Shown: positions 1 to 56,335 of the stretch, in pieces
How the letters are laid out: each line of letters opens with the position of its first letter
Numbering within the stretch: position 1 is the stretch's first letter
NCBI GenBank assembly: GCA_017437785.1
Contig: JAFRXH010000093.1
Span: 1-56,335 of the forward strand
Direction of reading: 5' to 3'
Length of the DNA stretch: 56,335 bases
Origin: Lachnospiraceae bacterium
GTDB taxonomy: Bacteria > Bacillota > Clostridia > Lachnospirales > Lachnospiraceae
Translations under genes and position numbers: made by a program
Notes under the pieces: model-generated
The model's database searches: none
The model's input: only the letters and a program-made list of their open reading frames with translations
What the model was told of the DNA's origin: nothing

Positions 1-548
1 CCGGCCTGGCCAGGGCGCGCCAGAATATAAGACTTGAAAAGCTCAACAGGATACTTGCGGATATATCGGTAAGGGATGAACTTACCGGTCTCTATAACAG
101 AATGGGGTATGAGAAGATAGTGATCCCCTATCTGGATGAGCTACGTCACGATAAGCAGAAATCCGTGATCATGGTCGCGGATATCAACAGGATGAAGGTG
201 ATAAATGACGAATTCGGGCATCTTCAGGGGGATGCAGCTATAAAGATCGTTGCAAATGTGATAAAGAGTACGGTTCCCGGAAGCTGGAAAGCCGTGAGAT
301 ACGGCGGAGACGAATATGTCGTCATAGGAGAGTATGGTATAGCCGGAGATATTGAGGCCGTAAAGAACGGCATAATAGATAAAGCCAGGCGTGTATCGGA
401 AGATTTAAACCTGCCGTTTAAGCTTAGCGTGAGCGTAGGCTATGTAGTGATCGATCCCGAAAATGCGCTGGGTAACGAGGAATACTTCCGCATGGCCGAT
501 GAAGCCATGTACGAGATGAAACAGGAAGCACACAGGAAGGATCAGTAG
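1..548 (+). CDS. GGDEF-domain protein (diguanylate cyclase), 3' part
   Basis: The reading frame is open from the first bases of the window, so the gene starts upstream. The visible part begins with a short helical linker and then RDELTGLYNR, the usual opening of a GGDEF domain. The active-site loop reads RYGGDEY, an accepted variant of GGDEF, and the domain runs to the stop, so the catalytic domain is essentially complete. Members of this family make cyclic di-GMP from two GTP. The N-terminal sensor region is not visible, so the input signal and the membrane location are unknown. A strong terminator follows within 30 bases. An in-frame ATG at 102 is internal to the domain and is not the start. 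Confidence 0.9.
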   Translation, partial: GLARARQNIRLEKLNRILADISVRDELTGLYNRMGYEKIVIPYLDELRHDKQKSVIMVADINRMKVINDEFGHLQGDAAIKIVANVIKSTVPGSWKAVRYGGDEYVVIGEYGIAGDIEAVKNGIIDKARRVSEDLNLPFKLSVSVGYVVIDPENALGNEEYFRMADEAMYEMKQEAHRKDQ

Positions 549-575
549 ATGGACTTACATACGTGCCAAAGATAT

Positions 576-619
576 GCCATAGGGATTAAGTGCATCCCTG
601 TGGCTTTTTTATTTTTTTA
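576..619 (+). terminator. Rho-independent terminator after the GGDEF gene
   Basis: An 11-bp stem (576-586 with 594-604, one G-U pair) closes a 7-base loop and is followed by a T-rich run from 605 to 619. Confidence 0.88.
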
Positions 620-734
620 TGTTGAGAATTATGTGTGGTTTTGGTAAAATAAATATGTATTTTGTTGGGCTAAACCCATATCGAAGAAAACAAACGATCA
701 GTGTGTTTGTGATATACAGAATAGTTGTTTAGGG

Positions 735-762
735 GTTACAAACGAATGCCGGACAGTATAAT
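735..762 (+). promoter_or_regulatory. Putative promoter of the CHAP hydrolase gene
   Basis: GTTACA (735-740) and TATAAT (757-762) are separated by 16 bases. A start near 769 would give a leader of about 160 bases before the SD at 921. The leader holds three small inverted repeats: 789-807 (GACT.CCC / GGG.AGTC), 845-864, and 876-896 (TTGCGA / TCGCAA). No known riboswitch consensus was recognised. Confidence 0.45.
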
Positions 763-844
763 GATCAGAGTCAGGATTTTCACAGATAGACTGCCCGCAG
801 GGAAGTCCACGCATATAAACGGTTTACATAAATTTTGAATGAAG

Positions 845-869
845 TACGGAGCGTAAGCTTCGTATTTTT
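845..869 (+). terminator. Terminator-like hairpin in the CHAP gene leader
   Basis: TACGGAGC (845-852) pairs with GCTTCGTA (857-864, one G-U) around a GTAA loop, followed by five T. It lies between the putative promoter and the SD, so it could act as an attenuator rather than as the end of an operon. Confidence 0.5.
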
Positions 870-932
870 ATCGTATTGCGATCATATTATTCGCAAGACG
901 AAGGATTAAAAAATTTTCATGGAGGAAAGAAA

Positions 933-2570
933 ATGAAGAGAAAGATCAACAGATTATTGGCAGGACTGGTTGTAATAACAATGGGTATATCCGGATATGG
1001 AAATACCTGTGTGTTTGCCGCAGATGGAAACGATCCGGTGATCGGATCGGTATCAGAGTCAGTTATTTCGGAGGAAGATCCGGAAGAAGATGAAGAAATT
1101 TGTGAAATGGAATTCATGTCTTTATCAGAAGACGATCTGGTTGATTCGGAAGAATTAAACAGGGATATAAGCGATCAGGAAGAGGTTATCCTGGAAGCTA
1201 CAGCTAATTTTACACCTCGTACTACCGCGCCTACATCAGACAATCCCTATTTCTTTAACTCAAAATATAATCCTTTCGTTGGTACCAGTTATGGACCGCC
1301 TGCTACAACTTCAAACTGCACATGGTACGCATATGGTCGTGCGAGCGAGATATTAGGCAGAAAAGCCGGATTATGTACAGCAAATGCAAGTAAATGGTAT
1401 GGCTATACAAAGGATGGATACCAAAGGGGGGATACGCCACGTCTTGGGGCAGTGGCATGCAAAAAAGGAAAAAACCATGTTGCCGTAGTAGAGGGGATCG
1501 ACTATGCCAATAATACCGTAGCATTGTCGAATTCAGCCTGGGGAGGCGACTCTTTTTATATGGTATGGAATGCCAAAGCCAGTGATTATCAATATATTTA
1601 TCTGGGGGATTTTTCCACAGATAATACTAATCCGCCCTCAATTACAAAGACAGAGATCACAGAAGTAAACCGTGTCAGCGGTTATTATAAAGTAAAGGCA
1701 ACAGTTACGGCAGAAGCCGGTCTGGACAGAGTTCAGTTTCCTACATGGACAGCATATAACGACCAGGATGATATCATATCCGATTGGGGTACATCGTCAA
1801 GAGCTAGCGGGAACGTAACAGATCTTGGGAACAATACATATTCAGCGCAGTATACAGTATATATATCCGATCATAACGGTGAGAGAGGGACTTATTATAC
1901 CCATGTTTATGCTTATGATAAGTACGGAAGGACTTCAGAAGCAGGCGGGGTGAGTGCAGATATGAATATGGAGGGTAATGCTCCTGCGATACTGTCTGCA
2001 AAAGTTACTGAAGTAAACAGAAGTGGAGGGTACTACAATGTCGTCGCAAAAGTTCACGCGGATGCGGCTCTTGATCGTATTGAATTTCCTACATGGACAG
2101 ATTATAACGGACAGGATGATCTGCCGGCAAGCTGGCCCAAAGGAACTGTAACATCACTTGGGAATAATGATTATGAAGCTACATATACAGTACATATTTC
2201 AGATCATAATAACGAAACAGGAAAGTACATTACTCATGTATATGCATTCGACTGTTACGGAAGGTATTCGAGTGCAGCTATTGAAAGTGTTAATATGAAT
2301 GAATTCCCGTCAGAGCCTAGGATCTGTGCAAAAATAAATTTACAAATTATACAATATGTGGTACCATGGTTATACGGAGGATACAACTATGGAAAACAGG
2401 ATCAAAACCATGTTACCACTATTGGACGAACGCCAGCGGCGTATATACCTTGCCGCAGAAGCCCAATCGTACGGTCGCGGAGGCATCTCCCGTGTATGCG
2501 AGATCAGCGGTGTATCAGCATTTACGATCAGACAAGGTATTGCCGAAATCAACGGCAACGAACCGCTTAA
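933..2570 (+). CDS. Secreted CHAP-domain hydrolase with GBS-Bsp-like repeats, 3' end disrupted by an IS
   Basis: The start at 933 is chosen because GGAGG lies 8 bases upstream. Residues 1-29 form a Sec signal peptide, followed by a very acidic stretch. Residues about 100-228 form a CHAP domain, with the nucleophile Cys in NCTWYAYGR (C129) and the His in NHVAVVEG (H182). CHAP enzymes are amidases or endopeptidases that cut peptidoglycan. Two repeats of about 110 residues follow (from 235 and 355), each with a FPTWT segment and a DHN...THVYA.D.YGR end, resembling GBS Bsp-like repeats. The native sequence stops at residue 462, where the insertion sequence begins at base 2319. The remaining 83 residues are read from the IS in a frame other than the transposase. 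The original C-terminus is therefore lost, but the catalytic domain is intact, so a truncated enzyme could still be made. Confidence 0.85.
   Translation: MKRKINRLLAGLVVITMGISGYGNTCVFAADGNDPVIGSVSESVISEEDPEEDEEICEMEFMSLSEDDLVDSEELNRDISDQEEVILEATANFTPRTTAPTSDNPYFFNSKYNPFVGTSYGPPATTSNCTWYAYGRASEILGRKAGLCTANASKWYGYTKDGYQRGDTPRLGAVACKKGKNHVAVVEGIDYANNTVALSNSAWGGDSFYMVWNAKASDYQYIYLGDFSTDNTNPPSITKTEITEVNRVSGYYKVKATVTAEAGLDRVQFPTWTAYNDQDDIISDWGTSSRASGNVTDLGNNTYSAQYTVYISDHNGERGTYYTHVYAYDKYGRTSEAGGVSADMNMEGNAPAILSAKVTEVNRSGGYYNVVAKVHADAALDRIEFPTWTDYNGQDDLPASWPKGTVTSLGNNDYEATYTVHISDHNNETGKYITHVYAFDCYGRYSSAAIESVNMNEFPSEPRICAKINLQIIQYVVPWLYGGYNYGKQDQNHVTTIGRTPAAYIPCRRSPIVRSRRHLPCMRDQRCISIYDQTRYCRNQRQRTA
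2319..2337 (+). repeat. Left terminal inverted repeat of the IS
   Basis: AGGATCTGTGCAAAAATAA is the exact reverse complement of 3595-3613. Confidence 0.92.
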
Positions 2571-3582
2571 AGCAACTGATCGCTTAAGGGCGCCGGGCGG
2601 CGGACGTAAAAGCCTCGAAACATCTATGCCAGATTTGGATGAACACATTCTTCAGATCGTTGACGGTAGTACATATGGCAACCCTGAGAAAGTGTTATCC
2701 TACACGACCATGAGCCTTCGCACGATCCAGCAACTGCTACATGATAATTATGACGAAGACATCAGTTTTCGCTCCGTTGGCAGCATCCTTGAAAGGCTTG
2801 GCTATAGCAAACAGACCAATCAAAAGATGCTTCAGGTTGGTGATGCACACCCTGATAGAAACGAACAGTTCGAGTTTATCGATTCCAAATCTGCTCGATT
2901 TTTGAGGCAGGGTCTGCCGGTCATTTCGGTTGACACAAAGAAAAAAGAGAACATTGGCAACTTCAAAAACAACGGGCAGGAGTACCGTAAAACCGGTGAT
3001 CCTCGTAAAGTATGGGATCACGATTTTCCAATTCCCGAACTCGGGAAGGTGGCACCATACGGCATATATGTATTAAATGACAACACCGGTTTTGTAAATC
3101 TCGGTACCGATCACGACACCGCAGAATTCGCAGCAGAAAGCATCCTGCGCTGGTGGATGTCGATCGGAAAACACACATTTCCTACAGCGGATAAAATATA
3201 TATCACCTGCGACAACGGAGGAAGCAACGGAAGCAGGCTCCGCTTGTGGAAATATGAATTACAGCAACTTGCAAATATCACTGGCCTAGAGATAAACATT
3301 TCTCATTTTCCGCCTGGCACATCGAAGTGGAACAAGATCGAGCACAGGCTATTTTGCTATATATCAAAGAACTGGCAAGGTCAACCGCTCATTGATATAG
3401 AAACTGTAGTAAATCTAATCTCCAGCACTACGACATCGAAAGGATTAAAGGTTGTATGTCAGGTTGACGATAATACATACCCGCTTAATCAGAAAGTGTC
3501 TGATGAGGAATATAATAGCATACGTCTTTTTCCGGGCAGAACTCTGGGAGATTGGAATTATATCATTAAACCACAGGCATGA
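2389..3582 (+). CDS. ISAzo13-family transposase
   Basis: The start at 2389 has GGAGG 8 bases upstream; an in-frame ATG at 2356 has none. The 397-residue protein has an N-terminal helix-turn-helix-like region (about 35-55) and then PGGGRKS, followed by an RNase-H-fold DDE domain. The segment ISVDTKKKENIGNF and later ITCDNGGSNGSR and WNKIEHR are characteristic of the ISAzo13 family and supply D182, D275 and E318 as the likely catalytic triad. It would cut and join the ends of the element. No stop or frameshift is seen, so it is probably active. Confidence 0.93.
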   Translation: MENRIKTMLPLLDERQRRIYLAAEAQSYGRGGISRVCEISGVSAFTIRQGIAEINGNEPLKATDRLRAPGGGRKSLETSMPDLDEHILQIVDGSTYGNPEKVLSYTTMSLRTIQQLLHDNYDEDISFRSVGSILERLGYSKQTNQKMLQVGDAHPDRNEQFEFIDSKSARFLRQGLPVISVDTKKKENIGNFKNNGQEYRKTGDPRKVWDHDFPIPELGKVAPYGIYVLNDNTGFVNLGTDHDTAEFAAESILRWWMSIGKHTFPTADKIYITCDNGGSNGSRLRLWKYELQQLANITGLEINISHFPPGTSKWNKIEHRLFCYISKNWQGQPLIDIETVVNLISSTTTSKGLKVVCQVDDNTYPLNQKVSDEEYNSIRLFPGRTLGDWNYIIKPQA

Positions 3583-3594
3583 TTTTGTGTAATA

Positions 3595-3613
3595 TTATTT
3601 TTGCACAGATCCT
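3595..3613 (-). repeat. Right terminal inverted repeat of the IS
   Basis: This is the exact reverse complement of the left end at 2319-2337. Beyond the perfect 19 bp, similarity continues with a shared TTACA.A.. pattern. Confidence 0.92.
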
Positions 3614-3624
3614 TACGTTACTTT

Positions 3625-3656
3625 GCGGCATTTCCGGATGGAAGTGCCGCTTTTTT
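3625..3656 (+). terminator. Rho-independent terminator between the IS and the toxin-like gene
   Basis: GCGGCATTTCC (3625-3635) pairs with GGAAGTGCCGC (3640-3650, one G-U) around GGAT, followed by six T. It was probably the terminator of the CHAP gene before the IS landed. It ends only about 14 bases before the SD of the next gene, so that gene cannot have its own promoter downstream of the hairpin. Confidence 0.85.
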
Positions 3657-3680
3657 ATAAAAAAGCTGAAGGAGGACACT

Positions 3681-4991
3681 ATGTCTCATTTTTATGTTAA
3701 GGCTGATAGATTGAATTCTAATTCGGCTATTTTGGAGCGTTATTCTATTTCATTAAATAATTATGCAGATGAGATCAGAGGTGTGGACCTTTCAAGTCTT
3801 TCGGATTCTATTGAAGAGCGTATACGACGGACTGTCATGGCTTTGGGGGGATCCACTGAATGGGGCGCACAGGTAATGAAGAGTATGGCCTTAGGGCTTG
3901 ATGGCATCTTTGGATTATATCGTGATACAGAGTACCGTCTGTTGGGGAAGGAAACAGAGAATGGTGACTTGGGTGATTTGGTTGGTGGACTTTTGGGAGA
4001 ATTAGAAGCCAGCGGTGTAGATACTACTGTTTGTTGGGACACTGAAGGCAGGAGATTGTTAACGAATACATCAGATGAAGATATGGATGCGTTAATAGAA
4101 GAATTTGAGAATGAGCATCCATCTGTTGGTGAAGAATTTAACAGATTCTTAGCGACAGATAATAATGGTTTGCTTTCCGAAGATGATATAAGAAACATTA
4201 AGTATTTGGTATATACTGCACCTGAGCCATACAGATCAATATTTCTTTCTAATCTGGATAGTTTTTTGATACATAATATCCAAGAGTTTACAGGGGCAGA
4301 TAATGGTAAGGCTTATTTTAGTACGTGGTTATTTAACTCTGGTCTTACATATGATTACCCTGATAGTTTTGGCGGGGACCCTCGGGGGCCATATACGACC
4401 TTTTTTCATGAATGTGGCCATTCGATAGATTATTATGCTGATCAGTCAAATGATTGGGGATATGAAACCGGAAACTATAGATATTATAGTTCGGGTATGG
4501 GAAGAAACGTGACACTATGGGATACAATAGAACATGATGTATATTATAATACGAATAATCCGCATAGTGTTGTTAGTATAGCAAAAGGTATTATAGATAG
4601 TGGTGGCGCGGGTTCGGGTGGAAATGTGGACCATGTGATAGATGCACTTCGTATTAACAATACAGGGGAATTATGTGGAGAGGATCTATTACTGTATAAC
4701 GCTATTTGTAATGAGCAAAGGAGCAATATAGGCTCTAATCCTCCATTTGAGGCTGTTTCTGATGTTTATGGAGGGGTAACACATAATGCTTTTCGATTTG
4801 GATATGGTCATGATAATAGCTATTGGGCATTTGGGCCTTATAAGCCTGCGGCAAAAGAATTGTGGGCTGAGTTTTTTGCATATAATATGGCTAGAGACGA
4901 TGAAGCATTGGCTAATTTGAGGGAATACTTTCCAGAATCAGCGGCACTGTTTGATGATTATGTGAATAATTATGAGTGGTCTTATGAGTAA
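3681..4991 (+). CDS. Putative secreted zinc metallopeptidase toxin with a WXG100/LXG-like N-terminal domain
   Basis: The start at 3681 has GGAGG (3671-3675) just upstream; the longer open frame would begin inside the IS. The 436-residue protein has no signal peptide. Residues 1-90 are predicted mostly helical and end in an LYRDTEYRLLG segment, like the helical domains that guide type VII-type substrates. The C-terminal part contains HECGHSIDYYA (H243, E244, H247), a gluzincin zinc site, and KELWAEFFA (E397 as third ligand), followed by an acidic helical tail. The HExGHxxDxYA plus AEFFA layout is reminiscent of the anthrax lethal factor catalytic domain. The link is from motifs only and the target is unknown. 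The gene is clearly AT-richer than the flanking chromosome, suggesting transfer. A lipoprotein gene follows 11 bases downstream. Confidence 0.7.
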   Translation: MSHFYVKADRLNSNSAILERYSISLNNYADEIRGVDLSSLSDSIEERIRRTVMALGGSTEWGAQVMKSMALGLDGIFGLYRDTEYRLLGKETENGDLGDLVGGLLGELEASGVDTTVCWDTEGRRLLTNTSDEDMDALIEEFENEHPSVGEEFNRFLATDNNGLLSEDDIRNIKYLVYTAPEPYRSIFLSNLDSFLIHNIQEFTGADNGKAYFSTWLFNSGLTYDYPDSFGGDPRGPYTTFFHECGHSIDYYADQSNDWGYETGNYRYYSSGMGRNVTLWDTIEHDVYYNTNNPHSVVSIAKGIIDSGGAGSGGNVDHVIDALRINNTGELCGEDLLLYNAICNEQRSNIGSNPPFEAVSDVYGGVTHNAFRFGYGHDNSYWAFGPYKPAAKELWAEFFAYNMARDDEALANLREYFPESAALFDDYVNNYEWSYE

Positions 4992-5002
4992 GGAGCTTTT
5001 CT

Positions 5003-5728
5003 ATGAAGAAAATGATTAGATATTGTGTGATTACTATTTGTCTATGTGGAATTCTTACGAGTTGTACAAGAAGGGATTACACAGATTATACGGAGGAAGA
5101 GAATATGGAAAGAATTGATAATATAGAAGAGCAGAATAATGAAGAGATGGATTACAGATCGCTTGATGATAGAGAGTATCTGATTAAAATGTATGGTTTT
5201 ACTTTGGAAGAACTTGAAGGAATGGATATAGAATGGTTGAATCAAAAGGCACATTTTAGGGATTCCGGAATGAGTGTTGAGAGGGTAAGGGAATGGGTAG
5301 ATGCAGATAAACCGTATGCTTCCGATACATACAAAGATACGTATTTATTTCTTACCGCGCAGCCTAATATTGATATACCGCAGGGGACAAAAGTAAAAAA
5401 GATTGGTTTTTATTATAATCCCGGGACATTTGTTCAAAGATCTGTTTTTGATATCGAAAACAAGGTGTTTTATGTTGATGATGATATAGAGCATCAGTTA
5501 GATGAGGATCTTAGTGCTGTTGTAGATGAATATAATATATACGATTGGAATACGGAGAATTTAAGCAGGAAACTTGGCTCTACCGGTTCTTATGGATGGA
5601 AACTTGTATTTGTGGCAGAAGATGAGCATAAATATGTATACGAAGGCTTTACGCAGGATGGATCGGCGATTCCTGATGGTTATACAGAGCTTAGCAATAA
5701 GCTGATTGATATCATAAAGAGCCGTTAG
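5003..5728 (+). CDS. Lipoprotein of unknown function, possible immunity partner
   Basis: The SD AAGGAG lies at 4989-4994, overlapping the end of the toxin-like gene, so the two are probably co-transcribed. The 241-residue product has a lipoprotein signal ending in ILTSC (Cys21), so the mature protein should be anchored on the outer face of the membrane. A very acidic linker (about 24-55) and a soluble domain of about 180 residues follow, with no family I recognise. Position directly after a putative secreted metallopeptidase, the same AT-rich composition and surface anchoring would fit an immunity or accessory protein. That role is an inference from context only. Confidence 0.65.
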   Translation: MKKMIRYCVITICLCGILTSCTRRDYTDYTEEENMERIDNIEEQNNEEMDYRSLDDREYLIKMYGFTLEELEGMDIEWLNQKAHFRDSGMSVERVREWVDADKPYASDTYKDTYLFLTAQPNIDIPQGTKVKKIGFYYNPGTFVQRSVFDIENKVFYVDDDIEHQLDEDLSAVVDEYNIYDWNTENLSRKLGSTGSYGWKLVFVAEDEHKYVYEGFTQDGSAIPDGYTELSNKLIDIIKSR

Positions 5729-5908
5729 TAAACAGATACGAAGCAGATGGAACATCATATTGGGTTTATGATCTAACGAGAGTATCCAATGAAGCATTGT
5801 TTTATTGATAATAAGATTACTGCTGTTATAAGAGGTGATTTTTCTGCTCATACATTATGAGTCAGAGGATAATCTTATGCGGCTTATAAAATGCTGATAA
5901 GACGATAA

Positions 5909-5937
5909 GGGGCTGCTGACAGCCCCTTTATTGTTTT
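5909..5937 (+). terminator. Rho-independent terminator after the lipoprotein gene
   Basis: GGGGCTG (5909-5915), loop CTGA, CAGCCCC (5920-5926), then TTTATTGTTTT. Between the lipoprotein stop (5728) and this hairpin there is no intact gene. A short open stretch ending at 5808 reads RYEADGTSYWVYDLT and looks protein-like; it may be a decayed gene fragment. Confidence 0.85.
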
Positions 5938-6025
5938 GCGGGGGGATTGATTTACCACGACTGATTTTTGGGATTTCGTCTGATTAATATGCAATCCGTC
6001 AGAAATCAATAAAAATGTTCTGTAA

Positions 6026-6430
6026 GCAAAGTATGATACAAATGATGAAATAACAGATCGTAAAGTCCTAAGTGGGCTGAATAACAATATAAAAACGGAG
6101 AGGAGCTTTCTTGGAAATCTGTATGATAAATTCTTTGGGCTTGAAGCTAGCGGAGAATTTGAAGTTAATCTTTCGAGCCTTCAGGTTTTCCCTGATGAAC
6201 TGGAAAGTATAGCTGGCCGTAGCGAAGATATTGCTGATGATATAAGAACGATAGTTAGTTCGCTTAAGTATCATTCAATCTCAGGCGCGTACTACAAGAA
6301 TAAGCTCCGCAGGATCGCTAGAAATATTGAAAAGGCCGGGCGCTTTGCAAGAAACAGTGGAAATGTACTTGCAGATGTTATAAGCCTGTACAGGACAAGG
6401 GATGCCGATGTGGCGGCAAGCTATACCTAA
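6026..6430 (+). pseudogene. Remnant of a WXG100/LXG-like helical domain
   Basis: The frame is open for 134 codons from a stop at 6023-6025 to TAA at 6428-6430, but it has no ATG and no start codon with an SD. The last 95 residues are convincing protein: a helical stretch FPDELESIAGRSEDIADDIR, then more amphipathic helix and a terminal ISLYRTRDADVAA. The pattern (ADxIR, then RI.R, then LYR near the end) resembles the N-terminal domain of the metallopeptidase gene at 3681, which reads NNYADEIR ... GLYRDTEY. I read it as a leftover N-terminal targeting domain or a small partner protein that lost its start. An unusual start codon cannot be excluded (for example CTG at 6119). Confidence 0.55.
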
Positions 6431-6500
6431 ACATGGTTGTTTATCACAGGAAGTTGCATTCTGTCAATATCATATGATAAGCTAAATAAAAGCAATTATG

Positions 6501-6530
6501 ATAGGAGCATGTAATATGCTCCTATTATTT
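6501..6530 (+). terminator. Hairpin directly upstream of the two-TM protein gene
   Basis: ATAGGAGCAT (6501-6510) and ATGCTCCTAT (6516-6525) form a perfect 10-bp stem followed by TATTTT. It ends two bases before the SD-like GGGGAG (6532-6537) of the next gene. It may terminate the preceding remnant or control the next gene. Confidence 0.55.
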
Positions 6531-6547
6531 TGGGGAGATTAGTGATC

Positions 6548-7114
6548 ATGAGAAACAGGAAGACAGGAAAAGTGACAGGTATTATTTTTTGTGTTCTGTT
6601 CTTCGTCATTTTTGCGGCAGGTGCGGTTATTACTTTTCCAAAAGGAGCATCTGCCTATTTAAATGACCTGAGTATCAGAGAGATAAAGAGAGCGGCCGGG
6701 GATAAGAAGTTTTATTGTATAGAACCGGGAGATTACCGCGTTATAGATCAATTTGAAGAGAAGAAGATGCGTGTAAACCAGGGAAAGGGCTGGGGGAATA
6801 ACATAACATATGCATACTATACTGTACAGATCCGGGATAAAAATGATGATGCTGTGGTAATAGCAGTAAGAACGGATAAGAAACAAAAAGACCTTAAGAG
6901 GGATGATAATACTCAGTTGATGGGACTGGTAGCGAAGCTGTCGGCTGATCTGCAGGATAAAATGGAAGGTTCCTATACAGGAAATAATCCCCTGGAAGAG
7001 ATAGTATTAAATGATACTCCGGAACTGAATTCGCTTCCTATTGCGGCAGCTTTAGCGGTATTTGCATTATTATCACTTGGAATGCTGGTATTGATAATAG
7101 TCCGGTCACGATGA
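6548..7114 (+). CDS. Membrane protein of unknown function with two TM segments
   Basis: The ATG at 6548 lies 10 bases after GGGGAG; in-frame TTG (6530) and GTG (6542) are less likely starts. The 188-residue protein starts MRNRKTGK, followed by one membrane segment (about 10-28). An extracytoplasmic domain of about 125 residues follows, then a second hydrophobic segment near the C-terminus (about 165-183) ending VRSR. The topology is a two-TM protein with a central outside domain. I do not recognise the family. A TPM-like or DUF4178-like fold is possible but no diagnostic motif is visible. The gene is separated from the surface-protein gene downstream by about 100 bases with a weak hairpin. 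Confidence 0.7.
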   Translation: MRNRKTGKVTGIIFCVLFFVIFAAGAVITFPKGASAYLNDLSIREIKRAAGDKKFYCIEPGDYRVIDQFEEKKMRVNQGKGWGNNITYAYYTVQIRDKNDDAVVIAVRTDKKQKDLKRDDNTQLMGLVAKLSADLQDKMEGSYTGNNPLEEIVLNDTPELNSLPIAAALAVFALLSLGMLVLIIVRSR

Positions 7115-7163
7115 TACAATATATGAAAAACAAAAGATAAGGAATATGGAAAAGGATGCTTTA

Positions 7164-7181
7164 CGGCAGCATGATCTGCCG
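7164..7181 (+). other. Small hairpin in the gap before the large surface protein
   Basis: CGGCAG (7164-7169) and CTGCCG (7176-7181) around CATGAT. No clear T-run follows, so it is at best a weak terminator. Confidence 0.3.
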
Positions 7182-7216
7182 CTTGTTATAAAAGCAAAAA
7201 TATGGGAGGGAAAACA

Positions 7217-10200
7217 ATGAGAAGAAAAGGGATCGGAAACAGGGTAGCATCATTAATGCTGTCTGCGCTGCTTCTGGCATCGGAGGCCGGCGGCACAGGC
7301 ATGCAGCTGTATGCGGCAGAGCCATCCGGAGATGAAGCGACGGAGGCAGTATCGGAAGATGAAGCAGATGAAGCAGCTGTATCTGAAAACGAAGCAGACG
7401 AGTCAGCTGCGTCGGAGAATGAATGCCCGGAAGAGAGTGTATCGGAAGATGAGGCCGGCGTGGATGCATGGGATTATCTTTCTTCAGCCGACGGGAGCAT
7501 GAACGCGGACTTACGCGCTAAAGCAGATCCGTCTGTTCACGAGGAGGAAGATACAGGGGCAATAAACTATACCAAAACCATCAATGCCAGCAGCTTAAAT
7601 ACAAACGGTAAGCTGACACTTACAGAGAATACCAGGCTGGTAATGGATACCAACCTGACACTGGCAAAAATATCGGGCGAGAAGTACGCCCTGTGTGTTG
7701 AAGGCAGCGGCAAGCTGAGTGTTCGCGGTGAAAGTCCGGCTATCTATACCAAGAGTCTGGAACTGTATACCGATGCATATTTTAATTCCAGCAAGGGGAC
7801 CAAGTTCACTGCGGTATTTGATGATACACTGGCAGTTTACAGCGGCAAGCTGGAGCTATATGGCGGAGCGGGCGCATGGGCAAGCGGCGGTATACAGATC
7901 GATTCGGAGGTCTATGGAGAGTGTGCAGATACCGCTGCACTCATATCGAGTAAGGATATCTATATCAGCAAAACAGCTAAGGTTCATGCGGTAGGCGGAC
8001 GCGATGAAGACTGTGATTTTCGCTTTGGTATAGGCGCCGGAGAAAACCTCGTTATAGAAAAAGGAAGCGAGGTCTATGCGGACGGCACATACGGTATTTA
8101 TTCCCAGAGCGGTAATATATTCTTATATGGCGATGTGGAGGCTGCCGGAGAAGACTATGGTATTTACGCCATGGGTGATGAGGGCGGCGGAAGCGTATTT
8201 ATTGATATGCCAATTGAGCTTAATACTACGGCAACCGACGGATACGGTATATGGGCTCTTAATAAGATAGATATCAAGAGCGGTGTATACGCAAAGGGGC
8301 CGGATGGTGCACTTTGGTCAAAAAAAGGTTCGCTGGACCCGGCTGCGAATAACATGACGGTTGTCGTGCCTCAGGGCGGCAGGGTAAGGGATGATAAGAA
8401 GACAATCGTTACATCTGCCGGTAAAGTAGCTACGGAAGTTAAACTGCAGCGCCTGCTTACGGGCGGAGTGACATATACTTCGACGATAAGATATGGTGCC
8501 GAGATAAGTCTGGGAAGGACCGGAGAGCTGGGAAAGGTTGATGAGGACAGGCTCCATTATCAATGGGAGATCAGTAAGGACCTGAACGGATGGAATAAGA
8601 TAAGCGGCGCAACCCGGGATGCATATATGCCACAGGCATCTCAGGTGGGAATGTATATACGCGTTTGTGTGACTGCAGACGGATATTTGGGCACTATATA
8701 CAGCGATCCGAAAGTAATATCAAAACGCAGGCGTGAGGATATGCCGCAAATGCCTTCGTGCACCTGTTCTGCGGATTACAAGACATTGACTGTAACTGAT
8801 GCAAAGGCTGAGCAGGAGTATGTTTTAACAGATTCGTATAACGTCGATGGCAACAGCAGTGTATGGAAAAATGCCAAGTCGCCCGCAAAGGACGGCAGCT
8901 TAAGCTTTAGCACCAATCCCGGTGTTTTATATTACATTCATACCAGATATAAGGCCGGTGATACGGATGAAGCGGGTACAAAGATCATATACAGATCGGT
9001 ATATACCGGAAGTTCAAAGAGCCCTAAATACCTGGAACTGGACAAAAAGAGTTTCAGTACCAAAGTGGGAGAAGTGACAGAGCTGACAGTGAAACCTGTT
9101 CCTGCGGATGTGGAGGGCTGGAATGCCTATGAACTGTATTGGTTTGTAAACGGTACGGGAGTCGATATTTATCAGGACAAGGCATGCACTAAAAAGGTTC
9201 CGTTAAGCAGTACTCTCGTTCCCTATAAAACGGTATACGTAAAAGGAACAAGCCAGACAAGATCCGTGGAGGTAGGTGTAGAGAAACAGGTTGGATATGC
9301 GGAGCTGATCCATGACAGCTGTTTTGTGACGGTTGCGGACGCCAAAGGCAATTATGTGCTGGACCACCTTAAGTTTGAGAAGCTGATACTGACTCCGGGT
9401 GAAGAGTGTGAGACAGAGTTTACTACGTCTCCGGACCCGGCAACGGTGGGAACTCTTTCCTTTGTGATCCCGGCAAGTGCTCCGGCTTTTAAGATCACTT
9501 CCGAAGGAGGACGGAAGGTAAAGATAAAGGTGCCGGAAAACGCCAAGACAGGGAATTATTCTGTGTCGGTTAAGGTAAACGGAAAGGATACCCCTTCGGT
9601 TTCTTACATTGATATAACTATAAGCGAGAAGAAGATGATATCCGTGAATTTTAATGCCAATGGCGGAAGCGGATATATGGCACCGGTTGCGATACAGCCG
9701 GATACTGACTATATTCTGCCGGAATGCATTTTTAATGCACCGGGTGAGAAGGTGTTTGCAGGCTGGGATAAGGGACAGCCGGGAGAGATAGTACATTTAT
9801 CGGATAATGTAACGCTTAAGGCGCAGTGGACCGATCATCAGCACAGCATCAGAAAGATGGAAGCCAATGAGCCGGGATGTACCACGGAAGGTAATATCGA
9901 ATGCTACATATGTATCGCCTGCGGTAAATATTTTTCTGATGCTCAGGGTAAGAATGAACTGGCCGAGAACAAGGTGGTGATACCTCCGGCCGGACATAAG
10001 CTGAGTCAGGTTAAAGCTGTGGATGCCGGCTGTGAGAATGATGGACAGGAAGCATATTATGAATGCAGCAAATGCAGCAGATGCTTCTATGATAATAAGG
10101 GTAATGATCCCGTATATGATAAGACTGCGCTTATCATCCCGGCTAAGGGGCATGACTGGAGTGCATGGAAGACAGAAAAGGAAGCCGGCGATTATGAAGC

Positions 10201-11767
10201 GGGACTCAGATCCAGGACCTGCAAGAGGTGTGCAAAGGTTGAATATGAGGAGATCCCCCCGCTCAAGGCAGAAGAGTTTCTGATTAAATTTGCCGATGGC
10301 AGCATAAAGATGAACTCCGAGGGCGCATACGAAGCAGAGTATACCGGTGATGAGATAAAGCCGAATGTGATCGTCAAACATAACGGGATAGCACTGGTGG
10401 AGAGCAGGGATTATACGCTCAAATATACAAAGAATAAGAAGGCCGGAAGCCTGGCAAAGGTCACCGTCAGCGGAAAGGGACGTTATTCAAAGAGTGCAAA
10501 GCTTGAGTATAAGATAGTTCCTAAAGATGTAGCAGCTCTGGAAGTGGGTAACCTGATAGTTAAAGATGGCCAGAAGGCCGATCCCACACTGATCCATAAC
10601 GGCAATATGCTTAAGGAAAACAAGGATTACAGCCTGCAGCAGACAGGATCCGATCTGACCATAAGCGGAATGGGCAATTATACCGGAAGCGTTACAGTGA
10701 AGCTTACCGAAGTGGAAGCTACCGATTATACCAATCGCCTTATAAATGTGAAGCTTAATAAGACAGATAAAGTATATGACGGTAATGATAAGTACCTGAC
10801 ACTTGAGGAACTTGTGGTCACCGATAAGGATGGGAAAGAGCTTATCCCGGGGACGGATTATGTCGTGTGCTATTCAAATAACATAGACGCCGGCATGGTG
10901 AGAGTAACAGTTACGGGTGCGGGCAAGTATGTGGGTAAGGCTAAGAAAAGCTTCAAGATCAAGCCTGCAAAGGATGCCAATATAACTGTAAAATTTGATA
11001 AACCATCCTATACATATAAAAAGAGCGGAGTAAAGCCTGAACTTACCGTAATAGCCGAAACAGGATATACCACCACGCTGCTTTATGAAGGCAGGGATTA
11101 TAAGCTGAGCTACAGCTCAAATAAGAAAGCGGGCGAAGGTAAATTTGCGATAAACTTCCGCGGGAACTTTAAAGGCGCTAAGTACAGCGGCAGCAAGAGC
11201 TTTACGATAGAGCCTGCCAGACCTTCAGCCGGGAATGTTACTGTTATCGCAGGCGATATGCCTTATAAGAAGGCGGGCAGATATAAGCCAAAGGCGTGGG
11301 TCATAGTAAACGGAAGCCTGCTCTCAAAGTCTGATGTTAAACTTGAGTATGCGGAGGAAAAACTGACGGAAGCAAAGACCGGGCTTAAGATAAACATATC
11401 TTCAGCAGGTGGAAATTATGAGTTCAGCGGTGCTGAAGGCATATATAACGTAGTTGCATCGGAAAAGACCGATGTCAGCAAGGCTAAAGTAAGCTTTATG
11501 CAGGGCAGCAATAAGATAAAGAAGATGCAGTACAGCGGCAGTGCTATCGTATTTTCATCCGCAAAGCCCGATGCTCCGCAGATAAGCGTGAAAGTGGGAG
11601 ATAAAGTTATAAGCGGTGCGGAAGTAGAGAAGAACTTCTATATCATATACGCGGATAATGTTGAGAAAGGCAGGGCTACCGTGATACTTAAGGCGAAGGA
11701 AACTTCGGATTATATCGGTGCCTGTGCCGGAAGCTTTAATATAGTCAGTTATCCGATCCACAGATAA
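7217..11767 (+). CDS. Very large secreted repeat protein (beta-helix-like, Listeria-type repeat, Cys-pair and Ig-like modules)
   Basis: The start at 7217 is 6 bases after GGAGGG; an ATG at 7202 overlaps that SD. The 1,516-residue protein begins with a signal peptide ending near YAAEPS. An acidic low-complexity segment made of SEDEADE / SENEADE copies follows (about 35-75). Residues about 105-390 are rich in short beta-strand repeats of the type seen in right-handed beta-helix surface proteins. Near 808 lies a Listeria/Bacteroides-type repeat (VNFNANGGSG ... AGWDKG ... LKAQW). Residues about 885-1005 contain three cysteine-pair units (CYICIACGKYF, CSKCSRCFY, CKRCAKVEY). The last 500 residues are Ig-like repeats of 80-100 residues with DYTLKYTKNKKAG-like turns. 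There is no LPXTG or C-terminal membrane anchor, so it is probably secreted or held non-covalently on the wall. Its role is unknown; adhesion is a guess. Confidence 0.8.
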   Translation: MRRKGIGNRVASLMLSALLLASEAGGTGMQLYAAEPSGDEATEAVSEDEADEAAVSENEADESAASENECPEESVSEDEAGVDAWDYLSSADGSMNADLRAKADPSVHEEEDTGAINYTKTINASSLNTNGKLTLTENTRLVMDTNLTLAKISGEKYALCVEGSGKLSVRGESPAIYTKSLELYTDAYFNSSKGTKFTAVFDDTLAVYSGKLELYGGAGAWASGGIQIDSEVYGECADTAALISSKDIYISKTAKVHAVGGRDEDCDFRFGIGAGENLVIEKGSEVYADGTYGIYSQSGNIFLYGDVEAAGEDYGIYAMGDEGGGSVFIDMPIELNTTATDGYGIWALNKIDIKSGVYAKGPDGALWSKKGSLDPAANNMTVVVPQGGRVRDDKKTIVTSAGKVATEVKLQRLLTGGVTYTSTIRYGAEISLGRTGELGKVDEDRLHYQWEISKDLNGWNKISGATRDAYMPQASQVGMYIRVCVTADGYLGTIYSDPKVISKRRREDMPQMPSCTCSADYKTLTVTDAKAEQEYVLTDSYNVDGNSSVWKNAKSPAKDGSLSFSTNPGVLYYIHTRYKAGDTDEAGTKIIYRSVYTGSSKSPKYLELDKKSFSTKVGEVTELTVKPVPADVEGWNAYELYWFVNGTGVDIYQDKACTKKVPLSSTLVPYKTVYVKGTSQTRSVEVGVEKQVGYAELIHDSCFVTVADAKGNYVLDHLKFEKLILTPGEECETEFTTSPDPATVGTLSFVIPASAPAFKITSEGGRKVKIKVPENAKTGNYSVSVKVNGKDTPSVSYIDITISEKKMISVNFNANGGSGYMAPVAIQPDTDYILPECIFNAPGEKVFAGWDKGQPGEIVHLSDNVTLKAQWTDHQHSIRKMEANEPGCTTEGNIECYICIACGKYFSDAQGKNELAENKVVIPPAGHKLSQVKAVDAGCENDGQEAYYECSKCSRCFYDNKGNDPVYDKTALIIPAKGHDWSAWKTEKEAGDYEAGLRSRTCKRCAKVEYEEIPPLKAEEFLIKFADGSIKMNSEGAYEAEYTGDEIKPNVIVKHNGIALVESRDYTLKYTKNKKAGSLAKVTVSGKGRYSKSAKLEYKIVPKDVAALEVGNLIVKDGQKADPTLIHNGNMLKENKDYSLQQTGSDLTISGMGNYTGSVTVKLTEVEATDYTNRLINVKLNKTDKVYDGNDKYLTLEELVVTDKDGKELIPGTDYVVCYSNNIDAGMVRVTVTGAGKYVGKAKKSFKIKPAKDANITVKFDKPSYTYKKSGVKPELTVIAETGYTTTLLYEGRDYKLSYSSNKKAGEGKFAINFRGNFKGAKYSGSKSFTIEPARPSAGNVTVIAGDMPYKKAGRYKPKAWVIVNGSLLSKSDVKLEYAEEKLTEAKTGLKINISSAGGNYEFSGAEGIYNVVASEKTDVSKAKVSFMQGSNKIKKMQYSGSAIVFSSAKPDAPQISVKVGDKVISGAEVEKNFYIIYADNVEKGRATVILKAKETSDYIGACAGSFNIVSYPIHR

Positions 11768-11776
11768 GCTTTTCCG

Positions 11777-11804
11777 GGGCGGTGGTTTCCACCGCCCTTT
11801 TTTT
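11777..11804 (+). terminator. Rho-independent terminator after the large repeat protein
   Basis: GGGCGGTGG (11777-11785), loop TTT, CCACCGCCC (11789-11797), then seven T. It overlaps the first unit of the tandem repeat below. Confidence 0.92.
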
Positions 11805-11902
11805 ATGATCACATTGTTTCACAACCACCGGCCTAGCCGGTGGTTTCCACCGCCCTTTTTTGTGATCACATTGTTTCGCAACCACCGGCTTAGCCGGTGG
11901 TT
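11789..11902 (+). repeat. Two tandem ~58-bp units carrying nested hairpins
   Basis: A unit beginning CCACCGCCCTTTTTT occurs at 11789 and again at 11847, differing at only a few positions. Each unit holds a T-run, TGATCACATTGTTTC, and a perfect stem ACCACCGGC / GCCGGTGGT. The result is a stack of GC hairpins, some followed by T-runs, between the two large surface-protein genes. Confidence 0.85.
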
Positions 11903-11909
11903 GTGATTG

Positions 11910-11938
11910 TTGTATTTCTGATGCATATATAGTATAAT
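11910..11938 (+). promoter_or_regulatory. Promoter of the second large surface protein gene
   Basis: TTGTAT (11910-11915), a 17-base spacer, TATAAT (11933-11938). The transcript would start near 11945, giving a short leader to the ATG at 11982. Confidence 0.78.
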
Positions 11939-11981
11939 AATCCGCTGAAACATATCACAATAAACAAGGAGGTAAGTGTTT

Positions 11982-14900
11982 ATGCACAAGTTTTATACCC
12001 GTAGAAAAAAACTTGCGCGTAAAGCGGCTGCATTCATGAGTGCGGTTATGCTTTTTTCCTCCGAAGCCGGAGTTTTCATGCAGGACATGGCATATGTGTC
12101 AGCTGCTGATGATGAGGCAGAGGGTGGAGATGTGCAGGCAGAGGAAACACCGGAAGATAAGGGCGCTGTTACAACAGCAACTGACGGTGCTTTCACGGTA
12201 ACAGCAGGCGAGCTTCAGTACGGTGAGGACGGAAGCAATGCAAACGGCAACCTGGATGCGATCTTCGCACCCGAACTGACTGTTGACGGAGTAAAGAAGG
12301 TACTTGGTACTGATTACACCGTAAGCTATAAGTTCTTTACCGATAAGGCAGCAGCCGAAGCCGTAACAAAGGAGAATTTTGATGAAGCAGAAGGCGTAGA
12401 GCTGGCTTCGGTCAACGCCGGAACAGAGATCTATGCGGTGGTAAAGGCAGCAGCTGCTGATACCGACTATCTGGTAAGCCTTCAGCTGAGTATAGCAAAG
12501 CGTCTTGTAAGCGTAAGCTATAAGGGCTCTGCAGATGCAGCTATCGAGGGCCGCGATGTGGCAGAGGACGGCAGCTATGTGATCGCAGCGGAAGATGTCG
12601 ACTATAGCGGCTTTGACTTAAGCTTTGCGGATGGTTTTGTTTATACGGCAGATGCAAGTGCACTTTTTAGCGGTGATATCACACTTGATCTGTCCGCAGT
12701 GGATCTGTCGGAAGACAGCTTCAGTAATGTACCTATGGAAGTAGAGCTTGATCCTGCGTTTGACGATAATTACGAGCTGGACAAGAACATCCATGGTGAT
12801 TACTACATAGTAAAGGCACAGTATTATGTAGTGTTTGCTGCAAATAATAACGGAGAGACTTTCATGCAGACCTATGCATTCCCTTCCTATGATTATAAGG
12901 GTACTGCAGCAGAGCTGCTTGATAAGCTGGGCAAGACTGATGAGGTATTGAGCAAGGAAGACGGTGCTTATAACCTTAACGGTTTCCTTGATCCCACTAC
13001 CGATACCCTGGTAGGCTGGACTGCTTATATTGACGGTTTCAATGCAAGCAAGGCACGTGCTCTGTCAGATTATAAAAGTTCTGACTCTTATTCCACGATC
13101 AACGTGAATGCGGATGCATCCACCTATGAGGAGTACAGTAACGGCAAGAAGCTTGAGCTTAACGGCAGGAGAGATTATCTCTTTGTTGCACAGATAAGCA
13201 AGGCAGCAGCTGATAATATTTATGTATCAGTTATCCCTTCGGTATTCTATGATGCGCGTGCGCATGTGGCTCTTGGCAGCAAGACCAAGCGCAACAAGGA
13301 AATGGCTGATCTGCGAGTTAAGGTTAATTATTCCATGAGCGGTGAGCAGAGCGGTGTAGAATATTATACCGAGCTGCGTAACGGTACCGATTATACGCTG
13401 GAATACTTTAACAATACCGATGCATCCATGGCGGTAAGTGAAAATGGTACATATGTGCCTGTAAAAACCGGCGAAGCGCGTCCTCATGTAAAGATCACAG
13501 GCAAGGGCAGATATGCCGGCTTTGAAGCAACAGTGTATTTTGATATACTTCCGACTAATCTGGGTGCCAGCGAGTGGACTTATGAATATCTGCACGAAAA
13601 AGACAGCACATATATCGATGGCCACAATTATTACGGTGAGGATTATCCTTATACCTACACCGGATCAAATAAGGCTGATTTCTATGGTATCAATAAAGCA
13701 ACATATTTATTAAAGAAGGGTAAAGTAAGTGGTATAAACCCCAGGGTAACAAAGCACTTCTATTCGTATGGCTACGATAGAGATTACAGAAGGACCAGTA
13801 ATTATACTTATGCATACTTAGATCTGGTAAAGGGCAAGGATTACCAGCTTGAACTGTATAAGTGGAATACAGAGGGAAGCTGTTGGGAGTTAGTTGAAGG
13901 TGTTACCGACCCCAACAAGCTTACCGAAGCAGGTGACTACCTCGTCCTTGTAAGAGGTATGGGCAACTATTGCGGCGCAGTATATGGCAGTGGTGAGAAT
14001 GTTTTTGCAAGCGGTAAGGATACCGAAGGATACACCAATCCGCCTCATGACCTTTCTAACGGACATCAGTTCCGTATTGCGGACAGTATGGATTATGATC
14101 TGTCTACCGCAAGCATAAGTATAGGCGTAAAGAGTGTTAACTGGGACGGCAATATGCGTGATTCCGCAAGCTTTAATATCGTGGTAAAGGATAAGAAAAA
14201 GAATGTGCTTACGGAAGGTATTGATTATCATGTTGATTTCGTGCCTAAGTACGCAAACCGTAACGGTGCTTACGGCGGTCAGAAGATCAGTGCGTCAAAT
14301 AAATACACCGTACGGATCGTTGGGATCGGTGATTACTATAATTCCAAGCAGGGCGGTAAAGTCACGATCAAGGGAAGCAAACTCAACAAGAAGTGGTTTG
14401 AACTGAGTGGCACTTCCATTGTCCTGACTGAGGCAGGTATCAGCGCCGGCTTGACTATGAGCGATCAGAGCGATCCCAAGTTTGTTGGCTATTATACAAA
14501 GACGAGCGGCAGTAACAGAAAGGTGATCGCAGGCGGTATGAGGTATACTTATTCAACCTACAGCGGTGACAGCTACAGCGGCGAAGCTTTTGAGCCTACA
14601 TCCAGTGTAAAGTTCAGCATCAAGACAGCTAAAGTTAAGAAGATGAAGCTGGCCGATGCCATAAAGAACGGCTATATCCGCTTTACCGTATCCGATAACG
14701 GCGTATATAATGTTAAGGGTGCTGTTCCGGATAGCATTAAATATGAAACGGGCAAGTATAGTAGTGGAACCTTTAGTGACTATGATCTTTACGATGGATG
14801 GACCTGTGGCTTTAGCGTATATGAACCCGATAGTACCAGTTCTATTGGTAATGTTACTCTGAAGTTTAGCTTTAAGAACAATAAAAAAGTCGGACAGAAA

Positions 14901-15647
14901 GCTGAGGTTACGGCAAAGGTAATAAACAGCGATATCCTGACAGGCAGCGCAAAGATAGGAAACTTTACGGTAAGCACAAAGAACGTGAAAACTGTAGGGG
15001 ATTATCATTATATGCCGGATGTTTATGATATGGCAACTTCTGAGGTATTTGCCATTGTGACCGATGAGCTTAAGTCAAAGGGCAGGCTGGATAAGCCTAA
15101 TGTAAAGCTTTATCAGGTATACCGCGATAAGAATGGCATCAAACATGCAGCAGCTCTTAATGCAAAGCAGTACAAAGTAATTGCCGGAGAAGAGCTGGGT
15201 ACCAATCATATAGCTGTATCCACTTATGCTGTAAACGGTACTGCAGCAGGATTCAACTTTGATCCCGGATATGAATCTCCCGGAGCATATGTAGGTATCT
15301 ATGCATTATATAATGCAGAACTGAAACCTGCTGATATAAAGGCGGTTAACATAAGCGGGCTTGAGCAGGAAATAGCAGTAAATAACGGTGTGATCGATAA
15401 TTCGTATGCACCTGTATTTACCGGAGTGTCCATTACTCCTTTCGTGGATAAGGTTAAGGCTGCCAATGCAGAGCTTGATTATGAGGCTGATTATGAGCTT
15501 TGGTTTGGTGATAATACTGCAGCAGGCGATAAGAGCGGCATGATATTTGTCAATCCGAGATATAACAAGGCTTTGGATACTTATGAGTATGGCGGTTCTG
15601 CTATGATCAACTTTAAGATAACACCCGCAGACGCTATCAGACTGTAA
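11982..15647 (+). CDS. Large secreted protein with Ig-like/repeat modules, function unknown
   Basis: The ATG at 11982 is 9 bases after AAGGAGG. The 1,221-residue product begins with a basic stretch (YTRRKKLARK), a hydrophobic core and a cleavage region near SAADD. Its pattern SSEAG...MQ resembles the signal peptide of the gene upstream (SEAGGTGMQ). The body is mostly beta-strand-rich, with many short motifs of the type GTDYTLEYFNN and ITGKGRYAG, which also occur in the upstream protein (YTLKYTKN, VSGKGRYSK). Repeats of this module type are therefore shared. There is no sortase motif, transmembrane segment or catalytic motif that I recognise. It probably acts outside the cell, possibly as an adhesin or matrix component; this is inferred. 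A strong terminator follows. Confidence 0.78.
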   Translation: MHKFYTRRKKLARKAAAFMSAVMLFSSEAGVFMQDMAYVSAADDEAEGGDVQAEETPEDKGAVTTATDGAFTVTAGELQYGEDGSNANGNLDAIFAPELTVDGVKKVLGTDYTVSYKFFTDKAAAEAVTKENFDEAEGVELASVNAGTEIYAVVKAAAADTDYLVSLQLSIAKRLVSVSYKGSADAAIEGRDVAEDGSYVIAAEDVDYSGFDLSFADGFVYTADASALFSGDITLDLSAVDLSEDSFSNVPMEVELDPAFDDNYELDKNIHGDYYIVKAQYYVVFAANNNGETFMQTYAFPSYDYKGTAAELLDKLGKTDEVLSKEDGAYNLNGFLDPTTDTLVGWTAYIDGFNASKARALSDYKSSDSYSTINVNADASTYEEYSNGKKLELNGRRDYLFVAQISKAAADNIYVSVIPSVFYDARAHVALGSKTKRNKEMADLRVKVNYSMSGEQSGVEYYTELRNGTDYTLEYFNNTDASMAVSENGTYVPVKTGEARPHVKITGKGRYAGFEATVYFDILPTNLGASEWTYEYLHEKDSTYIDGHNYYGEDYPYTYTGSNKADFYGINKATYLLKKGKVSGINPRVTKHFYSYGYDRDYRRTSNYTYAYLDLVKGKDYQLELYKWNTEGSCWELVEGVTDPNKLTEAGDYLVLVRGMGNYCGAVYGSGENVFASGKDTEGYTNPPHDLSNGHQFRIADSMDYDLSTASISIGVKSVNWDGNMRDSASFNIVVKDKKKNVLTEGIDYHVDFVPKYANRNGAYGGQKISASNKYTVRIVGIGDYYNSKQGGKVTIKGSKLNKKWFELSGTSIVLTEAGISAGLTMSDQSDPKFVGYYTKTSGSNRKVIAGGMRYTYSTYSGDSYSGEAFEPTSSVKFSIKTAKVKKMKLADAIKNGYIRFTVSDNGVYNVKGAVPDSIKYETGKYSSGTFSDYDLYDGWTCGFSVYEPDSTSSIGNVTLKFSFKNNKKVGQKAEVTAKVINSDILTGSAKIGNFTVSTKNVKTVGDYHYMPDVYDMATSEVFAIVTDELKSKGRLDKPNVKLYQVYRDKNGIKHAAALNAKQYKVIAGEELGTNHIAVSTYAVNGTAAGFNFDPGYESPGAYVGIYALYNAELKPADIKAVNISGLEQEIAVNNGVIDNSYAPVFTGVSITPFVDKVKAANAELDYEADYELWFGDNTAAGDKSGMIFVNPRYNKALDTYEYGGSAMINFKITPADAIRL

Positions 15648-15667
15648 TACCCGACAAATTACAGTAA

Positions 15668-15701
15668 GCCCCCGACAAAGTACAGGCCGGGGGCTTTTTT
15701 T
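15668..15701 (+). terminator. Rho-independent terminator
   Basis: GCCCCCG (15668-15674) pairs with CGGGGGC (15688-15694), followed by seven T. Confidence 0.92.
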
Positions 15702-15711
15702 GGCCATATGC

Positions 15712-15740
15712 TTGAAATGAAAGCGTTTTTATAATATAAT
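15712..15740 (+). promoter_or_regulatory. Promoter of the subtilisin-family protease gene
   Basis: TTGAAA (15712-15717), a 17-base spacer, TATAAT (15735-15740). This is close to the sigma-A consensus. Confidence 0.85.
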
Positions 15741-15794
15741 CTCTGTCGTTACCCTATAGAAACAAATCTTTGTAATAATCTAAGGAGGAAAAAA

Positions 15795-18545
15795 ATGAAA
15801 CGCAGAAAAGTTTTGGCTATGCTCATGACTGCTGTGATGACATTCACTTCCGTAGCACCGCAGACCGCACTGGTCGCAAATGCAGAGGATGGTGAAGAAG
15901 ATGTAGTCGTAGAAGAGCTTCCCTTTGACCTTAAGGGTATGCCCGATGGTTACACACTGAGCGAAGAGCAGCTTGAGATGAAGGCTGCAATGAAGGAACA
16001 TGACGTACTTGGCACATTTGCCGGATTGACCGAAGGTGTTGATTATGAGGAAGGTACTGTTATCTTCCTTGCAGAGACCGAGGAAGAGGCACAGGCAGTT
16101 GCGGAGGCATACAATTCAGAGCTTGTACGCTTTGAGTACGGTGTAGCGGTTGCAAAGCTTCCCGAGACACTTACCGTAGAGCAGGCACTTACCGTAGCTG
16201 AGGATCCGGCATATCTTATGCCGGTTGTAGCACCCAACTACATAAGCTACCTTATTGATGATGCAGATGAAAGTGTTGAAGATTTTGATCTGGGTGAGTT
16301 TGAGTCCGAGACCATGGCAGCTACAGAGGCTCATAAGTCTGCCTGGGAATCATTTGTACAGGGCGGAAAGCTTGCAAATCCCGATCCTTATATTAAGAAT
16401 CCCGCGATATCCGAATATCAGTGGATGCATGACATGATAGGAACCTATGAAGCATGGGGCGCAAACATGGGTAAGGCAGAGATCACAGTAGCTGTCCTTG
16501 ATACAGGCGTTCTTCCTGATCATCCCGATCTGAAGGGAAGAGTAACCCAGGTTCCCGTAAGTGATATCCCTGTTACCCTTTATACCAGTGATCACGGCAC
16601 CCATGTAGCAGGTATAATCGGCGCAAGTGCCGGTAACGGTCAGGGCGGTGCAGGTATCGCACCCAATGTGAGCATCAGATCTTATGGTGTGTTCAGATAT
16701 TTTGGCACCGGTTCCAATAAGTCTGCCGGTTCAGATGATGCTGACTGGCTGATCGCACTGGGTGATTGTGCAGCCAATAAGGTGCCCATTGCAAATATGA
16801 GTCTTGGCGGCCCCAGCTATAGTCCTGTAACTCAGCAGAAGATTAAGCAGATAGCAAACCAGGGCGTTAATATTATAGTAGCAATGGGAAATGACGGATC
16901 TAACTTAAAGTCTTATCCTGCTTGCTATGACGGAGTTATTTCCGTGTCATCCATTAATCCCTCAGGAAAGGCTTCAAGCTTCACAACCTATGGTAAGGAT
17001 GCTGATATCTGCGCGCCCGGAAGCCATATAATGAGCTGTGATAATCCTAAGGCAGATGATTATAAAAAAGAAAATGCAGATTCTACCGGATATTATACTA
17101 TAATGAGCGGTACTTCAATGGCTACTCCCGTGGTTGCCGGTGTATGCGCACTCTATATGAGCCAGTACGGCGTACAGAAGCCCGCAGATATGCTTAAGAT
17201 CCTTCAGAAGAATGCCAACAAGACATCTTCCAAGCAGATCGGAAAGATCGTAAATGTAAGCAAGATGTTTGCATCAGGAGCAAAGGCAAAGGCTAAGAGC
17301 GATGATAACAAGGTGTTTACCTTTGATATCGAGGGTGCGGATGAAGGTGCATATGTAGTATATACCACAGACGGAACGGAGCCTGCACTTGTTGACGGAC
17401 AGATCTTTAACGGCAAGGTATTTGAAGGCGCTGTAGAGTTTGATCAGACTCAGAGTGTTGTAGTAGTTAAATCTATCGTTGTTACTGCAAGCGGAGAGAT
17501 CGGTGATGTTGAGACAGCAAGCTTTGCTGTATCCGATAAGAACGAAGGTGAGATCGTAGGCGCTAAGGCAGCTCCCATTGCTGTATCTGGCGATAACAAC
17601 AGAGTTGCAAATAACAGTGCACGTATTTATACCACTAATGTAGCACAGACTGCATTTGATGATACTCAGATCACACTTACTGCTCCTTCAAGCGTTAAGT
17701 GGAGTGTAAGCAAAAAGGATGCAAAGGTTGTTGAGGTAGTGACTGCAGAGGGCAATTCTACCGTTATAAAGGCGATTAAGACCGGTAAGGCTACCGTTAA
17801 TGCAGTAGCAGCAGACGGAAGCAAGGCAAAGGTCAAGATCGAGGTTATCGTACCCGCTTCAAGCATAAACATCACTCCTGATGGAAATGCCGGTGGTGAC
17901 TCTGCAGGACAGATCGCTATAGGCAAGAGTAAGACCGTAGAGCTGGTTCTTGGTAATACTTACGGAACTCCCAGCGTAAAGAACGTTGAATGGGACTTCC
18001 AGCTTCCCAATGGCAAGACGGAAGCTGCTAAGAACAGCAAGGCAGTTAAGATAAGCAACAAAGGAAAGCTCAGCATCAATAAGAAGAACTGGGCAAAGGC
18101 AGGTTTACCTTCGGAAACAAGCATACTTGTTACAGCTAAGACTACCGACGGAACCAATCTTTCAGCTACAGCTGTATATCAGGTATGGGAGCCGGCTAAG
18201 GAATTTACTTCTTGTATCTTAAATGCTAATACAGGTATGATCGGTAATATCGGAGCGAAGAATATCAGGATTACCGGTAACTGGTATAACAATGATAGCG
18301 GAACATATCGTATGTATATGGGTGTCATCACCGATAAGAAGATTACACGTAAAACCGATATCACCATCACGAGCAGCAATCCCAGTTTTGCAGGAGCTAA
18401 ATTTGCCGGTATGGATACGTACAACGGTAAATATGTATACTTCTACTATGTATTTGCCGGTGAAAAGAGCAAGGGCAAGGCTAAGATCACACTTACCTTA
18501 AATGATGGCAGCAAGAAGAAGGCAGCTATAACCTTCAGTCATTGA
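15795..18545 (+). CDS. Secreted subtilisin-family (S8) serine protease
   Basis: AAGGAGG lies about 8 bases before the ATG. Residues 1-30 form a signal peptide. The pro-region (about 31-205) contains an inhibitor-I9-like segment TEEEAQAVAEAYNSE ... YGVAV. The catalytic domain runs from about 206 to 490, with the triad D236 (VAVLDTGV), H267 (SDHGTHVAG) and S441 (SGTSMATP) and the oxyanion Asn N366. All key residues are present, so it should be active. C-terminal modules follow: a chitobiase/hexosaminidase-like segment (VYTTDGTEP, about 515-570), a bacterial Ig-like (Big_2) domain (about 610-690) and further beta-rich domains to 916. There is no wall-anchor motif. It may process neighbouring surface proteins; that is inferred from position. 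The lipoprotein gene downstream carries a copy of the pro-region motif. Confidence 0.95.
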   Translation: MKRRKVLAMLMTAVMTFTSVAPQTALVANAEDGEEDVVVEELPFDLKGMPDGYTLSEEQLEMKAAMKEHDVLGTFAGLTEGVDYEEGTVIFLAETEEEAQAVAEAYNSELVRFEYGVAVAKLPETLTVEQALTVAEDPAYLMPVVAPNYISYLIDDADESVEDFDLGEFESETMAATEAHKSAWESFVQGGKLANPDPYIKNPAISEYQWMHDMIGTYEAWGANMGKAEITVAVLDTGVLPDHPDLKGRVTQVPVSDIPVTLYTSDHGTHVAGIIGASAGNGQGGAGIAPNVSIRSYGVFRYFGTGSNKSAGSDDADWLIALGDCAANKVPIANMSLGGPSYSPVTQQKIKQIANQGVNIIVAMGNDGSNLKSYPACYDGVISVSSINPSGKASSFTTYGKDADICAPGSHIMSCDNPKADDYKKENADSTGYYTIMSGTSMATPVVAGVCALYMSQYGVQKPADMLKILQKNANKTSSKQIGKIVNVSKMFASGAKAKAKSDDNKVFTFDIEGADEGAYVVYTTDGTEPALVDGQIFNGKVFEGAVEFDQTQSVVVVKSIVVTASGEIGDVETASFAVSDKNEGEIVGAKAAPIAVSGDNNRVANNSARIYTTNVAQTAFDDTQITLTAPSSVKWSVSKKDAKVVEVVTAEGNSTVIKAIKTGKATVNAVAADGSKAKVKIEVIVPASSINITPDGNAGGDSAGQIAIGKSKTVELVLGNTYGTPSVKNVEWDFQLPNGKTEAAKNSKAVKISNKGKLSINKKNWAKAGLPSETSILVTAKTTDGTNLSATAVYQVWEPAKEFTSCILNANTGMIGNIGAKNIRITGNWYNNDSGTYRMYMGVITDKKITRKTDITITSSNPSFAGAKFAGMDTYNGKYVYFYYVFAGEKSKGKAKITLTLNDGSKKKAAITFSH

Positions 18546-18578
18546 CAGGTAAGGCGCTAAACAGAGTTAGTTTTCAAA

Positions 18579-18605
18579 ACCGGTGGCGAAAGCCGCCGGT
18601 TTTTG
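18579..18605 (+). terminator. Rho-independent terminator after the protease gene
   Basis: ACCGGTGGC (18579-18587), GAAA tetraloop, GCCGCCGGT (18592-18600), then TTTTG. The stem has one G-U pair. A TATAAT at 18607-18612 lies just beyond it and may serve the next gene, though its -35 is poor. Confidence 0.88.
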
Positions 18606-18633
18606 TTATAATAATGCTGAAGGGAGGTGTGTT

Positions 18634-19131
18634 ATGAAAAAGTCTTTTTTGCTGGTCAGTACATTTATTTTATCGGCTGCATTGCTCACGGCCTGTGGAG
18701 AGGTAAAGGTTGATACAGGCAGCAGCACGGGGGAAGTAAATGTGGATGAGAACGGATCGGGGCCTGACGATGATAGAGGCAGGCTGGTTGATGACAAAGG
18801 AGATAATGAAGTGGGATCAGGAGATATCAGCGGAAGTATCGTACCGGCTGTTTCGGGTAATATATCGCCGGTTGAGGATGAAGAGAAAGAAGTTGAAGTG
18901 CAGAGCACTTCAAGCAGCAATGAGTCAAAAGGCAGGGAGCTTATGGCCATAGTCTCTTCTGCTGAAGAAGCTCAGGAGATAGCAAAGCTGTACGGGATAG
19001 AGCTCCTGGAAGAACAATATGGTGTGGCTGTGTACCATACCGATGAGGATCCGTCTGAAGTGGTTAAGCGTGGTATTGATAACGGCTGGCCGCCGATAGG
19101 CATAAACCACACAAGCCAGCTTATTGATTAG
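18634..19131 (+). CDS. Lipoprotein with a protease pro-region (I9-like) domain, putative inhibitor of the adjacent subtilase
   Basis: The start has GGGAGG 7 bases upstream. A lipoprotein signal ends in ALLTAC (Cys21). Residues about 22-100 form an acidic, Gly/Ser-rich, probably disordered stalk. Residues 101-165 match the pro-region of the neighbouring protease: EEAQEIAKLYGIELLEEQYG aligns with the protease segment starting EEAQ at residue 97. The distance from EEAQ to YGVAV is 18 residues in both, and both regions end S.LID. Pro-regions of this type fold onto the protease and act as inhibitor and folding helper. A membrane-tethered copy could protect the cell surface or help the secreted protease fold. 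The similarity is seen directly; the inhibitory role is inferred. Confidence 0.8.
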   Translation: MKKSFLLVSTFILSAALLTACGEVKVDTGSSTGEVNVDENGSGPDDDRGRLVDDKGDNEVGSGDISGSIVPAVSGNISPVEDEEKEVEVQSTSSSNESKGRELMAIVSSAEEAQEIAKLYGIELLEEQYGVAVYHTDEDPSEVVKRGIDNGWPPIGINHTSQLID

Positions 19132-19137
19132 CTTTCA

Positions 19138-19158
19138 GCCCCGCCCTTTCGGCGGGGC
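19138..19158 (+). terminator. Hairpin terminator after the lipoprotein gene
   Basis: GCCCCGCC (19138-19145), loop CTTTC, GGCGGGGC (19151-19158). The stem is perfect but the following T-run is weak. Confidence 0.6.
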
Positions 19159-19183
19159 GTTATCTTGCCCTGCATCGCAGGGA

Positions 19184-19212
19184 TTGAAAAAGAACATGTT
19201 TTCTGTTAATAT
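19184..19212 (+). promoter_or_regulatory. Putative promoter of uvrA
   Basis: TTGAAA (19184-19189), a 17-base spacer, TAATAT (19207-19212). No SOS box was identified nearby. Confidence 0.55.
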
Positions 19213-19279
19213 ATCAAACGTTGCGAAAGAAGTGATCATATAGGATATATGGCATACGCTTGGCGGAGGAGGTAATGGG

Positions 19280-22138
19280 ATGCCGGCGAATAAGAGTTTT
19301 AAGATGCTTCCGGCTTCGGAGTGCATACGCATAACCGGGGCAAGGGAGCATAATTTAAAAGGGGTCGATCTGACGATCCCGCGAAATAAATTTGTGGTAT
19401 TTACGGGGCTTTCCGGATCGGGAAAGTCCTCTCTTGCGTTTGATACCATTTATGCGGAGGGGCAGAGGCGCTATATGGAGAGCCTCTCTTCCTATGCCCG
19501 CCAGTTCCTTGGGCAGATGGAAAAGCCCGATGTTGAAAAGATAGAGGGCTTAAGCCCTGCGATCAGTATCGATCAGAAGTCTACCAATAAGAATCCCCGC
19601 TCCACCGTGGGTACGGTAACGGAGATCTACGATTATTTCCGTCTTCTCTACGCCAGGGCAGGTATACCACACTGCCCCGAATGCGGCAGGGAGATAAAGC
19701 GCCAGAGCGTTGACCAGATGTGCGATCAGGTGATGGAACTGCCGGAAGGGACTAAGATACAGCTGCTGGCCCCTGTGGTACGCGGCAAGAAGGGCCGTCA
19801 CGAAAAGGTGCTCGAGCGCATGAAAAAGAGTGGCTATGTCCGTGCCCTGGTGGACGGCAACATGTACGAGCTTACCGAGGAAATCACCCTTGATAAGAAT
19901 ATCAAGCATACCATAGAAGTGGTGGTGGATCGTCTGGTGGTCAAGCCCGGGATAGAGCGCCGCCTTACGGATTCCATAGAGAATGTATTGCAGCTTACCG
20001 ACGGACTTTTGGTGGTGGAGCTTGCAGGAACGGATGAGCGCCTTAATTTCAGCCAGAGCTTCTCCTGCCCGGATTGCGGCATCAGTATAGATGAGATAGA
20101 GCCCAGGAGCTTCTCTTTCAACAATCCCTTCGGTGCCTGCCCGGCGTGCGCGGGTCTTGGCATAAAGATGGAATTTACCGAAGGTTCGATGATACCCGAT
20201 CCCACAAGGTCGATAAATGAAGGCTGCATACAGGTTATGGGCTGGCAGAGCGCATCATCGGAGGGCAGTTTCTCCAACGCCCTGCTGCAGGCGCTGGCAA
20301 AGAAGTTTAAGTTCAGCCTGGATACGCCCTGGGCAGATCTGGATGATAAGATAAAGGATATACTCATAAACGGTACGGATATCGAAGTGGACGTGCATTA
20401 TCAGGGACAGCGCGGCTACGGCGTATATCCCATAGCCTTTGAGGGCCTTATACGTAATGTGGAGCGCCGCTATCGTGAGGCGGGATCGGAGATGAGCAAG
20501 GCGGAATATGAGAAATATATGTCGATCACGCCCTGCACCGAATGTAACGGCATGCGCCTTAAGAAAGAATCGCTGGCGGTTACTCTGTCCGGTAAGAATA
20601 TCTACGAGATAACATCCATATCCATAGGCGCGCTTAAGGATTTCTTAGACAGTATGGAGCTGACAAAACAGCAGCATCTGATAGCCGATCAGGTTATACG
20701 TGAGATAAAGGCCAGAGTGGGCTTCTTAGTGGAAGTGGGCCTTGATTATCTGACGCTTGCAAGAGCTACCGCAACCCTGTCCGGCGGTGAATCCCAGCGT
20801 ATACGTCTGGCTACGCAGATAGGATCGGGCCTGGTGGGCGTATGCTATATCCTGGATGAGCCTTCGATAGGTCTGCATCAGAGGGATAATGATAAGCTGC
20901 TGGGGGCGTTGCGGGGCCTTCAGAGCCTGGGAAATACACTGATCGTTGTTGAGCATGATGAGGATACCATGCGTGAAGCGGACTTTATCGTGGATGTGGG
21001 TCCCCTTGCAGGCGAGCACGGCGGTGAGATAGTGGCCACAGGTACCGTAGAGGATATCATAAAAGAGAAGCGCTCCATCACAGGACAGTATCTAAGCGGT
21101 AAGAAAAAGATCGCTGTTCCCGATGTGCGCAGGAAACCTTCGGGCTGGCTTAAGATACAGGGCGCTGCGGAAAACAACTTAAAGAATATCGATGTGGATA
21201 TACCTCTTGGTATATTTACCTGTGTTACCGGTGTTTCAGGCTCGGGTAAATCTTCGCTGATAAACGAAGTGCTGTATAAGGTGCTGGCAAGGAAACTAAA
21301 CCGCGCCTATACCGTACCGGGCAAACATAAGAAGATAAGCGGCCTGCAGGCCCTGGATAAGGTGATAGCGATCGACCAGTCGCCTATAGGGCGCACCCCC
21401 AGATCAAATCCCGCAACTTATACGGGCGTGTTTGATCTGATCAGGGATCTGTTCGCATCAACCCAGGATGCAAAGGCAAAGGGCTATAAGAAGGGGAGAT
21501 TCTCTTTTAACGTTAAGGGTGGACGCTGCGAAGCCTGCAGCGGCGACGGTATCGTTAAGATAGAGATGCATTTCCTGCCCGATGTATATGTACCCTGCGA
21601 GGTCTGCGGCGGGAAGCGCTACAACCGTGAGACCCTGGATGTGCTGTATAAGGGAAAGAGCATATCCGATGTACTGGATATGACAGTGGAAGAGGCGCTG
21701 GAATTCTTTGCGCCGGTAAAGGCCATCAGTACCAAGATACAGACGCTCTATGATGTGGGACTGGGCTATATAAGGCTGGGACAGCCTTCCACACAGCTTT
21801 CCGGCGGTGAAGCGCAGCGCATCAAGCTGGCAACGGAATTATCGCGCCGCTCTACCGGAAAGACCATATATATACTGGACGAGCCCACTACCGGATTGCA
21901 TTTTGAGGATGTCAACAAACTGATAGGCATATTGCAGAAGCTTACCGACGGCGGCAATTCCGTAGTGGTCATAGAGCATAACCTTGACGTGATAAAGAAT
22001 GCGGATTATATAATAGACATGGGTCCCGAAGGCGGTGACGGAGGCGGCACCGTGATAGCGACCGGTACGCCGGAAGAGGTGGCAAAACAAAAGCAGTCCT
22101 ATACGGGACAGTTCATAAAGAGGATGCTTGGAAAGTGA
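19280..22138 (+). CDS. uvrA: Excinuclease ABC subunit A
   Basis: GGAGGAGG lies 7 bases before the ATG. The 952-residue protein has the full UvrA layout of two ABC ATPase halves. The first Walker A is GLSGSGKSS, near residue 44. Zinc-binding cysteine pairs occur in CPECGREI and in CPDCG ... CPACAG. The first signature is LSGGESQR, followed by Walker [11 protein letters not shown]. The second Walker A is GVSGSGKSS, with the second zinc module CEACSGDG ... CEVCGGKR, and signature LSGGEAQR with [10 protein letters not shown]. UvrA dimers scan DNA for bulky damage and load UvrB in nucleotide excision repair. The gene stands alone here; uvrB and uvrC are not in the window. Length and motifs are typical, with nothing missing. 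Confidence 0.98.
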
Positions 22139-22147
22139 GACTAAATG

Positions 22148-22173
22148 CCCGGGGGCACTCTCCGGGTGTTTTT
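22148..22173 (+). terminator. Weak terminator after uvrA
   Basis: CCCGG (22148-22152) pairs with CCGGG (22162-22166), followed by TGTTTTT. Confidence 0.55.
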
Positions 22174-22189
22174 CGTATAGCGGCCTTCC

Positions 22190-22218
22190 TTGACCATACA
22201 AGTGTCGGGGAATATAAT
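22190..22218 (+). promoter_or_regulatory. Promoter of the M3 peptidase gene
   Basis: TTGACC (22190-22195), a 17-base spacer, TATAAT (22213-22218). Only one base differs from the sigma-A consensus. Confidence 0.88.
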
Positions 22219-22252
22219 ATAGCGGTACGTATGAATACGGAGGATCGTGGAA

Positions 22253-23923
22253 ATGAAGTTTTCTGAAATGCCATATGAAAGACCGGACAGGGAGGAGCTT
22301 TTAAAACAGCTTTCGGAGCTGGCCGGCCGGATAAAGGATGCAAAAAGCGGCGAAGAGCAGTTTGAGATACATAAAGAGTTCTATAAGATCTATGGGCATT
22401 TTGTTACCGCGCGTGCTCTGGTTGAGGTACGGAATGCGATCGACACCACCGACGGATTCTATGAGAAAGAAAATGATTTCTTTGATGAATTCATTCCGGT
22501 GATCCAGAATGTTAAAAATGAATACGATAAGGCTTTATATGATTCACCCTATAGGGCATATCTCGAAGACAGGATAGGCAGGGTGGCTTTTAAGAATACC
22601 GAGTTGTCATTAAAAGCATACAGCGAAAAGATAACGGAGCTGATGCAGGAAGAGAATGCACTGATAAGCAGGTATAATAAGCTGATCGCGACTGCAAAGA
22701 TAGAGTTTGAGGGCGAGGTTTATAATATCAGCCTTCTGCGGCCGCATTTGACGGATAAAGACCGCGATCACAGGAAGAAAGCCTGGAAGGCGCTCGCGGA
22801 TTATTTTCTGTCTGTGACCGCCGAGATCGATGAGATCTTTGATAAGATGGTGAAAAACCGTACCGCGCAGGCGCAGGCTATGGGGTATAAGGACTATGTG
22901 GAGCTGGGCTACTACCGTATGCAGCGCAACAGCTACGACCGTGATATGGTCGAGAATTTCCGCCGCCAGGTAAAGTCTGAATTTGTACCTTTTGTAAAAA
23001 AGCTTGAGGAAAAGAGAAAGCAGCGTCTTGGACTTTCAGAGCTTAAGTATTATGATAACGATGTTTTCTTCTCCGAAGGAAACCCCGCACCCATAGGCAC
23101 TCCGGAGGAGATCCTTAAGAAGGGGCAGGAGATGTATAAGGAGCTTTCCGCCGAGACAGGGGAGTTCTTTGATTTTATGCTTAAGAGTGAGCTCTTCGAT
23201 GTGCTGGGCAGGAAGAATAAACGTGCCGGCGGTTTCATGACCTATTTTCCCGATCACAAAGCCCCCTTTGTCTTTGCAAACTTTAACGGCACCAGTTCGG
23301 ATGTGGACGTGATCACTCATGAATGCGGCCATGCTTTCCAGGGTTATATTACCAGGGATGATGAGATAATGGAGCATAACGATCTGACCATGGAAACGGC
23401 AGAGATCCACTCCATGAGCATGGAATACTTTACTTATAACTGGATGGATAAGTTTTTCGGAGAGCGTAAGGACGATTATCTTACCATGCATCTGGAGGAT
23501 TCGGCGGAGTTTCTGCCCTACGGCTGTATGGTGGACGAATTCCAGCATATCGTGTATTCAAAGCCGGATATGACGCCTGCGCAGCGCAAGGATGTGTGGA
23601 AGAAGCTGGAGGGAGAATACAGGCCCTGGCTGGATTATGGCAACGATCCCTTCTTTGGCGCCGGCGGCTGGTGGCAGAAGCAGCTCCATATATTCTGCTA
23701 TCCGTTTTATTACATAGATTATGTTCTTGCCAGCGTATGCGCTATGCAGTTTAAGATAGCCATGGATAAAGATTACAATGATGCCTGGGAGAGATATCTT
23801 AAGCTGTGTAAGCTTTCGGTCAGAGATTTCTATGTACCGGAGCTTAAGGCTGTCGGGCTTGAATCGCCTTTTGAGGACGGCTGCATAAAGCATATCGTGG
23901 AAGAGATGGAGAAGAAGATCTAA
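22253..23923 (+). CDS. M3-family oligoendopeptidase
   Basis: The ATG at 22253 is preceded at 9 bases by GGAGG; a GTG at 22247 is too close to the SD. The 556-residue product is largely helical, as expected for M3 peptidases. The zinc motif is THECGHAFQG (H356, E357, H360), and a downstream TAEIHSM segment should supply the third ligand Glu. It has no signal peptide, so it acts in the cytoplasm on short peptides. Length fits the oligoendopeptidase F-like group (about 550-600 residues). It is monocistronic, with its own near-consensus promoter. The gene is intact and the family assignment is firm; the precise substrate range is not known. Confidence 0.93.
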   Translation: MKFSEMPYERPDREELLKQLSELAGRIKDAKSGEEQFEIHKEFYKIYGHFVTARALVEVRNAIDTTDGFYEKENDFFDEFIPVIQNVKNEYDKALYDSPYRAYLEDRIGRVAFKNTELSLKAYSEKITELMQEENALISRYNKLIATAKIEFEGEVYNISLLRPHLTDKDRDHRKKAWKALADYFLSVTAEIDEIFDKMVKNRTAQAQAMGYKDYVELGYYRMQRNSYDRDMVENFRRQVKSEFVPFVKKLEEKRKQRLGLSELKYYDNDVFFSEGNPAPIGTPEEILKKGQEMYKELSAETGEFFDFMLKSELFDVLGRKNKRAGGFMTYFPDHKAPFVFANFNGTSSDVDVITHECGHAFQGYITRDDEIMEHNDLTMETAEIHSMSMEYFTYNWMDKFFGERKDDYLTMHLEDSAEFLPYGCMVDEFQHIVYSKPDMTPAQRKDVWKKLEGEYRPWLDYGNDPFFGAGGWWQKQLHIFCYPFYYIDYVLASVCAMQFKIAMDKDYNDAWERYLKLCKLSVRDFYVPELKAVGLESPFEDGCIKHIVEEMEKKI

Positions 23924-23930
23924 ACGTAAA

Positions 23931-23988
23931 TCATCCTAAGCGAAGGCGAAGGATCCCCGGGGTGTCATCCTGAGCGAAGCGAAGGATC
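23931..23988 (+). repeat. Two copies of a TCATCCT..AGCGAAG..GAAGGATC repeat
   Basis: TCATCCTAAGCGAAGGCGAA and the following GGATC (23931-23955) and a close copy TCATCCTGAGCGAAGCGAAG with GATC (from 23965) flank a CCCCGGGG palindrome. Each copy can fold, since ATCCT pairs with AGGAT and the CTTCGCTTCG-type centre is self-complementary. The same motif is seen dispersed in many bacterial genomes, so it may be a small dispersed repeat acting as a terminator. Confidence 0.6.
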
Positions 23989-24053
23989 TTTATTCTATAA
24001 AATATAGACGGCATCATAACGTTATGTAAACCTATATTTGTGAAAAAATATTC

Positions 24054-24082
24054 TTTCCAAAATTGCGGATTTACCGTATAAT
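24054..24082 (+). promoter_or_regulatory. Putative promoter of mreB/mbl
   Basis: TTTCCA (24054-24059), a 17-base spacer, TATAAT (24077-24082). The -35 is weak. The leader to the ATG at 24135 is about 46 bases. Confidence 0.55.
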
Positions 24083-24134
24083 CTTTATTCGGACGTTTAT
24101 ACCGTTTCGATTTTGGAAAGGGGTTTTGATATAT

Positions 24135-25136
24135 ATGGCAGGCACTGATATAGGTATAGATTTAGGTACAGCCAGCATACTGGTCTATATAAAGGGCAAG
24201 GGAGTCGTGTTGAAGGAACCTTCTGTGGTGGCCTTTGACCGTGATGATAATAAGATAAAGGCTATCGGCGAGGACGCCAGGCTTATGATAGGACGTACAC
24301 CCGGCAACATCGTGGTGGTCCGTCCCCTCCGTCAGGGAGTTATCTCCAATTATACCGTTACAGAGCAGATGATGAAGCATTTCCTGGACAAGGCGCTGGG
24401 AAAGAGGAGCCTGCGGTTTAAGAAGCCCAGGGTTGCGGTCTGTGTACCCAGCGGCGTTACCGAGGTTGAAAAGAAGGCTGTTGAGGATGCTACCTACCAG
24501 GCAGGAGCAGGCAAGGTTGCGATAATCGAAGAGCCTATAGCTGCGGCTATCGGCGCAGGTATCGATATAGCCAAGCCGCAGGGAAATATGATAGTCGATA
24601 TAGGCGGCGGTACTACCGATGTTGCGGTCATCTCACTGGGAGGAACTGTTGAGAGCGCATCCATAAAGATTGCCGGGGATGATTTCGACGAAGCCATAGT
24701 GCGTTACATGAGAAAGAAATACAATCTGCTGGTGGGCGACCGTACAGCAGAGGATATCAAGATAAACATAGGAACGGCATATAAGCGTGATGAGGTCGAT
24801 TATATGGATGTAAGGGGCCGTAACCTGGTTTCGGGTCTGCCCGAGACGGTACGCGTTTCATCCGATGAGACCACCGAAGCTTTAAGGGAGACCACATCCC
24901 AGATACTGGATACCATCTGTGCGGTGCTTGAAAAGACTCCTCCGGAACTGGCAGGGGATATAGTTGACAGGGGAATAGTGCTTACGGGCGGCGGCTCCAT
25001 GCTGCGCGGCCTTGAGGAGCTGATTGAGGAGCGTACCCATATCAATACGATGACGGCTGATGAGCCCATGACCTGCGTGGCTATAGGAACAGGCAAGTAT
25101 ATCGAGTTCCTGGCAGGATATAACGACGAGGCATAG
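24135..25136 (+). CDS. mreB: Rod shape-determining protein of the MreB/Mbl family
   Basis: The start at 24135 (MAGTDIGIDLG) matches the family N-terminus, with AAAGGGG 11 bases upstream; the open frame further upstream is not conserved-looking. The 333-residue actin-fold protein shows the phosphate-1 loop DIGIDLGTAS, the connect/phosphate-2 segment DIGGGTTDVAVIS, and the adenosine motif LTGGGSMLRGL. MreB filaments under the membrane position the peptidoglycan synthesis complex and keep the cell rod-shaped. The next genes are two flagellar FlgF/FlgG-type proteins, as in Bacillus subtilis where mbl precedes flhO and flhP; by synteny this is probably the mbl orthologue. Nothing essential is missing. 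Confidence 0.93.
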   Translation: MAGTDIGIDLGTASILVYIKGKGVVLKEPSVVAFDRDDNKIKAIGEDARLMIGRTPGNIVVVRPLRQGVISNYTVTEQMMKHFLDKALGKRSLRFKKPRVAVCVPSGVTEVEKKAVEDATYQAGAGKVAIIEEPIAAAIGAGIDIAKPQGNMIVDIGGGTTDVAVISLGGTVESASIKIAGDDFDEAIVRYMRKKYNLLVGDRTAEDIKINIGTAYKRDEVDYMDVRGRNLVSGLPETVRVSSDETTEALRETTSQILDTICAVLEKTPPELAGDIVDRGIVLTGGGSMLRGLEELIEERTHINTMTADEPMTCVAIGTGKYIEFLAGYNDEA

Positions 25137-25226
25137 GAGTAAAGTTTTTTCAGCATCTGCCGATAAAGATATCAGGATGATATTTGGCACGGATGCCGTT
25201 TATGAAGATGTTATGGAGGGCTATCC

Positions 25227-26015
25227 ATGCTGAAAGGACTTTATGTAGCATATACCGGCATGCTCCAGGAGCAGAAGCGAATGGACAATCTGGCCAATAA
25301 CCTGGCCAATGCCGATACCACCGGTTTCAAAAAGGAAGGGTTGTCTACCCAGTCTTTTGATTCTGTTCTGGTGGATAAGATCAAAGACGGTTCTGAAGGA
25401 TACCAATACGCAAGAAGAATAGGAAGCGCCAATCCGGGTGTTAAGATAGGCGAGAGTTACGTGGACTGGTCGGAAGGCTCGCTCCAGGTGACTGACGTGC
25501 CCATGGATATGGCCATAGGCGGTAAAGGCTTCTTTACCGTGGAGTTTACCAATAAAAACGGGGACAAAGCCACACTTTATACCCGCGACGGTAATTTTCA
25601 GATGACAACGGACGGCTATCTGGTGACAACGGACGGTGATTACGTGCTGGGAAAGGCCGGTAACGGCACCGACAGGATAAAGTTGGATCCCACAAAGGAA
25701 GTGCTGGTCAATGAGCAGGGCGAGATCTATCAGGATGGAAGAATAGCGGCGCGGCTGGCACTTACGGATTTTGAGGATTATGATTATATAGAGCATTACG
25801 GGGAGAATTACTATTACCCTGTAGACGGGGCAACAGAGATCCCCGCCACGGGCAGCGTATACCAGGGATATCTGGAAACGAGTAATGTTAGCGTGGTCAG
25901 GGAGATGGTGGAGATGATAAGCGTTTCCCGCCAGTACGAGGCAAACCAGAAGGTGATACAGACTTATGATACTTCCCTGCAGACAGCTACGCAGCTGGGC
26001 AGGATCAACGGTTAA
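25227..26015 (+). CDS. flhO: Flagellar basal-body rod/hook protein, FlgF/FlhO type
   Basis: GGAGGG lies about 8 bases upstream. The 262-residue protein opens with LYVAYTGMLQEQKRMDNLAN and then the flagellar rod signature NNLANADTTGFKK. It has the central IGGKGFFTVEF ... YTRDGNFQM segment of the FlgE/F/G family and a C-terminal helix SNVSVVREMVEMISVSRQYE that packs into the tubular axis. It is exported by the flagellar type III apparatus and forms part of the rod. It is paired with the FlgG-type gene 43 bases downstream, the flhO-flhP order. No anomalies. Confidence 0.88.
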   Translation: MLKGLYVAYTGMLQEQKRMDNLANNLANADTTGFKKEGLSTQSFDSVLVDKIKDGSEGYQYARRIGSANPGVKIGESYVDWSEGSLQVTDVPMDMAIGGKGFFTVEFTNKNGDKATLYTRDGNFQMTTDGYLVTTDGDYVLGKAGNGTDRIKLDPTKEVLVNEQGEIYQDGRIAARLALTDFEDYDYIEHYGENYYYPVDGATEIPATGSVYQGYLETSNVSVVREMVEMISVSRQYEANQKVIQTYDTSLQTATQLGRING

Positions 26016-26058
26016 AGACTTAACGCTTCGGTAAACAGACGATAAGGAGGATAGGCAT

Positions 26059-26874
26059 ATGGTACGTTCATTATGGTCAGGCGCAACGGGAATGCTGGCA
26101 CAGCAGACAGCGGTTGACGTCATCTCAAATAATATAGCAAACGTCAATACGGCAGGTTTCAAGACCAGCCAGATGGAGTTTAAGTCACTGCTGTATCAGG
26201 AGCTGCAGGCTAAGACCACCAGTGCCAATGGCGATACCAAGCCTATAGATTCGCAGGTGGGTCTGGGTGTGCGCAATTCATCCATAACCACTATATTCAC
26301 CCAGGGCGCCTTCCTGGAAGCAGGCAGCGACAGTGCCTTTGCCATAGGCGGTGAGGGGCTCTTCGGAGTGAGGCTCAGGGACGGCAGCACAGGCTATACC
26401 CGTAACGGTGATTTCCACTTCGGTATCACTACACAGGGACTGGAACTGACGGATTCAAACGGCAATGCCGTGCTTGATACCAAGGGTAATCCCATAAGGC
26501 TTAACGGCGATTATACGACCAGTAAAGTGAGCATTTCCGGTGACGGCGAGCTCTACTATCCCAATGAGGAGGGACAGCCGGAATCGCTCAACATCAGGAT
26601 AGGACTGTGGCAGTTCAATAACCCTGCGGGCCTTGAAAAAATGGATGGTTCCCTGTACAAAGAGACAGCAGCCAGCGGAAGGCCTTTGAATGAAGCCGAC
26701 AATAACACGCTAAGCAAGAGCAAGGTGGTACAGGGCTATCTGGAAGGCTCCAACGTGCAGCTTGCGGATGAGATGGTAAACCTTATCATCGCCCAGAGAG
26801 CATATGAGGCAAACAGCCGTGTCATCACCACATCCGATACCATGATGCAGCAGGCCAACCAGCTGAAGCAGTAA
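26059..26874 (+). CDS. flgG: Flagellar basal-body rod protein, FlgG/FlhP type
   Basis: AAGGAGG stands 6-7 bases before the ATG. The 271-residue protein has the N-terminal motif MVRSLWSGATGMLAQQ ... SNNIANVNTAGFK, closer to FlgG (LLYQ and GLGVR segments) than to FlgF. The core has IGGEGLFGVRL and YTRNGDFHF, and the C-terminus SNVQLADEMVNLIIAQRAYE. It should form the distal rod. It corresponds to flhP of Bacillus by position after the FlhO-type gene. A structured gap follows before the FlgJ-like gene. Confidence 0.9.
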   Translation: MVRSLWSGATGMLAQQTAVDVISNNIANVNTAGFKTSQMEFKSLLYQELQAKTTSANGDTKPIDSQVGLGVRNSSITTIFTQGAFLEAGSDSAFAIGGEGLFGVRLRDGSTGYTRNGDFHFGITTQGLELTDSNGNAVLDTKGNPIRLNGDYTTSKVSISGDGELYYPNEEGQPESLNIRIGLWQFNNPAGLEKMDGSLYKETAASGRPLNEADNNTLSKSKVVQGYLEGSNVQLADEMVNLIIAQRAYEANSRVITTSDTMMQQANQLKQ

Positions 26875-26875
26875 A

Positions 26876-26946
26876 GTCACAAGGAGGTACCCGCAACGCA
26901 GGAGGTACCTGATGCCACTTAAAAGGTGGGAAGATCACCTTGTGAC
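26876..26946 (+). other. Long inverted repeat between flgG and the rod-binding gene
   Basis: GTCACAAGG (26876-26884) is mirrored by CCTTGTGAC (26938-26946). Inside are two copies of GGAGGTACC (26883 and 26901) and a small stem CCACTT / AGGTGG. No T-run follows. A 28-codon open frame (26912-26998) with GGAGG six bases upstream overlaps the start of the next gene; whether it is translated is unknown. Confidence 0.55.
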
Positions 26947-26970
26947 CCTTGTAAATGAGGAGAAAGACTT

Positions 26971-27369
26971 ATGGACATCACCAACATTTCCGCAATGAAC
27001 GAATATACCCGGTCGCTTGCGTCCGCGCAGAATACCGATAAGCTCAGATCAGATGCAAAGTCGGCTCAGACGGACGAGGAGATGCTTAATGCATGTAAGG
27101 AATTTGAGACTTATCTCTGGGAACAGGTCATAAAATCCATGAAGAAGTCATCGGAGGTCTTTTCCGGCGAAAAGCAGGATCAGACCGTGGATTACTTTAT
27201 GGACAGTGCGATAACGGATACGGCCCGCAAGATGACCGAGCAGACCATGGGAAGCAACAGTCTGGCCATGCAGATGTACGAACAGATGAAAAGGAATGCC
27301 GGCGGCCTTACGCTCGAAGAGATAGAAGCAAAACAGGCGGCGTCGGGTGCAGTAGAAAACAAGGAGTAA
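26971..27369 (+). CDS. flgJ: FlgJ-like rod-binding protein (N-terminal domain only)
   Basis: GAGGAG lies about 9 bases before the ATG. The 132-residue protein carries the rod-binding domain seen at the N-terminus of FlgJ: ACKEFETYLWEQVIKSMKK ... DYFMDSAITDTARKM ... SNSLAMQMYEQM. The C-terminal muramidase domain of enterobacterial FlgJ is absent, as is usual in Clostridia. It probably caps or guides rod assembly in the cell envelope. It follows the two rod genes, so the three form one flagellar unit. Confidence 0.82.
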   Translation: MDITNISAMNEYTRSLASAQNTDKLRSDAKSAQTDEEMLNACKEFETYLWEQVIKSMKKSSEVFSGEKQDQTVDYFMDSAITDTARKMTEQTMGSNSLAMQMYEQMKRNAGGLTLEEIEAKQAASGAVENKE

Positions 27370-27403
27370 GGCGGGATCCTGAGCGGGGCAGAACACTCAG
27401 ACG

Positions 27404-27420
27404 GCAGATCTGTGATCTGC
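27404..27420 (+). other. Small perfect hairpin between flgJ and recD2
   Basis: GCAGATC, TGT, GATCTGC form a 7-bp stem without a T-run. An outer CTGAG/CTCAG pair lies just upstream. Confidence 0.35.
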
Positions 27421-27459
27421 GCAGTCCGATCTTCCCCACGCAGGGATTTTTTTGTATTT

Positions 27460-29676
27460 ATGGAAGAATTAAAAGGATATATCGATCACATCACATATCA
27501 GACCGAAGACGGCTATACCGTAATGACGATTGCTTCGGCAGACGGCAGCAGCACCGCCGTGGGACCGGCAAAGGATTACGGCAGCGGTGAGACTGTAGTT
27601 CTGGAAGGGGACTGGGTCGAGCACAGCATATACGGCAGGCAGTTTAAGTTCAGCGCTATCCGCGCAGTACCCCCCTCTGACAGGATCTCCATGATAAGGT
27701 ATCTTGGCTCCGGTGCGGTAAAAGGCATCGGTGAGAAGATGGCTGTGCGTATCGTGGATAAGTTTGGCGATGATACCTTCAGGATAATGGAGGAGGAGCC
27801 GGAGCGCTTATCCGAGATAAAGGGGATCTCCCTGCGTATGGCCCAGGAGCTTTCCGGGCAGCTGGCCGGAAAGCGCGACAGGCGCAATGCCATGGTCTGG
27901 CTGCAGCAGTACGGCATCAGCCTTACCATAGCGGACAGGATATACGAGATATACGGCACGGAGCTGTATAACGTGATAAAGAACAATCCCTATAAGCTGG
28001 CGGAAGACGTACCGGCCGTGGGTTTTAAGAAGGCCGATGCCATAGCGGTAAAGGCCGGTATCAGCATGGATTCGGAGTACCGCATCTGCAGTGCGGTGCT
28101 GTATGTGCTGGGGAGCCTGTCGTCCGAAGGACATTGTTTCTATCCGATGGACAGCCTGTGTCCGATGGTCGCAAAGATGCTGGAGCTTGATGAGGAAGCG
28201 GTGCGTGAGCAGCTCCCTCAGATGGCGGCGGATCACAGAGTGGAGATAAAGAACGGCCCTGAAGGGGCGCGAGTATATTCCGGAGGATACTACAGGGCGG
28301 AGAGATACTGTGCGGATAAGCTGATAAGTTTAAGGGATGCCTTTCCGCCGGCGGCCGATGAGCCCTGCGACTGGATAGCCGCGCTTGAAAAGGAGCTGGG
28401 ACTTGAGCTTGATGAGCTTCAGAAGAAGGCGGTGGCCTTGAGCGATAACAGCGGAGTACTTGTACTTTCGGGAGGGCCCGGGACCGGCAAGACCACCACG
28501 ATAAATGCGATAATAAGGCGCCTTGAGGATAAGGGGCTTTCGTTCATGCTGGCTGCACCTACGGGAAGGGCAGCCAAGCGCATGTATGAAGCCACCGGAT
28601 ATGAGGCAAAGACCATACACCGCCTGCTCGAGATGGGCGCAGCGAATGACGGGATGTATTACAACCGCAACGAAGATGAACCGCTGGAGGCCGACTGTAT
28701 CATCATCGATGAGATGAGCATGGTCGATATCTGGCTGCTAAAGGCGCTGCTGGCGGCGATAACTCCGTCCTGCAGGCTGATAATGGTGGGCGATGTGGAC
28801 CAGCTGCCAAGCGTCGGACCGGGGCAGGTGCTCAAAGACGTGATGGAAAGCGGTGAGTTTGCCGTGGTGCGCCTTCAGCACATATTCAGGCAGGCAAAAG
28901 ACAGCCATATCATAGAAAATGCCCATAAGATAGACAGGGGCGAGCATATCGATCTGTCGCAGAAATATGAGGATTTCTTCCTGCTGGAAAAAGACAGGCC
29001 CGATGTGATCCGGGAATACCTGGTGAGGCTGATATCGGATGTACTGCCGCGCAGGCTTTCCTTATCGACAGGAGATATACAGGTGATGACGCCCATGCGC
29101 AAGGGAGTGCTGGGCGTGGAGAGCTTGAATTCGATGCTTCAGGAGCGGCTTAATCCTCCGGCAGAAGATAAGGCGGAGGTAAGTTACGGTGATAAGGTAT
29201 TCCGCTGCGGAGACAAGGTAATGCAGATACGAAACGATTATCAGCTTGAGTGGGAGATCTGCGGCGACCATAATATAGTCGTGGCAAGCGGTATGGGCGT
29301 TTTTAACGGTGATGTAGGTGTTATAAAACAGATAAATTCATATCTTAAGCTGGCGGAAGTATGTTTTGATGACGGCAGGGTGGTCTATTACCCCTTCGGA
29401 CAGCTGGACGAACTGGAACTGGCTTATGCAGTGACCATACACAAATCCCAGGGAAGTGAGTATCCGCTGGTGATCCTGCCCATATTATCCGGGCCGGAGA
29501 TGCTGATGTCGCGTAATCTTCTCTACACCGCGGTCACAAGGGCAAAAAAATGCGTGATACTGCTGGGGAGCGGAGAGAAGATACAGCAGATGATAGATAA
29601 CGATCATGTACAGCGCAGATATACTTCACTGTGTGAGCGTCTGCAGGAAGCGGGGAGGATGGCGGATGGTTCTTAA
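27460..29676 (+). CDS. recD2: RecD2-type ATP-dependent DNA helicase
   Basis: The start at 27460 gives MEELKGYIDHITYQTEDGYT, the usual opening of RecD2; the frame is open further upstream but without a clear SD or similarity. The 738-residue protein has an N-terminal OB-like domain, then HhH-like motifs (YLGSGAVKGIGEKMA). The SF1 helicase core follows, with Walker A SGGPGTGKTTT (about residue 347), Walker B IIIDEMSMVD and motif TIHKSQGSEYP. RecD2 proteins unwind DNA 5' to 3' and act in repair; organisms with RecD2 usually lack RecBC. The stop overlaps the comF start by 11 bases, so translation is probably coupled. Confidence 0.94.
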   Translation: MEELKGYIDHITYQTEDGYTVMTIASADGSSTAVGPAKDYGSGETVVLEGDWVEHSIYGRQFKFSAIRAVPPSDRISMIRYLGSGAVKGIGEKMAVRIVDKFGDDTFRIMEEEPERLSEIKGISLRMAQELSGQLAGKRDRRNAMVWLQQYGISLTIADRIYEIYGTELYNVIKNNPYKLAEDVPAVGFKKADAIAVKAGISMDSEYRICSAVLYVLGSLSSEGHCFYPMDSLCPMVAKMLELDEEAVREQLPQMAADHRVEIKNGPEGARVYSGGYYRAERYCADKLISLRDAFPPAADEPCDWIAALEKELGLELDELQKKAVALSDNSGVLVLSGGPGTGKTTTINAIIRRLEDKGLSFMLAAPTGRAAKRMYEATGYEAKTIHRLLEMGAANDGMYYNRNEDEPLEADCIIIDEMSMVDIWLLKALLAAITPSCRLIMVGDVDQLPSVGPGQVLKDVMESGEFAVVRLQHIFRQAKDSHIIENAHKIDRGEHIDLSQKYEDFFLLEKDRPDVIREYLVRLISDVLPRRLSLSTGDIQVMTPMRKGVLGVESLNSMLQERLNPPAEDKAEVSYGDKVFRCGDKVMQIRNDYQLEWEICGDHNIVVASGMGVFNGDVGVIKQINSYLKLAEVCFDDGRVVYYPFGQLDELELAYAVTIHKSQGSEYPLVILPILSGPEMLMSRNLLYTAVTRAKKCVILLGSGEKIQQMIDNDHVQRRYTSLCERLQEAGRMADGS

Positions 29677-30391
29677 GCGGCTTCACGATAAGCTGTGTGA
29701 TCTGCTGTTCCCGCCGCGCTGCGTGGTCTGTGACAGGGTAATGGGCAGAACGGACGTCCCAAAGGGGACCTGCGCGTCCTGCAGGGATGTGCTTAAACTG
29801 ATAAAAGAGCCCAGATGCTTAAAATGCGGGGCGCAGCTTGAAGCGGACGAAACGGAATACTGCAACAGCTGTAAGAACCGCAGGCATTATTATGATAAAG
29901 GCCTGGCTTTATACGAGTATACATCGGTGCGCACCTCCATATACCGCTTTAAATACGGCGGCAGGATGGAATATGCGCATTTTTTCGGCCGCGAGATGGC
30001 CAGGCGCCTGGGAGGCGCCATAAAGGAATGGGGGGCGCAGGCTTTGATCCCGGTGCCCCTGCATCCGTCCAGACAGAGGCGCAGGGGCTATAATCAGGCT
30101 GCCGAGCTCGCAAAAGCCTGCGGAGCCGCACTGGGACTGCCTGTAGAGGAAAAGCTGATATGCAGGGCCCGTAAAACAAGGCCTATGAAGCTTTTAAATG
30201 CAAAAGAAAGGCAAATTAATTTGAAAAATGCTTTTCTTATGCTACAGGATGTAGTAAAATTAGATACAGTAGTAGTGGTTGATGATATATATACCACAGG
30301 CAGCACCGTGGATGCCATGGCTAAGCTGCTCAAAGCTGCGGGGGTAAAGAAGGTATACTTTATCACGCTGTCGATAGGCAGTGGGGTTTGA
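29666..30391 (+). CDS. comF: ComF family protein (phosphoribosyltransferase-like)
   Basis: The ATG at 29666 follows GGGGAGG at 7 bases and lies within the recD2 tail. The 241-residue protein has four cysteine pairs (C19/C22, C36/C39, C51/C54, C66/C69), forming a zinc-binding N-terminal part, then a PRTase fold with RRRGYNQA and the PRPP loop VVVVDDIYTTGST (202-214). ComFC-type proteins are needed for natural transformation in several bacteria, working with a ComFA helicase. No comFA is in the window. The gene after it is yvyF, as in Bacillus, which supports ComFC identity. Confidence 0.9.
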   Translation: MVLKRLHDKLCDLLFPPRCVVCDRVMGRTDVPKGTCASCRDVLKLIKEPRCLKCGAQLEADETEYCNSCKNRRHYYDKGLALYEYTSVRTSIYRFKYGGRMEYAHFFGREMARRLGGAIKEWGAQALIPVPLHPSRQRRRGYNQAAELAKACGAALGLPVEEKLICRARKTRPMKLLNAKERQINLKNAFLMLQDVVKLDTVVVVDDIYTTGSTVDAMAKLLKAAGVKKVYFITLSIGSGV

Positions 30392-30418
30392 TCTTGCATT
30401 ATACCGGAGGTGAGGCTT

Positions 30419-30823
30419 ATGAACGCAAGAAACTGTAAGAAATGTGGCAAGATATTTAATTATATCGCGGGCCCTCCCATATGTCCGGCCTGCAGGGAAA
30501 AGGCTGAGCAGAAGTTCCAGGAAGTAAAGGAATTTGTGCGTGCGAACAAGTCGGCCAGCATGAAAGAGATATCGGAAAACTGTAATGTTGAAGAGCATCA
30601 GGTAAAGCAGTGGGTCCGTGAGGAAAGACTGGTCTTTGCCAGTGATTCGCCTATCAAGCTTTTCTGTGAGACCTGCGGCGCGCCTATATTTACCGGGCGC
30701 TACTGCGGCAAGTGCAAAAAAGACCAGGCAAATACCTTCGGCGCCGCCGGCAGACAGGAAAACACAGCTAATCCTGCGCCCACGGGAATAAATAACAGTG
30801 CAAGGATGTACTCTAAAAAGTAG
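30419..30823 (+). CDS. yvyF: YvyF-like flagellar operon zinc-ribbon protein
   Basis: GGAGG (30406-30410) is 8 bases before the ATG. The 134-residue protein has cysteine pairs at 6/9 and 22/25 near the N-terminus, a helix-turn-helix-like segment (about 46-70, MKEISENCNVEEHQVKQW) and a second cysteine quartet (83/86 and 96/99). This matches the flagellar operon protein YvyF, found after comFC and before flgM in Bacillus. Here flgM and flgN do not follow. A regulatory role in flagellar expression is suggested by the family but not proven. Confidence 0.85.
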   Translation: MNARNCKKCGKIFNYIAGPPICPACREKAEQKFQEVKEFVRANKSASMKEISENCNVEEHQVKQWVREERLVFASDSPIKLFCETCGAPIFTGRYCGKCKKDQANTFGAAGRQENTANPAPTGINNSARMYSKK

Positions 30824-30828
30824 ATAAT

Positions 30829-31251
30829 ATGCTTAACGAATCAAGAATAAAACTGATGACGCGCCTTGCTTCGTTTGAAACGGGGGAAGGAAAGAGGAGT
30901 ATGGCCATCGGATCATACTTTAGGGGGGACTATATTGCCAAAGAGATAGTAAAGTCCATCATATACGGGACTGTTGCTTTCTGTATAGTCCTTGGCCTGT
31001 ATCTGGCCTATGATTTTGAAATGTTCATGGAGAATATCTACGAGATAGATCTGTGGGCTTTCGGCAAGGCTATACTCATACGTTATCTCATCACGGTGGG
31101 CGGATATTCAGTTATCACCTATATTGTTTATGTAGTGCGTTACCGCAGGGCCAGAAGGAACCTGCGTGTATATAATAATAATCTGCGACGTCTGGCTTCG
31201 ATGTACCGCAAAGAGGCCGAACGCGCCGAGATGAATAAAGGTGGATCATGA
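30829..31251 (+). CDS. Small membrane protein of unknown function
   Basis: The 140-residue product has a cytoplasmic-looking N-terminus, two membrane segments (about 46-66 and 81-103), and a basic C-terminal tail RYRRARRNLRVYNNNLRRLA, probably a cytoplasmic helix. No SD is evident at 30829. The gene is 5 bases after yvyF and overlaps the next gene by 4 bases (ATGA), so it belongs to the same transcript. I recognise no family. Being directly upstream of another membrane protein and cdaA, it might be part of an envelope complex; that is speculation. Confidence 0.75.
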   Translation: MLNESRIKLMTRLASFETGEGKRSMAIGSYFRGDYIAKEIVKSIIYGTVAFCIVLGLYLAYDFEMFMENIYEIDLWAFGKAILIRYLITVGGYSVITYIVYVVRYRRARRNLRVYNNNLRRLASMYRKEAERAEMNKGGS

Positions 31252-32342
31252 CTTATTTATTGATGATCAGGGAGAGGATCAAGAGCTTTTACAGCCGGTA
31301 TGAGGGGTTCTGCAATCCGGCATTGAAATTCATACTGGCTTTTGTTTCCTTCCGTATGATAAACAAAAGCATTAATTTTGCAGCTGTCCTCACTTCGTTG
31401 CCGATCTCGTTGATACTTTCGTTACTGTGTTCGTTCTTCCCGATGAACTTTATACTGGTGATGAGTGTATTGGTGATAATTCTGCATCTTTATGCACTTT
31501 CGCTGGAGACGGTACTGATAACGGGCGTATTTTTCCTGATAATGTTCCTCATGTATTTCAGGTTCTCGCCCAAGGATACGATCCTTTTGATAATGACACC
31601 TCTGTGCTTTATCTTAAAGATCCCCTATGTGATCCCTATCTGCGCGGGACTTGTAGGCTCGCCCACTTCCGTTATATCAACGGGCTGCGGCGTTGTCACT
31701 TATCATCTTCTGCATTATATCGCGGGTAATTCTTCCGCCCTTATGACACAGGAAGAGGATCCGGCATTTGCACTTGAAAAGCTCAGGGTCCTGATAGATG
31801 CGTTGATGAGCAACAGGGAAATGCAGGTGGAAGTTGCGGCTTTTGCCATAACCATACTGGTGGTGTTCATTATCCGCCGCCTGCCTGTGGATCACTGCTG
31901 GACCATAGCCATGATAACGGGTATGCTCATCGACATCGTGGTAATACTGGTAGGCGATCTGCGTTTCGAGACCAGGATCTCCATAGTGGGCCTCATCGTC
32001 GGAAGCATTCTGGCACTCGTGGTCGCCATCATACTGAAATTCTTTATCTTCAATGTGGATTACTCGCGGACGGAGCGGGTGCAGTTTGAGGATGATGAAT
32101 ATTACTATTACGTTAAGGCGGTTCCGAAGAATACCGTTTCACTTACAGAAAAGAAAGTCAAGAAGATAAAGGGCAGGGAGAAAACTTCGCCGAATACCCC
32201 CGAAGAAGCGGAAAATACACCGGCCGGAGCCCAGCTGGATGCCCCTGAATACAGAGTCAGAAGAAGCGGTAATACCGCAGGCAATAAAAACCGTACGAGG
32301 CGCATTATAATACCGGAGGGTAAAGACAAAACACCGACATGA
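31248..32342 (+). CDS. Polytopic membrane protein of unknown function, upstream of cdaA
   Basis: The start overlaps the preceding stop (ATGA), with AAAGGTGG just upstream. The 364-residue protein has about seven to eight hydrophobic segments between residues 20 and 265. A cytoplasmic tail of about 95 residues follows, rich in Lys, Glu, Pro and Arg, with a run of acidic residues and tyrosines near its start (EDDEYYYYVK). No enzymatic motif is seen. It overlaps cdaA by 4 bases (ATGA), so production of the two proteins is probably coupled. This suggests, without proof, a link to c-di-AMP control or to the cell envelope. Confidence 0.78.
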   Translation: MTYLLMIRERIKSFYSRYEGFCNPALKFILAFVSFRMINKSINFAAVLTSLPISLILSLLCSFFPMNFILVMSVLVIILHLYALSLETVLITGVFFLIMFLMYFRFSPKDTILLIMTPLCFILKIPYVIPICAGLVGSPTSVISTGCGVVTYHLLHYIAGNSSALMTQEEDPAFALEKLRVLIDALMSNREMQVEVAAFAITILVVFIIRRLPVDHCWTIAMITGMLIDIVVILVGDLRFETRISIVGLIVGSILALVVAIILKFFIFNVDYSRTERVQFEDDEYYYYVKAVPKNTVSLTEKKVKKIKGREKTSPNTPEEAENTPAGAQLDAPEYRVRRSGNTAGNKNRTRRIIIPEGKDKTPT

Positions 32343-33238
32343 TAAGTTCGTTTACTTCTTTCATACAGGATTATATTGCCAGCATACACATGCCGCGTAT
32401 CAGGATCACCGATATCATCGAGGTCCTGATAATCTCGTTTTTGATATATCATGTAATGGTATGGGTAAGAGGTACAAAGGCCTGGTCCCTTTTAAAGGGG
32501 CTTATAGTTATTTTGGGCTTTTTGCTGCTGGCGGCGATCTTTAACATGTCTACTATCCTCTGGATCGCAGAGAAGAGTCTTTCCGTGATGGTGATAGCGA
32601 TAGTGGTAGTACTTCAGCCCGAGCTGCGGCGTGCGCTGGAACAGCTTGGTCAGAAGAATATCCTGTTTTCGTTCATGAACAGCGATTCGGGAAGGGCCGG
32701 AGGCCGCTATTCCGACCATACCATCAACGAGATAGTAAAGGCCAGCTTTGCGATGGGCAGGGTAAAGACCGGTGCCCTTATGGTACTTGAGAGGAACGAA
32801 TCCCTTGCCGAGTACGAAAAGACCGGTATAGCCATTGATGCCGCCGTATCAAGCCAGCTGCTCATAAATATATTTGAGCACAATACGCCGTTACATGACG
32901 GTGCGGTGATATTCAGAGGGGACAGGATAGTATCTGCGACCTGCATACTTCCTCTTTCGGATAACAGGAATATCAGCAAGGCCCTGGGTACCAGGCACCG
33001 CGCAGGCGTAGGTATATCGGAAGCTACGGATTCACTTACCGTGATAGTATCAGAGGAGAACGGCAAGGTGAGCGTGGCATATGGAGGAGAGCTCTACAGC
33101 GCTCTTACCCAGGAGGGGCTTCGCGAGAAACTCGAGATAGTACGTGACCGTCCCGCAGAGGATACAGTGAAGCAGAAAAAGAGTCTGTTTGTGCGGCAGA
33201 AAGGAGATCTGATTGCTGATAAAAAAGCTGACGCATAA
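32339..33238 (+). CDS. cdaA: Diadenylate cyclase CdaA
   Basis: The 299-residue protein has three N-terminal membrane segments (about 25-95) and a DAC domain. The catalytic motifs DGA (187-189) and RHR (219-221, in GTRHRAG) are present. CdaA makes cyclic di-AMP from two ATP at the inner membrane face, controlling potassium uptake and turgor. Its stop lies 26 bases inside the next gene, cdaR, the usual partner. The common third gene, glmM, does not follow; instead ptsH does. The start overlaps the upstream membrane-protein stop. Confidence 0.96.
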   Translation: MISSFTSFIQDYIASIHMPRIRITDIIEVLIISFLIYHVMVWVRGTKAWSLLKGLIVILGFLLLAAIFNMSTILWIAEKSLSVMVIAIVVVLQPELRRALEQLGQKNILFSFMNSDSGRAGGRYSDHTINEIVKASFAMGRVKTGALMVLERNESLAEYEKTGIAIDAAVSSQLLINIFEHNTPLHDGAVIFRGDRIVSATCILPLSDNRNISKALGTRHRAGVGISEATDSLTVIVSEENGKVSVAYGGELYSALTQEGLREKLEIVRDRPAEDTVKQKKSLFVRQKGDLIADKKADA

Positions 33239-34529
33239 TCTGGGGCTTAAGATACTTGCCTTTTTTGTGGCATCCGGGCTCTGGCTCATAGTGATCAATT
33301 ATGCTGACCCCGTAGACAGCATCTCTTACAGCGGTATCCGTGTGGAACTGCAGAATACGGAGAGCCTTACGGATGTGGGGAAGGTGTATGAGGTCCTTAA
33401 TGACAGTGATACCGTAAATGTTACCGTATACGGCAAGCGTTCTTTTCTTGAGAAAATAAGCCAGGAGAATATACACGCGGTGGCGAATCTTGAGAACATC
33501 ACCATTATGAACACCGTGGCGATAGAGGTATATTCGAACAAGAATAATTCCGAGATAGACAGCATCAAGCAGTCCAGGGCAGCGGTGGAACTGGAGGTTG
33601 AGGATCTCAAAGAGATGCCTCTTACCGTTCTGGTGGCCACTACCGGGGATCCTGCTGAAGGCTATATACAGGGTAATGTTACCCAGAACCAGAACACGGT
33701 ACGTGTATCCGGCCCCGAGTCAGTTGTCAACCGTATCACCAGGGCTGCCTGCAGCGTAAGTATCGCGGGACGTACCTCCGATCTGTCTACCAGTGCGGAT
33801 ATAAAGCTTCTTGATACCGATGGCAAGATCGTGACACACAATAACTTAAAGATCAATGTGGCTACCATCAACGTGGGTGTTGAGATACTTCCTGTCAAGG
33901 AAGTGGGCGTAGCGTACAATTACACGGGTACACCGGCCGAAGGTTATGTGGTGACCGGTGATCCCCAGGCAGACGTAAGGAGCGTTAAGATAGCAGGACG
34001 CGCCGAGGCACTCTCTCCCGTAAAGCAGATCAATGTTCCCGGAGCGGATCTTAACGTGGACGGCGCCACCGGTCCCGTGGGGGCGCAGCTGGATATCAAT
34101 GATTATCTGCCTGACGGAGTGCGCCTGGTAACGGACGAAGATGAAGGCTTTGACGGGCTGGTGATGGTAAATATACCGATAGAAGAGCTGATATACAGGC
34201 ATTTTAACGTGCCTATAAGGAACCTGAAGGCGATGGGAGTACCCGAGGGATATGACGCGGAGATACTGCTGCAGCATGACGGTGAAGAAGATGACCACAG
34301 ACCTACGTACTTAAAAGTTGAGGTATACGGGATAAAGGAAGACATGCAGGATCTGACGGCCGGTGTGATCAAAGGCGCAGTGGATGTAGCTGCATATCTT
34401 GAAGCCAATAACCGCGGCGAGGGCAAGGAAGGTACCTTCCAGATGGAACTTGAACTCGAGCTTCCGGATGGTATCAGCGCAAACGGCAGATATTATGCCG
34501 ATGTGCGCCTTACGGAGACGGAAGATTAA
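33213..34529 (+). CDS. cdaR: CdaR (YbbR-domain) regulator of CdaA
   Basis: Translation probably starts at TTG 33213, which has AAGGAG 6 bases upstream and gives the expected N-terminus LIKKLTHNLGLKILAF. One membrane anchor (about 9-27) is followed by four YbbR-type beta-rich repeats of about 90 residues (starting near 35, 125, 215 and 305) outside the membrane. CdaR binds CdaA and lowers or tunes c-di-AMP synthesis. The gene overlaps cdaA by 26 bases. The 438-residue length is normal. Confidence 0.9.
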   Translation: MLIKKLTHNLGLKILAFFVASGLWLIVINYADPVDSISYSGIRVELQNTESLTDVGKVYEVLNDSDTVNVTVYGKRSFLEKISQENIHAVANLENITIMNTVAIEVYSNKNNSEIDSIKQSRAAVELEVEDLKEMPLTVLVATTGDPAEGYIQGNVTQNQNTVRVSGPESVVNRITRAACSVSIAGRTSDLSTSADIKLLDTDGKIVTHNNLKINVATINVGVEILPVKEVGVAYNYTGTPAEGYVVTGDPQADVRSVKIAGRAEALSPVKQINVPGADLNVDGATGPVGAQLDINDYLPDGVRLVTDEDEGFDGLVMVNIPIEELIYRHFNVPIRNLKAMGVPEGYDAEILLQHDGEEDDHRPTYLKVEVYGIKEDMQDLTAGVIKGAVDVAAYLEANNRGEGKEGTFQMELELELPDGISANGRYYADVRLTETED

Positions 34530-34564
34530 AGGGTTTTCGGAGAAGATACGGCTTATGTAATCGC

Positions 34565-34593
34565 TTGAACTATTCATATTCAGGTGATATAAT
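34565..34593 (+). promoter_or_regulatory. Promoter of ptsH-leuA
   Basis: TTGAAC (34565-34570), a 17-base spacer, TATAAT (34588-34593). The leader to ptsH is about 55 bases. Confidence 0.82.
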
Positions 34594-34654
34594 ATACCTT
34601 TAACAGGGGTTATGGGGTTAAACATTACTGTAAGTGTATTTGGAGGAAGTGCCA

Positions 34655-34918
34655 ATGGTAAGGCAGAAGGTTACGATCAAAAATCCGACCGGCCTTCATC
34701 TGCGTCCGGCAGGTAATCTCTGCAAGGAAGCAATGAAATTCAGGTCGATGACCACGTTCACTTTTCGTGACAACACCGCCAACGCAAAGAGCGTTTTGAG
34801 TGTTTTGGGCGCCTGCGTCAAGTGCGGAGACGAGGTAGAGTTTGTCTGCGAAGGCGAAGACGAACAGGAGGCTCTTGAGTGCCTTGTCAAAGCCATAGAA
34901 AGCGGACTTGGTGAATAA
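34655..34918 (+). CDS. ptsH: HPr phosphocarrier protein
   Basis: GGAGG lies about 10 bases before the ATG at 34655. The 87-residue protein has the phosphorylation site H15 in GLHLRPA and the regulatory serine S46 (KSVLSVLG), so it can be part of both sugar uptake (phosphate from enzyme I) and HPr-kinase control in Gram-positives. Enzyme I (ptsI) does not follow; leuA starts 24 bases later. The residues after S46 (LSVLGA) differ from the common IMGVMSL. The family's usual length is 85-90 residues. Confidence 0.88.
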   Translation: MVRQKVTIKNPTGLHLRPAGNLCKEAMKFRSMTTFTFRDNTANAKSVLSVLGACVKCGDEVEFVCEGEDEQEALECLVKAIESGLGE

Positions 34919-34942
34919 ATCACAGCCAAGGAGTGAAAAGCA

Positions 34943-36622
34943 ATGTTAAATTACAAACGTTACCAGCGCGTTCCCGTGGACCGCTATCCGGAAAGAACAT
35001 GGCCGGATAAGGAGATAGAGAAAGCACCGGTCTGGTGCAGTGTGGATTTAAGGGATGGTAATCAGGCTCTTATTGACCCGATGATAGTGTCGGAGAAGAT
35101 AGAGTTTTTTAATTTTCTGGTAAAACTGGGCTTTAAGGAGATCGAAGTAGGTTTCCCCGCAGCCAGCCAGATCGAATATGATTTCCTCCGCCAGCTGGTG
35201 GAGCGGAAGATGATACCCGATGATGTAAAGATCCAGGTACTTGCACAGTGCCGTGAGGAGCAGATAATCAAGAGCTTTGAATCGGCAAAGGGTATCAAGA
35301 AGATCGTCATGCATATCTATAATTCCACATCCACCCTTCAGAGAGATGTGGTATTCAATGCCAGCAAGGAAGAGGTTAAGGAGATCGCCTTAAAGGGTAC
35401 CCGAATGGTCATGGACCATATGAACGAATATGACGGTGAGGTAACGCTTGAGTATTCGCCCGAGAGCTTTACGGGGACCGAGCTGGATTATGCGCTTGAA
35501 GTGTGCAATGCGGTGATCGATCTGTGGGATCCCACTCCCGATCATCCCATGATCATAAACCTGCCCTCTACGGTAGAGATGACGACACCCAACGTGTTTG
35601 CTGACCGTATAGAGTTTATGAGCAAGAATCTCCACAAGAGGGATAGCGTGATCTTGAGCGTTCATCCCCATAACGACAGGGGTACCGGTGTGGCTACCGC
35701 CGAGCTTTCTCTTTTGGCAGGAGCGGACCGCATCGAGGGTACACTGTTCGGAAACGGCGAGCGTACAGGTAATGTCGATATTGTTAATCTTGCATATAAC
35801 ATGTTCTCACAGGGCATAGACTGCGGCCTTGAACTGGATAATGTAAAGGAAGCCGCCGAGATCTACGAAAGATGCTGCAAGCTCCCGATACATCCCCGTC
35901 ATCCTTATGCAGGAAAGCTGGTGTTCACCGCTTTTTCCGGATCACACCAGGATGCGATCAACAAGGGCGTGCATGCCATGCAGATGCGCAATTCCCAGAT
36001 ATGGCAGGTTCCTTATCTTACCATCGACCCTGCGGATATCGGCAGGGAGTACGAGCCTATCGTGCGTATCAATTCCCAGTCAGGTAAGGGCGGTGTGGCC
36101 TTCGTAATGGAGAGTTATTTCGGATTTAAGCTGCCCAAGCCCATGCAGAGGGAATTTGCGGATGTTATACAGAAGCTTTCCGAGAAACAGGGTGAGGTTT
36201 CACCCGAGACGGTTATGGAGAAGTTCCGTGAGGAATACCTTAAGAAGAACGAGCCCATTCACTTCAGAAAACTTAAAGTGGATGATCTGTCCGGAGAGAC
36301 CGAGTCGGAATTCGATACCGGCGTACATCTGACTTATACCGATCATGATATCGAAAAGACCTTTGACGCCGTAGGAAACGGACCTCTGGATGCAGTACAG
36401 AGAGGACTTAAGGAGACCTTCGGTATCAGGATCAAGATACTTGATTATGAGGAGCATGCGCTGCAGAGCGGATCCAATTCCCAGGCGGCTGCATATATTC
36501 ATATGCTCGATGAGGAAACGGGAGATGTTACCTACGGCGTAGGTGTGAGCTCAAATATCACACGTGCATCTGTAAGGGCTATCTTCTCCGCTATCAACAG
36601 ACTTGGGCTGGGGGATAAATAA
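34943..36622 (+). CDS. leuA: 2-isopropylmalate synthase, long type
   Basis: AAGGAG stands upstream. The 559-residue protein begins YKRYQRVPVDRYPERTWPD, typical of the long (LeuA type 2) form. Catalytic landmarks are LRDGNQA, VHPHNDRGTG (the metal-binding HxH) and the motif LFGNGERTGN. The C-terminal part (about 440-559) is the leucine-binding regulatory domain. It condenses acetyl-CoA with 2-oxoisovalerate, the first step of leucine synthesis, and is usually inhibited by leucine. No other leu genes are in the window. The stop overlaps the rfbD start by one base. Confidence 0.95.
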   Translation: MLNYKRYQRVPVDRYPERTWPDKEIEKAPVWCSVDLRDGNQALIDPMIVSEKIEFFNFLVKLGFKEIEVGFPAASQIEYDFLRQLVERKMIPDDVKIQVLAQCREEQIIKSFESAKGIKKIVMHIYNSTSTLQRDVVFNASKEEVKEIALKGTRMVMDHMNEYDGEVTLEYSPESFTGTELDYALEVCNAVIDLWDPTPDHPMIINLPSTVEMTTPNVFADRIEFMSKNLHKRDSVILSVHPHNDRGTGVATAELSLLAGADRIEGTLFGNGERTGNVDIVNLAYNMFSQGIDCGLELDNVKEAAEIYERCCKLPIHPRHPYAGKLVFTAFSGSHQDAINKGVHAMQMRNSQIWQVPYLTIDPADIGREYEPIVRINSQSGKGGVAFVMESYFGFKLPKPMQREFADVIQKLSEKQGEVSPETVMEKFREEYLKKNEPIHFRKLKVDDLSGETESEFDTGVHLTYTDHDIEKTFDAVGNGPLDAVQRGLKETFGIRIKILDYEEHALQSGSNSQAAAYIHMLDEETGDVTYGVGVSSNITRASVRAIFSAINRLGLGDK

Positions 36623-37476
36623 TGAGCTTAAAGCTGATGGTTACCGGCTGCAACGGCCAGCTGGGCAGGGCATTATACGAACTGACAAAGGATGATACCG
36701 GCTTTGAATATGTGGGCAGTGATGTCCCTGAGCTGGATATAACCGATTGCGAGGCTCTGCTTGCCTATGTAAAGGAACTTAAGCCGGACGTGATCATAAA
36801 CTGCGCCGCTGCCACCAATGTGGACGGCTGTGAGAAAGATGAGGATCTTGCATTTAAGATAAATGCGCTGGGACCGCGTAATTTGGCGGTTGCGGCTAAT
36901 GAAGTTGATGCAAAGCTTATACATATCTCTACGGATTATGTTTTCCCGGGGGACGGAAATGTGCCGCGTACCGAGAATGATCCGGTAGGGCCTAAGAGTG
37001 CGTACGGCCGCACCAAGCTTGCCGGAGAGGAATTTGTTAAACTCTTTGCAAAGAAGTGGTTCATAGTACGTACCGCATGGCTTTACGGTGAAGGCAAGAA
37101 CTTTGTCCGCACAATGCTTAAGCTTTCCGAAACAAAAGACAGTATCAGCGTGGTCGACGACCAGCTGGGAAATCCTACCAGTGCGCTCGAACTGGGCAGG
37201 GCGATACTTAAGCTGGCACCTACGCAGCTGTACGGTATCTATCACGGCACCTGCGAGGGTGTATGCAGCTGGGCGGACCTTACCGAAGAGATCTTCCGTA
37301 TGAAGGGTATCGCGACCAAAGTCGTGCGTATCAGCTCTGAGGAATATAAAAAGAATTATCCGGATTCTGCGGACAGGCCTTCGTACTCCGCTTTGGAAAA
37401 AAGGATGTTTAAGCTGAATCTGGATCACAGATTCAAAGACTGGAAAGATGCCTTAAAAGAGTATCTTCTGGGCTGA
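36622..37476 (+). CDS. rfbD: dTDP-4-dehydrorhamnose reductase
   Basis: The 284-residue SDR-type protein has the nucleotide-binding loop TGCNGQLGRAL, the YGRTK motif (Tyr-X3-Lys), and the STDYVFPGDG substrate-loop segment typical of RmlD. It catalyses the last step of dTDP-L-rhamnose synthesis. The genes for the first three steps (rfbA, B, C) are not in the window, so rhamnose synthesis would need them elsewhere. The start overlaps the leuA stop (TAATG). It opens the polysaccharide region, with a convergent PAP2 gene directly after it. Confidence 0.93.
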   Translation: MSLKLMVTGCNGQLGRALYELTKDDTGFEYVGSDVPELDITDCEALLAYVKELKPDVIINCAAATNVDGCEKDEDLAFKINALGPRNLAVAANEVDAKLIHISTDYVFPGDGNVPRTENDPVGPKSAYGRTKLAGEEFVKLFAKKWFIVRTAWLYGEGKNFVRTMLKLSETKDSISVVDDQLGNPTSALELGRAILKLAPTQLYGIYHGTCEGVCSWADLTEEIFRMKGIATKVVRISSEEYKKNYPDSADRPSYSALEKRMFKLNLDHRFKDWKDALKEYLLG

Positions 37477-37956
37477 TCAGTAAGGAAGTACTTTCAGGCA
37501 GATCAGACAGCCTAAAAATATGCCTATTATTATACCGACGATAACCTGAAGAGGTGTGTGTCCAAGGAATTCCTTAAGACGGTCATCGGGAGAGAGTTTA
37601 CTCCAATCCACCTGTTCCATCTTTTCCATGGTATCCATCATCTCGTTGAGTACCTGGGCATGTTTACCTGCCTGCCTGCGTATTCCCAGTGCATCGTACA
37701 TAACGATGATGGCAAGGCTTGCGGCAAGGGCAAAGTCCACCGAGCCGGGACCGCTTTTGATAAAGACAGCGGTTGCCAGACCTGTAACCGTCGCCGAATG
37801 GGAACTGGGCATTCCGCCGGTCCCTATAAGCCTTTCGGCATTGAAGTTACGCGTGAGGACTGTGTGCAGTATGGCTTTCATTATCTGGGCTACAAACCAG
37901 GCCGATACTGCGGACATCAGGATAGGATTGTGAAAGATTTCAAATAAATAATGCAT
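37477..37956 (-). CDS. Divergent PAP2-family membrane protein (YuiD-like)
   Basis: The ATG at 37956 (MHYLFEIFHNPILMSA) fits the family N-terminus; upstream frame is not conserved. The 159-residue protein has about four membrane segments and the motifs TGGMPSSHSA, DALGIRRQAG and LGHTPLQV, matching the acid-phosphatase/haloperoxidase-related family that includes Bacillus YuiD. The function is not firmly known; a lipid phosphatase role is suggested by the family. No SD precedes the start, and a promoter places the transcript start at the ATG, so it may be a leaderless message. Confidence 0.87.
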   Translation of the reverse strand: MHYLFEIFHNPILMSAVSAWFVAQIMKAILHTVLTRNFNAERLIGTGGMPSSHSATVTGLATAVFIKSGPGSVDFALAASLAIIVMYDALGIRRQAGKHAQVLNEMMDTMEKMEQVDWSKLSPDDRLKEFLGHTPLQVIVGIIIGIFLGCLICLKVLPY

Positions 37957-37962
37957 GGGTAT

Positions 37963-37991
37963 ATTATATAGGTTAGGTAAAAAAAACACAA
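37963..37991 (-). promoter_or_regulatory. Promoter of the PAP2-like gene, giving a leaderless start
   Basis: On the minus strand TTGTGT (37991-37986), a 17-base spacer and TATAAT (37968-37963). A start 7 bases later falls on the A of the ATG at 37956. Confidence 0.6.
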
Positions 37992-38020
37992 GCAGATAAT
38001 GATATAGGAGGGGCAGGAAA

Positions 38021-38980
38021 TTGGCTAAGTTGGAGAAAAAAGACAAGATATATGTGGCCGGCCACAGAGGACTCGTAGGCAGCGCCATCGTTCGTGCATT
38101 AAACCGCAAGGGATATGAGCATATCGTTGGACGTACCCATACGGAGCTGGATCTGACGGAGCAGTCGGATGTACGTGCATTCTTTGAGGTGGAGCGTCCC
38201 GATGTTGTGGTACTGGCTGCCGCAAAGGTGGGTGGTATCAACGCCAACAATACGGCGCCTGCGGAATTTGCATACAGCAATATGCAGATCCAGTGCAATG
38301 TCATTGAATGCTGCCACCGTTACATGGTAAAGAAGCTGCTGTTTTTGGGCAGTACCTGTATATATCCCCGTATGGCTCCCCAGCCCATTCCGGAAAATGC
38401 ACTTCTGACCGGACCGCTGGAGACTACCAACGAGGCATATGCCATCGCAAAGATAGCCGGACTTGAGATGTGCAAGTTCTACAAGAGACAGTACGGCAAT
38501 GATTTCATCAGCTGCATGCCTACCAATCTGTACGGCCCTCATGATAATTACGAGCTTAAGGGCTCCCATGTGCTGCCTGCTATGATCAGGAAGTTCCATG
38601 AGGCAAAGATGAGCTATGCTCCTTTTGTGGAACTGTGGGGAACCGGCGCACCTTTAAGAGAATTCCTTTATGTTGATGATATGGCTGATGCCTGTGTATA
38701 TCTTTTAGAGAATTATTCCGGCGAGGAGCATGTAAACATCGGTACCGGAAAAGAGATATCCATAAGGGATCTGGCGTTTTTAGTAAAGCGTATAGTAGGT
38801 TATCAGGGAGAGATCCGCTGGAATACCCAGATGCCTGACGGAACCCCCAGAAAGCTCACGGATGTTACCAAGCTTCACAAGCTGGGCTTCTATCACAAGG
38901 TAGAGCTTGAAGAAGGCATCAGACGTGCCTATGAGTGGTTTAGGGAGAATATAGATACGGCCAGGATGGGGGCGCGATGA
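38021..38980 (+). CDS. fcl: GDP-L-fucose synthase
   Basis: The start is TTG at 38021, with AGGAGG about 9 bases upstream. The 319-residue SDR epimerase/reductase has [12 protein letters not shown] as its NADP loop, the STCIYP segment, and the catalytic Tyr in YAIAKIAG (Y-X3-K). It also has the family-specific [10 protein letters not shown] motif. It converts GDP-4-keto-6-deoxymannose to GDP-L-fucose. GDP-mannose dehydratase (gmd), which makes its substrate, is not in the window. It is followed with an ATGA overlap by a glycosyltransferase. Confidence 0.94.
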
Positions 38981-39732
38981 ACCCCTCTCCGGTAAGCATT
39001 GTCATGCCGGTACATAATGCCGAAGCTGTTCTTGAGGAAACCGTTAAAAGCGTACTTGAGCAGAGCTTTGGGGATTATGAGCTGATAATGGTCGAGGACG
39101 CTTCGACCGACGGCAGCCGGGATCTGATGTATAAGCTTGCAGGCGAAGACAGCAGGATCAAAGTACTGGTCAACGAAGGGGAACATGGTGCGGCTCATGC
39201 CCGCAATATGGGGATAAAGGCGGCAAAAGGCCGTTATCTCGCATATCTTGATGCGGATGATCTGTGGCATAAGGATAAGCTTAAAAAGACGCTGCGCTTC
39301 ATGCAGGAGCGCGATGCGTCTTTTGTTTTTACCGCCTATGAATTCGGTGATGAAAACGCAAAGGGTACCGGAAGGGTGGTGCATGTGCCAAAGGAGCTGG
39401 ACTATGCCCATGCCCTGACCAGGACGATAATCTTTACATCGACCGTAATGCTTGATCTGGATAAACTTGGGAAAAAGAAGGTGCTCATGCCGCCTGTTCC
39501 CAGCGAAGATACGGCCAGCTGGTGGCGCATATTAAGAAGCGGAGTCAGTGCATGCGGGCTTGATGAGAATCTGGTGACCTACCGCCGTGCGGGAAAGAGT
39601 CTTTCTTCCAATAAGCTGGTGGCGGTAAAGCGGATCTGGTATCTGTACCGCAGGCAGGCTCATCTTAATCTGATAAAGAGTGTATTTTGCATGTTCGGCT
39701 GGGGATGGCGTGCCCTGGCCAGGAGGATCTGA
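38977..39732 (+). CDS. GT2-family glycosyltransferase
   Basis: The ATG overlaps the preceding stop (ATGA). The 251-residue protein has the GT-A opening [20 protein letters not shown], the DDASTDGS-type segment (VEDASTDGS), and the metal-binding DADD in [12 protein letters not shown]. Such enzymes move a sugar from a nucleotide donor onto a lipid-linked acceptor at the cytoplasmic membrane face. The specific sugar cannot be told. A basic tail with a hydrophobic stretch near the end ([14 protein letters not shown]) may anchor it to the membrane. Confidence 0.9.
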
Positions 39733-39733
39733 T

Positions 39734-40294
39734 ATGTATATAATAGCAGGCCTTGGTAATCCCGGCAGGCAGTATGCGGATACCAGGCACAATGTAGGAT
39801 TTATGGCCCTGGATCTTCTGGGGCAGCGGCATAATATAGGTTATCCCGAGGATGGACACAAAGCGATGTTCGGCAAGGGGCGTATAGGTTCTGAAAAGGT
39901 GGTGCTGGTAAAACCCCTGACTTTTATGAACCTGAGCGGTGAAGCTCTGCTTAGCATCTGCAGTTATTACAAGATAGATGTGAGCAGCGAGCTGATCGTT
40001 ATATATGACGATATAGACCTGGATCCCGGTGTGCTGCGTATAAGAAAGAGCGGCAGCGCCGGCGGGCACAACGGCATGAAGAATATAGTGAAACTCCTGG
40101 GAACACAGGAGTTTATGCGTATACGCATAGGAGTGGGAGCCAAGCCACAGGGCTGGGACCTGGCGGATTATGTGCTGGCACATCTGACGCAGGAGGATCT
40201 CCCACCTATCAGGGAAGCGGTAGAGAAAGCGGCAGATGCCGTAGAGGTCATCCTTTCCGATGGCATCGATACCGCGATGAACAGGTTTAACTGA
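39734..40294 (+). CDS. pth: Peptidyl-tRNA hydrolase
   Basis: AGGAGG stands about 8 bases before the ATG at 39734, overlapping the GT2 gene's end. The 186-residue protein has the Pth motifs GLGNPGRQYADTRHNVGF (with catalytic H20), PLTFMNLSG, VIYDDIDL and GGHNGMKN. It frees tRNA from peptidyl-tRNAs that drop off the ribosome, an essential role. Its place in the middle of the polysaccharide locus is unusual but the gene is complete. Confidence 0.94.
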   Translation: MYIIAGLGNPGRQYADTRHNVGFMALDLLGQRHNIGYPEDGHKAMFGKGRIGSEKVVLVKPLTFMNLSGEALLSICSYYKIDVSSELIVIYDDIDLDPGVLRIRKSGSAGGHNGMKNIVKLLGTQEFMRIRIGVGAKPQGWDLADYVLAHLTQEDLPPIREAVEKAADAVEVILSDGIDTAMNRFN

Positions 40295-40319
40295 AGGCCG
40301 GCAGGTTACATAATTTCTA

Positions 40320-40348
40320 TGGATATAAAGGACTTTTTTTGATATAAT
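40320..40348 (+). promoter_or_regulatory. Putative promoter of the sugar-transferase gene, nearly leaderless
   Basis: TGGATA (40320-40325), a 17-base spacer, TATAAT (40343-40348). A start near 40354-40357 is at or just before the ATG at 40357. Confidence 0.5.
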
Positions 40349-40356
40349 CAATAGTT

Positions 40357-41754
40357 ATGAGGAAATTGGAAACTTCCAGAAGGGTGATAATGCTGTTTTT
40401 ATCTTTCCTGGATCTGGCAGCGCAGGTCGCAGGCTTTGCGCTTTGCTGGTTCTGGTATTATAAACCCTTCTTAAAAGCTACATGGGGCATTGAATTCTGG
40501 ATAAAGGGTGATATCACGCTTATCGCTGTGTATCTGGTTATCCTGTTCATGTTCTCTCATATGTACGGCGGTACACGCGTCGGATATCTTAAAGCCTGGG
40601 AGGTATTCTTCTCCCAGATCTTCTCGACTCTTATAGCCAATGTGATCGCATATGCGGTGCTGGCACTGATGGCTACAAAAGTCATCCCGGCCAGGGAGAT
40701 CCTTATACTTACCCTGATACAATTTGCCTGGATAGCCCTGTGGACGGTATCTGCCCAGGGGATCTATAAGATGCTCTTCCCGCCCAGGGATCTTCTGCTG
40801 GTCAGCGGTGAGCGTTCCACCGACGGTATACTGCAGAAGTTTGCCAGCCGTCCCGATAAGTACAACATCCTTAAGTGCATGGATATAGCCGAAGGCACGA
40901 ATGCCATATGCGAGGAAGTGGAGAAGGGCTACGACGGCCTTGTCCTCTGGGATATCCCCACAAAAGAAAGGAACAGGCTGCTCAAGTACTGTTATGCCAG
41001 GTCTCTGCGGGTATATATCATGCCCAAGATCCCGGATGTTCTGGTAAAAGGAACGGAGGAACTCCATATTTTTGATACGCCTATCTATCTGATACGCGAA
41101 TATGCGCTTACCGTACAGCAGCGGGCTGCCAAGCGCATAATAGATATCGTATGCTCACTGATACTGCTTATAGTAACGTCTCCGTTCATGCTGCTGGTAG
41201 CGCTGGCAGTAAAGCTCTATGACGGCGGACCCGTTCTTTACAAGCAGGTCAGATGTACCCTTGGCGGAAAGGAGTTTAAGATACTTAAATTCCGCAGCAT
41301 GAGGGTTGATGCGGAAAAGGACGGCGTGGCCAGGCTGGCTGCCAAGAAAGACGACCGCATTACTCCCGTGGGCCGTTTTATCAGGGCGTGCAGGCTGGAT
41401 GAGCTGCCGCAGTTATGGAATATATTTAAGGGTGAGATGAGCTTTATCGGGCCCAGACCCGAACGCCCCCAGCTTATCAGGGAATACGAAAAGGAAATGC
41501 CCGAGTTTGTCTTCAGGATGAAGGTTAAGGCGGGGCTGGCAGGTTATGCCCAGGTTTATGGCAAGTACAATACCACTCCGTATGATAAGCTTAAGCTGGA
41601 TCTGACATATATCGAGAATTATTCTGTATGGCTGGATCTTAAGCTGATGCTCCTTACATTAAAGATATTGTTTAAACCGGATGCAACAGAAGGCGTAGAT
41701 AATACGGTGAAGGCGTCCGAGTCTTCGAAAGAGGTGGATAAGAGTGAAGGATGA
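40357..41754 (+). CDS. Polyprenyl-phosphate sugar-1-phosphate transferase (exopolysaccharide initiation)
   Basis: The 465-residue protein has four to five N-terminal membrane segments (about 9-130), a CoA-binding-like middle part, and a catalytic domain from about 255. The catalytic domain starts RAAKRIIDIVCSLI, then has a metal/phosphate segment LKFRSMRVDA and the diagnostic RACRLDELPQLWNI (about 343-356) and IGPRPERP. This family puts the first sugar phosphate onto undecaprenyl phosphate. No SD precedes 40357; an ATG at 40390 has AAGGG 5 bases upstream and is an alternative start, which would remove the basic tip before the first TM. The gene ends 11 bases inside the next one. Confidence 0.92.
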   Translation: MRKLETSRRVIMLFLSFLDLAAQVAGFALCWFWYYKPFLKATWGIEFWIKGDITLIAVYLVILFMFSHMYGGTRVGYLKAWEVFFSQIFSTLIANVIAYAVLALMATKVIPAREILILTLIQFAWIALWTVSAQGIYKMLFPPRDLLLVSGERSTDGILQKFASRPDKYNILKCMDIAEGTNAICEEVEKGYDGLVLWDIPTKERNRLLKYCYARSLRVYIMPKIPDVLVKGTEELHIFDTPIYLIREYALTVQQRAAKRIIDIVCSLILLIVTSPFMLLVALAVKLYDGGPVLYKQVRCTLGGKEFKILKFRSMRVDAEKDGVARLAAKKDDRITPVGRFIRACRLDELPQLWNIFKGEMSFIGPRPERPQLIREYEKEMPEFVFRMKVKAGLAGYAQVYGKYNTTPYDKLKLDLTYIENYSVWLDLKLMLLTLKILFKPDATEGVDNTVKASESSKEVDKSEG

Positions 41755-42784
41755 TATTAAAGACAGGGGATTCGATCTGCGCCGTTTTATGATGCTTTCG
41801 GTCCGCAGGGTATGGATACTGATACTGGGAGCATTGGCCGGAGGGATCCTTTTCGGGGGCTTTGCCTACATCAAACAGGTGATCAAGGCGCCCGAGCCGG
41901 TATATCGTAACGACAGCCTGTATCTGATAAGTTTTACGCAGGGCGAGGCGGAAGCTGCCCAGGCACAGTTTAACGATTATACCTGGAATGATGTGCTGGA
42001 TACCGATGCCATAGCAGGCATCGCGGCAAGTATTCTGGGTGATGAGATAGACAAAGCTTATGTGGCTGCATCCACCACTGTTCCGACCATGTCGGACATA
42101 AGCATGTTTCATGTGTATGTAGAGGATACCGATCCGGAAAAGGCGGATCAGATACAGAATGCGCTGACTCTGGCGCTTGGCATATTCCCGCAGTACATCA
42201 CCGGTATGGAGAGCATTACCGTACTGGACAGGGGTAAGGCCGAGCTTGTTATCCATACCACCACGATAACACGCTGGATGGTCGCGGGTGCCATCATCGG
42301 AGCACTTGCAGCGCTATTTATACTGGCATATGTATATATCATGGATGATACCGTAAGGATAGCCGAAGATATCAAAACTGCCGGCGGACGTTGCCTGGGC
42401 ATACTTTTTAAGGATAAGACGGATGAAGCGGAAGAAGAAAGACTGCAGGAAGCCGTTACTGACAACTTTAAAAAGGTGCAGGAAGTAAGGATGATAGATC
42501 CGGCCGGTACCGCCGTGAGCGCAGAGGTGGCCGGAAAGATAAAGGCTATGATGCCGGATGATGTTAAGTTTAATACCGGAAACAAAGATGCGAAGGTTTT
42601 ATTGTGTGTGGCAGCAGGCAGTATCTCTGTCGCCGAATTAAAGCGTTTTACGGATGAGGGAAATACAGATGTGGTGCTGTGTGATGCATCGCATAAACTT
42701 CACCGTATCTATTATTTTTATGGGGACCGCAAAGGAAAAAAAGGCGCAAGGAACAGGACAGGATCTGAAAAAACAGAGGAATAG
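41744..42784 (+). CDS. Wzz/YveK-like chain-length protein without a kinase P-loop
   Basis: GTG start at 41744 with GAGGTGG 6 bases upstream. The 346-residue protein has a membrane segment at about 25-47, an outside domain of about 115 residues, and a second segment at about 180-202, the two-TM layout of Wzz/YveK proteins that set polysaccharide chain length. The C-terminal 140 residues are cytoplasmic and hold a DAKVLLCVAAGSISVAELKRF segment. That resembles the late strands of a BY-kinase domain, but no Walker A motif is present. It may therefore be a non-catalytic regulatory tail. The tail ends in basic residues. Confidence 0.8.
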   Translation: MKDDIKDRGFDLRRFMMLSVRRVWILILGALAGGILFGGFAYIKQVIKAPEPVYRNDSLYLISFTQGEAEAAQAQFNDYTWNDVLDTDAIAGIAASILGDEIDKAYVAASTTVPTMSDISMFHVYVEDTDPEKADQIQNALTLALGIFPQYITGMESITVLDRGKAELVIHTTTITRWMVAGAIIGALAALFILAYVYIMDDTVRIAEDIKTAGGRCLGILFKDKTDEAEEERLQEAVTDNFKKVQEVRMIDPAGTAVSAEVAGKIKAMMPDDVKFNTGNKDAKVLLCVAAGSISVAELKRFTDEGNTDVVLCDASHKLHRIYYFYGDRKGKKGARNRTGSEKTEE

Positions 42785-42787
42785 CCT

Positions 42788-43579
42788 ATGAAACTGTGTG
42801 TTATGGTATCTGCACTTGAACAGAATGTATCCGAAATGCCCCGTAATATGAAGCTTAAGAGCGATGCGGTGATCGTGAACCAGTGCGCGCAGGATGATGA
42901 GCAGGAGCTGTCATATGCCGGAAAGAGGATACTGGTAATAAACCGGAGTGAGCGCGGCGTGGGCCGCAGCCGCAATCTGGCTATGGATAATGCCCGCGGG
43001 GATGTAGGGCTTTTTGCGGATGATGATATCGTCTACGAGGATGACTACGAGGCGCGTATCATACAGGCATTCAGACACAGGCCTTCGGCGGATATACTGC
43101 TGTTTAACGTGAGGGTCAATCCCGAGCGCAGGACATACTGGAACGAAAAGACCAAACGTGTACGATGGTATAACTGCGGCCGTTATCCTACTTTTTGTGC
43201 GGCGGTAAAGCTCGATAAGATAAGGGAAGCGGGAGTACGCTTTTCGCATCTGTTCGGCGGCGGCGCACCTTACAGTAACGGTGAAGACAGTCTCTTTTTC
43301 ATGGACTGCATCAAAAAGGGACTTAAGATATATGCGGTGAGCGCCGTGATAGGCACCGAGCGCAGCCGCAAGTCCACCTGGTTTAAGGGTTATGACGAAA
43401 AGTTCTTTTATGACAGAGGAGTGCTTTTCAGTTTTCTTTATGGGAAATGGGCGAAGCTGTGGGCACTGAGGTTTGCGCTGGTCAAAAGAAAGGTCATGTG
43501 TAAAGATATCGCGCCGGCTAAGGCGCTCAAACTGATGAACGAAGGTATCGATAAGGGAAGAACGCTATGCCGGGAATGA
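42788..43579 (+). CDS. GT2-like glycosyltransferase
   Basis: AGAGGA lies about 7 bases upstream. The 263-residue protein lacks the standard GT2 opening (VSIIIPxYN) but has the later landmarks: GVGRSRNLAMDNARGD and the metal-site DDDI in FADDDIVYEDDYE. It also has the acceptor-side GEDSLFFMDCIKKG (ED motif). It is probably cytoplasmic and acts on a lipid-linked glycan. It overlaps the polymerase-like gene by 13 bases. The specific sugar is unknown. Confidence 0.83.
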   Translation: MKLCVMVSALEQNVSEMPRNMKLKSDAVIVNQCAQDDEQELSYAGKRILVINRSERGVGRSRNLAMDNARGDVGLFADDDIVYEDDYEARIIQAFRHRPSADILLFNVRVNPERRTYWNEKTKRVRWYNCGRYPTFCAAVKLDKIREAGVRFSHLFGGGAPYSNGEDSLFFMDCIKKGLKIYAVSAVIGTERSRKSTWFKGYDEKFFYDRGVLFSFLYGKWAKLWALRFALVKRKVMCKDIAPAKALKLMNEGIDKGRTLCRE

Positions 43580-44682
43580 TGCTTTATACCATGCTGCTGG
43601 CTATAGGAACGGCTGTAGCTGCATATATATCGCCCCGTATGGTCACGCATAAGGGAACACGCAGGGAAGCTGTCAACAGACTGCTTCTTCTGGTGCTTTT
43701 CTTTATGCTTTTTATTCCTTCGGCGCTGCGTCTTTATACGGGTAATGATTATTATACCTATATCGAGCATTTTCATGATGTAAGATGCGGGCATTATGTG
43801 GTAACCGAACCGGGCTTTAATGTCCTGGTCAAGCTTATATATTCCGCGCTGGGAGGAGAATACTTTCTGGTGGTCTTTGCGGTCTTTGCATTCTTTACCG
43901 TAATGTTTTTCCTTAAAGGAATATACCGCTTAAGCAGTGATGTTGCACTTTCGTTTTTTCTGTTCCTGTCCCTGGGACTTTATTTTCAGAGTTACAATTC
44001 GGTAAGGTATTATCTGGCCCTGGCTATAGGCCTTTATTCGCTTTATTTTGTATGGCGCAGGCAGTGGGGCAAATTTGTGATCTGTGTACTGGCGGCGGCA
44101 CTGTTTCATAAGACGGCGCTGCTCATGCTTATCCTTTATCCCGCATCACGCATAGAGTGGAAGAAATGGTTTGCTGTTCCGCTTACACTGCTGGGCATAT
44201 CGGGGCTGGTGTTTAAGGATCTTTACATGAAGCTTTTTGTATTCCTTTATCCTTCGTATGTAAATGAGGAGGAATACTTAAACGGTGATTATTTCAGCAT
44301 AGTGAACATCGCGCGCTGTCTGGCGGTCATAGCTTTGTTCCTTATCGTGATGCAGTTTGAGAAGAAGGAATTAAGCGATCATCCTGTGGCAAATATGTAT
44401 CTTAAGATGAACATACTGGCCCTTTTATTGTACAGCTGTTTTTCTTTTGTGCCTTTTGTATCAAGGATAGGATATTATCTTAATGTGTGTCAGATACTTA
44501 TGATACCCGAGCTTATATGCTGTCTTAAGGATAAGAAAAAGAAGGTATTTACGGCTTTGGTGATCCTGGCGGGGATAATGTATTTTGTGGCATTTCTTTA
44601 TAAGGCTGATGATATGCTGATAAATATACTTCCCTATACTACCTGGCTTTCCGTGCCTGACGGTATGATGCCGGAATTCTGA
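43567..44682 (+). CDS. EpsG-like polysaccharide polymerase
   Basis: AAGGGAAG lies upstream, inside the previous gene. The 371-residue protein has about ten membrane segments. After two segments comes the family-typical loop RLYTGNDYYTYIEHF with an aromatic-acidic stretch, then EPGFNVLVKLI, and later YNSVRYYLALAIGL and FHKTALLML. This is the pattern of EpsG/Wzy-type polymerases, which link repeat units on the outer membrane face. It shares the locus with a second polymerase/ligase-like gene at 51952. Confidence 0.87.
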   Translation: MPGMMLYTMLLAIGTAVAAYISPRMVTHKGTRREAVNRLLLLVLFFMLFIPSALRLYTGNDYYTYIEHFHDVRCGHYVVTEPGFNVLVKLIYSALGGEYFLVVFAVFAFFTVMFFLKGIYRLSSDVALSFFLFLSLGLYFQSYNSVRYYLALAIGLYSLYFVWRRQWGKFVICVLAAALFHKTALLMLILYPASRIEWKKWFAVPLTLLGISGLVFKDLYMKLFVFLYPSYVNEEEYLNGDYFSIVNIARCLAVIALFLIVMQFEKKELSDHPVANMYLKMNILALLLYSCFSFVPFVSRIGYYLNVCQILMIPELICCLKDKKKKVFTALVILAGIMYFVAFLYKADDMLINILPYTTWLSVPDGMMPEF

Positions 44683-44697
44683 TAAGGGGGTGTGACA

Positions 44698-45498
44698 GTG
44701 AGATTCTCTATCGTAGTGGTAAGTCTTAATGCAGGTGCTGAACTTAAAAAGACCATCGACAGTGTGTTATGTCAGACCTATGGGGATTATGAGATAATAG
44801 TTAAGGACGGCGGCTCGACGGACGGCTCTTTGGAAGAGCTTCCCGGAGACCGTCATATAAAGCTGATCAAGCGTGCCGATAAAGGCATATACGATGCCAT
44901 GAACCAGGCGCTGGGAAGGGTGAGAGGAGATTATGTGCTCTTCTTAAACTGCGGGGATTATCTGGCAGATGAAAAGGTACTGGCAAGGATGGCGAAGGCC
45001 ACAGCCGCTTCGGGGGCCGATATCTGCTACGGTGATCTGTACCGCAGGCAGCAGGACAGTGTGGATATATCACCGGGTAAGATAACGGACTTTGTGTGTT
45101 TCAGAAACGTCCCCTGCCATCAGGTATGTTTTTATTCAAAAAAAATGTTTTCAGAGAGGGCTTATCTGCTGAAGTATAAGATACGTGCGGACTATGAGCA
45201 CTTTCTGTATTGCGTATATTCCGGGCGTGCTGTATGCAGGCATGTTGATCTTACGGTCTGCTCGTATCAGGGCGGGGGCTTTTCCGAGACGGAAGAGCAT
45301 AAAAAGGAAGCAGCCATAGAGCATAAGGAGATCACGGAGCACTATCTTGGAAAGAAGACCATATTGTATAAAGCGGTAATGATATTAACGCTTCAGCCGC
45401 TTAGGGAAAAGCTGGCGGGGGATAAGCGCTTTTCTGCTGCCTATCATAAGATAAAAGGAATACTATACTCTCTCATGCCGGGAGGCAGACGTAAATGA
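44698..45498 (+). CDS. GT2-family glycosyltransferase
   Basis: The GTG at 44698 has AAGGGGG 7 bases upstream; an earlier GTG at 44692 is too close to the SD. The 266-residue protein has FSIVVVSLNAGAELKKTIDSV, KDGGSTDGS, and the segment DKGIYDAMNQAL ... LNCGDYL, typical of WcaA/PgaC-type GT2 enzymes of the subgroup with an N-C-G-D metal site. It likely adds one sugar to the repeat unit. The stop overlaps the next start by four bases (ATGA). Confidence 0.9.
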   Translation: MRFSIVVVSLNAGAELKKTIDSVLCQTYGDYEIIVKDGGSTDGSLEELPGDRHIKLIKRADKGIYDAMNQALGRVRGDYVLFLNCGDYLADEKVLARMAKATAASGADICYGDLYRRQQDSVDISPGKITDFVCFRNVPCHQVCFYSKKMFSERAYLLKYKIRADYEHFLYCVYSGRAVCRHVDLTVCSYQGGGFSETEEHKKEAAIEHKEITEHYLGKKTILYKAVMILTLQPLREKLAGDKRFSAAYHKIKGILYSLMPGGRRK

Positions 45499-46766
45499 GA
45501 GCTCTGTGGATATGCAATCATATACCGGCTATGATCGCGCAGGCTGCAAAAATGAAACAGTCCAATAAAGAGGGCTGGGTTGACGGCGCATTAGAGACCT
45601 TGGTGAGACACAGCAGGGAAGATAACATCCGCCTGGGAGTGGCGTTTCCTGTTCCTTATGAGGAAAGCGCCCAGGGTAAGGTGGAGGGCGTAGAGTATTT
45701 CGGCTTTGTGGAAAATATGGCGCATCCGGAAGATTATGATCCTGCGCTGGTAGCTGCTCTGGGGCGTATTTGTGAAGAATTCCATCCTGATGTGATACAT
45801 GTATTCGGTACCGAATACCCGCATACGCTGGCTATGATGCGTGTACAGGAATGGAAGAAGCGCGCGGTGGTGCATCTGCAGGGCGTGATGCAGAGCTGTG
45901 CAGAAGAGTATCTTGCAAAACTCCCGGATGAGGTGACTACCGATGCCACATTAAGGGATGTGTTAAAGAACGATAACCTTCTGCGTCAGAAGGAAAAGTA
46001 CGAGCAGAGAGCCGATAACGAAGAACAGGCGCTGATACTTGCCGATAACGCCTGCGGCAGAACTGATTTTGACAGGGCTTTTTTCGCGGAGGTACATCCC
46101 GACGCAAGCTATTATTCCTTAAACGAGACCCTGCGCCCCTGTTTTTACGAAGGATCGTGGGATCCCGATGCCTGCACGGCACACAGTATATTTGTATCAC
46201 AGGGAAATATTCCGCTTAAGGGTGTACATGTGATGATAGAAGCACTGGCACTGCTTAAAGATAAATATCCCGATGTAAGTCTTAAAGTTGCCGGGGAGAA
46301 TATAGTAAATGCCGGGCCCGTAGCGGCACTTAAGCGCAGCAGTTACGGTGAATATCTTAAGGCACTGATAAAAAGTCATGCCCTTGATGACCGGGTACGG
46401 TTTATGGGACAGCTTGATGCCGGGCAGATGAAGGAGCTGTATCTTTCTTCGGAAGTGTTCGTTATGCCGTCGTTTATAGAGAATTCGCCCAACTCACTTG
46501 GAGAGGCCATGTTATTGGGAATGCCCTGCATTGCTACGCAGGTGGGCGGTATCCCGTCCATGGCATCGGAGGAGGAGGTATGCTTTGTAAGCCCCGGAGA
46601 TGCACAGGCTCTGGCGCAGGCGATAGACGGACTTTTCAGCGACAGGGACAGAGCCCTTAAGCTGGCTGCAGCTGCAAGAAAACGTGCGGCACTTACATAT
46701 GACAGAGAGGCAAATTATAAGATGCTCAAATGGATGTACGAGAGCATCATAAAAGATAACGCATGA
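45495..46766 (+). CDS. GT4-family glycosyltransferase
   Basis: The 423-residue protein has a GT-B fold: an N-terminal acceptor domain with FHPDVIHVFGTEYPH and a C-terminal donor domain. The donor domain has SQGNIPLKGVHVMIEALALL and the retaining GT4 E-X7-E region FIENSPNSLGEAMLLGMPCI. It transfers a sugar from a nucleotide donor. It overlaps the preceding and following genes by four bases each, so it is in the same transcript. Confidence 0.9.
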   Translation: MRALWICNHIPAMIAQAAKMKQSNKEGWVDGALETLVRHSREDNIRLGVAFPVPYEESAQGKVEGVEYFGFVENMAHPEDYDPALVAALGRICEEFHPDVIHVFGTEYPHTLAMMRVQEWKKRAVVHLQGVMQSCAEEYLAKLPDEVTTDATLRDVLKNDNLLRQKEKYEQRADNEEQALILADNACGRTDFDRAFFAEVHPDASYYSLNETLRPCFYEGSWDPDACTAHSIFVSQGNIPLKGVHVMIEALALLKDKYPDVSLKVAGENIVNAGPVAALKRSSYGEYLKALIKSHALDDRVRFMGQLDAGQMKELYLSSEVFVMPSFIENSPNSLGEAMLLGMPCIATQVGGIPSMASEEEVCFVSPGDAQALAQAIDGLFSDRDRALKLAAAARKRAALTYDREANYKMLKWMYESIIKDNA

Positions 46767-47932
46767 AATTTACATTCATAACAAATTATCTTACGCATCA
46801 TCAGCTGCCATTCTGCCTTGAAATGGTAAGGCGCCTGGGCAACGATTTTAAGCTGATAGCCACCAACAGTATGGAGGAAGAACGACTGCATATGGGCTGG
46901 GGGCTTAATATATCCGACTACGATTTCGTGATACAGACGGATGAGTATGAAGGCGAATGCAGAAGGCTTATGATGGAGTCTGATGCGGTGATGTGCGGAG
47001 GGGCCAGCGCATATTATGTTTTGGAACGCATGGATGCCGGTAAACTGACATTCCGTTATCATGAGCGTTTATATAAGAACGGACAGATACATGCATTTAC
47101 CCCGCGCGGGTATATAAAGAAGCTTAAGGAACACACTAAATACAGGAATTCACCGGTATATCTTCTGTGTGCGGGAGCATATGTGCCGTCGGATTTTTCG
47201 CTCTTCTTTTCTTATCCGGGAAAGATGTTTGAGTGGGGATACTTTCCGGAATGTATCAAATACAGTGAAGAAGAGTTAAAACGTCCTGAAAGAGAGCGTC
47301 TTAAATTATTGTGGACGGGACGTATGCTTAAATGGAAACATCCCGATACGGCAGTGCGCGCAGCTAAGCTTCTTAAGGAAAAATACGGCGTTGACTTTGA
47401 GCTTGAGATGATCGGTGAAGGAGAATGCCGCGCTGATATAGAAGAAATGCGAAAGCGCTACAGTCTTGAAAAAGAGATAAGCATAGGTGATTTTATTGCA
47501 CCGGCAGAGGTGCGCAAAAAGATGCTGGATGCAGATATCTATCTGATGACCAGCGATCATCAGGAAGGCTGGGGCGCAGTAGTAAACGAGGCCATGAACG
47601 CAGGATGCGCCGTAGTCGCATCGACAGCAGCCGGAAGCGTGCCTTATCTTTTGATGGAAAGACAGTGCGGACTGGCATATCCGTTTTACAACAGCGAAAA
47701 AGAAAATGCACAATACCTGGCTATGCAGTTAAACTATCTCTGCACGGATGCAGGGCTCAGGCAGGAGCTTTCGCATCTGGCTTATGAGAGGATCAACGGA
47801 ATGTGGAATGCCGATGTGGCGGCGCAGAGGCTTCTGGAGTTTTCCGAAGCAGTGCTTACCGGTATTGAGAAAAGCTGGGATGAAGGCCCGATGAGCAAGG
47901 CGCCGCTTATGATGCCGGTGGTATTTAGATGA
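46763..47932 (+). CDS. GT4-family glycosyltransferase, tandem paralogue 1
   Basis: The 389-residue protein opens MKFTFITNYLTHHQLPFC and has the donor-side motifs LLWTGRMLKWKHPDTAVRAA and the E-X7-E region HQEGWGAVVNEAMNAGCAVV. The N-terminal half carries unusual motifs (EEERLHMGWG; KLTFRYHERLYKNGQ; VYLLCAGAYVPSDF) that recur in the next gene. The two are clearly paralogues. The start overlaps the previous stop by four bases. The sugar specificity is unknown. Confidence 0.9.
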   Translation: MKFTFITNYLTHHQLPFCLEMVRRLGNDFKLIATNSMEEERLHMGWGLNISDYDFVIQTDEYEGECRRLMMESDAVMCGGASAYYVLERMDAGKLTFRYHERLYKNGQIHAFTPRGYIKKLKEHTKYRNSPVYLLCAGAYVPSDFSLFFSYPGKMFEWGYFPECIKYSEEELKRPERERLKLLWTGRMLKWKHPDTAVRAAKLLKEKYGVDFELEMIGEGECRADIEEMRKRYSLEKEISIGDFIAPAEVRKKMLDADIYLMTSDHQEGWGAVVNEAMNAGCAVVASTAAGSVPYLLMERQCGLAYPFYNSEKENAQYLAMQLNYLCTDAGLRQELSHLAYERINGMWNADVAAQRLLEFSEAVLTGIEKSWDEGPMSKAPLMMPVVFR

Positions 47933-49170
47933 AGCTTACTTTTGTTTCCAATTATTTTAATCATCATCAGCGACCCTTAAGCGATGCTTTTTATGCGACG
48001 CCCGGCGTGGATTATACTTTTATCCAGACAGAGGACATGGAAGAAGAACGCATCAGGATGGGCTGGGGGATCGATATCACGAAGTATCCGTATGTTAAGG
48101 AGTGGAAGGGCAATGAAGACGAATGCCGCGCTCTTATAATGGATTCGGATGTGGTGATATGGGGCGGCCTGGAGATGGAAGATGAGATAGAACCCAGGCT
48201 TTTGGCAGATAAGCTTACTTTTCGTTATTCGGAACGCATATACAAAGAGGGACAGTGGAAATTCATCTCGCCCCGCGGGCTGAAGAAGAAATATCACGAT
48301 CATACGCGTTACCGCAGGTCGAACGTATATCTTTTGTGCTCGGGAGCTTTTGTCGGATCGGATTTTAATCTGATACATGCTTATCCCCAAAAGAAATTTG
48401 TCTGGGGTTATTTCCCCGAGGTTAAGCATTATGATATCGATGAGCTGATGGCGAAAAAGAGTAAAAAGGGAGAGCGTGTGCGTCTGCTCTGGGCCGGAAG
48501 GATGATAGACTGGAAGCATCCCGAGATAGCTGTCATGGCAGCGGACAGGATGCTGCATGGCGGCGGGCGGTTAAGGAGCGGCCTGTCGGGCGATCTTACA
48601 GAGGATGGCTTTGTTCTGACCATGGCCGGCGGCGGAGAGATGGAAGAGGAACTAAAACGCATGGTAAAGGAGAAAGGCCTTGAAGATGTGGTGCGCTTCA
48701 CCGGCTTTATGTCTCCCGGAGAGATACGCACCGAAATGGAAAAGTCCGATATTTTTCTCTTTACCAGCGATCATAAGGAAGGCTGGGGAGCAGTCTTAAA
48801 CGAAGCTATGAACAGCGGCTGCCTGGTGATCGCCAGACCGGGTATCGGAGCTGTGCCGTATATGCTGCAGCATGGATGGAACGGAATGATAGGCGACGGC
48901 GATAACGACTTATACTGCAGCAGGGTGTACGGAATGGCGCTTGACCGTGAAGAATGCCATGAGCAGGGCAGACGCGCCTATGAGACAATGATAAAGTATT
49001 GGAACGCGGAGAATGCAGCGGCTCAGTTTTTGAGGGTTACAGAGGGGCTGCTTTCAGGTAAGGGTATCGTATATTCAGAGAAGGAAAAAGAGAGCGGGGC
49101 TCTGCAGCCTATGTGCAGGGATCCCGAGATAGGACCGTCGATGGGAGCGCGCTTCGCAAAACGGTGGTAA
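47929..49170 (+). CDS. GT4-family glycosyltransferase, tandem paralogue 2
   Basis: The 413-residue protein opens MKLTFVSNYFNHHQRPL and shares EEERIRMGWG, KLTFRYSERIYKEGQ, VYLLCSGAFVGSDF, LLWAGRMIDWKHPE and HKEGWGAVLNEAMNSG with the preceding gene. It differs by a longer insert after the donor segment (about 218-232) and a C-terminal extension. The pair probably arose by tandem duplication and may add related sugars. It overlaps the preceding gene by four bases. Confidence 0.9.
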   Translation: MKLTFVSNYFNHHQRPLSDAFYATPGVDYTFIQTEDMEEERIRMGWGIDITKYPYVKEWKGNEDECRALIMDSDVVIWGGLEMEDEIEPRLLADKLTFRYSERIYKEGQWKFISPRGLKKKYHDHTRYRRSNVYLLCSGAFVGSDFNLIHAYPQKKFVWGYFPEVKHYDIDELMAKKSKKGERVRLLWAGRMIDWKHPEIAVMAADRMLHGGGRLRSGLSGDLTEDGFVLTMAGGGEMEEELKRMVKEKGLEDVVRFTGFMSPGEIRTEMEKSDIFLFTSDHKEGWGAVLNEAMNSGCLVIARPGIGAVPYMLQHGWNGMIGDGDNDLYCSRVYGMALDREECHEQGRRAYETMIKYWNAENAAAQFLRVTEGLLSGKGIVYSEKEKESGALQPMCRDPEIGPSMGARFAKRW

Positions 49171-49180
49171 GGGGTAAAAA

Positions 49181-50197
49181 ATGGGGTTAACGGATAAGGA
49201 CATCATCAGCGTCATCATACCTGTATACAATGAGGAAGCGCATCTTCCGCGCTGCCTTGATTCTGTTCTGGCGCAGACATACGCAGAGCTGGAAGTGATA
49301 CTGGTAGACGACGGGTCTACGGACACAAGCAATAAGATCTGCAGGGAATACGAAAAGAAAGACAAGCGTATAAAACTGATCGTTAAGGAAAACGGCGGCG
49401 CGGCTTCTGCCAGGAACGCCGGGATAGAAGCTGCCACCGGGGAATACATAGGATTTGTTGATGCGGATGACTGGCTTGAAGAGGGAATGTATGATGTGCT
49501 GTATAAATACTTAAGCAGCGCAGACGATAAGTATAAAATGGCAAGGGTATACAGCCGCAGTTATTCGGCTGACGGAGACAGGATAGATACTCCGCTGCGT
49601 GAAGACGGAAAACAGGAAGTGATAAAGCAGGAAGATTATTTCCGTGAGCTTATCATGCATGAAGGCGTATTCAGCGTATGCAATAAGCTGTTCAGAAGCA
49701 GCTTTATAAAGAACTACCGTTTTATGGACGGACATAGGAATGAAGAGTTTGAACTGCTGCTTCGCATGATGCCGGAGTTTAAGGACGGTGTTCCCACCCT
49801 GGGATTTGCAGGATATAATCTGAGGATCCCGCCTGAGGTTGCCTTGCACGGTGTATATTCCAGACAGTATTATGAAGACTGGATGTATAATGCGTTTACG
49901 GCCTGCCGTATAGCAAGGGATCATTATCCGGAATACTGGGAAGAGGGCAAGTGCCTGCGTCTGCTGCGGCTTCTGGAGTATATGAAGAATATACCGGTCG
50001 AAGAGATGAATAAGGACAATGCTTTTTACATGCGCATGGAGCGCTTCTTAAAGAGCGAAAGAGCAGAGATAAAAAAGAACAGATATTTAAGCAGAAAACA
50101 AAAGAATTATCTCTTCCTTCTGTGCGCCTCACCGACAGGAGTAAGGAAGATAGGCGGAAGGAAAAAAGAAAAAGCTCCTTCGGCTAATAATACTTAA
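49181..50197 (+). CDS. GT2-family glycosyltransferase
   Basis: AAGGGG lies about 6 bases upstream. The 338-residue protein has the classical GT2 domain: SVIIPVYNEEAHLPRCLDSV, VDDGSTDTS, and GFVDADDWLEEGM as the metal site. The C-terminal 130 residues hold a helical part with charged residues (SERAEIKKNRYLSRKQKN), similar to capsule-type GT2 enzymes. The sugar is unknown. Confidence 0.92.
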   Translation: MGLTDKDIISVIIPVYNEEAHLPRCLDSVLAQTYAELEVILVDDGSTDTSNKICREYEKKDKRIKLIVKENGGAASARNAGIEAATGEYIGFVDADDWLEEGMYDVLYKYLSSADDKYKMARVYSRSYSADGDRIDTPLREDGKQEVIKQEDYFRELIMHEGVFSVCNKLFRSSFIKNYRFMDGHRNEEFELLLRMMPEFKDGVPTLGFAGYNLRIPPEVALHGVYSRQYYEDWMYNAFTACRIARDHYPEYWEEGKCLRLLRLLEYMKNIPVEEMNKDNAFYMRMERFLKSERAEIKKNRYLSRKQKNYLFLLCASPTGVRKIGGRKKEKAPSANNT

Positions 50198-50212
50198 CAG
50201 GTTGCAAAACAT

Positions 50213-51955
50213 ATGATCAAGATCCTCAAAAAACTGAACAGGCTGTTGGATAAAAAACAAAAGAGCTTTATGGTTGTTCTGTTTATCATGATGCTCTTTG
50301 GAGCCGCGCTGGAAACGGCAAGTGTGGCCATTATAATACCGGCAGTGACCCTTTTAATGGACTCTGACGCAGTAAACAATAATGCGCTGGTGGCAGGTAT
50401 CTATAATTTTCTGGGTTTTACCTCGAACAGGACATTCATCATTTTTGTGATGTGCTCCCTGATCTTTGCTTTTGTGTTTAAAAACATCTATCTGTATATC
50501 CAGCAGAAGGTGCTTTTCCGTTTTATATATACCAATCAGTTCAGAACTTCCGAGCGTATGATGAAAAACTATATGCGAAAGGATTATGAATATTATCTCA
50601 ATGCGGACACTGCGGTCATACAGAGGAATATCACTTCGGATGTGAACAATATGTATGCGCTTATATTATCGCTAATGCAGCTTCTTTCGGAAAGCATCGT
50701 GTTTGTATGCATAGCGGTGGTGCTCTTTATTGCAGATCCCGTAATGACGCTTATGATTTCCGCGATCCTGCTGGTAACGCTTTTGGTGATCAAGTCCGTT
50801 TTAAAGCCCTTAATGCATAAGGCGGGAAAAGATAATCAGGATTATTATTCGGATCTGTTTAAGTGGATAAGCGAAGCTGTCACGGGCATTAAGGAGATAA
50901 AGACCGGCGGACGCGAGCAGTATTTTGTGGACGAATATATCAAGTGCGGCAACGGATATGTGAATGCCGTCCAGAAATATACACTCTATACCAACATACC
51001 CAGGCTTTTGATAGAGACGGTGTGTGTGGTCGTGATGGTATCGTATATGCTGATATTGATGCTCACGGGAAACGATACTTCGCAGATGATGGCTATCATC
51101 GGCGCCTTCGGCGGCGCGCTGCTGCGACTGATGCCCTGCGCCAACCGCATCAATAACCAGCTGAACAATATAGCATATTTCGAGCCGTTTTTAATGGGCG
51201 TATCGGATAATCTGCAGGATGAGATAAGCGGCGTATATAAAGATAATGAGTTCGATCCCGATGCAAAGAAACTTCCTGTTAAGGAAAAGATCGAGCTTAA
51301 GGATATCTGTTATCATTATCCCGGAAGCGATGTAATGATCTATGATCACGCCAATCTGACGATACCTGTTGGAAAGAGCGTGGGTATTGTGGGAAGTTCC
51401 GGAGCCGGAAAGTCGACTGTTGTTGATGTGCTGCTGGGACTCTTAAAGATACAGTCGGGTTCGATCAGTGCGGATGGAGTGGATGTGCTGGATGAAAAGA
51501 ATTACCGCGGCTGGCTTCGGAATATCGGATATATACCTCAGAGCATTTTCATGCTGGACGCCACTATAAGAAAGAATGTGGCTTTCGGCGTGCCGGAGGA
51601 AAAGATAAGCGAAGAGCGCGTATGGCAGGTGCTTAAGGATGCGCAGCTGGATGAATTCGTCAGATCGCTTCCCGAAGGCCTTGATACTGGCATAGGCGAA
51701 AGAGGCGTGCGTCTTTCCGGCGGGCAGAGGCAGCGTATAGGAATAGCGCGTGCGCTGTATGAGGATCCGGAAGTGCTGATACTGGATGAAGCGACCAGCG
51801 CATTGGATAATGATACCGAAAGCGCGATAATGGATTCCATAAACCGCTTCCAGGGCGAGAAGACGCTTATCATCATAGCGCATCGTCTGCAGACGATAGA
51901 AAAGTGCGACATGGTATTCAGGGTGGAAGAGGGGAGCATTAAGAGAGAACGATGA
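50213..51955 (+). CDS. ABC transporter (permease-ATPase fusion), PglK-like putative glycolipid flippase
   Basis: The 580-residue protein has six membrane segments (about 18-310) and a nucleotide-binding domain with Walker A GSSGAGKST (about 393-401), signature LSGGQRQR (about 500) and Walker B VLILDEATSALD. The last part of the membrane domain reads LLRLMPCANRINNQLNNI. This closely resembles the matching segment of Campylobacter PglK, the ATP-driven flippase for a polyprenyl-linked oligosaccharide. No Wzx flippase gene is in the window, so this transporter may turn the lipid-linked repeat unit to the outside. It overlaps the next gene by four bases. Confidence 0.87.
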   Translation: MIKILKKLNRLLDKKQKSFMVVLFIMMLFGAALETASVAIIIPAVTLLMDSDAVNNNALVAGIYNFLGFTSNRTFIIFVMCSLIFAFVFKNIYLYIQQKVLFRFIYTNQFRTSERMMKNYMRKDYEYYLNADTAVIQRNITSDVNNMYALILSLMQLLSESIVFVCIAVVLFIADPVMTLMISAILLVTLLVIKSVLKPLMHKAGKDNQDYYSDLFKWISEAVTGIKEIKTGGREQYFVDEYIKCGNGYVNAVQKYTLYTNIPRLLIETVCVVVMVSYMLILMLTGNDTSQMMAIIGAFGGALLRLMPCANRINNQLNNIAYFEPFLMGVSDNLQDEISGVYKDNEFDPDAKKLPVKEKIELKDICYHYPGSDVMIYDHANLTIPVGKSVGIVGSSGAGKSTVVDVLLGLLKIQSGSISADGVDVLDEKNYRGWLRNIGYIPQSIFMLDATIRKNVAFGVPEEKISEERVWQVLKDAQLDEFVRSLPEGLDTGIGERGVRLSGGQRQRIGIARALYEDPEVLILDEATSALDNDTESAIMDSINRFQGEKTLIIIAHRLQTIEKCDMVFRVEEGSIKRER

Positions 51956-53574
51956 AGGACCTGATTCTAAAATATAAAGACAAAGCGGTATATGTCATAT
52001 CCATGGCATTGTTCTTTGTCATCAGTTATATGAGTGTAAAATACTGTAATGCGGGACATTCGTATGAACAGGATGTTCCTTTCCGTGTGATCTGTATCAG
52101 CATCGCGCTCCTTGCGCTGATCCATCTTCCGCTTAAGGATACGCTTACGCTGTGGTCGGTGATCTGGCTGCCGATATGTTATGTTATAACTCATATCGGT
52201 TACGAAAAACACTGGATACCGGATAACTGTGATTATCAGTTCGTGGATCTTATACGCCTTGGAAAGCTGGTGGTCCTGACCTGGGGACTGATGCTGATCG
52301 CACTGATAAAAAATATAGTCAGAGAGGATCTGGTCCGTAAGTTCCTTGTATGGATGGAAGAGAACGATAAGTTTAAGAAAACGGCTGTGATACTCTGGCT
52401 TTTATATGCGGCTGTGCTTACCGTCATTAATCCCGGCTATGAATACGTGATCGTTTTTACAATAGGTTTTCCTGCGGTAATGATATCGTGCCGTCAGGCT
52501 AAGCGCGGCAAGGCGCTCTTTAATGCCTATCTGGACGGTATGCTTTTGTGCTTCCTTGCACTTTCATTTAAATCCCTGCTGCACAGACCTTACGATACTG
52601 AACGTTACCTGTTTTATTTTTCGAACGAGAATATGGCGGGCATGTATCTTTCCGTTATCATGATAACGATGGTCTACAGGCTGGAAAAAGCCTGGAATAT
52701 GGCTAAGTCGCGTTTAAGAACGTTATTTCTGATCCTTGGTCATCTTATCATAGTATGGAACGGCATACTGGTCGTATTTAATTATACGCGTACATATCTT
52801 CTGGGAATGGGCTTTTCGCTCTTTGTATACTTCTGCGTGAGGCTTTTTGGGCATAAGGAAAAGAAGGGCTTTGTACTGCATTTCTTCTTGCCTGTTGTAA
52901 TGATCCTTTTATGTCTGTATCCGGGTTATCTTGTCCTGCGTTACGTTCCTGCGTTTTCAAACAGCCCGGTATACTTTACCGGAGAGTGGGGGAACGATAC
53001 CAGGGTGCAGCCCGATGATCCGATAGATTCTCCCAGATATACCAGCATAAATCGTTTCCTGCGTCTGTCTTTCGGAAAGCTGGGTATCAATCTGGACCTG
53101 GATGACGGTGAGGAGAGGGAAGCACAGGATTCGTTCATAGAGATAAGCGAGGACAGGGATGTATCAAACGGCCGTATGTTTGTATGGAAGAATTTCCTGC
53201 AGAGGATGACGATCCGGGGCCATTATCCCGGACATATAGTTCTGGACGGGGACTGGGTCATCTATCACGCGCATAATACCTATTTCCAGAATATGTTCCA
53301 GTTCGGTATACCCGCAGGTATTTTCTTCGGCGTGATAATACTGGCCGCATATATTTATTCTGCGGTATCATTCTTAAAGAAAAGGGGCGGAAGTTTTGCG
53401 ATGCTTGCCATGGGAAATATGATGGTGGGTATGCTTACGGAGTGGTCGGGACATCCTGCCTATCCGTTCGGTATGTTTTTACTGATCAGCCTTATCTGCC
53501 TTGTTAATACGAAGACCGCCGATGAAAAGGTAAAGGATAAAGCAGACGGTAGCGGCAAAGTCGCCAAAGGATAA
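51952..53574 (+). CDS. O-antigen ligase/polymerase family membrane protein
   Basis: The 540-residue protein has about eleven membrane segments. The outer loop before the last segments contains SNGRMFVWKNFLQ and YHAHNTYFQNMFQFGIPAG, the Wzy_C-type ligase/polymerase signature with the conserved His-Asn-Thr. Such proteins join glycan blocks or transfer them to an acceptor on the outer face. With the EpsG-like gene, the locus has two candidate polymerising enzymes. The final 32 codons overlap the convergent gene on the other strand by 96 bases. Confidence 0.87.
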   Translation: MKDLILKYKDKAVYVISMALFFVISYMSVKYCNAGHSYEQDVPFRVICISIALLALIHLPLKDTLTLWSVIWLPICYVITHIGYEKHWIPDNCDYQFVDLIRLGKLVVLTWGLMLIALIKNIVREDLVRKFLVWMEENDKFKKTAVILWLLYAAVLTVINPGYEYVIVFTIGFPAVMISCRQAKRGKALFNAYLDGMLLCFLALSFKSLLHRPYDTERYLFYFSNENMAGMYLSVIMITMVYRLEKAWNMAKSRLRTLFLILGHLIIVWNGILVVFNYTRTYLLGMGFSLFVYFCVRLFGHKEKKGFVLHFFLPVVMILLCLYPGYLVLRYVPAFSNSPVYFTGEWGNDTRVQPDDPIDSPRYTSINRFLRLSFGKLGINLDLDDGEEREAQDSFIEISEDRDVSNGRMFVWKNFLQRMTIRGHYPGHIVLDGDWVIYHAHNTYFQNMFQFGIPAGIFFGVIILAAYIYSAVSFLKKRGGSFAMLAMGNMMVGMLTEWSGHPAYPFGMFLLISLICLVNTKTADEKVKDKADGSGKVAKG

Positions 53575-54747
53575 GACCTTTTCGATAGCTGCCTGGGGCA
53601 GGTTCCCCGCACCGGTGAGTGCGAAATGATATACAAATACGGTGTTTAAAAGCTGCAGCAATGTAAATACCGCATAAAAGACCATATATGCTTTCTTTGT
53701 ATCGTATACCCAGGCAAGGGCCAGAATCAGAAGGCCCGATAGCATATATCTCTCATGCATGCCGGTAGCGAAACAGAATACCGGCAGTATAAGTGATGCC
53801 CCCAGCAGGGGGTATTTTTTTTCGTCATTTCTGTAAAGGAATGCCAGCAGAAAACTTAATGCCGTTATGGCGATTATGGCCAGCTTGCCCCAGATGCCGC
53901 AGGATATGCCTATAAATGTTGTATCCATGCCACACCATCCTCTGTTTATCAGCATCCAGAAATTATAGGCGCCTACGCTTACATAAGGCATACCGCTCTG
54001 CACTGAAAGATACTGTTTGAGCATTTCCGCAAGACCGAAAGGCAGGCTGATAAGGATCATAACCGAAATGACTGCCAGTCCCTGTGCGATCAGTATGCTC
54101 AGCCTGCGCAGAGATGCAGTGCCGCCGCCTTCCGGCGCGGATGTTTTGTTAAGGCTGTCGGCGGGCACAACAGCTGCTATAAGTGCGGCTATCACTACCG
54201 GGGCAAAAGTAAGCGTCTGCTGTTTTAACATAAGACCTGCTCCGAAAGCTATAAAAGCCTTAAGATATTTTTTCTCACAGAAAAATACACACATAAGTGC
54301 CACTGCAAGCGTAAAGACGGAATCTGTCTGTCCCCACATTGAAGAATTATGTATCGCCGCAGGATTGAAGGCATACAGCGCGGTGACCAGCAGTGCCTTT
54401 TTCTCATCAAGCCGTTTCGATGCCACCTTCCATAAAAGTACGGATGCAGCTATGTCGCACAGTATGGGCGGAAGCTCTATTATCAGTTCTTTCAGTCCCG
54501 GATTGGTGACATTAAATACTTTTATTATCAGTCCCAGTACCCATAAGATATACAGATACAGCGGAGGATACGGCCATTGCACTTCAGGGCCGTAAAACTT
54601 TGCAAAGCCTGTCTCCACGATACGCTGCGCCCAGTCCTTCATCGTCTCAGGATAAGGCGGATAGCAGTATCCCAATATAAGCCTAAGCAGCAGCGCCGCT
54701 CCGAGTATGATCAGCAATAGCATCTTTGTTCTTTTATTTTTGCCCAT
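53479..54747 (-). CDS. GT-C-type membrane glycosyltransferase (mannosyltransferase-like)
   Basis: The 422-residue protein has about ten to eleven membrane segments. The first outer loop contains PPYPETMKDWAQRIVETG and then VQWPYPPLYLYILW, a layout typical of GT-C enzymes that use a polyprenyl-phosphate sugar. The HNSSMWGQTDSVFTL segment has the expected acidic site in a loop. It is transcribed opposite to the polysaccharide operon, and its 3' end overlaps the O-antigen ligase gene by 96 bases. Its donor and acceptor are unknown. The start is the ATG at 54747; no SD was recognised. Confidence 0.82.
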   Translation of the reverse strand: MGKNKRTKMLLLIILGAALLLRLILGYCYPPYPETMKDWAQRIVETGFAKFYGPEVQWPYPPLYLYILWVLGLIIKVFNVTNPGLKELIIELPPILCDIAASVLLWKVASKRLDEKKALLVTALYAFNPAAIHNSSMWGQTDSVFTLAVALMCVFFCEKKYLKAFIAFGAGLMLKQQTLTFAPVVIAALIAAVVPADSLNKTSAPEGGGTASLRRLSILIAQGLAVISVMILISLPFGLAEMLKQYLSVQSGMPYVSVGAYNFWMLINRGWCGMDTTFIGISCGIWGKLAIIAITALSFLLAFLYRNDEKKYPLLGASLILPVFCFATGMHERYMLSGLLILALAWVYDTKKAYMVFYAVFTLLQLLNTVFVYHFALTGAGNLPQAAIEKVLSFGDFAATVCFILYLFIGGLRINKADKADQ

Positions 54748-54791
54748 GAGGCAGATTATAAGCCGAGAGCTGCGGGGGTGTCAATCCGGGA

Positions 54792-54841
54792 GGGATGGGT
54801 ACAGGGGATGGGTACAGAGAACCGTCCCCTGTACCCATCCC
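54792..54841 (+). repeat. Long palindrome, possible dispersed REP-like element
   Basis: GGGATGGGTACAGGGGA (54792-54808) and TCCCCTGTACCCATCCC (54825-54841) form a perfect 17-bp stem around a 16-base loop that contains TGGGTACAGAGAACCG. The loop repeats part of the stem and the ACCGTCCCC motif is known from dispersed bacterial repeats. No T-run follows, so it is unlikely to be a simple terminator. Confidence 0.7.
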
Positions 54842-54854
54842 CCTGTGGCCATAT

Positions 54855-54883
54855 TTGAAATCACAGGCGCTTTATGCTATAAT
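54855..54883 (+). promoter_or_regulatory. Promoter of the citrate synthase gene
   Basis: TTGAAA (54855-54860), a 17-base spacer, TATAAT (54878-54883). This is close to the sigma-A consensus. Confidence 0.85.
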
Positions 54884-54917
54884 CATGCCCGAAGTTTCGT
54901 TTAAAAGGAGGATGCAA

Positions 54918-56267
54918 ATGACTTATCACAAGACCATCATGGAATATGCCGAGAAGCAGGTACCCGAGTGTGTATCGCATGATACGATCTCTGACGAGCT
55001 GTTTGCAAAATACGGGGTCAACCGTGGCTTGAGAGATATTAACGGAAAGGGAGTACTGACAGGTCTGACCAATATATCCAAGATAGTTTCCTTTAAGGAA
55101 ACGAAAGACGGAAAGCGCCAGCCCTGCGAGGGTGAGCTCTGGTACAGAGGCTACAATGTGCGCGATCTGGTAGGCACTCTGGCCGGACAGGGAAAGCGTT
55201 TCGGTTTTGAAAAAACAGCTTATCTGCTGCTGTTCGGTGAACTGCCTGATGAGGAACAGCAGATGGACTTTTTTAAGCATCTGGCAAAGAGCAGATCCCT
55301 GCCCACCAATTTTACCAGAGATGTCATCATGAAAGCACCCGGCAGCGATATCATGAGCAGCATGACCAGGAGTATACTTACTCTTGCCAGCTACGATCCC
55401 GAGGCACTTTCATCATCACTGGCGGATAATCTGAGACAGTGCATAATGCTGATAGCTACTTTCCCTATGCTGGCTGCATACGGCTATCATGCTTATAACC
55501 ATTATGAGAATAACGCAAGTATGTATATACACAGGCCCATGCCCAGAAAGAGCACTGCGGAGAATCTGCTTCGCATGCTGCGTCCGGACGGGAATTATAC
55601 CCCGACAGAGGCAGAAGTACTTGATGTGGCATTGATGCTTCATATGGAGCATGGCGGCGGTAACAATTCAACCTTTACCACTCGTGTGGTGACCAGCTCG
55701 GGAGCGGATACCTATGCGACCATGGCTGCGGCAATGAGCTCCTTAAAGGGGCCCAGACACGGCGGTGCCAATATCAAGGTTATGGAGATGATGGACGATA
55801 TCCGCGATCATGTCCAGAATTATGAGGATGAGGATGCAATACGTAAATATCTGACCAGGATGGTACGCGGAAAAGCCTTTGACGGCAAGGGGCTGATCTA
55901 TGGTATGGGCCATGCTGTTTATTCTGTTTCCGATCCCAGAGAGCAGGTATTTAAGAGTTTCGTGACCAGGCTGGCCGAGGAGAAAGGCCGCTGCGACGAG
56001 CTGATGCTCTATAACAATATCGAGAAGATAGCGCCGGAGGTTATTGCTGCCGAGCGCAAGATATATAAGGGCGTGAGCCCCAATGTGGATTTCTACAGCG
56101 GCTTTGTTTACAGCATGCTGGGGATACCGGTCGAATTGTATACCCCGCTGTTTGCTATAGCGCGTATAGTGGGCTGGAGTGCTCACCGTATCGAAGAGCT
56201 GGTGGGCAACAGCAAGATAATCCGTCCGGCTTATATGAGCATCATGAAGGAACGTAAGCTTAAGTAA
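54918..56267 (+). CDS. gltA: Citrate synthase
   Basis: The ATG at 54918 is 6 bases after AGGAGG; an ATG at 54912 touches the SD and the longer open frame begins inside the palindrome. The 449-residue protein carries the citrate synthase active-site residues H245 (MEHGGGNNSTF), H332 (GMGHAVYSV) and D391 (NVDFYSGFVY). It also has the GPRHGGAN motif. It makes citrate from oxaloacetate and acetyl-CoA. The class could also include 2-methylcitrate synthases, but the size and motifs fit citrate synthase of Clostridia. No aconitase or isocitrate dehydrogenase gene is visible before the window ends 68 bases later. Confidence 0.92.
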   Translation: MTYHKTIMEYAEKQVPECVSHDTISDELFAKYGVNRGLRDINGKGVLTGLTNISKIVSFKETKDGKRQPCEGELWYRGYNVRDLVGTLAGQGKRFGFEKTAYLLLFGELPDEEQQMDFFKHLAKSRSLPTNFTRDVIMKAPGSDIMSSMTRSILTLASYDPEALSSSLADNLRQCIMLIATFPMLAAYGYHAYNHYENNASMYIHRPMPRKSTAENLLRMLRPDGNYTPTEAEVLDVALMLHMEHGGGNNSTFTTRVVTSSGADTYATMAAAMSSLKGPRHGGANIKVMEMMDDIRDHVQNYEDEDAIRKYLTRMVRGKAFDGKGLIYGMGHAVYSVSDPREQVFKSFVTRLAEEKGRCDELMLYNNIEKIAPEVIAAERKIYKGVSPNVDFYSGFVYSMLGIPVELYTPLFAIARIVGWSAHRIEELVGNSKIIRPAYMSIMKERKLK

Positions 56268-56293
56268 GCAGGGATCCGGGGCATAAAAAATTA

Positions 56294-56335
56294 TAGATAA
56301 ATATTGTTGGGTATGCTATACTGTACAATACAGTA
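56294..56335 (+). promoter_or_regulatory. Possible promoter and operator palindrome at the window edge
   Basis: TAGATA (56294-56299), a 17-base spacer and TATACT (56317-56322) resemble a promoter. TACTGTA (56319-56325) and TACAGTA (56329-56335) form a perfect palindrome with a three-base centre that overlaps the -10. A repressor site for the next gene is likely, but the gene lies outside the window. Confidence 0.45.

Follow-up and report, generated by a model that had tools for sequence, protein, structure and literature searches.

Propeptides are familiar as built-in parts of enzymes that aid folding and act as brakes. In the genome stretch analyzed here (the window, 56,335 nucleotides of a Lachnospiraceae contig), a secreted subtilase that keeps its own pro-region lies next to a small lipoprotein ending in an extra propeptide-like domain, a separate tethered protein that this lineage of anaerobes has retained. 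Two questions can be asked of such a natural system: can a propeptide fold act in bacteria as an inhibitor that is always present and bound to one place, and how do an enzyme and its brake stay matched while diverging? We compared the two proteins with each other, with their counterparts in related genomes and with known propeptide-like proteins.

The protease and its tethered partner

Both genes called in the initial annotation were recovered, and their features are summarized in Table 1. In a Pfam profile search, Peptidase_S8 (PF00082) covers residues 229-477 of the protease (E 5.7e-44), and an Fn3_assoc match is located at residues 512-576 (E 4e-05). The catalytic-motif residues Asp, His, Asn and Ser are invariant in an alignment of 13 proteases, and with its Peptidase_S8 domain and intact catalytic motifs the enzyme can be assigned to the S8 subtilases. 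An AF2 model of the pro-region and catalytic part (pLDDT 80.7, pTM 0.85, with most pro-region blocks above 90) resembles fervidolysin (1r6v, E 5e-20) as well as unprocessed pro-subtilisin E (3whi_B, with a TM of 0.78 on the target). Inspection by eye found neither a lipobox nor an LPxTG surface anchor in the protease. The pair is carried by some gut bacteria, of a lineage of anaerobes.

Table 1. Features of the protease and partner genes, with positions in the window.
Feature	Position	Strand	Remarks
Secreted S8 subtilase, 916 aa	15795..18545	+	Signal peptide; Fn3-associated region C-terminal of the catalytic domain
Protease pro-region, residues 41-160	15915..16274	+	Predicted beta-alpha-beta-beta-alpha-beta core, residues 84-152
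Pro-region hairpin turn, residues 114-117	16134..16145	+	Shows excess cognate resemblance, as does one other region
Intergenic terminator-like hairpin, then TATAAT-like hexamer and ribosome-binding site	18573..18633	+	Assigned by eye
Partner lipoprotein, 165 aa	18634..19131	+	Lipobox, acidic linker, C-terminal propeptide-like domain
Partner propeptide-like domain, residues 100-165	18931..19128	+	Ends in NHTSQLID
Partner hairpin turn, residues 128-131	19015..19026	+	Counterpart of the pro-region turn

The partner carries the lipobox LTAC at residues 18-21, directly after a hydrophobic signal stretch (simple lipobox pattern), and an acidic linker of about 66-79 residues. Its residues 95-165 were modeled by AF2 with a pLDDT of 84.8 and a pTM of 0.71 (tail below 50), the elements being E8-12, H16-26, E29-34, E37-41, H46-56 and a two-residue last strand. 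The same order of elements is predicted for the partner domain and the protease pro-region. Foldseek E-values for the partner model are weak (best 0.043), with unrelated ferredoxin-like folds among the matches. The first match is 3wqb_B, the complex of ORF2 with an Aeromonas protease (E 0.043, probability 1.00, TM 0.63), and the matches also include 1spb_P (probability 0.92, E 0.14) and 9fid_E (probability 0.96, E 0.23). A promoter/terminator scan returned a terminator-like match at 18584-18598 and called no plus-strand promoter between the two genes, and a separate promoter for the partner is thus a guess.

Homology and cognate resemblance

The stretch from EEAQ to YGVAV spans 18 residues in both proteins (111 to 129 in the lipoprotein, 97 to 115 in the protease), and S-x-LID terminates both domains, as first noticed in the initial annotation. 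Pairwise evidence for homology is moderate: BLASTP gives an E-value of 1e-05, and the Smith-Waterman score of 70 was equaled by none of 5000 shuffles, the highest of which reached 57 against protease residues 26-215 and 63 against the whole protease; the best unrelated frame in the window, a transposase, scores 59. Profile evidence is strong, with hhalign aligning 10 lipoprotein domains to 10 pro-regions at a probability of 98.5 (E 2.3e-15) and 15 domains to 13 pro-regions at E 2.9e-13, which bears out the proposed match between the lipoprotein end and a subtilase pro-region. The lipoprotein-domain profile also picks up pro-regions in other genomes (for example at E 3.5e-13). Searches of Pfam, NCBIfam and PDB sequences with the partner or the pro-region returned nothing usable; Inhibitor_I9 matched neither the protease nor the partner with a limit of E 10, and none of 15 partner domains with a limit of E 1.

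To call the lipoprotein domain a copy of the protease's own pro-region, as initially done, is too strong, because the pro-region of another S8 protease in the same genome scores higher (102 versus 70) and because the partner domains group together as a separate clade, with support of 100/100 and 100/99 in two trees. The partners are, by their sequences, an old and separate clade. Recent duplication of the neighbor's pro-region can be ruled out, as all partners group together in the tree, and recent duplications thus do not account for the cognate excess described below.

We compared partner domains with cognate and non-cognate pro-regions in 17 pairs, that is, the 19 loci then known minus two in which a contig end truncates the protease (L030 and L036). 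Over all columns, cognate pairs share 14.65 identities versus 12.43 for non-cognate ones (0 of 50000 permutations). The excess is found in the hairpin turn (2.65 versus 1.74; 0 of 50000) and at the end of strand 1 (2.06 versus 1.21; 9 of 50000), and helix 1 shows none in the 17 pairs; these three regions were selected after viewing the alignment, unlike the all-column test. Permuting only within clusters of related proteases gave 9 of 20000 in the turn and 87 of 20000 over all columns. Three held-out pairs all lie above their non-cognate mean at the end of strand 1, but show no excess in the turn (2, 2 and 1 versus 2.21, 1.89 and 0.95), and one of them falls short of its non-cognate mean when all columns are counted. 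For only 8 of the 17 partners does no non-cognate pro-region outscore the cognate one; three do so for the window's partner and all 16 for that of L034. On average, then, each partner appears closer to its cognate pro-region, chiefly where strand 1 ends and in the hairpin turn, and this excess identity to the neighbor's pro-region supports a cognate relation between partner and protease. Distances among partners and among catalytic domains correlate as well (Mantel r 0.51), a mirror-tree signal that reflects co-inheritance only and is no proof of contact.

Function of the tethered domain

We propose, with a probability of about 0.5, that the partner mimics a propeptide while tethered to the membrane, docks on the propeptide site of the neighboring protease and most likely serves as its cognate inhibitor. 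The partner domain would sit on the neighbor's catalytic domain with its hairpin at the place of the propeptide hairpin and its C-terminal tail pointing to the active-site cleft. In PfSUB1, the turn of the propeptide hairpin plugs into the catalytic domain (PMC6993865). Because the protease retains a propeptide of its own, and no catalytic domain is joined to the partner, the latter might mainly serve as a reusable cognate inhibitor kept near the membrane. It could bind protease molecules that mature prematurely or drift back to the cell, and thereby shield the cell's own surface, whereas those farther away would remain active. A tethered pro-region-like protein encoded beside the protease suggests a spare brake at the cell surface.

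The main rival to this inhibitor reading is that the partner is an external foldase, a membrane-anchored steric chaperone that folds the exiting protease and inhibits it only momentarily, which we regard as possible. ORF2 of Aeromonas sobria, the first structural match of our partner model at a weak E-value, is likewise a bacterial protein encoded next to a subtilase and acts both as a chaperone and, temporarily, as an inhibitor, its C-terminus being placed at the catalytic site (PMC5638518). Membrane-anchored foldases exist, LipH for a lipase being one described example, and the partner gene comes first in 11 of the 19 directly adjacent loci (19-85 bases before the protease in nine, overlapping it in two). 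However, the protease served by ORF2 is described as propeptide-deficient, whereas the pro-region of the window's protease is complete, and the model of this protease resembles entire pro-subtilisins; the accessible text on ORF2 also mentions no membrane anchor. Moreover, partner-bearing genomes also hold proteases of the same kind without an adjacent partner, as seen in six regions and two contig ends (the truncated pro-regions L053 and L023, at contig ends of the genome to which the window belongs, were not scored as partners). By sequence, the partner is no closer to ORF2 than expected by chance: PF18492 (ORF_2_N) exceeds the cut-off in none of 13 genomes, its six weak matches there include three on pro-regions or a partner, and weak matches occur in 5 of 14 control genomes. 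ORF_2_N touches 4 of 15 members, with a best value of 0.011, which does not stand out from unrelated families in the same table.

It is rather unlikely that the partner is a docking subunit that holds the protease at the cell surface without controlling its activity. The lack, by eye, of a surface anchor in the protease and the tethered partners would fit such a role, as would PrcB of Treponema denticola dentilisin, a small lipoprotein from a subtilase operon that interacts with the protease and is required for it (PMC8167434). Yet the propeptide fold covers the active-site face in known cases and would be an odd choice for a pure anchor, and 15 members gave no PrcB-family match at E up to 1. 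The available part of PMC8167434 mentions no propeptide fold for PrcB, and its subtilase PrtP is itself acylated. That partner and protease have no common function today, the partner being an old duplicate left beside the protease by shared ancestry, is very improbable: ancestry is clearly shared and co-inheritance alone would give the distance correlation, but adjacency persists across both gene orders and different anchors, the split is a single old one, and the cognate excess is limited to parts of the domain.

Returning to inhibition by a tethered mimic, we count SUB1-ProM of Plasmodium among its closest parallels. This propeptide-like protein is encoded by a gene of its own that shares an array with subtilase genes; SUB1, its target, also bears a propeptide; and SUB1-ProM shows low sequence similarity, an Asn at the second helix-cap place and a variable C-terminal tail. 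Counting against the mimic reading in our set, Glu occupies the helix-capping position in 3 of 17 partners and in 10 of 17 pro-regions (not the window's), and tails are variable, some extending 10-20 residues further. SUB1-ProM differs in being eukaryotic and is described as a parasitophorous vacuole protein; its inhibitory action was measured, whereas that of our partner is proposed from genes and models. The initial annotation named no system of this exact form; the similar-acting SUB1-ProM and ORF2 have already been described, each with the differences given above. POIA1, the yeast peptidase B inhibitor, Arabidopsis SPI-1 and TgMIC5 are also small proteins of propeptide-like fold that inhibit or regulate subtilases; those listed in the accessible part of PMC6993865 are eukaryotic, and protease and partner differ from stand-alone I9 inhibitors in lacking an Inhibitor_I9 match.

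Pairing and spread among relatives

Conserved pairing in relatives had been set as a test beforehand. All 22 partner loci examined contain, on the same strand, a protease with this type of pro-region, the catalytic domain being present in 20 (L030 and L036 show only the pro-region before the contig ends); three of the 22 loci lie outside the profile that found them. Partner and protease are directly adjacent in 19 of the 22, in either order. An anchor, either a lipobox or an N-terminal helix, is recognizable in 21 of 22 partners (judged by eye in L049, L094 and L096; none in L095), and the proposed membrane tether is supported.

Immunity lipoproteins guard bacteriocin producers. By comparison, the loci could represent surface protease-and-immunity pairs that have co-evolved and guard a cell against its own and kin enzyme, less so against others, an idea we consider unlikely.

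Small partner genes occur in 9 of 35 genomes of the genus, the same nine that hold pro-regions with E below 1e-40. At least 2 of 391 genomes match in a class-wide sample, both of the family, and at least 1 of 398, the window's own, in a phylum-wide sample; misses are possible in both since at most 15 candidates per genome were scored. The only locus not titled Lachnospiraceae belongs to Acetanaerobacterium elongatum, a named strain that carries the pair and offers an entry point for bench work. In genome G781 (locus L097), an S8 protease has as its neighbor a different anchored protein that bears a pro-region-type domain, and the arrangement of a protease with a tethered mimic may thus have arisen more than once.

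Homology and predicted folds of the lipoprotein domain and the protease pro-region

The initial annotation had claimed that the EEAQ-to-YGVAV spacing is equal in the lipoprotein and the neighbouring S8 protease, and this is correct. The two proteins match in BLASTP with an E-value of 1e-05, and their alignment score of 70 was reached by none of 5000 shuffles. The best unrelated frame of the window scores 59, and the pair taken alone would thus be modest evidence of homology. At the sequence level, homology of the lipoprotein domain and the pro-region is secure once relatives are added: hhalign of 10 lipoprotein domains against 10 pro-regions gives a probability of 98.5 and an E-value of 2.3e-15, and 15 domains against 13 pro-regions give 2.9e-13.

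Features of the protease and partner loci
Feature	Position	Strand	Description
S8 protease (window)	15795-18545	plus	916 residues: signal peptide, pro-region, catalytic domain, Fn3-associated region
Partner lipoprotein (window)	18634-19131	plus	165 residues: lipobox LTAC, acidic linker, C-terminal domain
L097 anchored protein (genome G781)	7909-8541	minus	210 residues: N-terminal helix, pro-region-type domain

A model of the pro-region with the catalytic domain (13 sequences; pLDDT 80.7, pTM 0.85) contains the pro-region as a beta-alpha-beta-beta-alpha-beta unit. It matches, among others, fervidolysin and unprocessed pro-subtilisin E, the latter with 421 alignment columns against a 355-residue target (TM 0.78 on the target, match ranges not being listed), which suggests that the propeptide would dock on the catalytic domain in the usual manner. 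The partner domain (15 sequences; pLDDT 84.8, pTM 0.71) is predicted with the same element order, a short last strand and an uncertain tail. Its first Foldseek match is an already known structure (3wqb), that of ORF2, the chaperone of an Aeromonas serine protease (E 0.043, probability 1.00). The subtilisin BPN' prosegment and a furin-bound prodomain are also listed, among unrelated proteins of similar fold, and no match to the partner model has an E-value below 0.001.

Gene pairing, anchors and descent

We defined partners as small genes (<260 residues as called here) matching the lipoprotein profile. Within the genus, the lipoprotein alone found matches in 9 of 35 genomes, and a wider profile placed small partner genes at 10 places in the same 9; several of the same-genus loci are of rumen origin. 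Pro-regions with E <1e-40 occur in these same 9 genomes, with a distant kind only in a tenth. Named genomes, when scanned, yielded 14 loci, including one in Acetanaerobacterium elongatum, and in a first family search 5 of 299 genomes had a match (the window's and four others). The first locus set (n=19) comprises these 14, four from the family search and the window; all 19 carry the pro-region type on the partner's strand, directly adjacent in 16 and with two genes between in 3. When the wider profile was applied in a second family search, 10 of 397 genomes matched; this added three partner loci outside the profile's own sequences, all of them adjoining an S8 protease with this pro-region type. 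The conserved pairing that the initial annotation proposed to look for in other genomes is therefore found at 22 of 22 loci, although in two (L030, L036) the protease is truncated at the end of the contig and no catalytic domain is seen.

The partner comes first at 14 of the 22 loci and the protease at 8. Of the 11 adjacent partner-first loci, nine have gaps of 19-85 bases and in two the genes overlap, approximate values since starts were taken as the first ATG. At 5/7 protease-first loci of the genus, the space between the called genes contains a strong hairpin. A lipobox is seen, by a simple pattern or by visual inspection, in 16 of the 22 partners; four others (L034, L050 with a GTG start, L052, L096) have an N-terminal helix that lacks Cys and one (L049) an atypical Cys motif. 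No anchor was recognisable by these means in L095.

Partner-bearing genomes also encode S8 proteases of the same pro-region type that have no adjacent partner (one in G023 and four in a ~1450-1480-residue class), and thus the partner is an addition that some of these enzymes have. G014, a genome without a partner, has one further such protease. The window's genome has a single small partner gene that we could find and two further proteases of this type, both cut by contig ends; one (L023, contig C35) lies downstream of genes that by eye are FtsK/EssC-like and WXG100-like.

In a tree of 34 domains, partners and pro-regions fall on opposite sides of one branch (support 100/100), and with 48 rows the partners stay one group (100/99). 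The pro-region of an unpaired protease of the window's genome is placed next to them (SH-aLRT 88). The L097 protein, separated by 13 bases from an S8 protease on one side and by ~1.1 kb (with an opposite ORF) from another, has its domain inside the pro-region side, its exact place being weakly supported, and may represent a second origin.

Cognate resemblance and proposed function

From one old split, a partner is expected to be no closer to the pro-region of its own neighbouring protease (the cognate one) than to others. Over 17 pairs and 37 columns, mean identities are 14.65 to the cognate versus 12.43 to others, reached by 0/50000 permutations. This excess is an average over the pairs: 8 of 17 partners have no better non-cognate pro-region, three beat the cognate for the window's partner, and all 16 do so for L034. 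The excess lies at the hairpin turn (reached by 0/50000 permutations) and the end of strand 1 (9/50000); helix 1 shows none in the 17 pairs (36890/50000), and columns other than 6, 7 and 27-31 give 3944/50000. Cap and tail columns give 68/20000. Swaps among related proteases only give 9/20000 at the turn and 87/20000 overall. With three held-out pairs added (20 pairs), the counts are 0/50000 overall, 0/50000 at the turn and 1/50000 at the strand-1 end; none of the three has an excess at the turn, and one lies overall under its own non-cognate mean. In the Plasmodium subtilase PfSUB1, the propeptide hairpin turn is described as plugging a catalytic-domain pocket (PMC6993865). On the simplest reading, partner and propeptide would contact one shared surface on the same enzyme. 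Gene conversion confined to short stretches may also account for the resemblance.

Binding at the propeptide site would be common to both leading readings of function. We rank a putative inhibitor role first for three reasons: the protease carries a propeptide of its own, the partner is optional for related enzymes, and many partners end near residues expected to meet the active site, without a cleavable junction. The main rival is foldase action by analogy with ORF2, which may also accompany inhibition. A lipoprotein partner of a subtilase is already described, PrcB of Treponema denticola (PMC8167434); the literature covered, with few subscription journals, yielded no bacterial membrane-tethered propeptide mimic next to a protease that itself has a propeptide.

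Other genes near the loci

Two giant signal-peptide proteins (window 7202-15647) lie upstream of the protease and match no Pfam family at E up to 0.01. At L015, too, the protease is preceded by a protein whose start is similar. L072 encodes a 2531-residue protein (5760-13355) with partner-like stretches (best 4.8e-10) and no protease match. At window 3579-5728, a 470-residue ORF with a zinc-peptidase-like FFHECGHS motif and, by eye, a WXG-like N-terminal part precedes a 241-residue, lipoprotein-like ORF. Pfam gives no match to either of them up to E 0.01, and they are possibly an effector/immunity pair. At 876-3582, a CHAP and GBS_Bsp-like protein shares its end with an overlapping ISAzo13-type transposase (PF07592, E 6.5e-116), which suggests an insertion.
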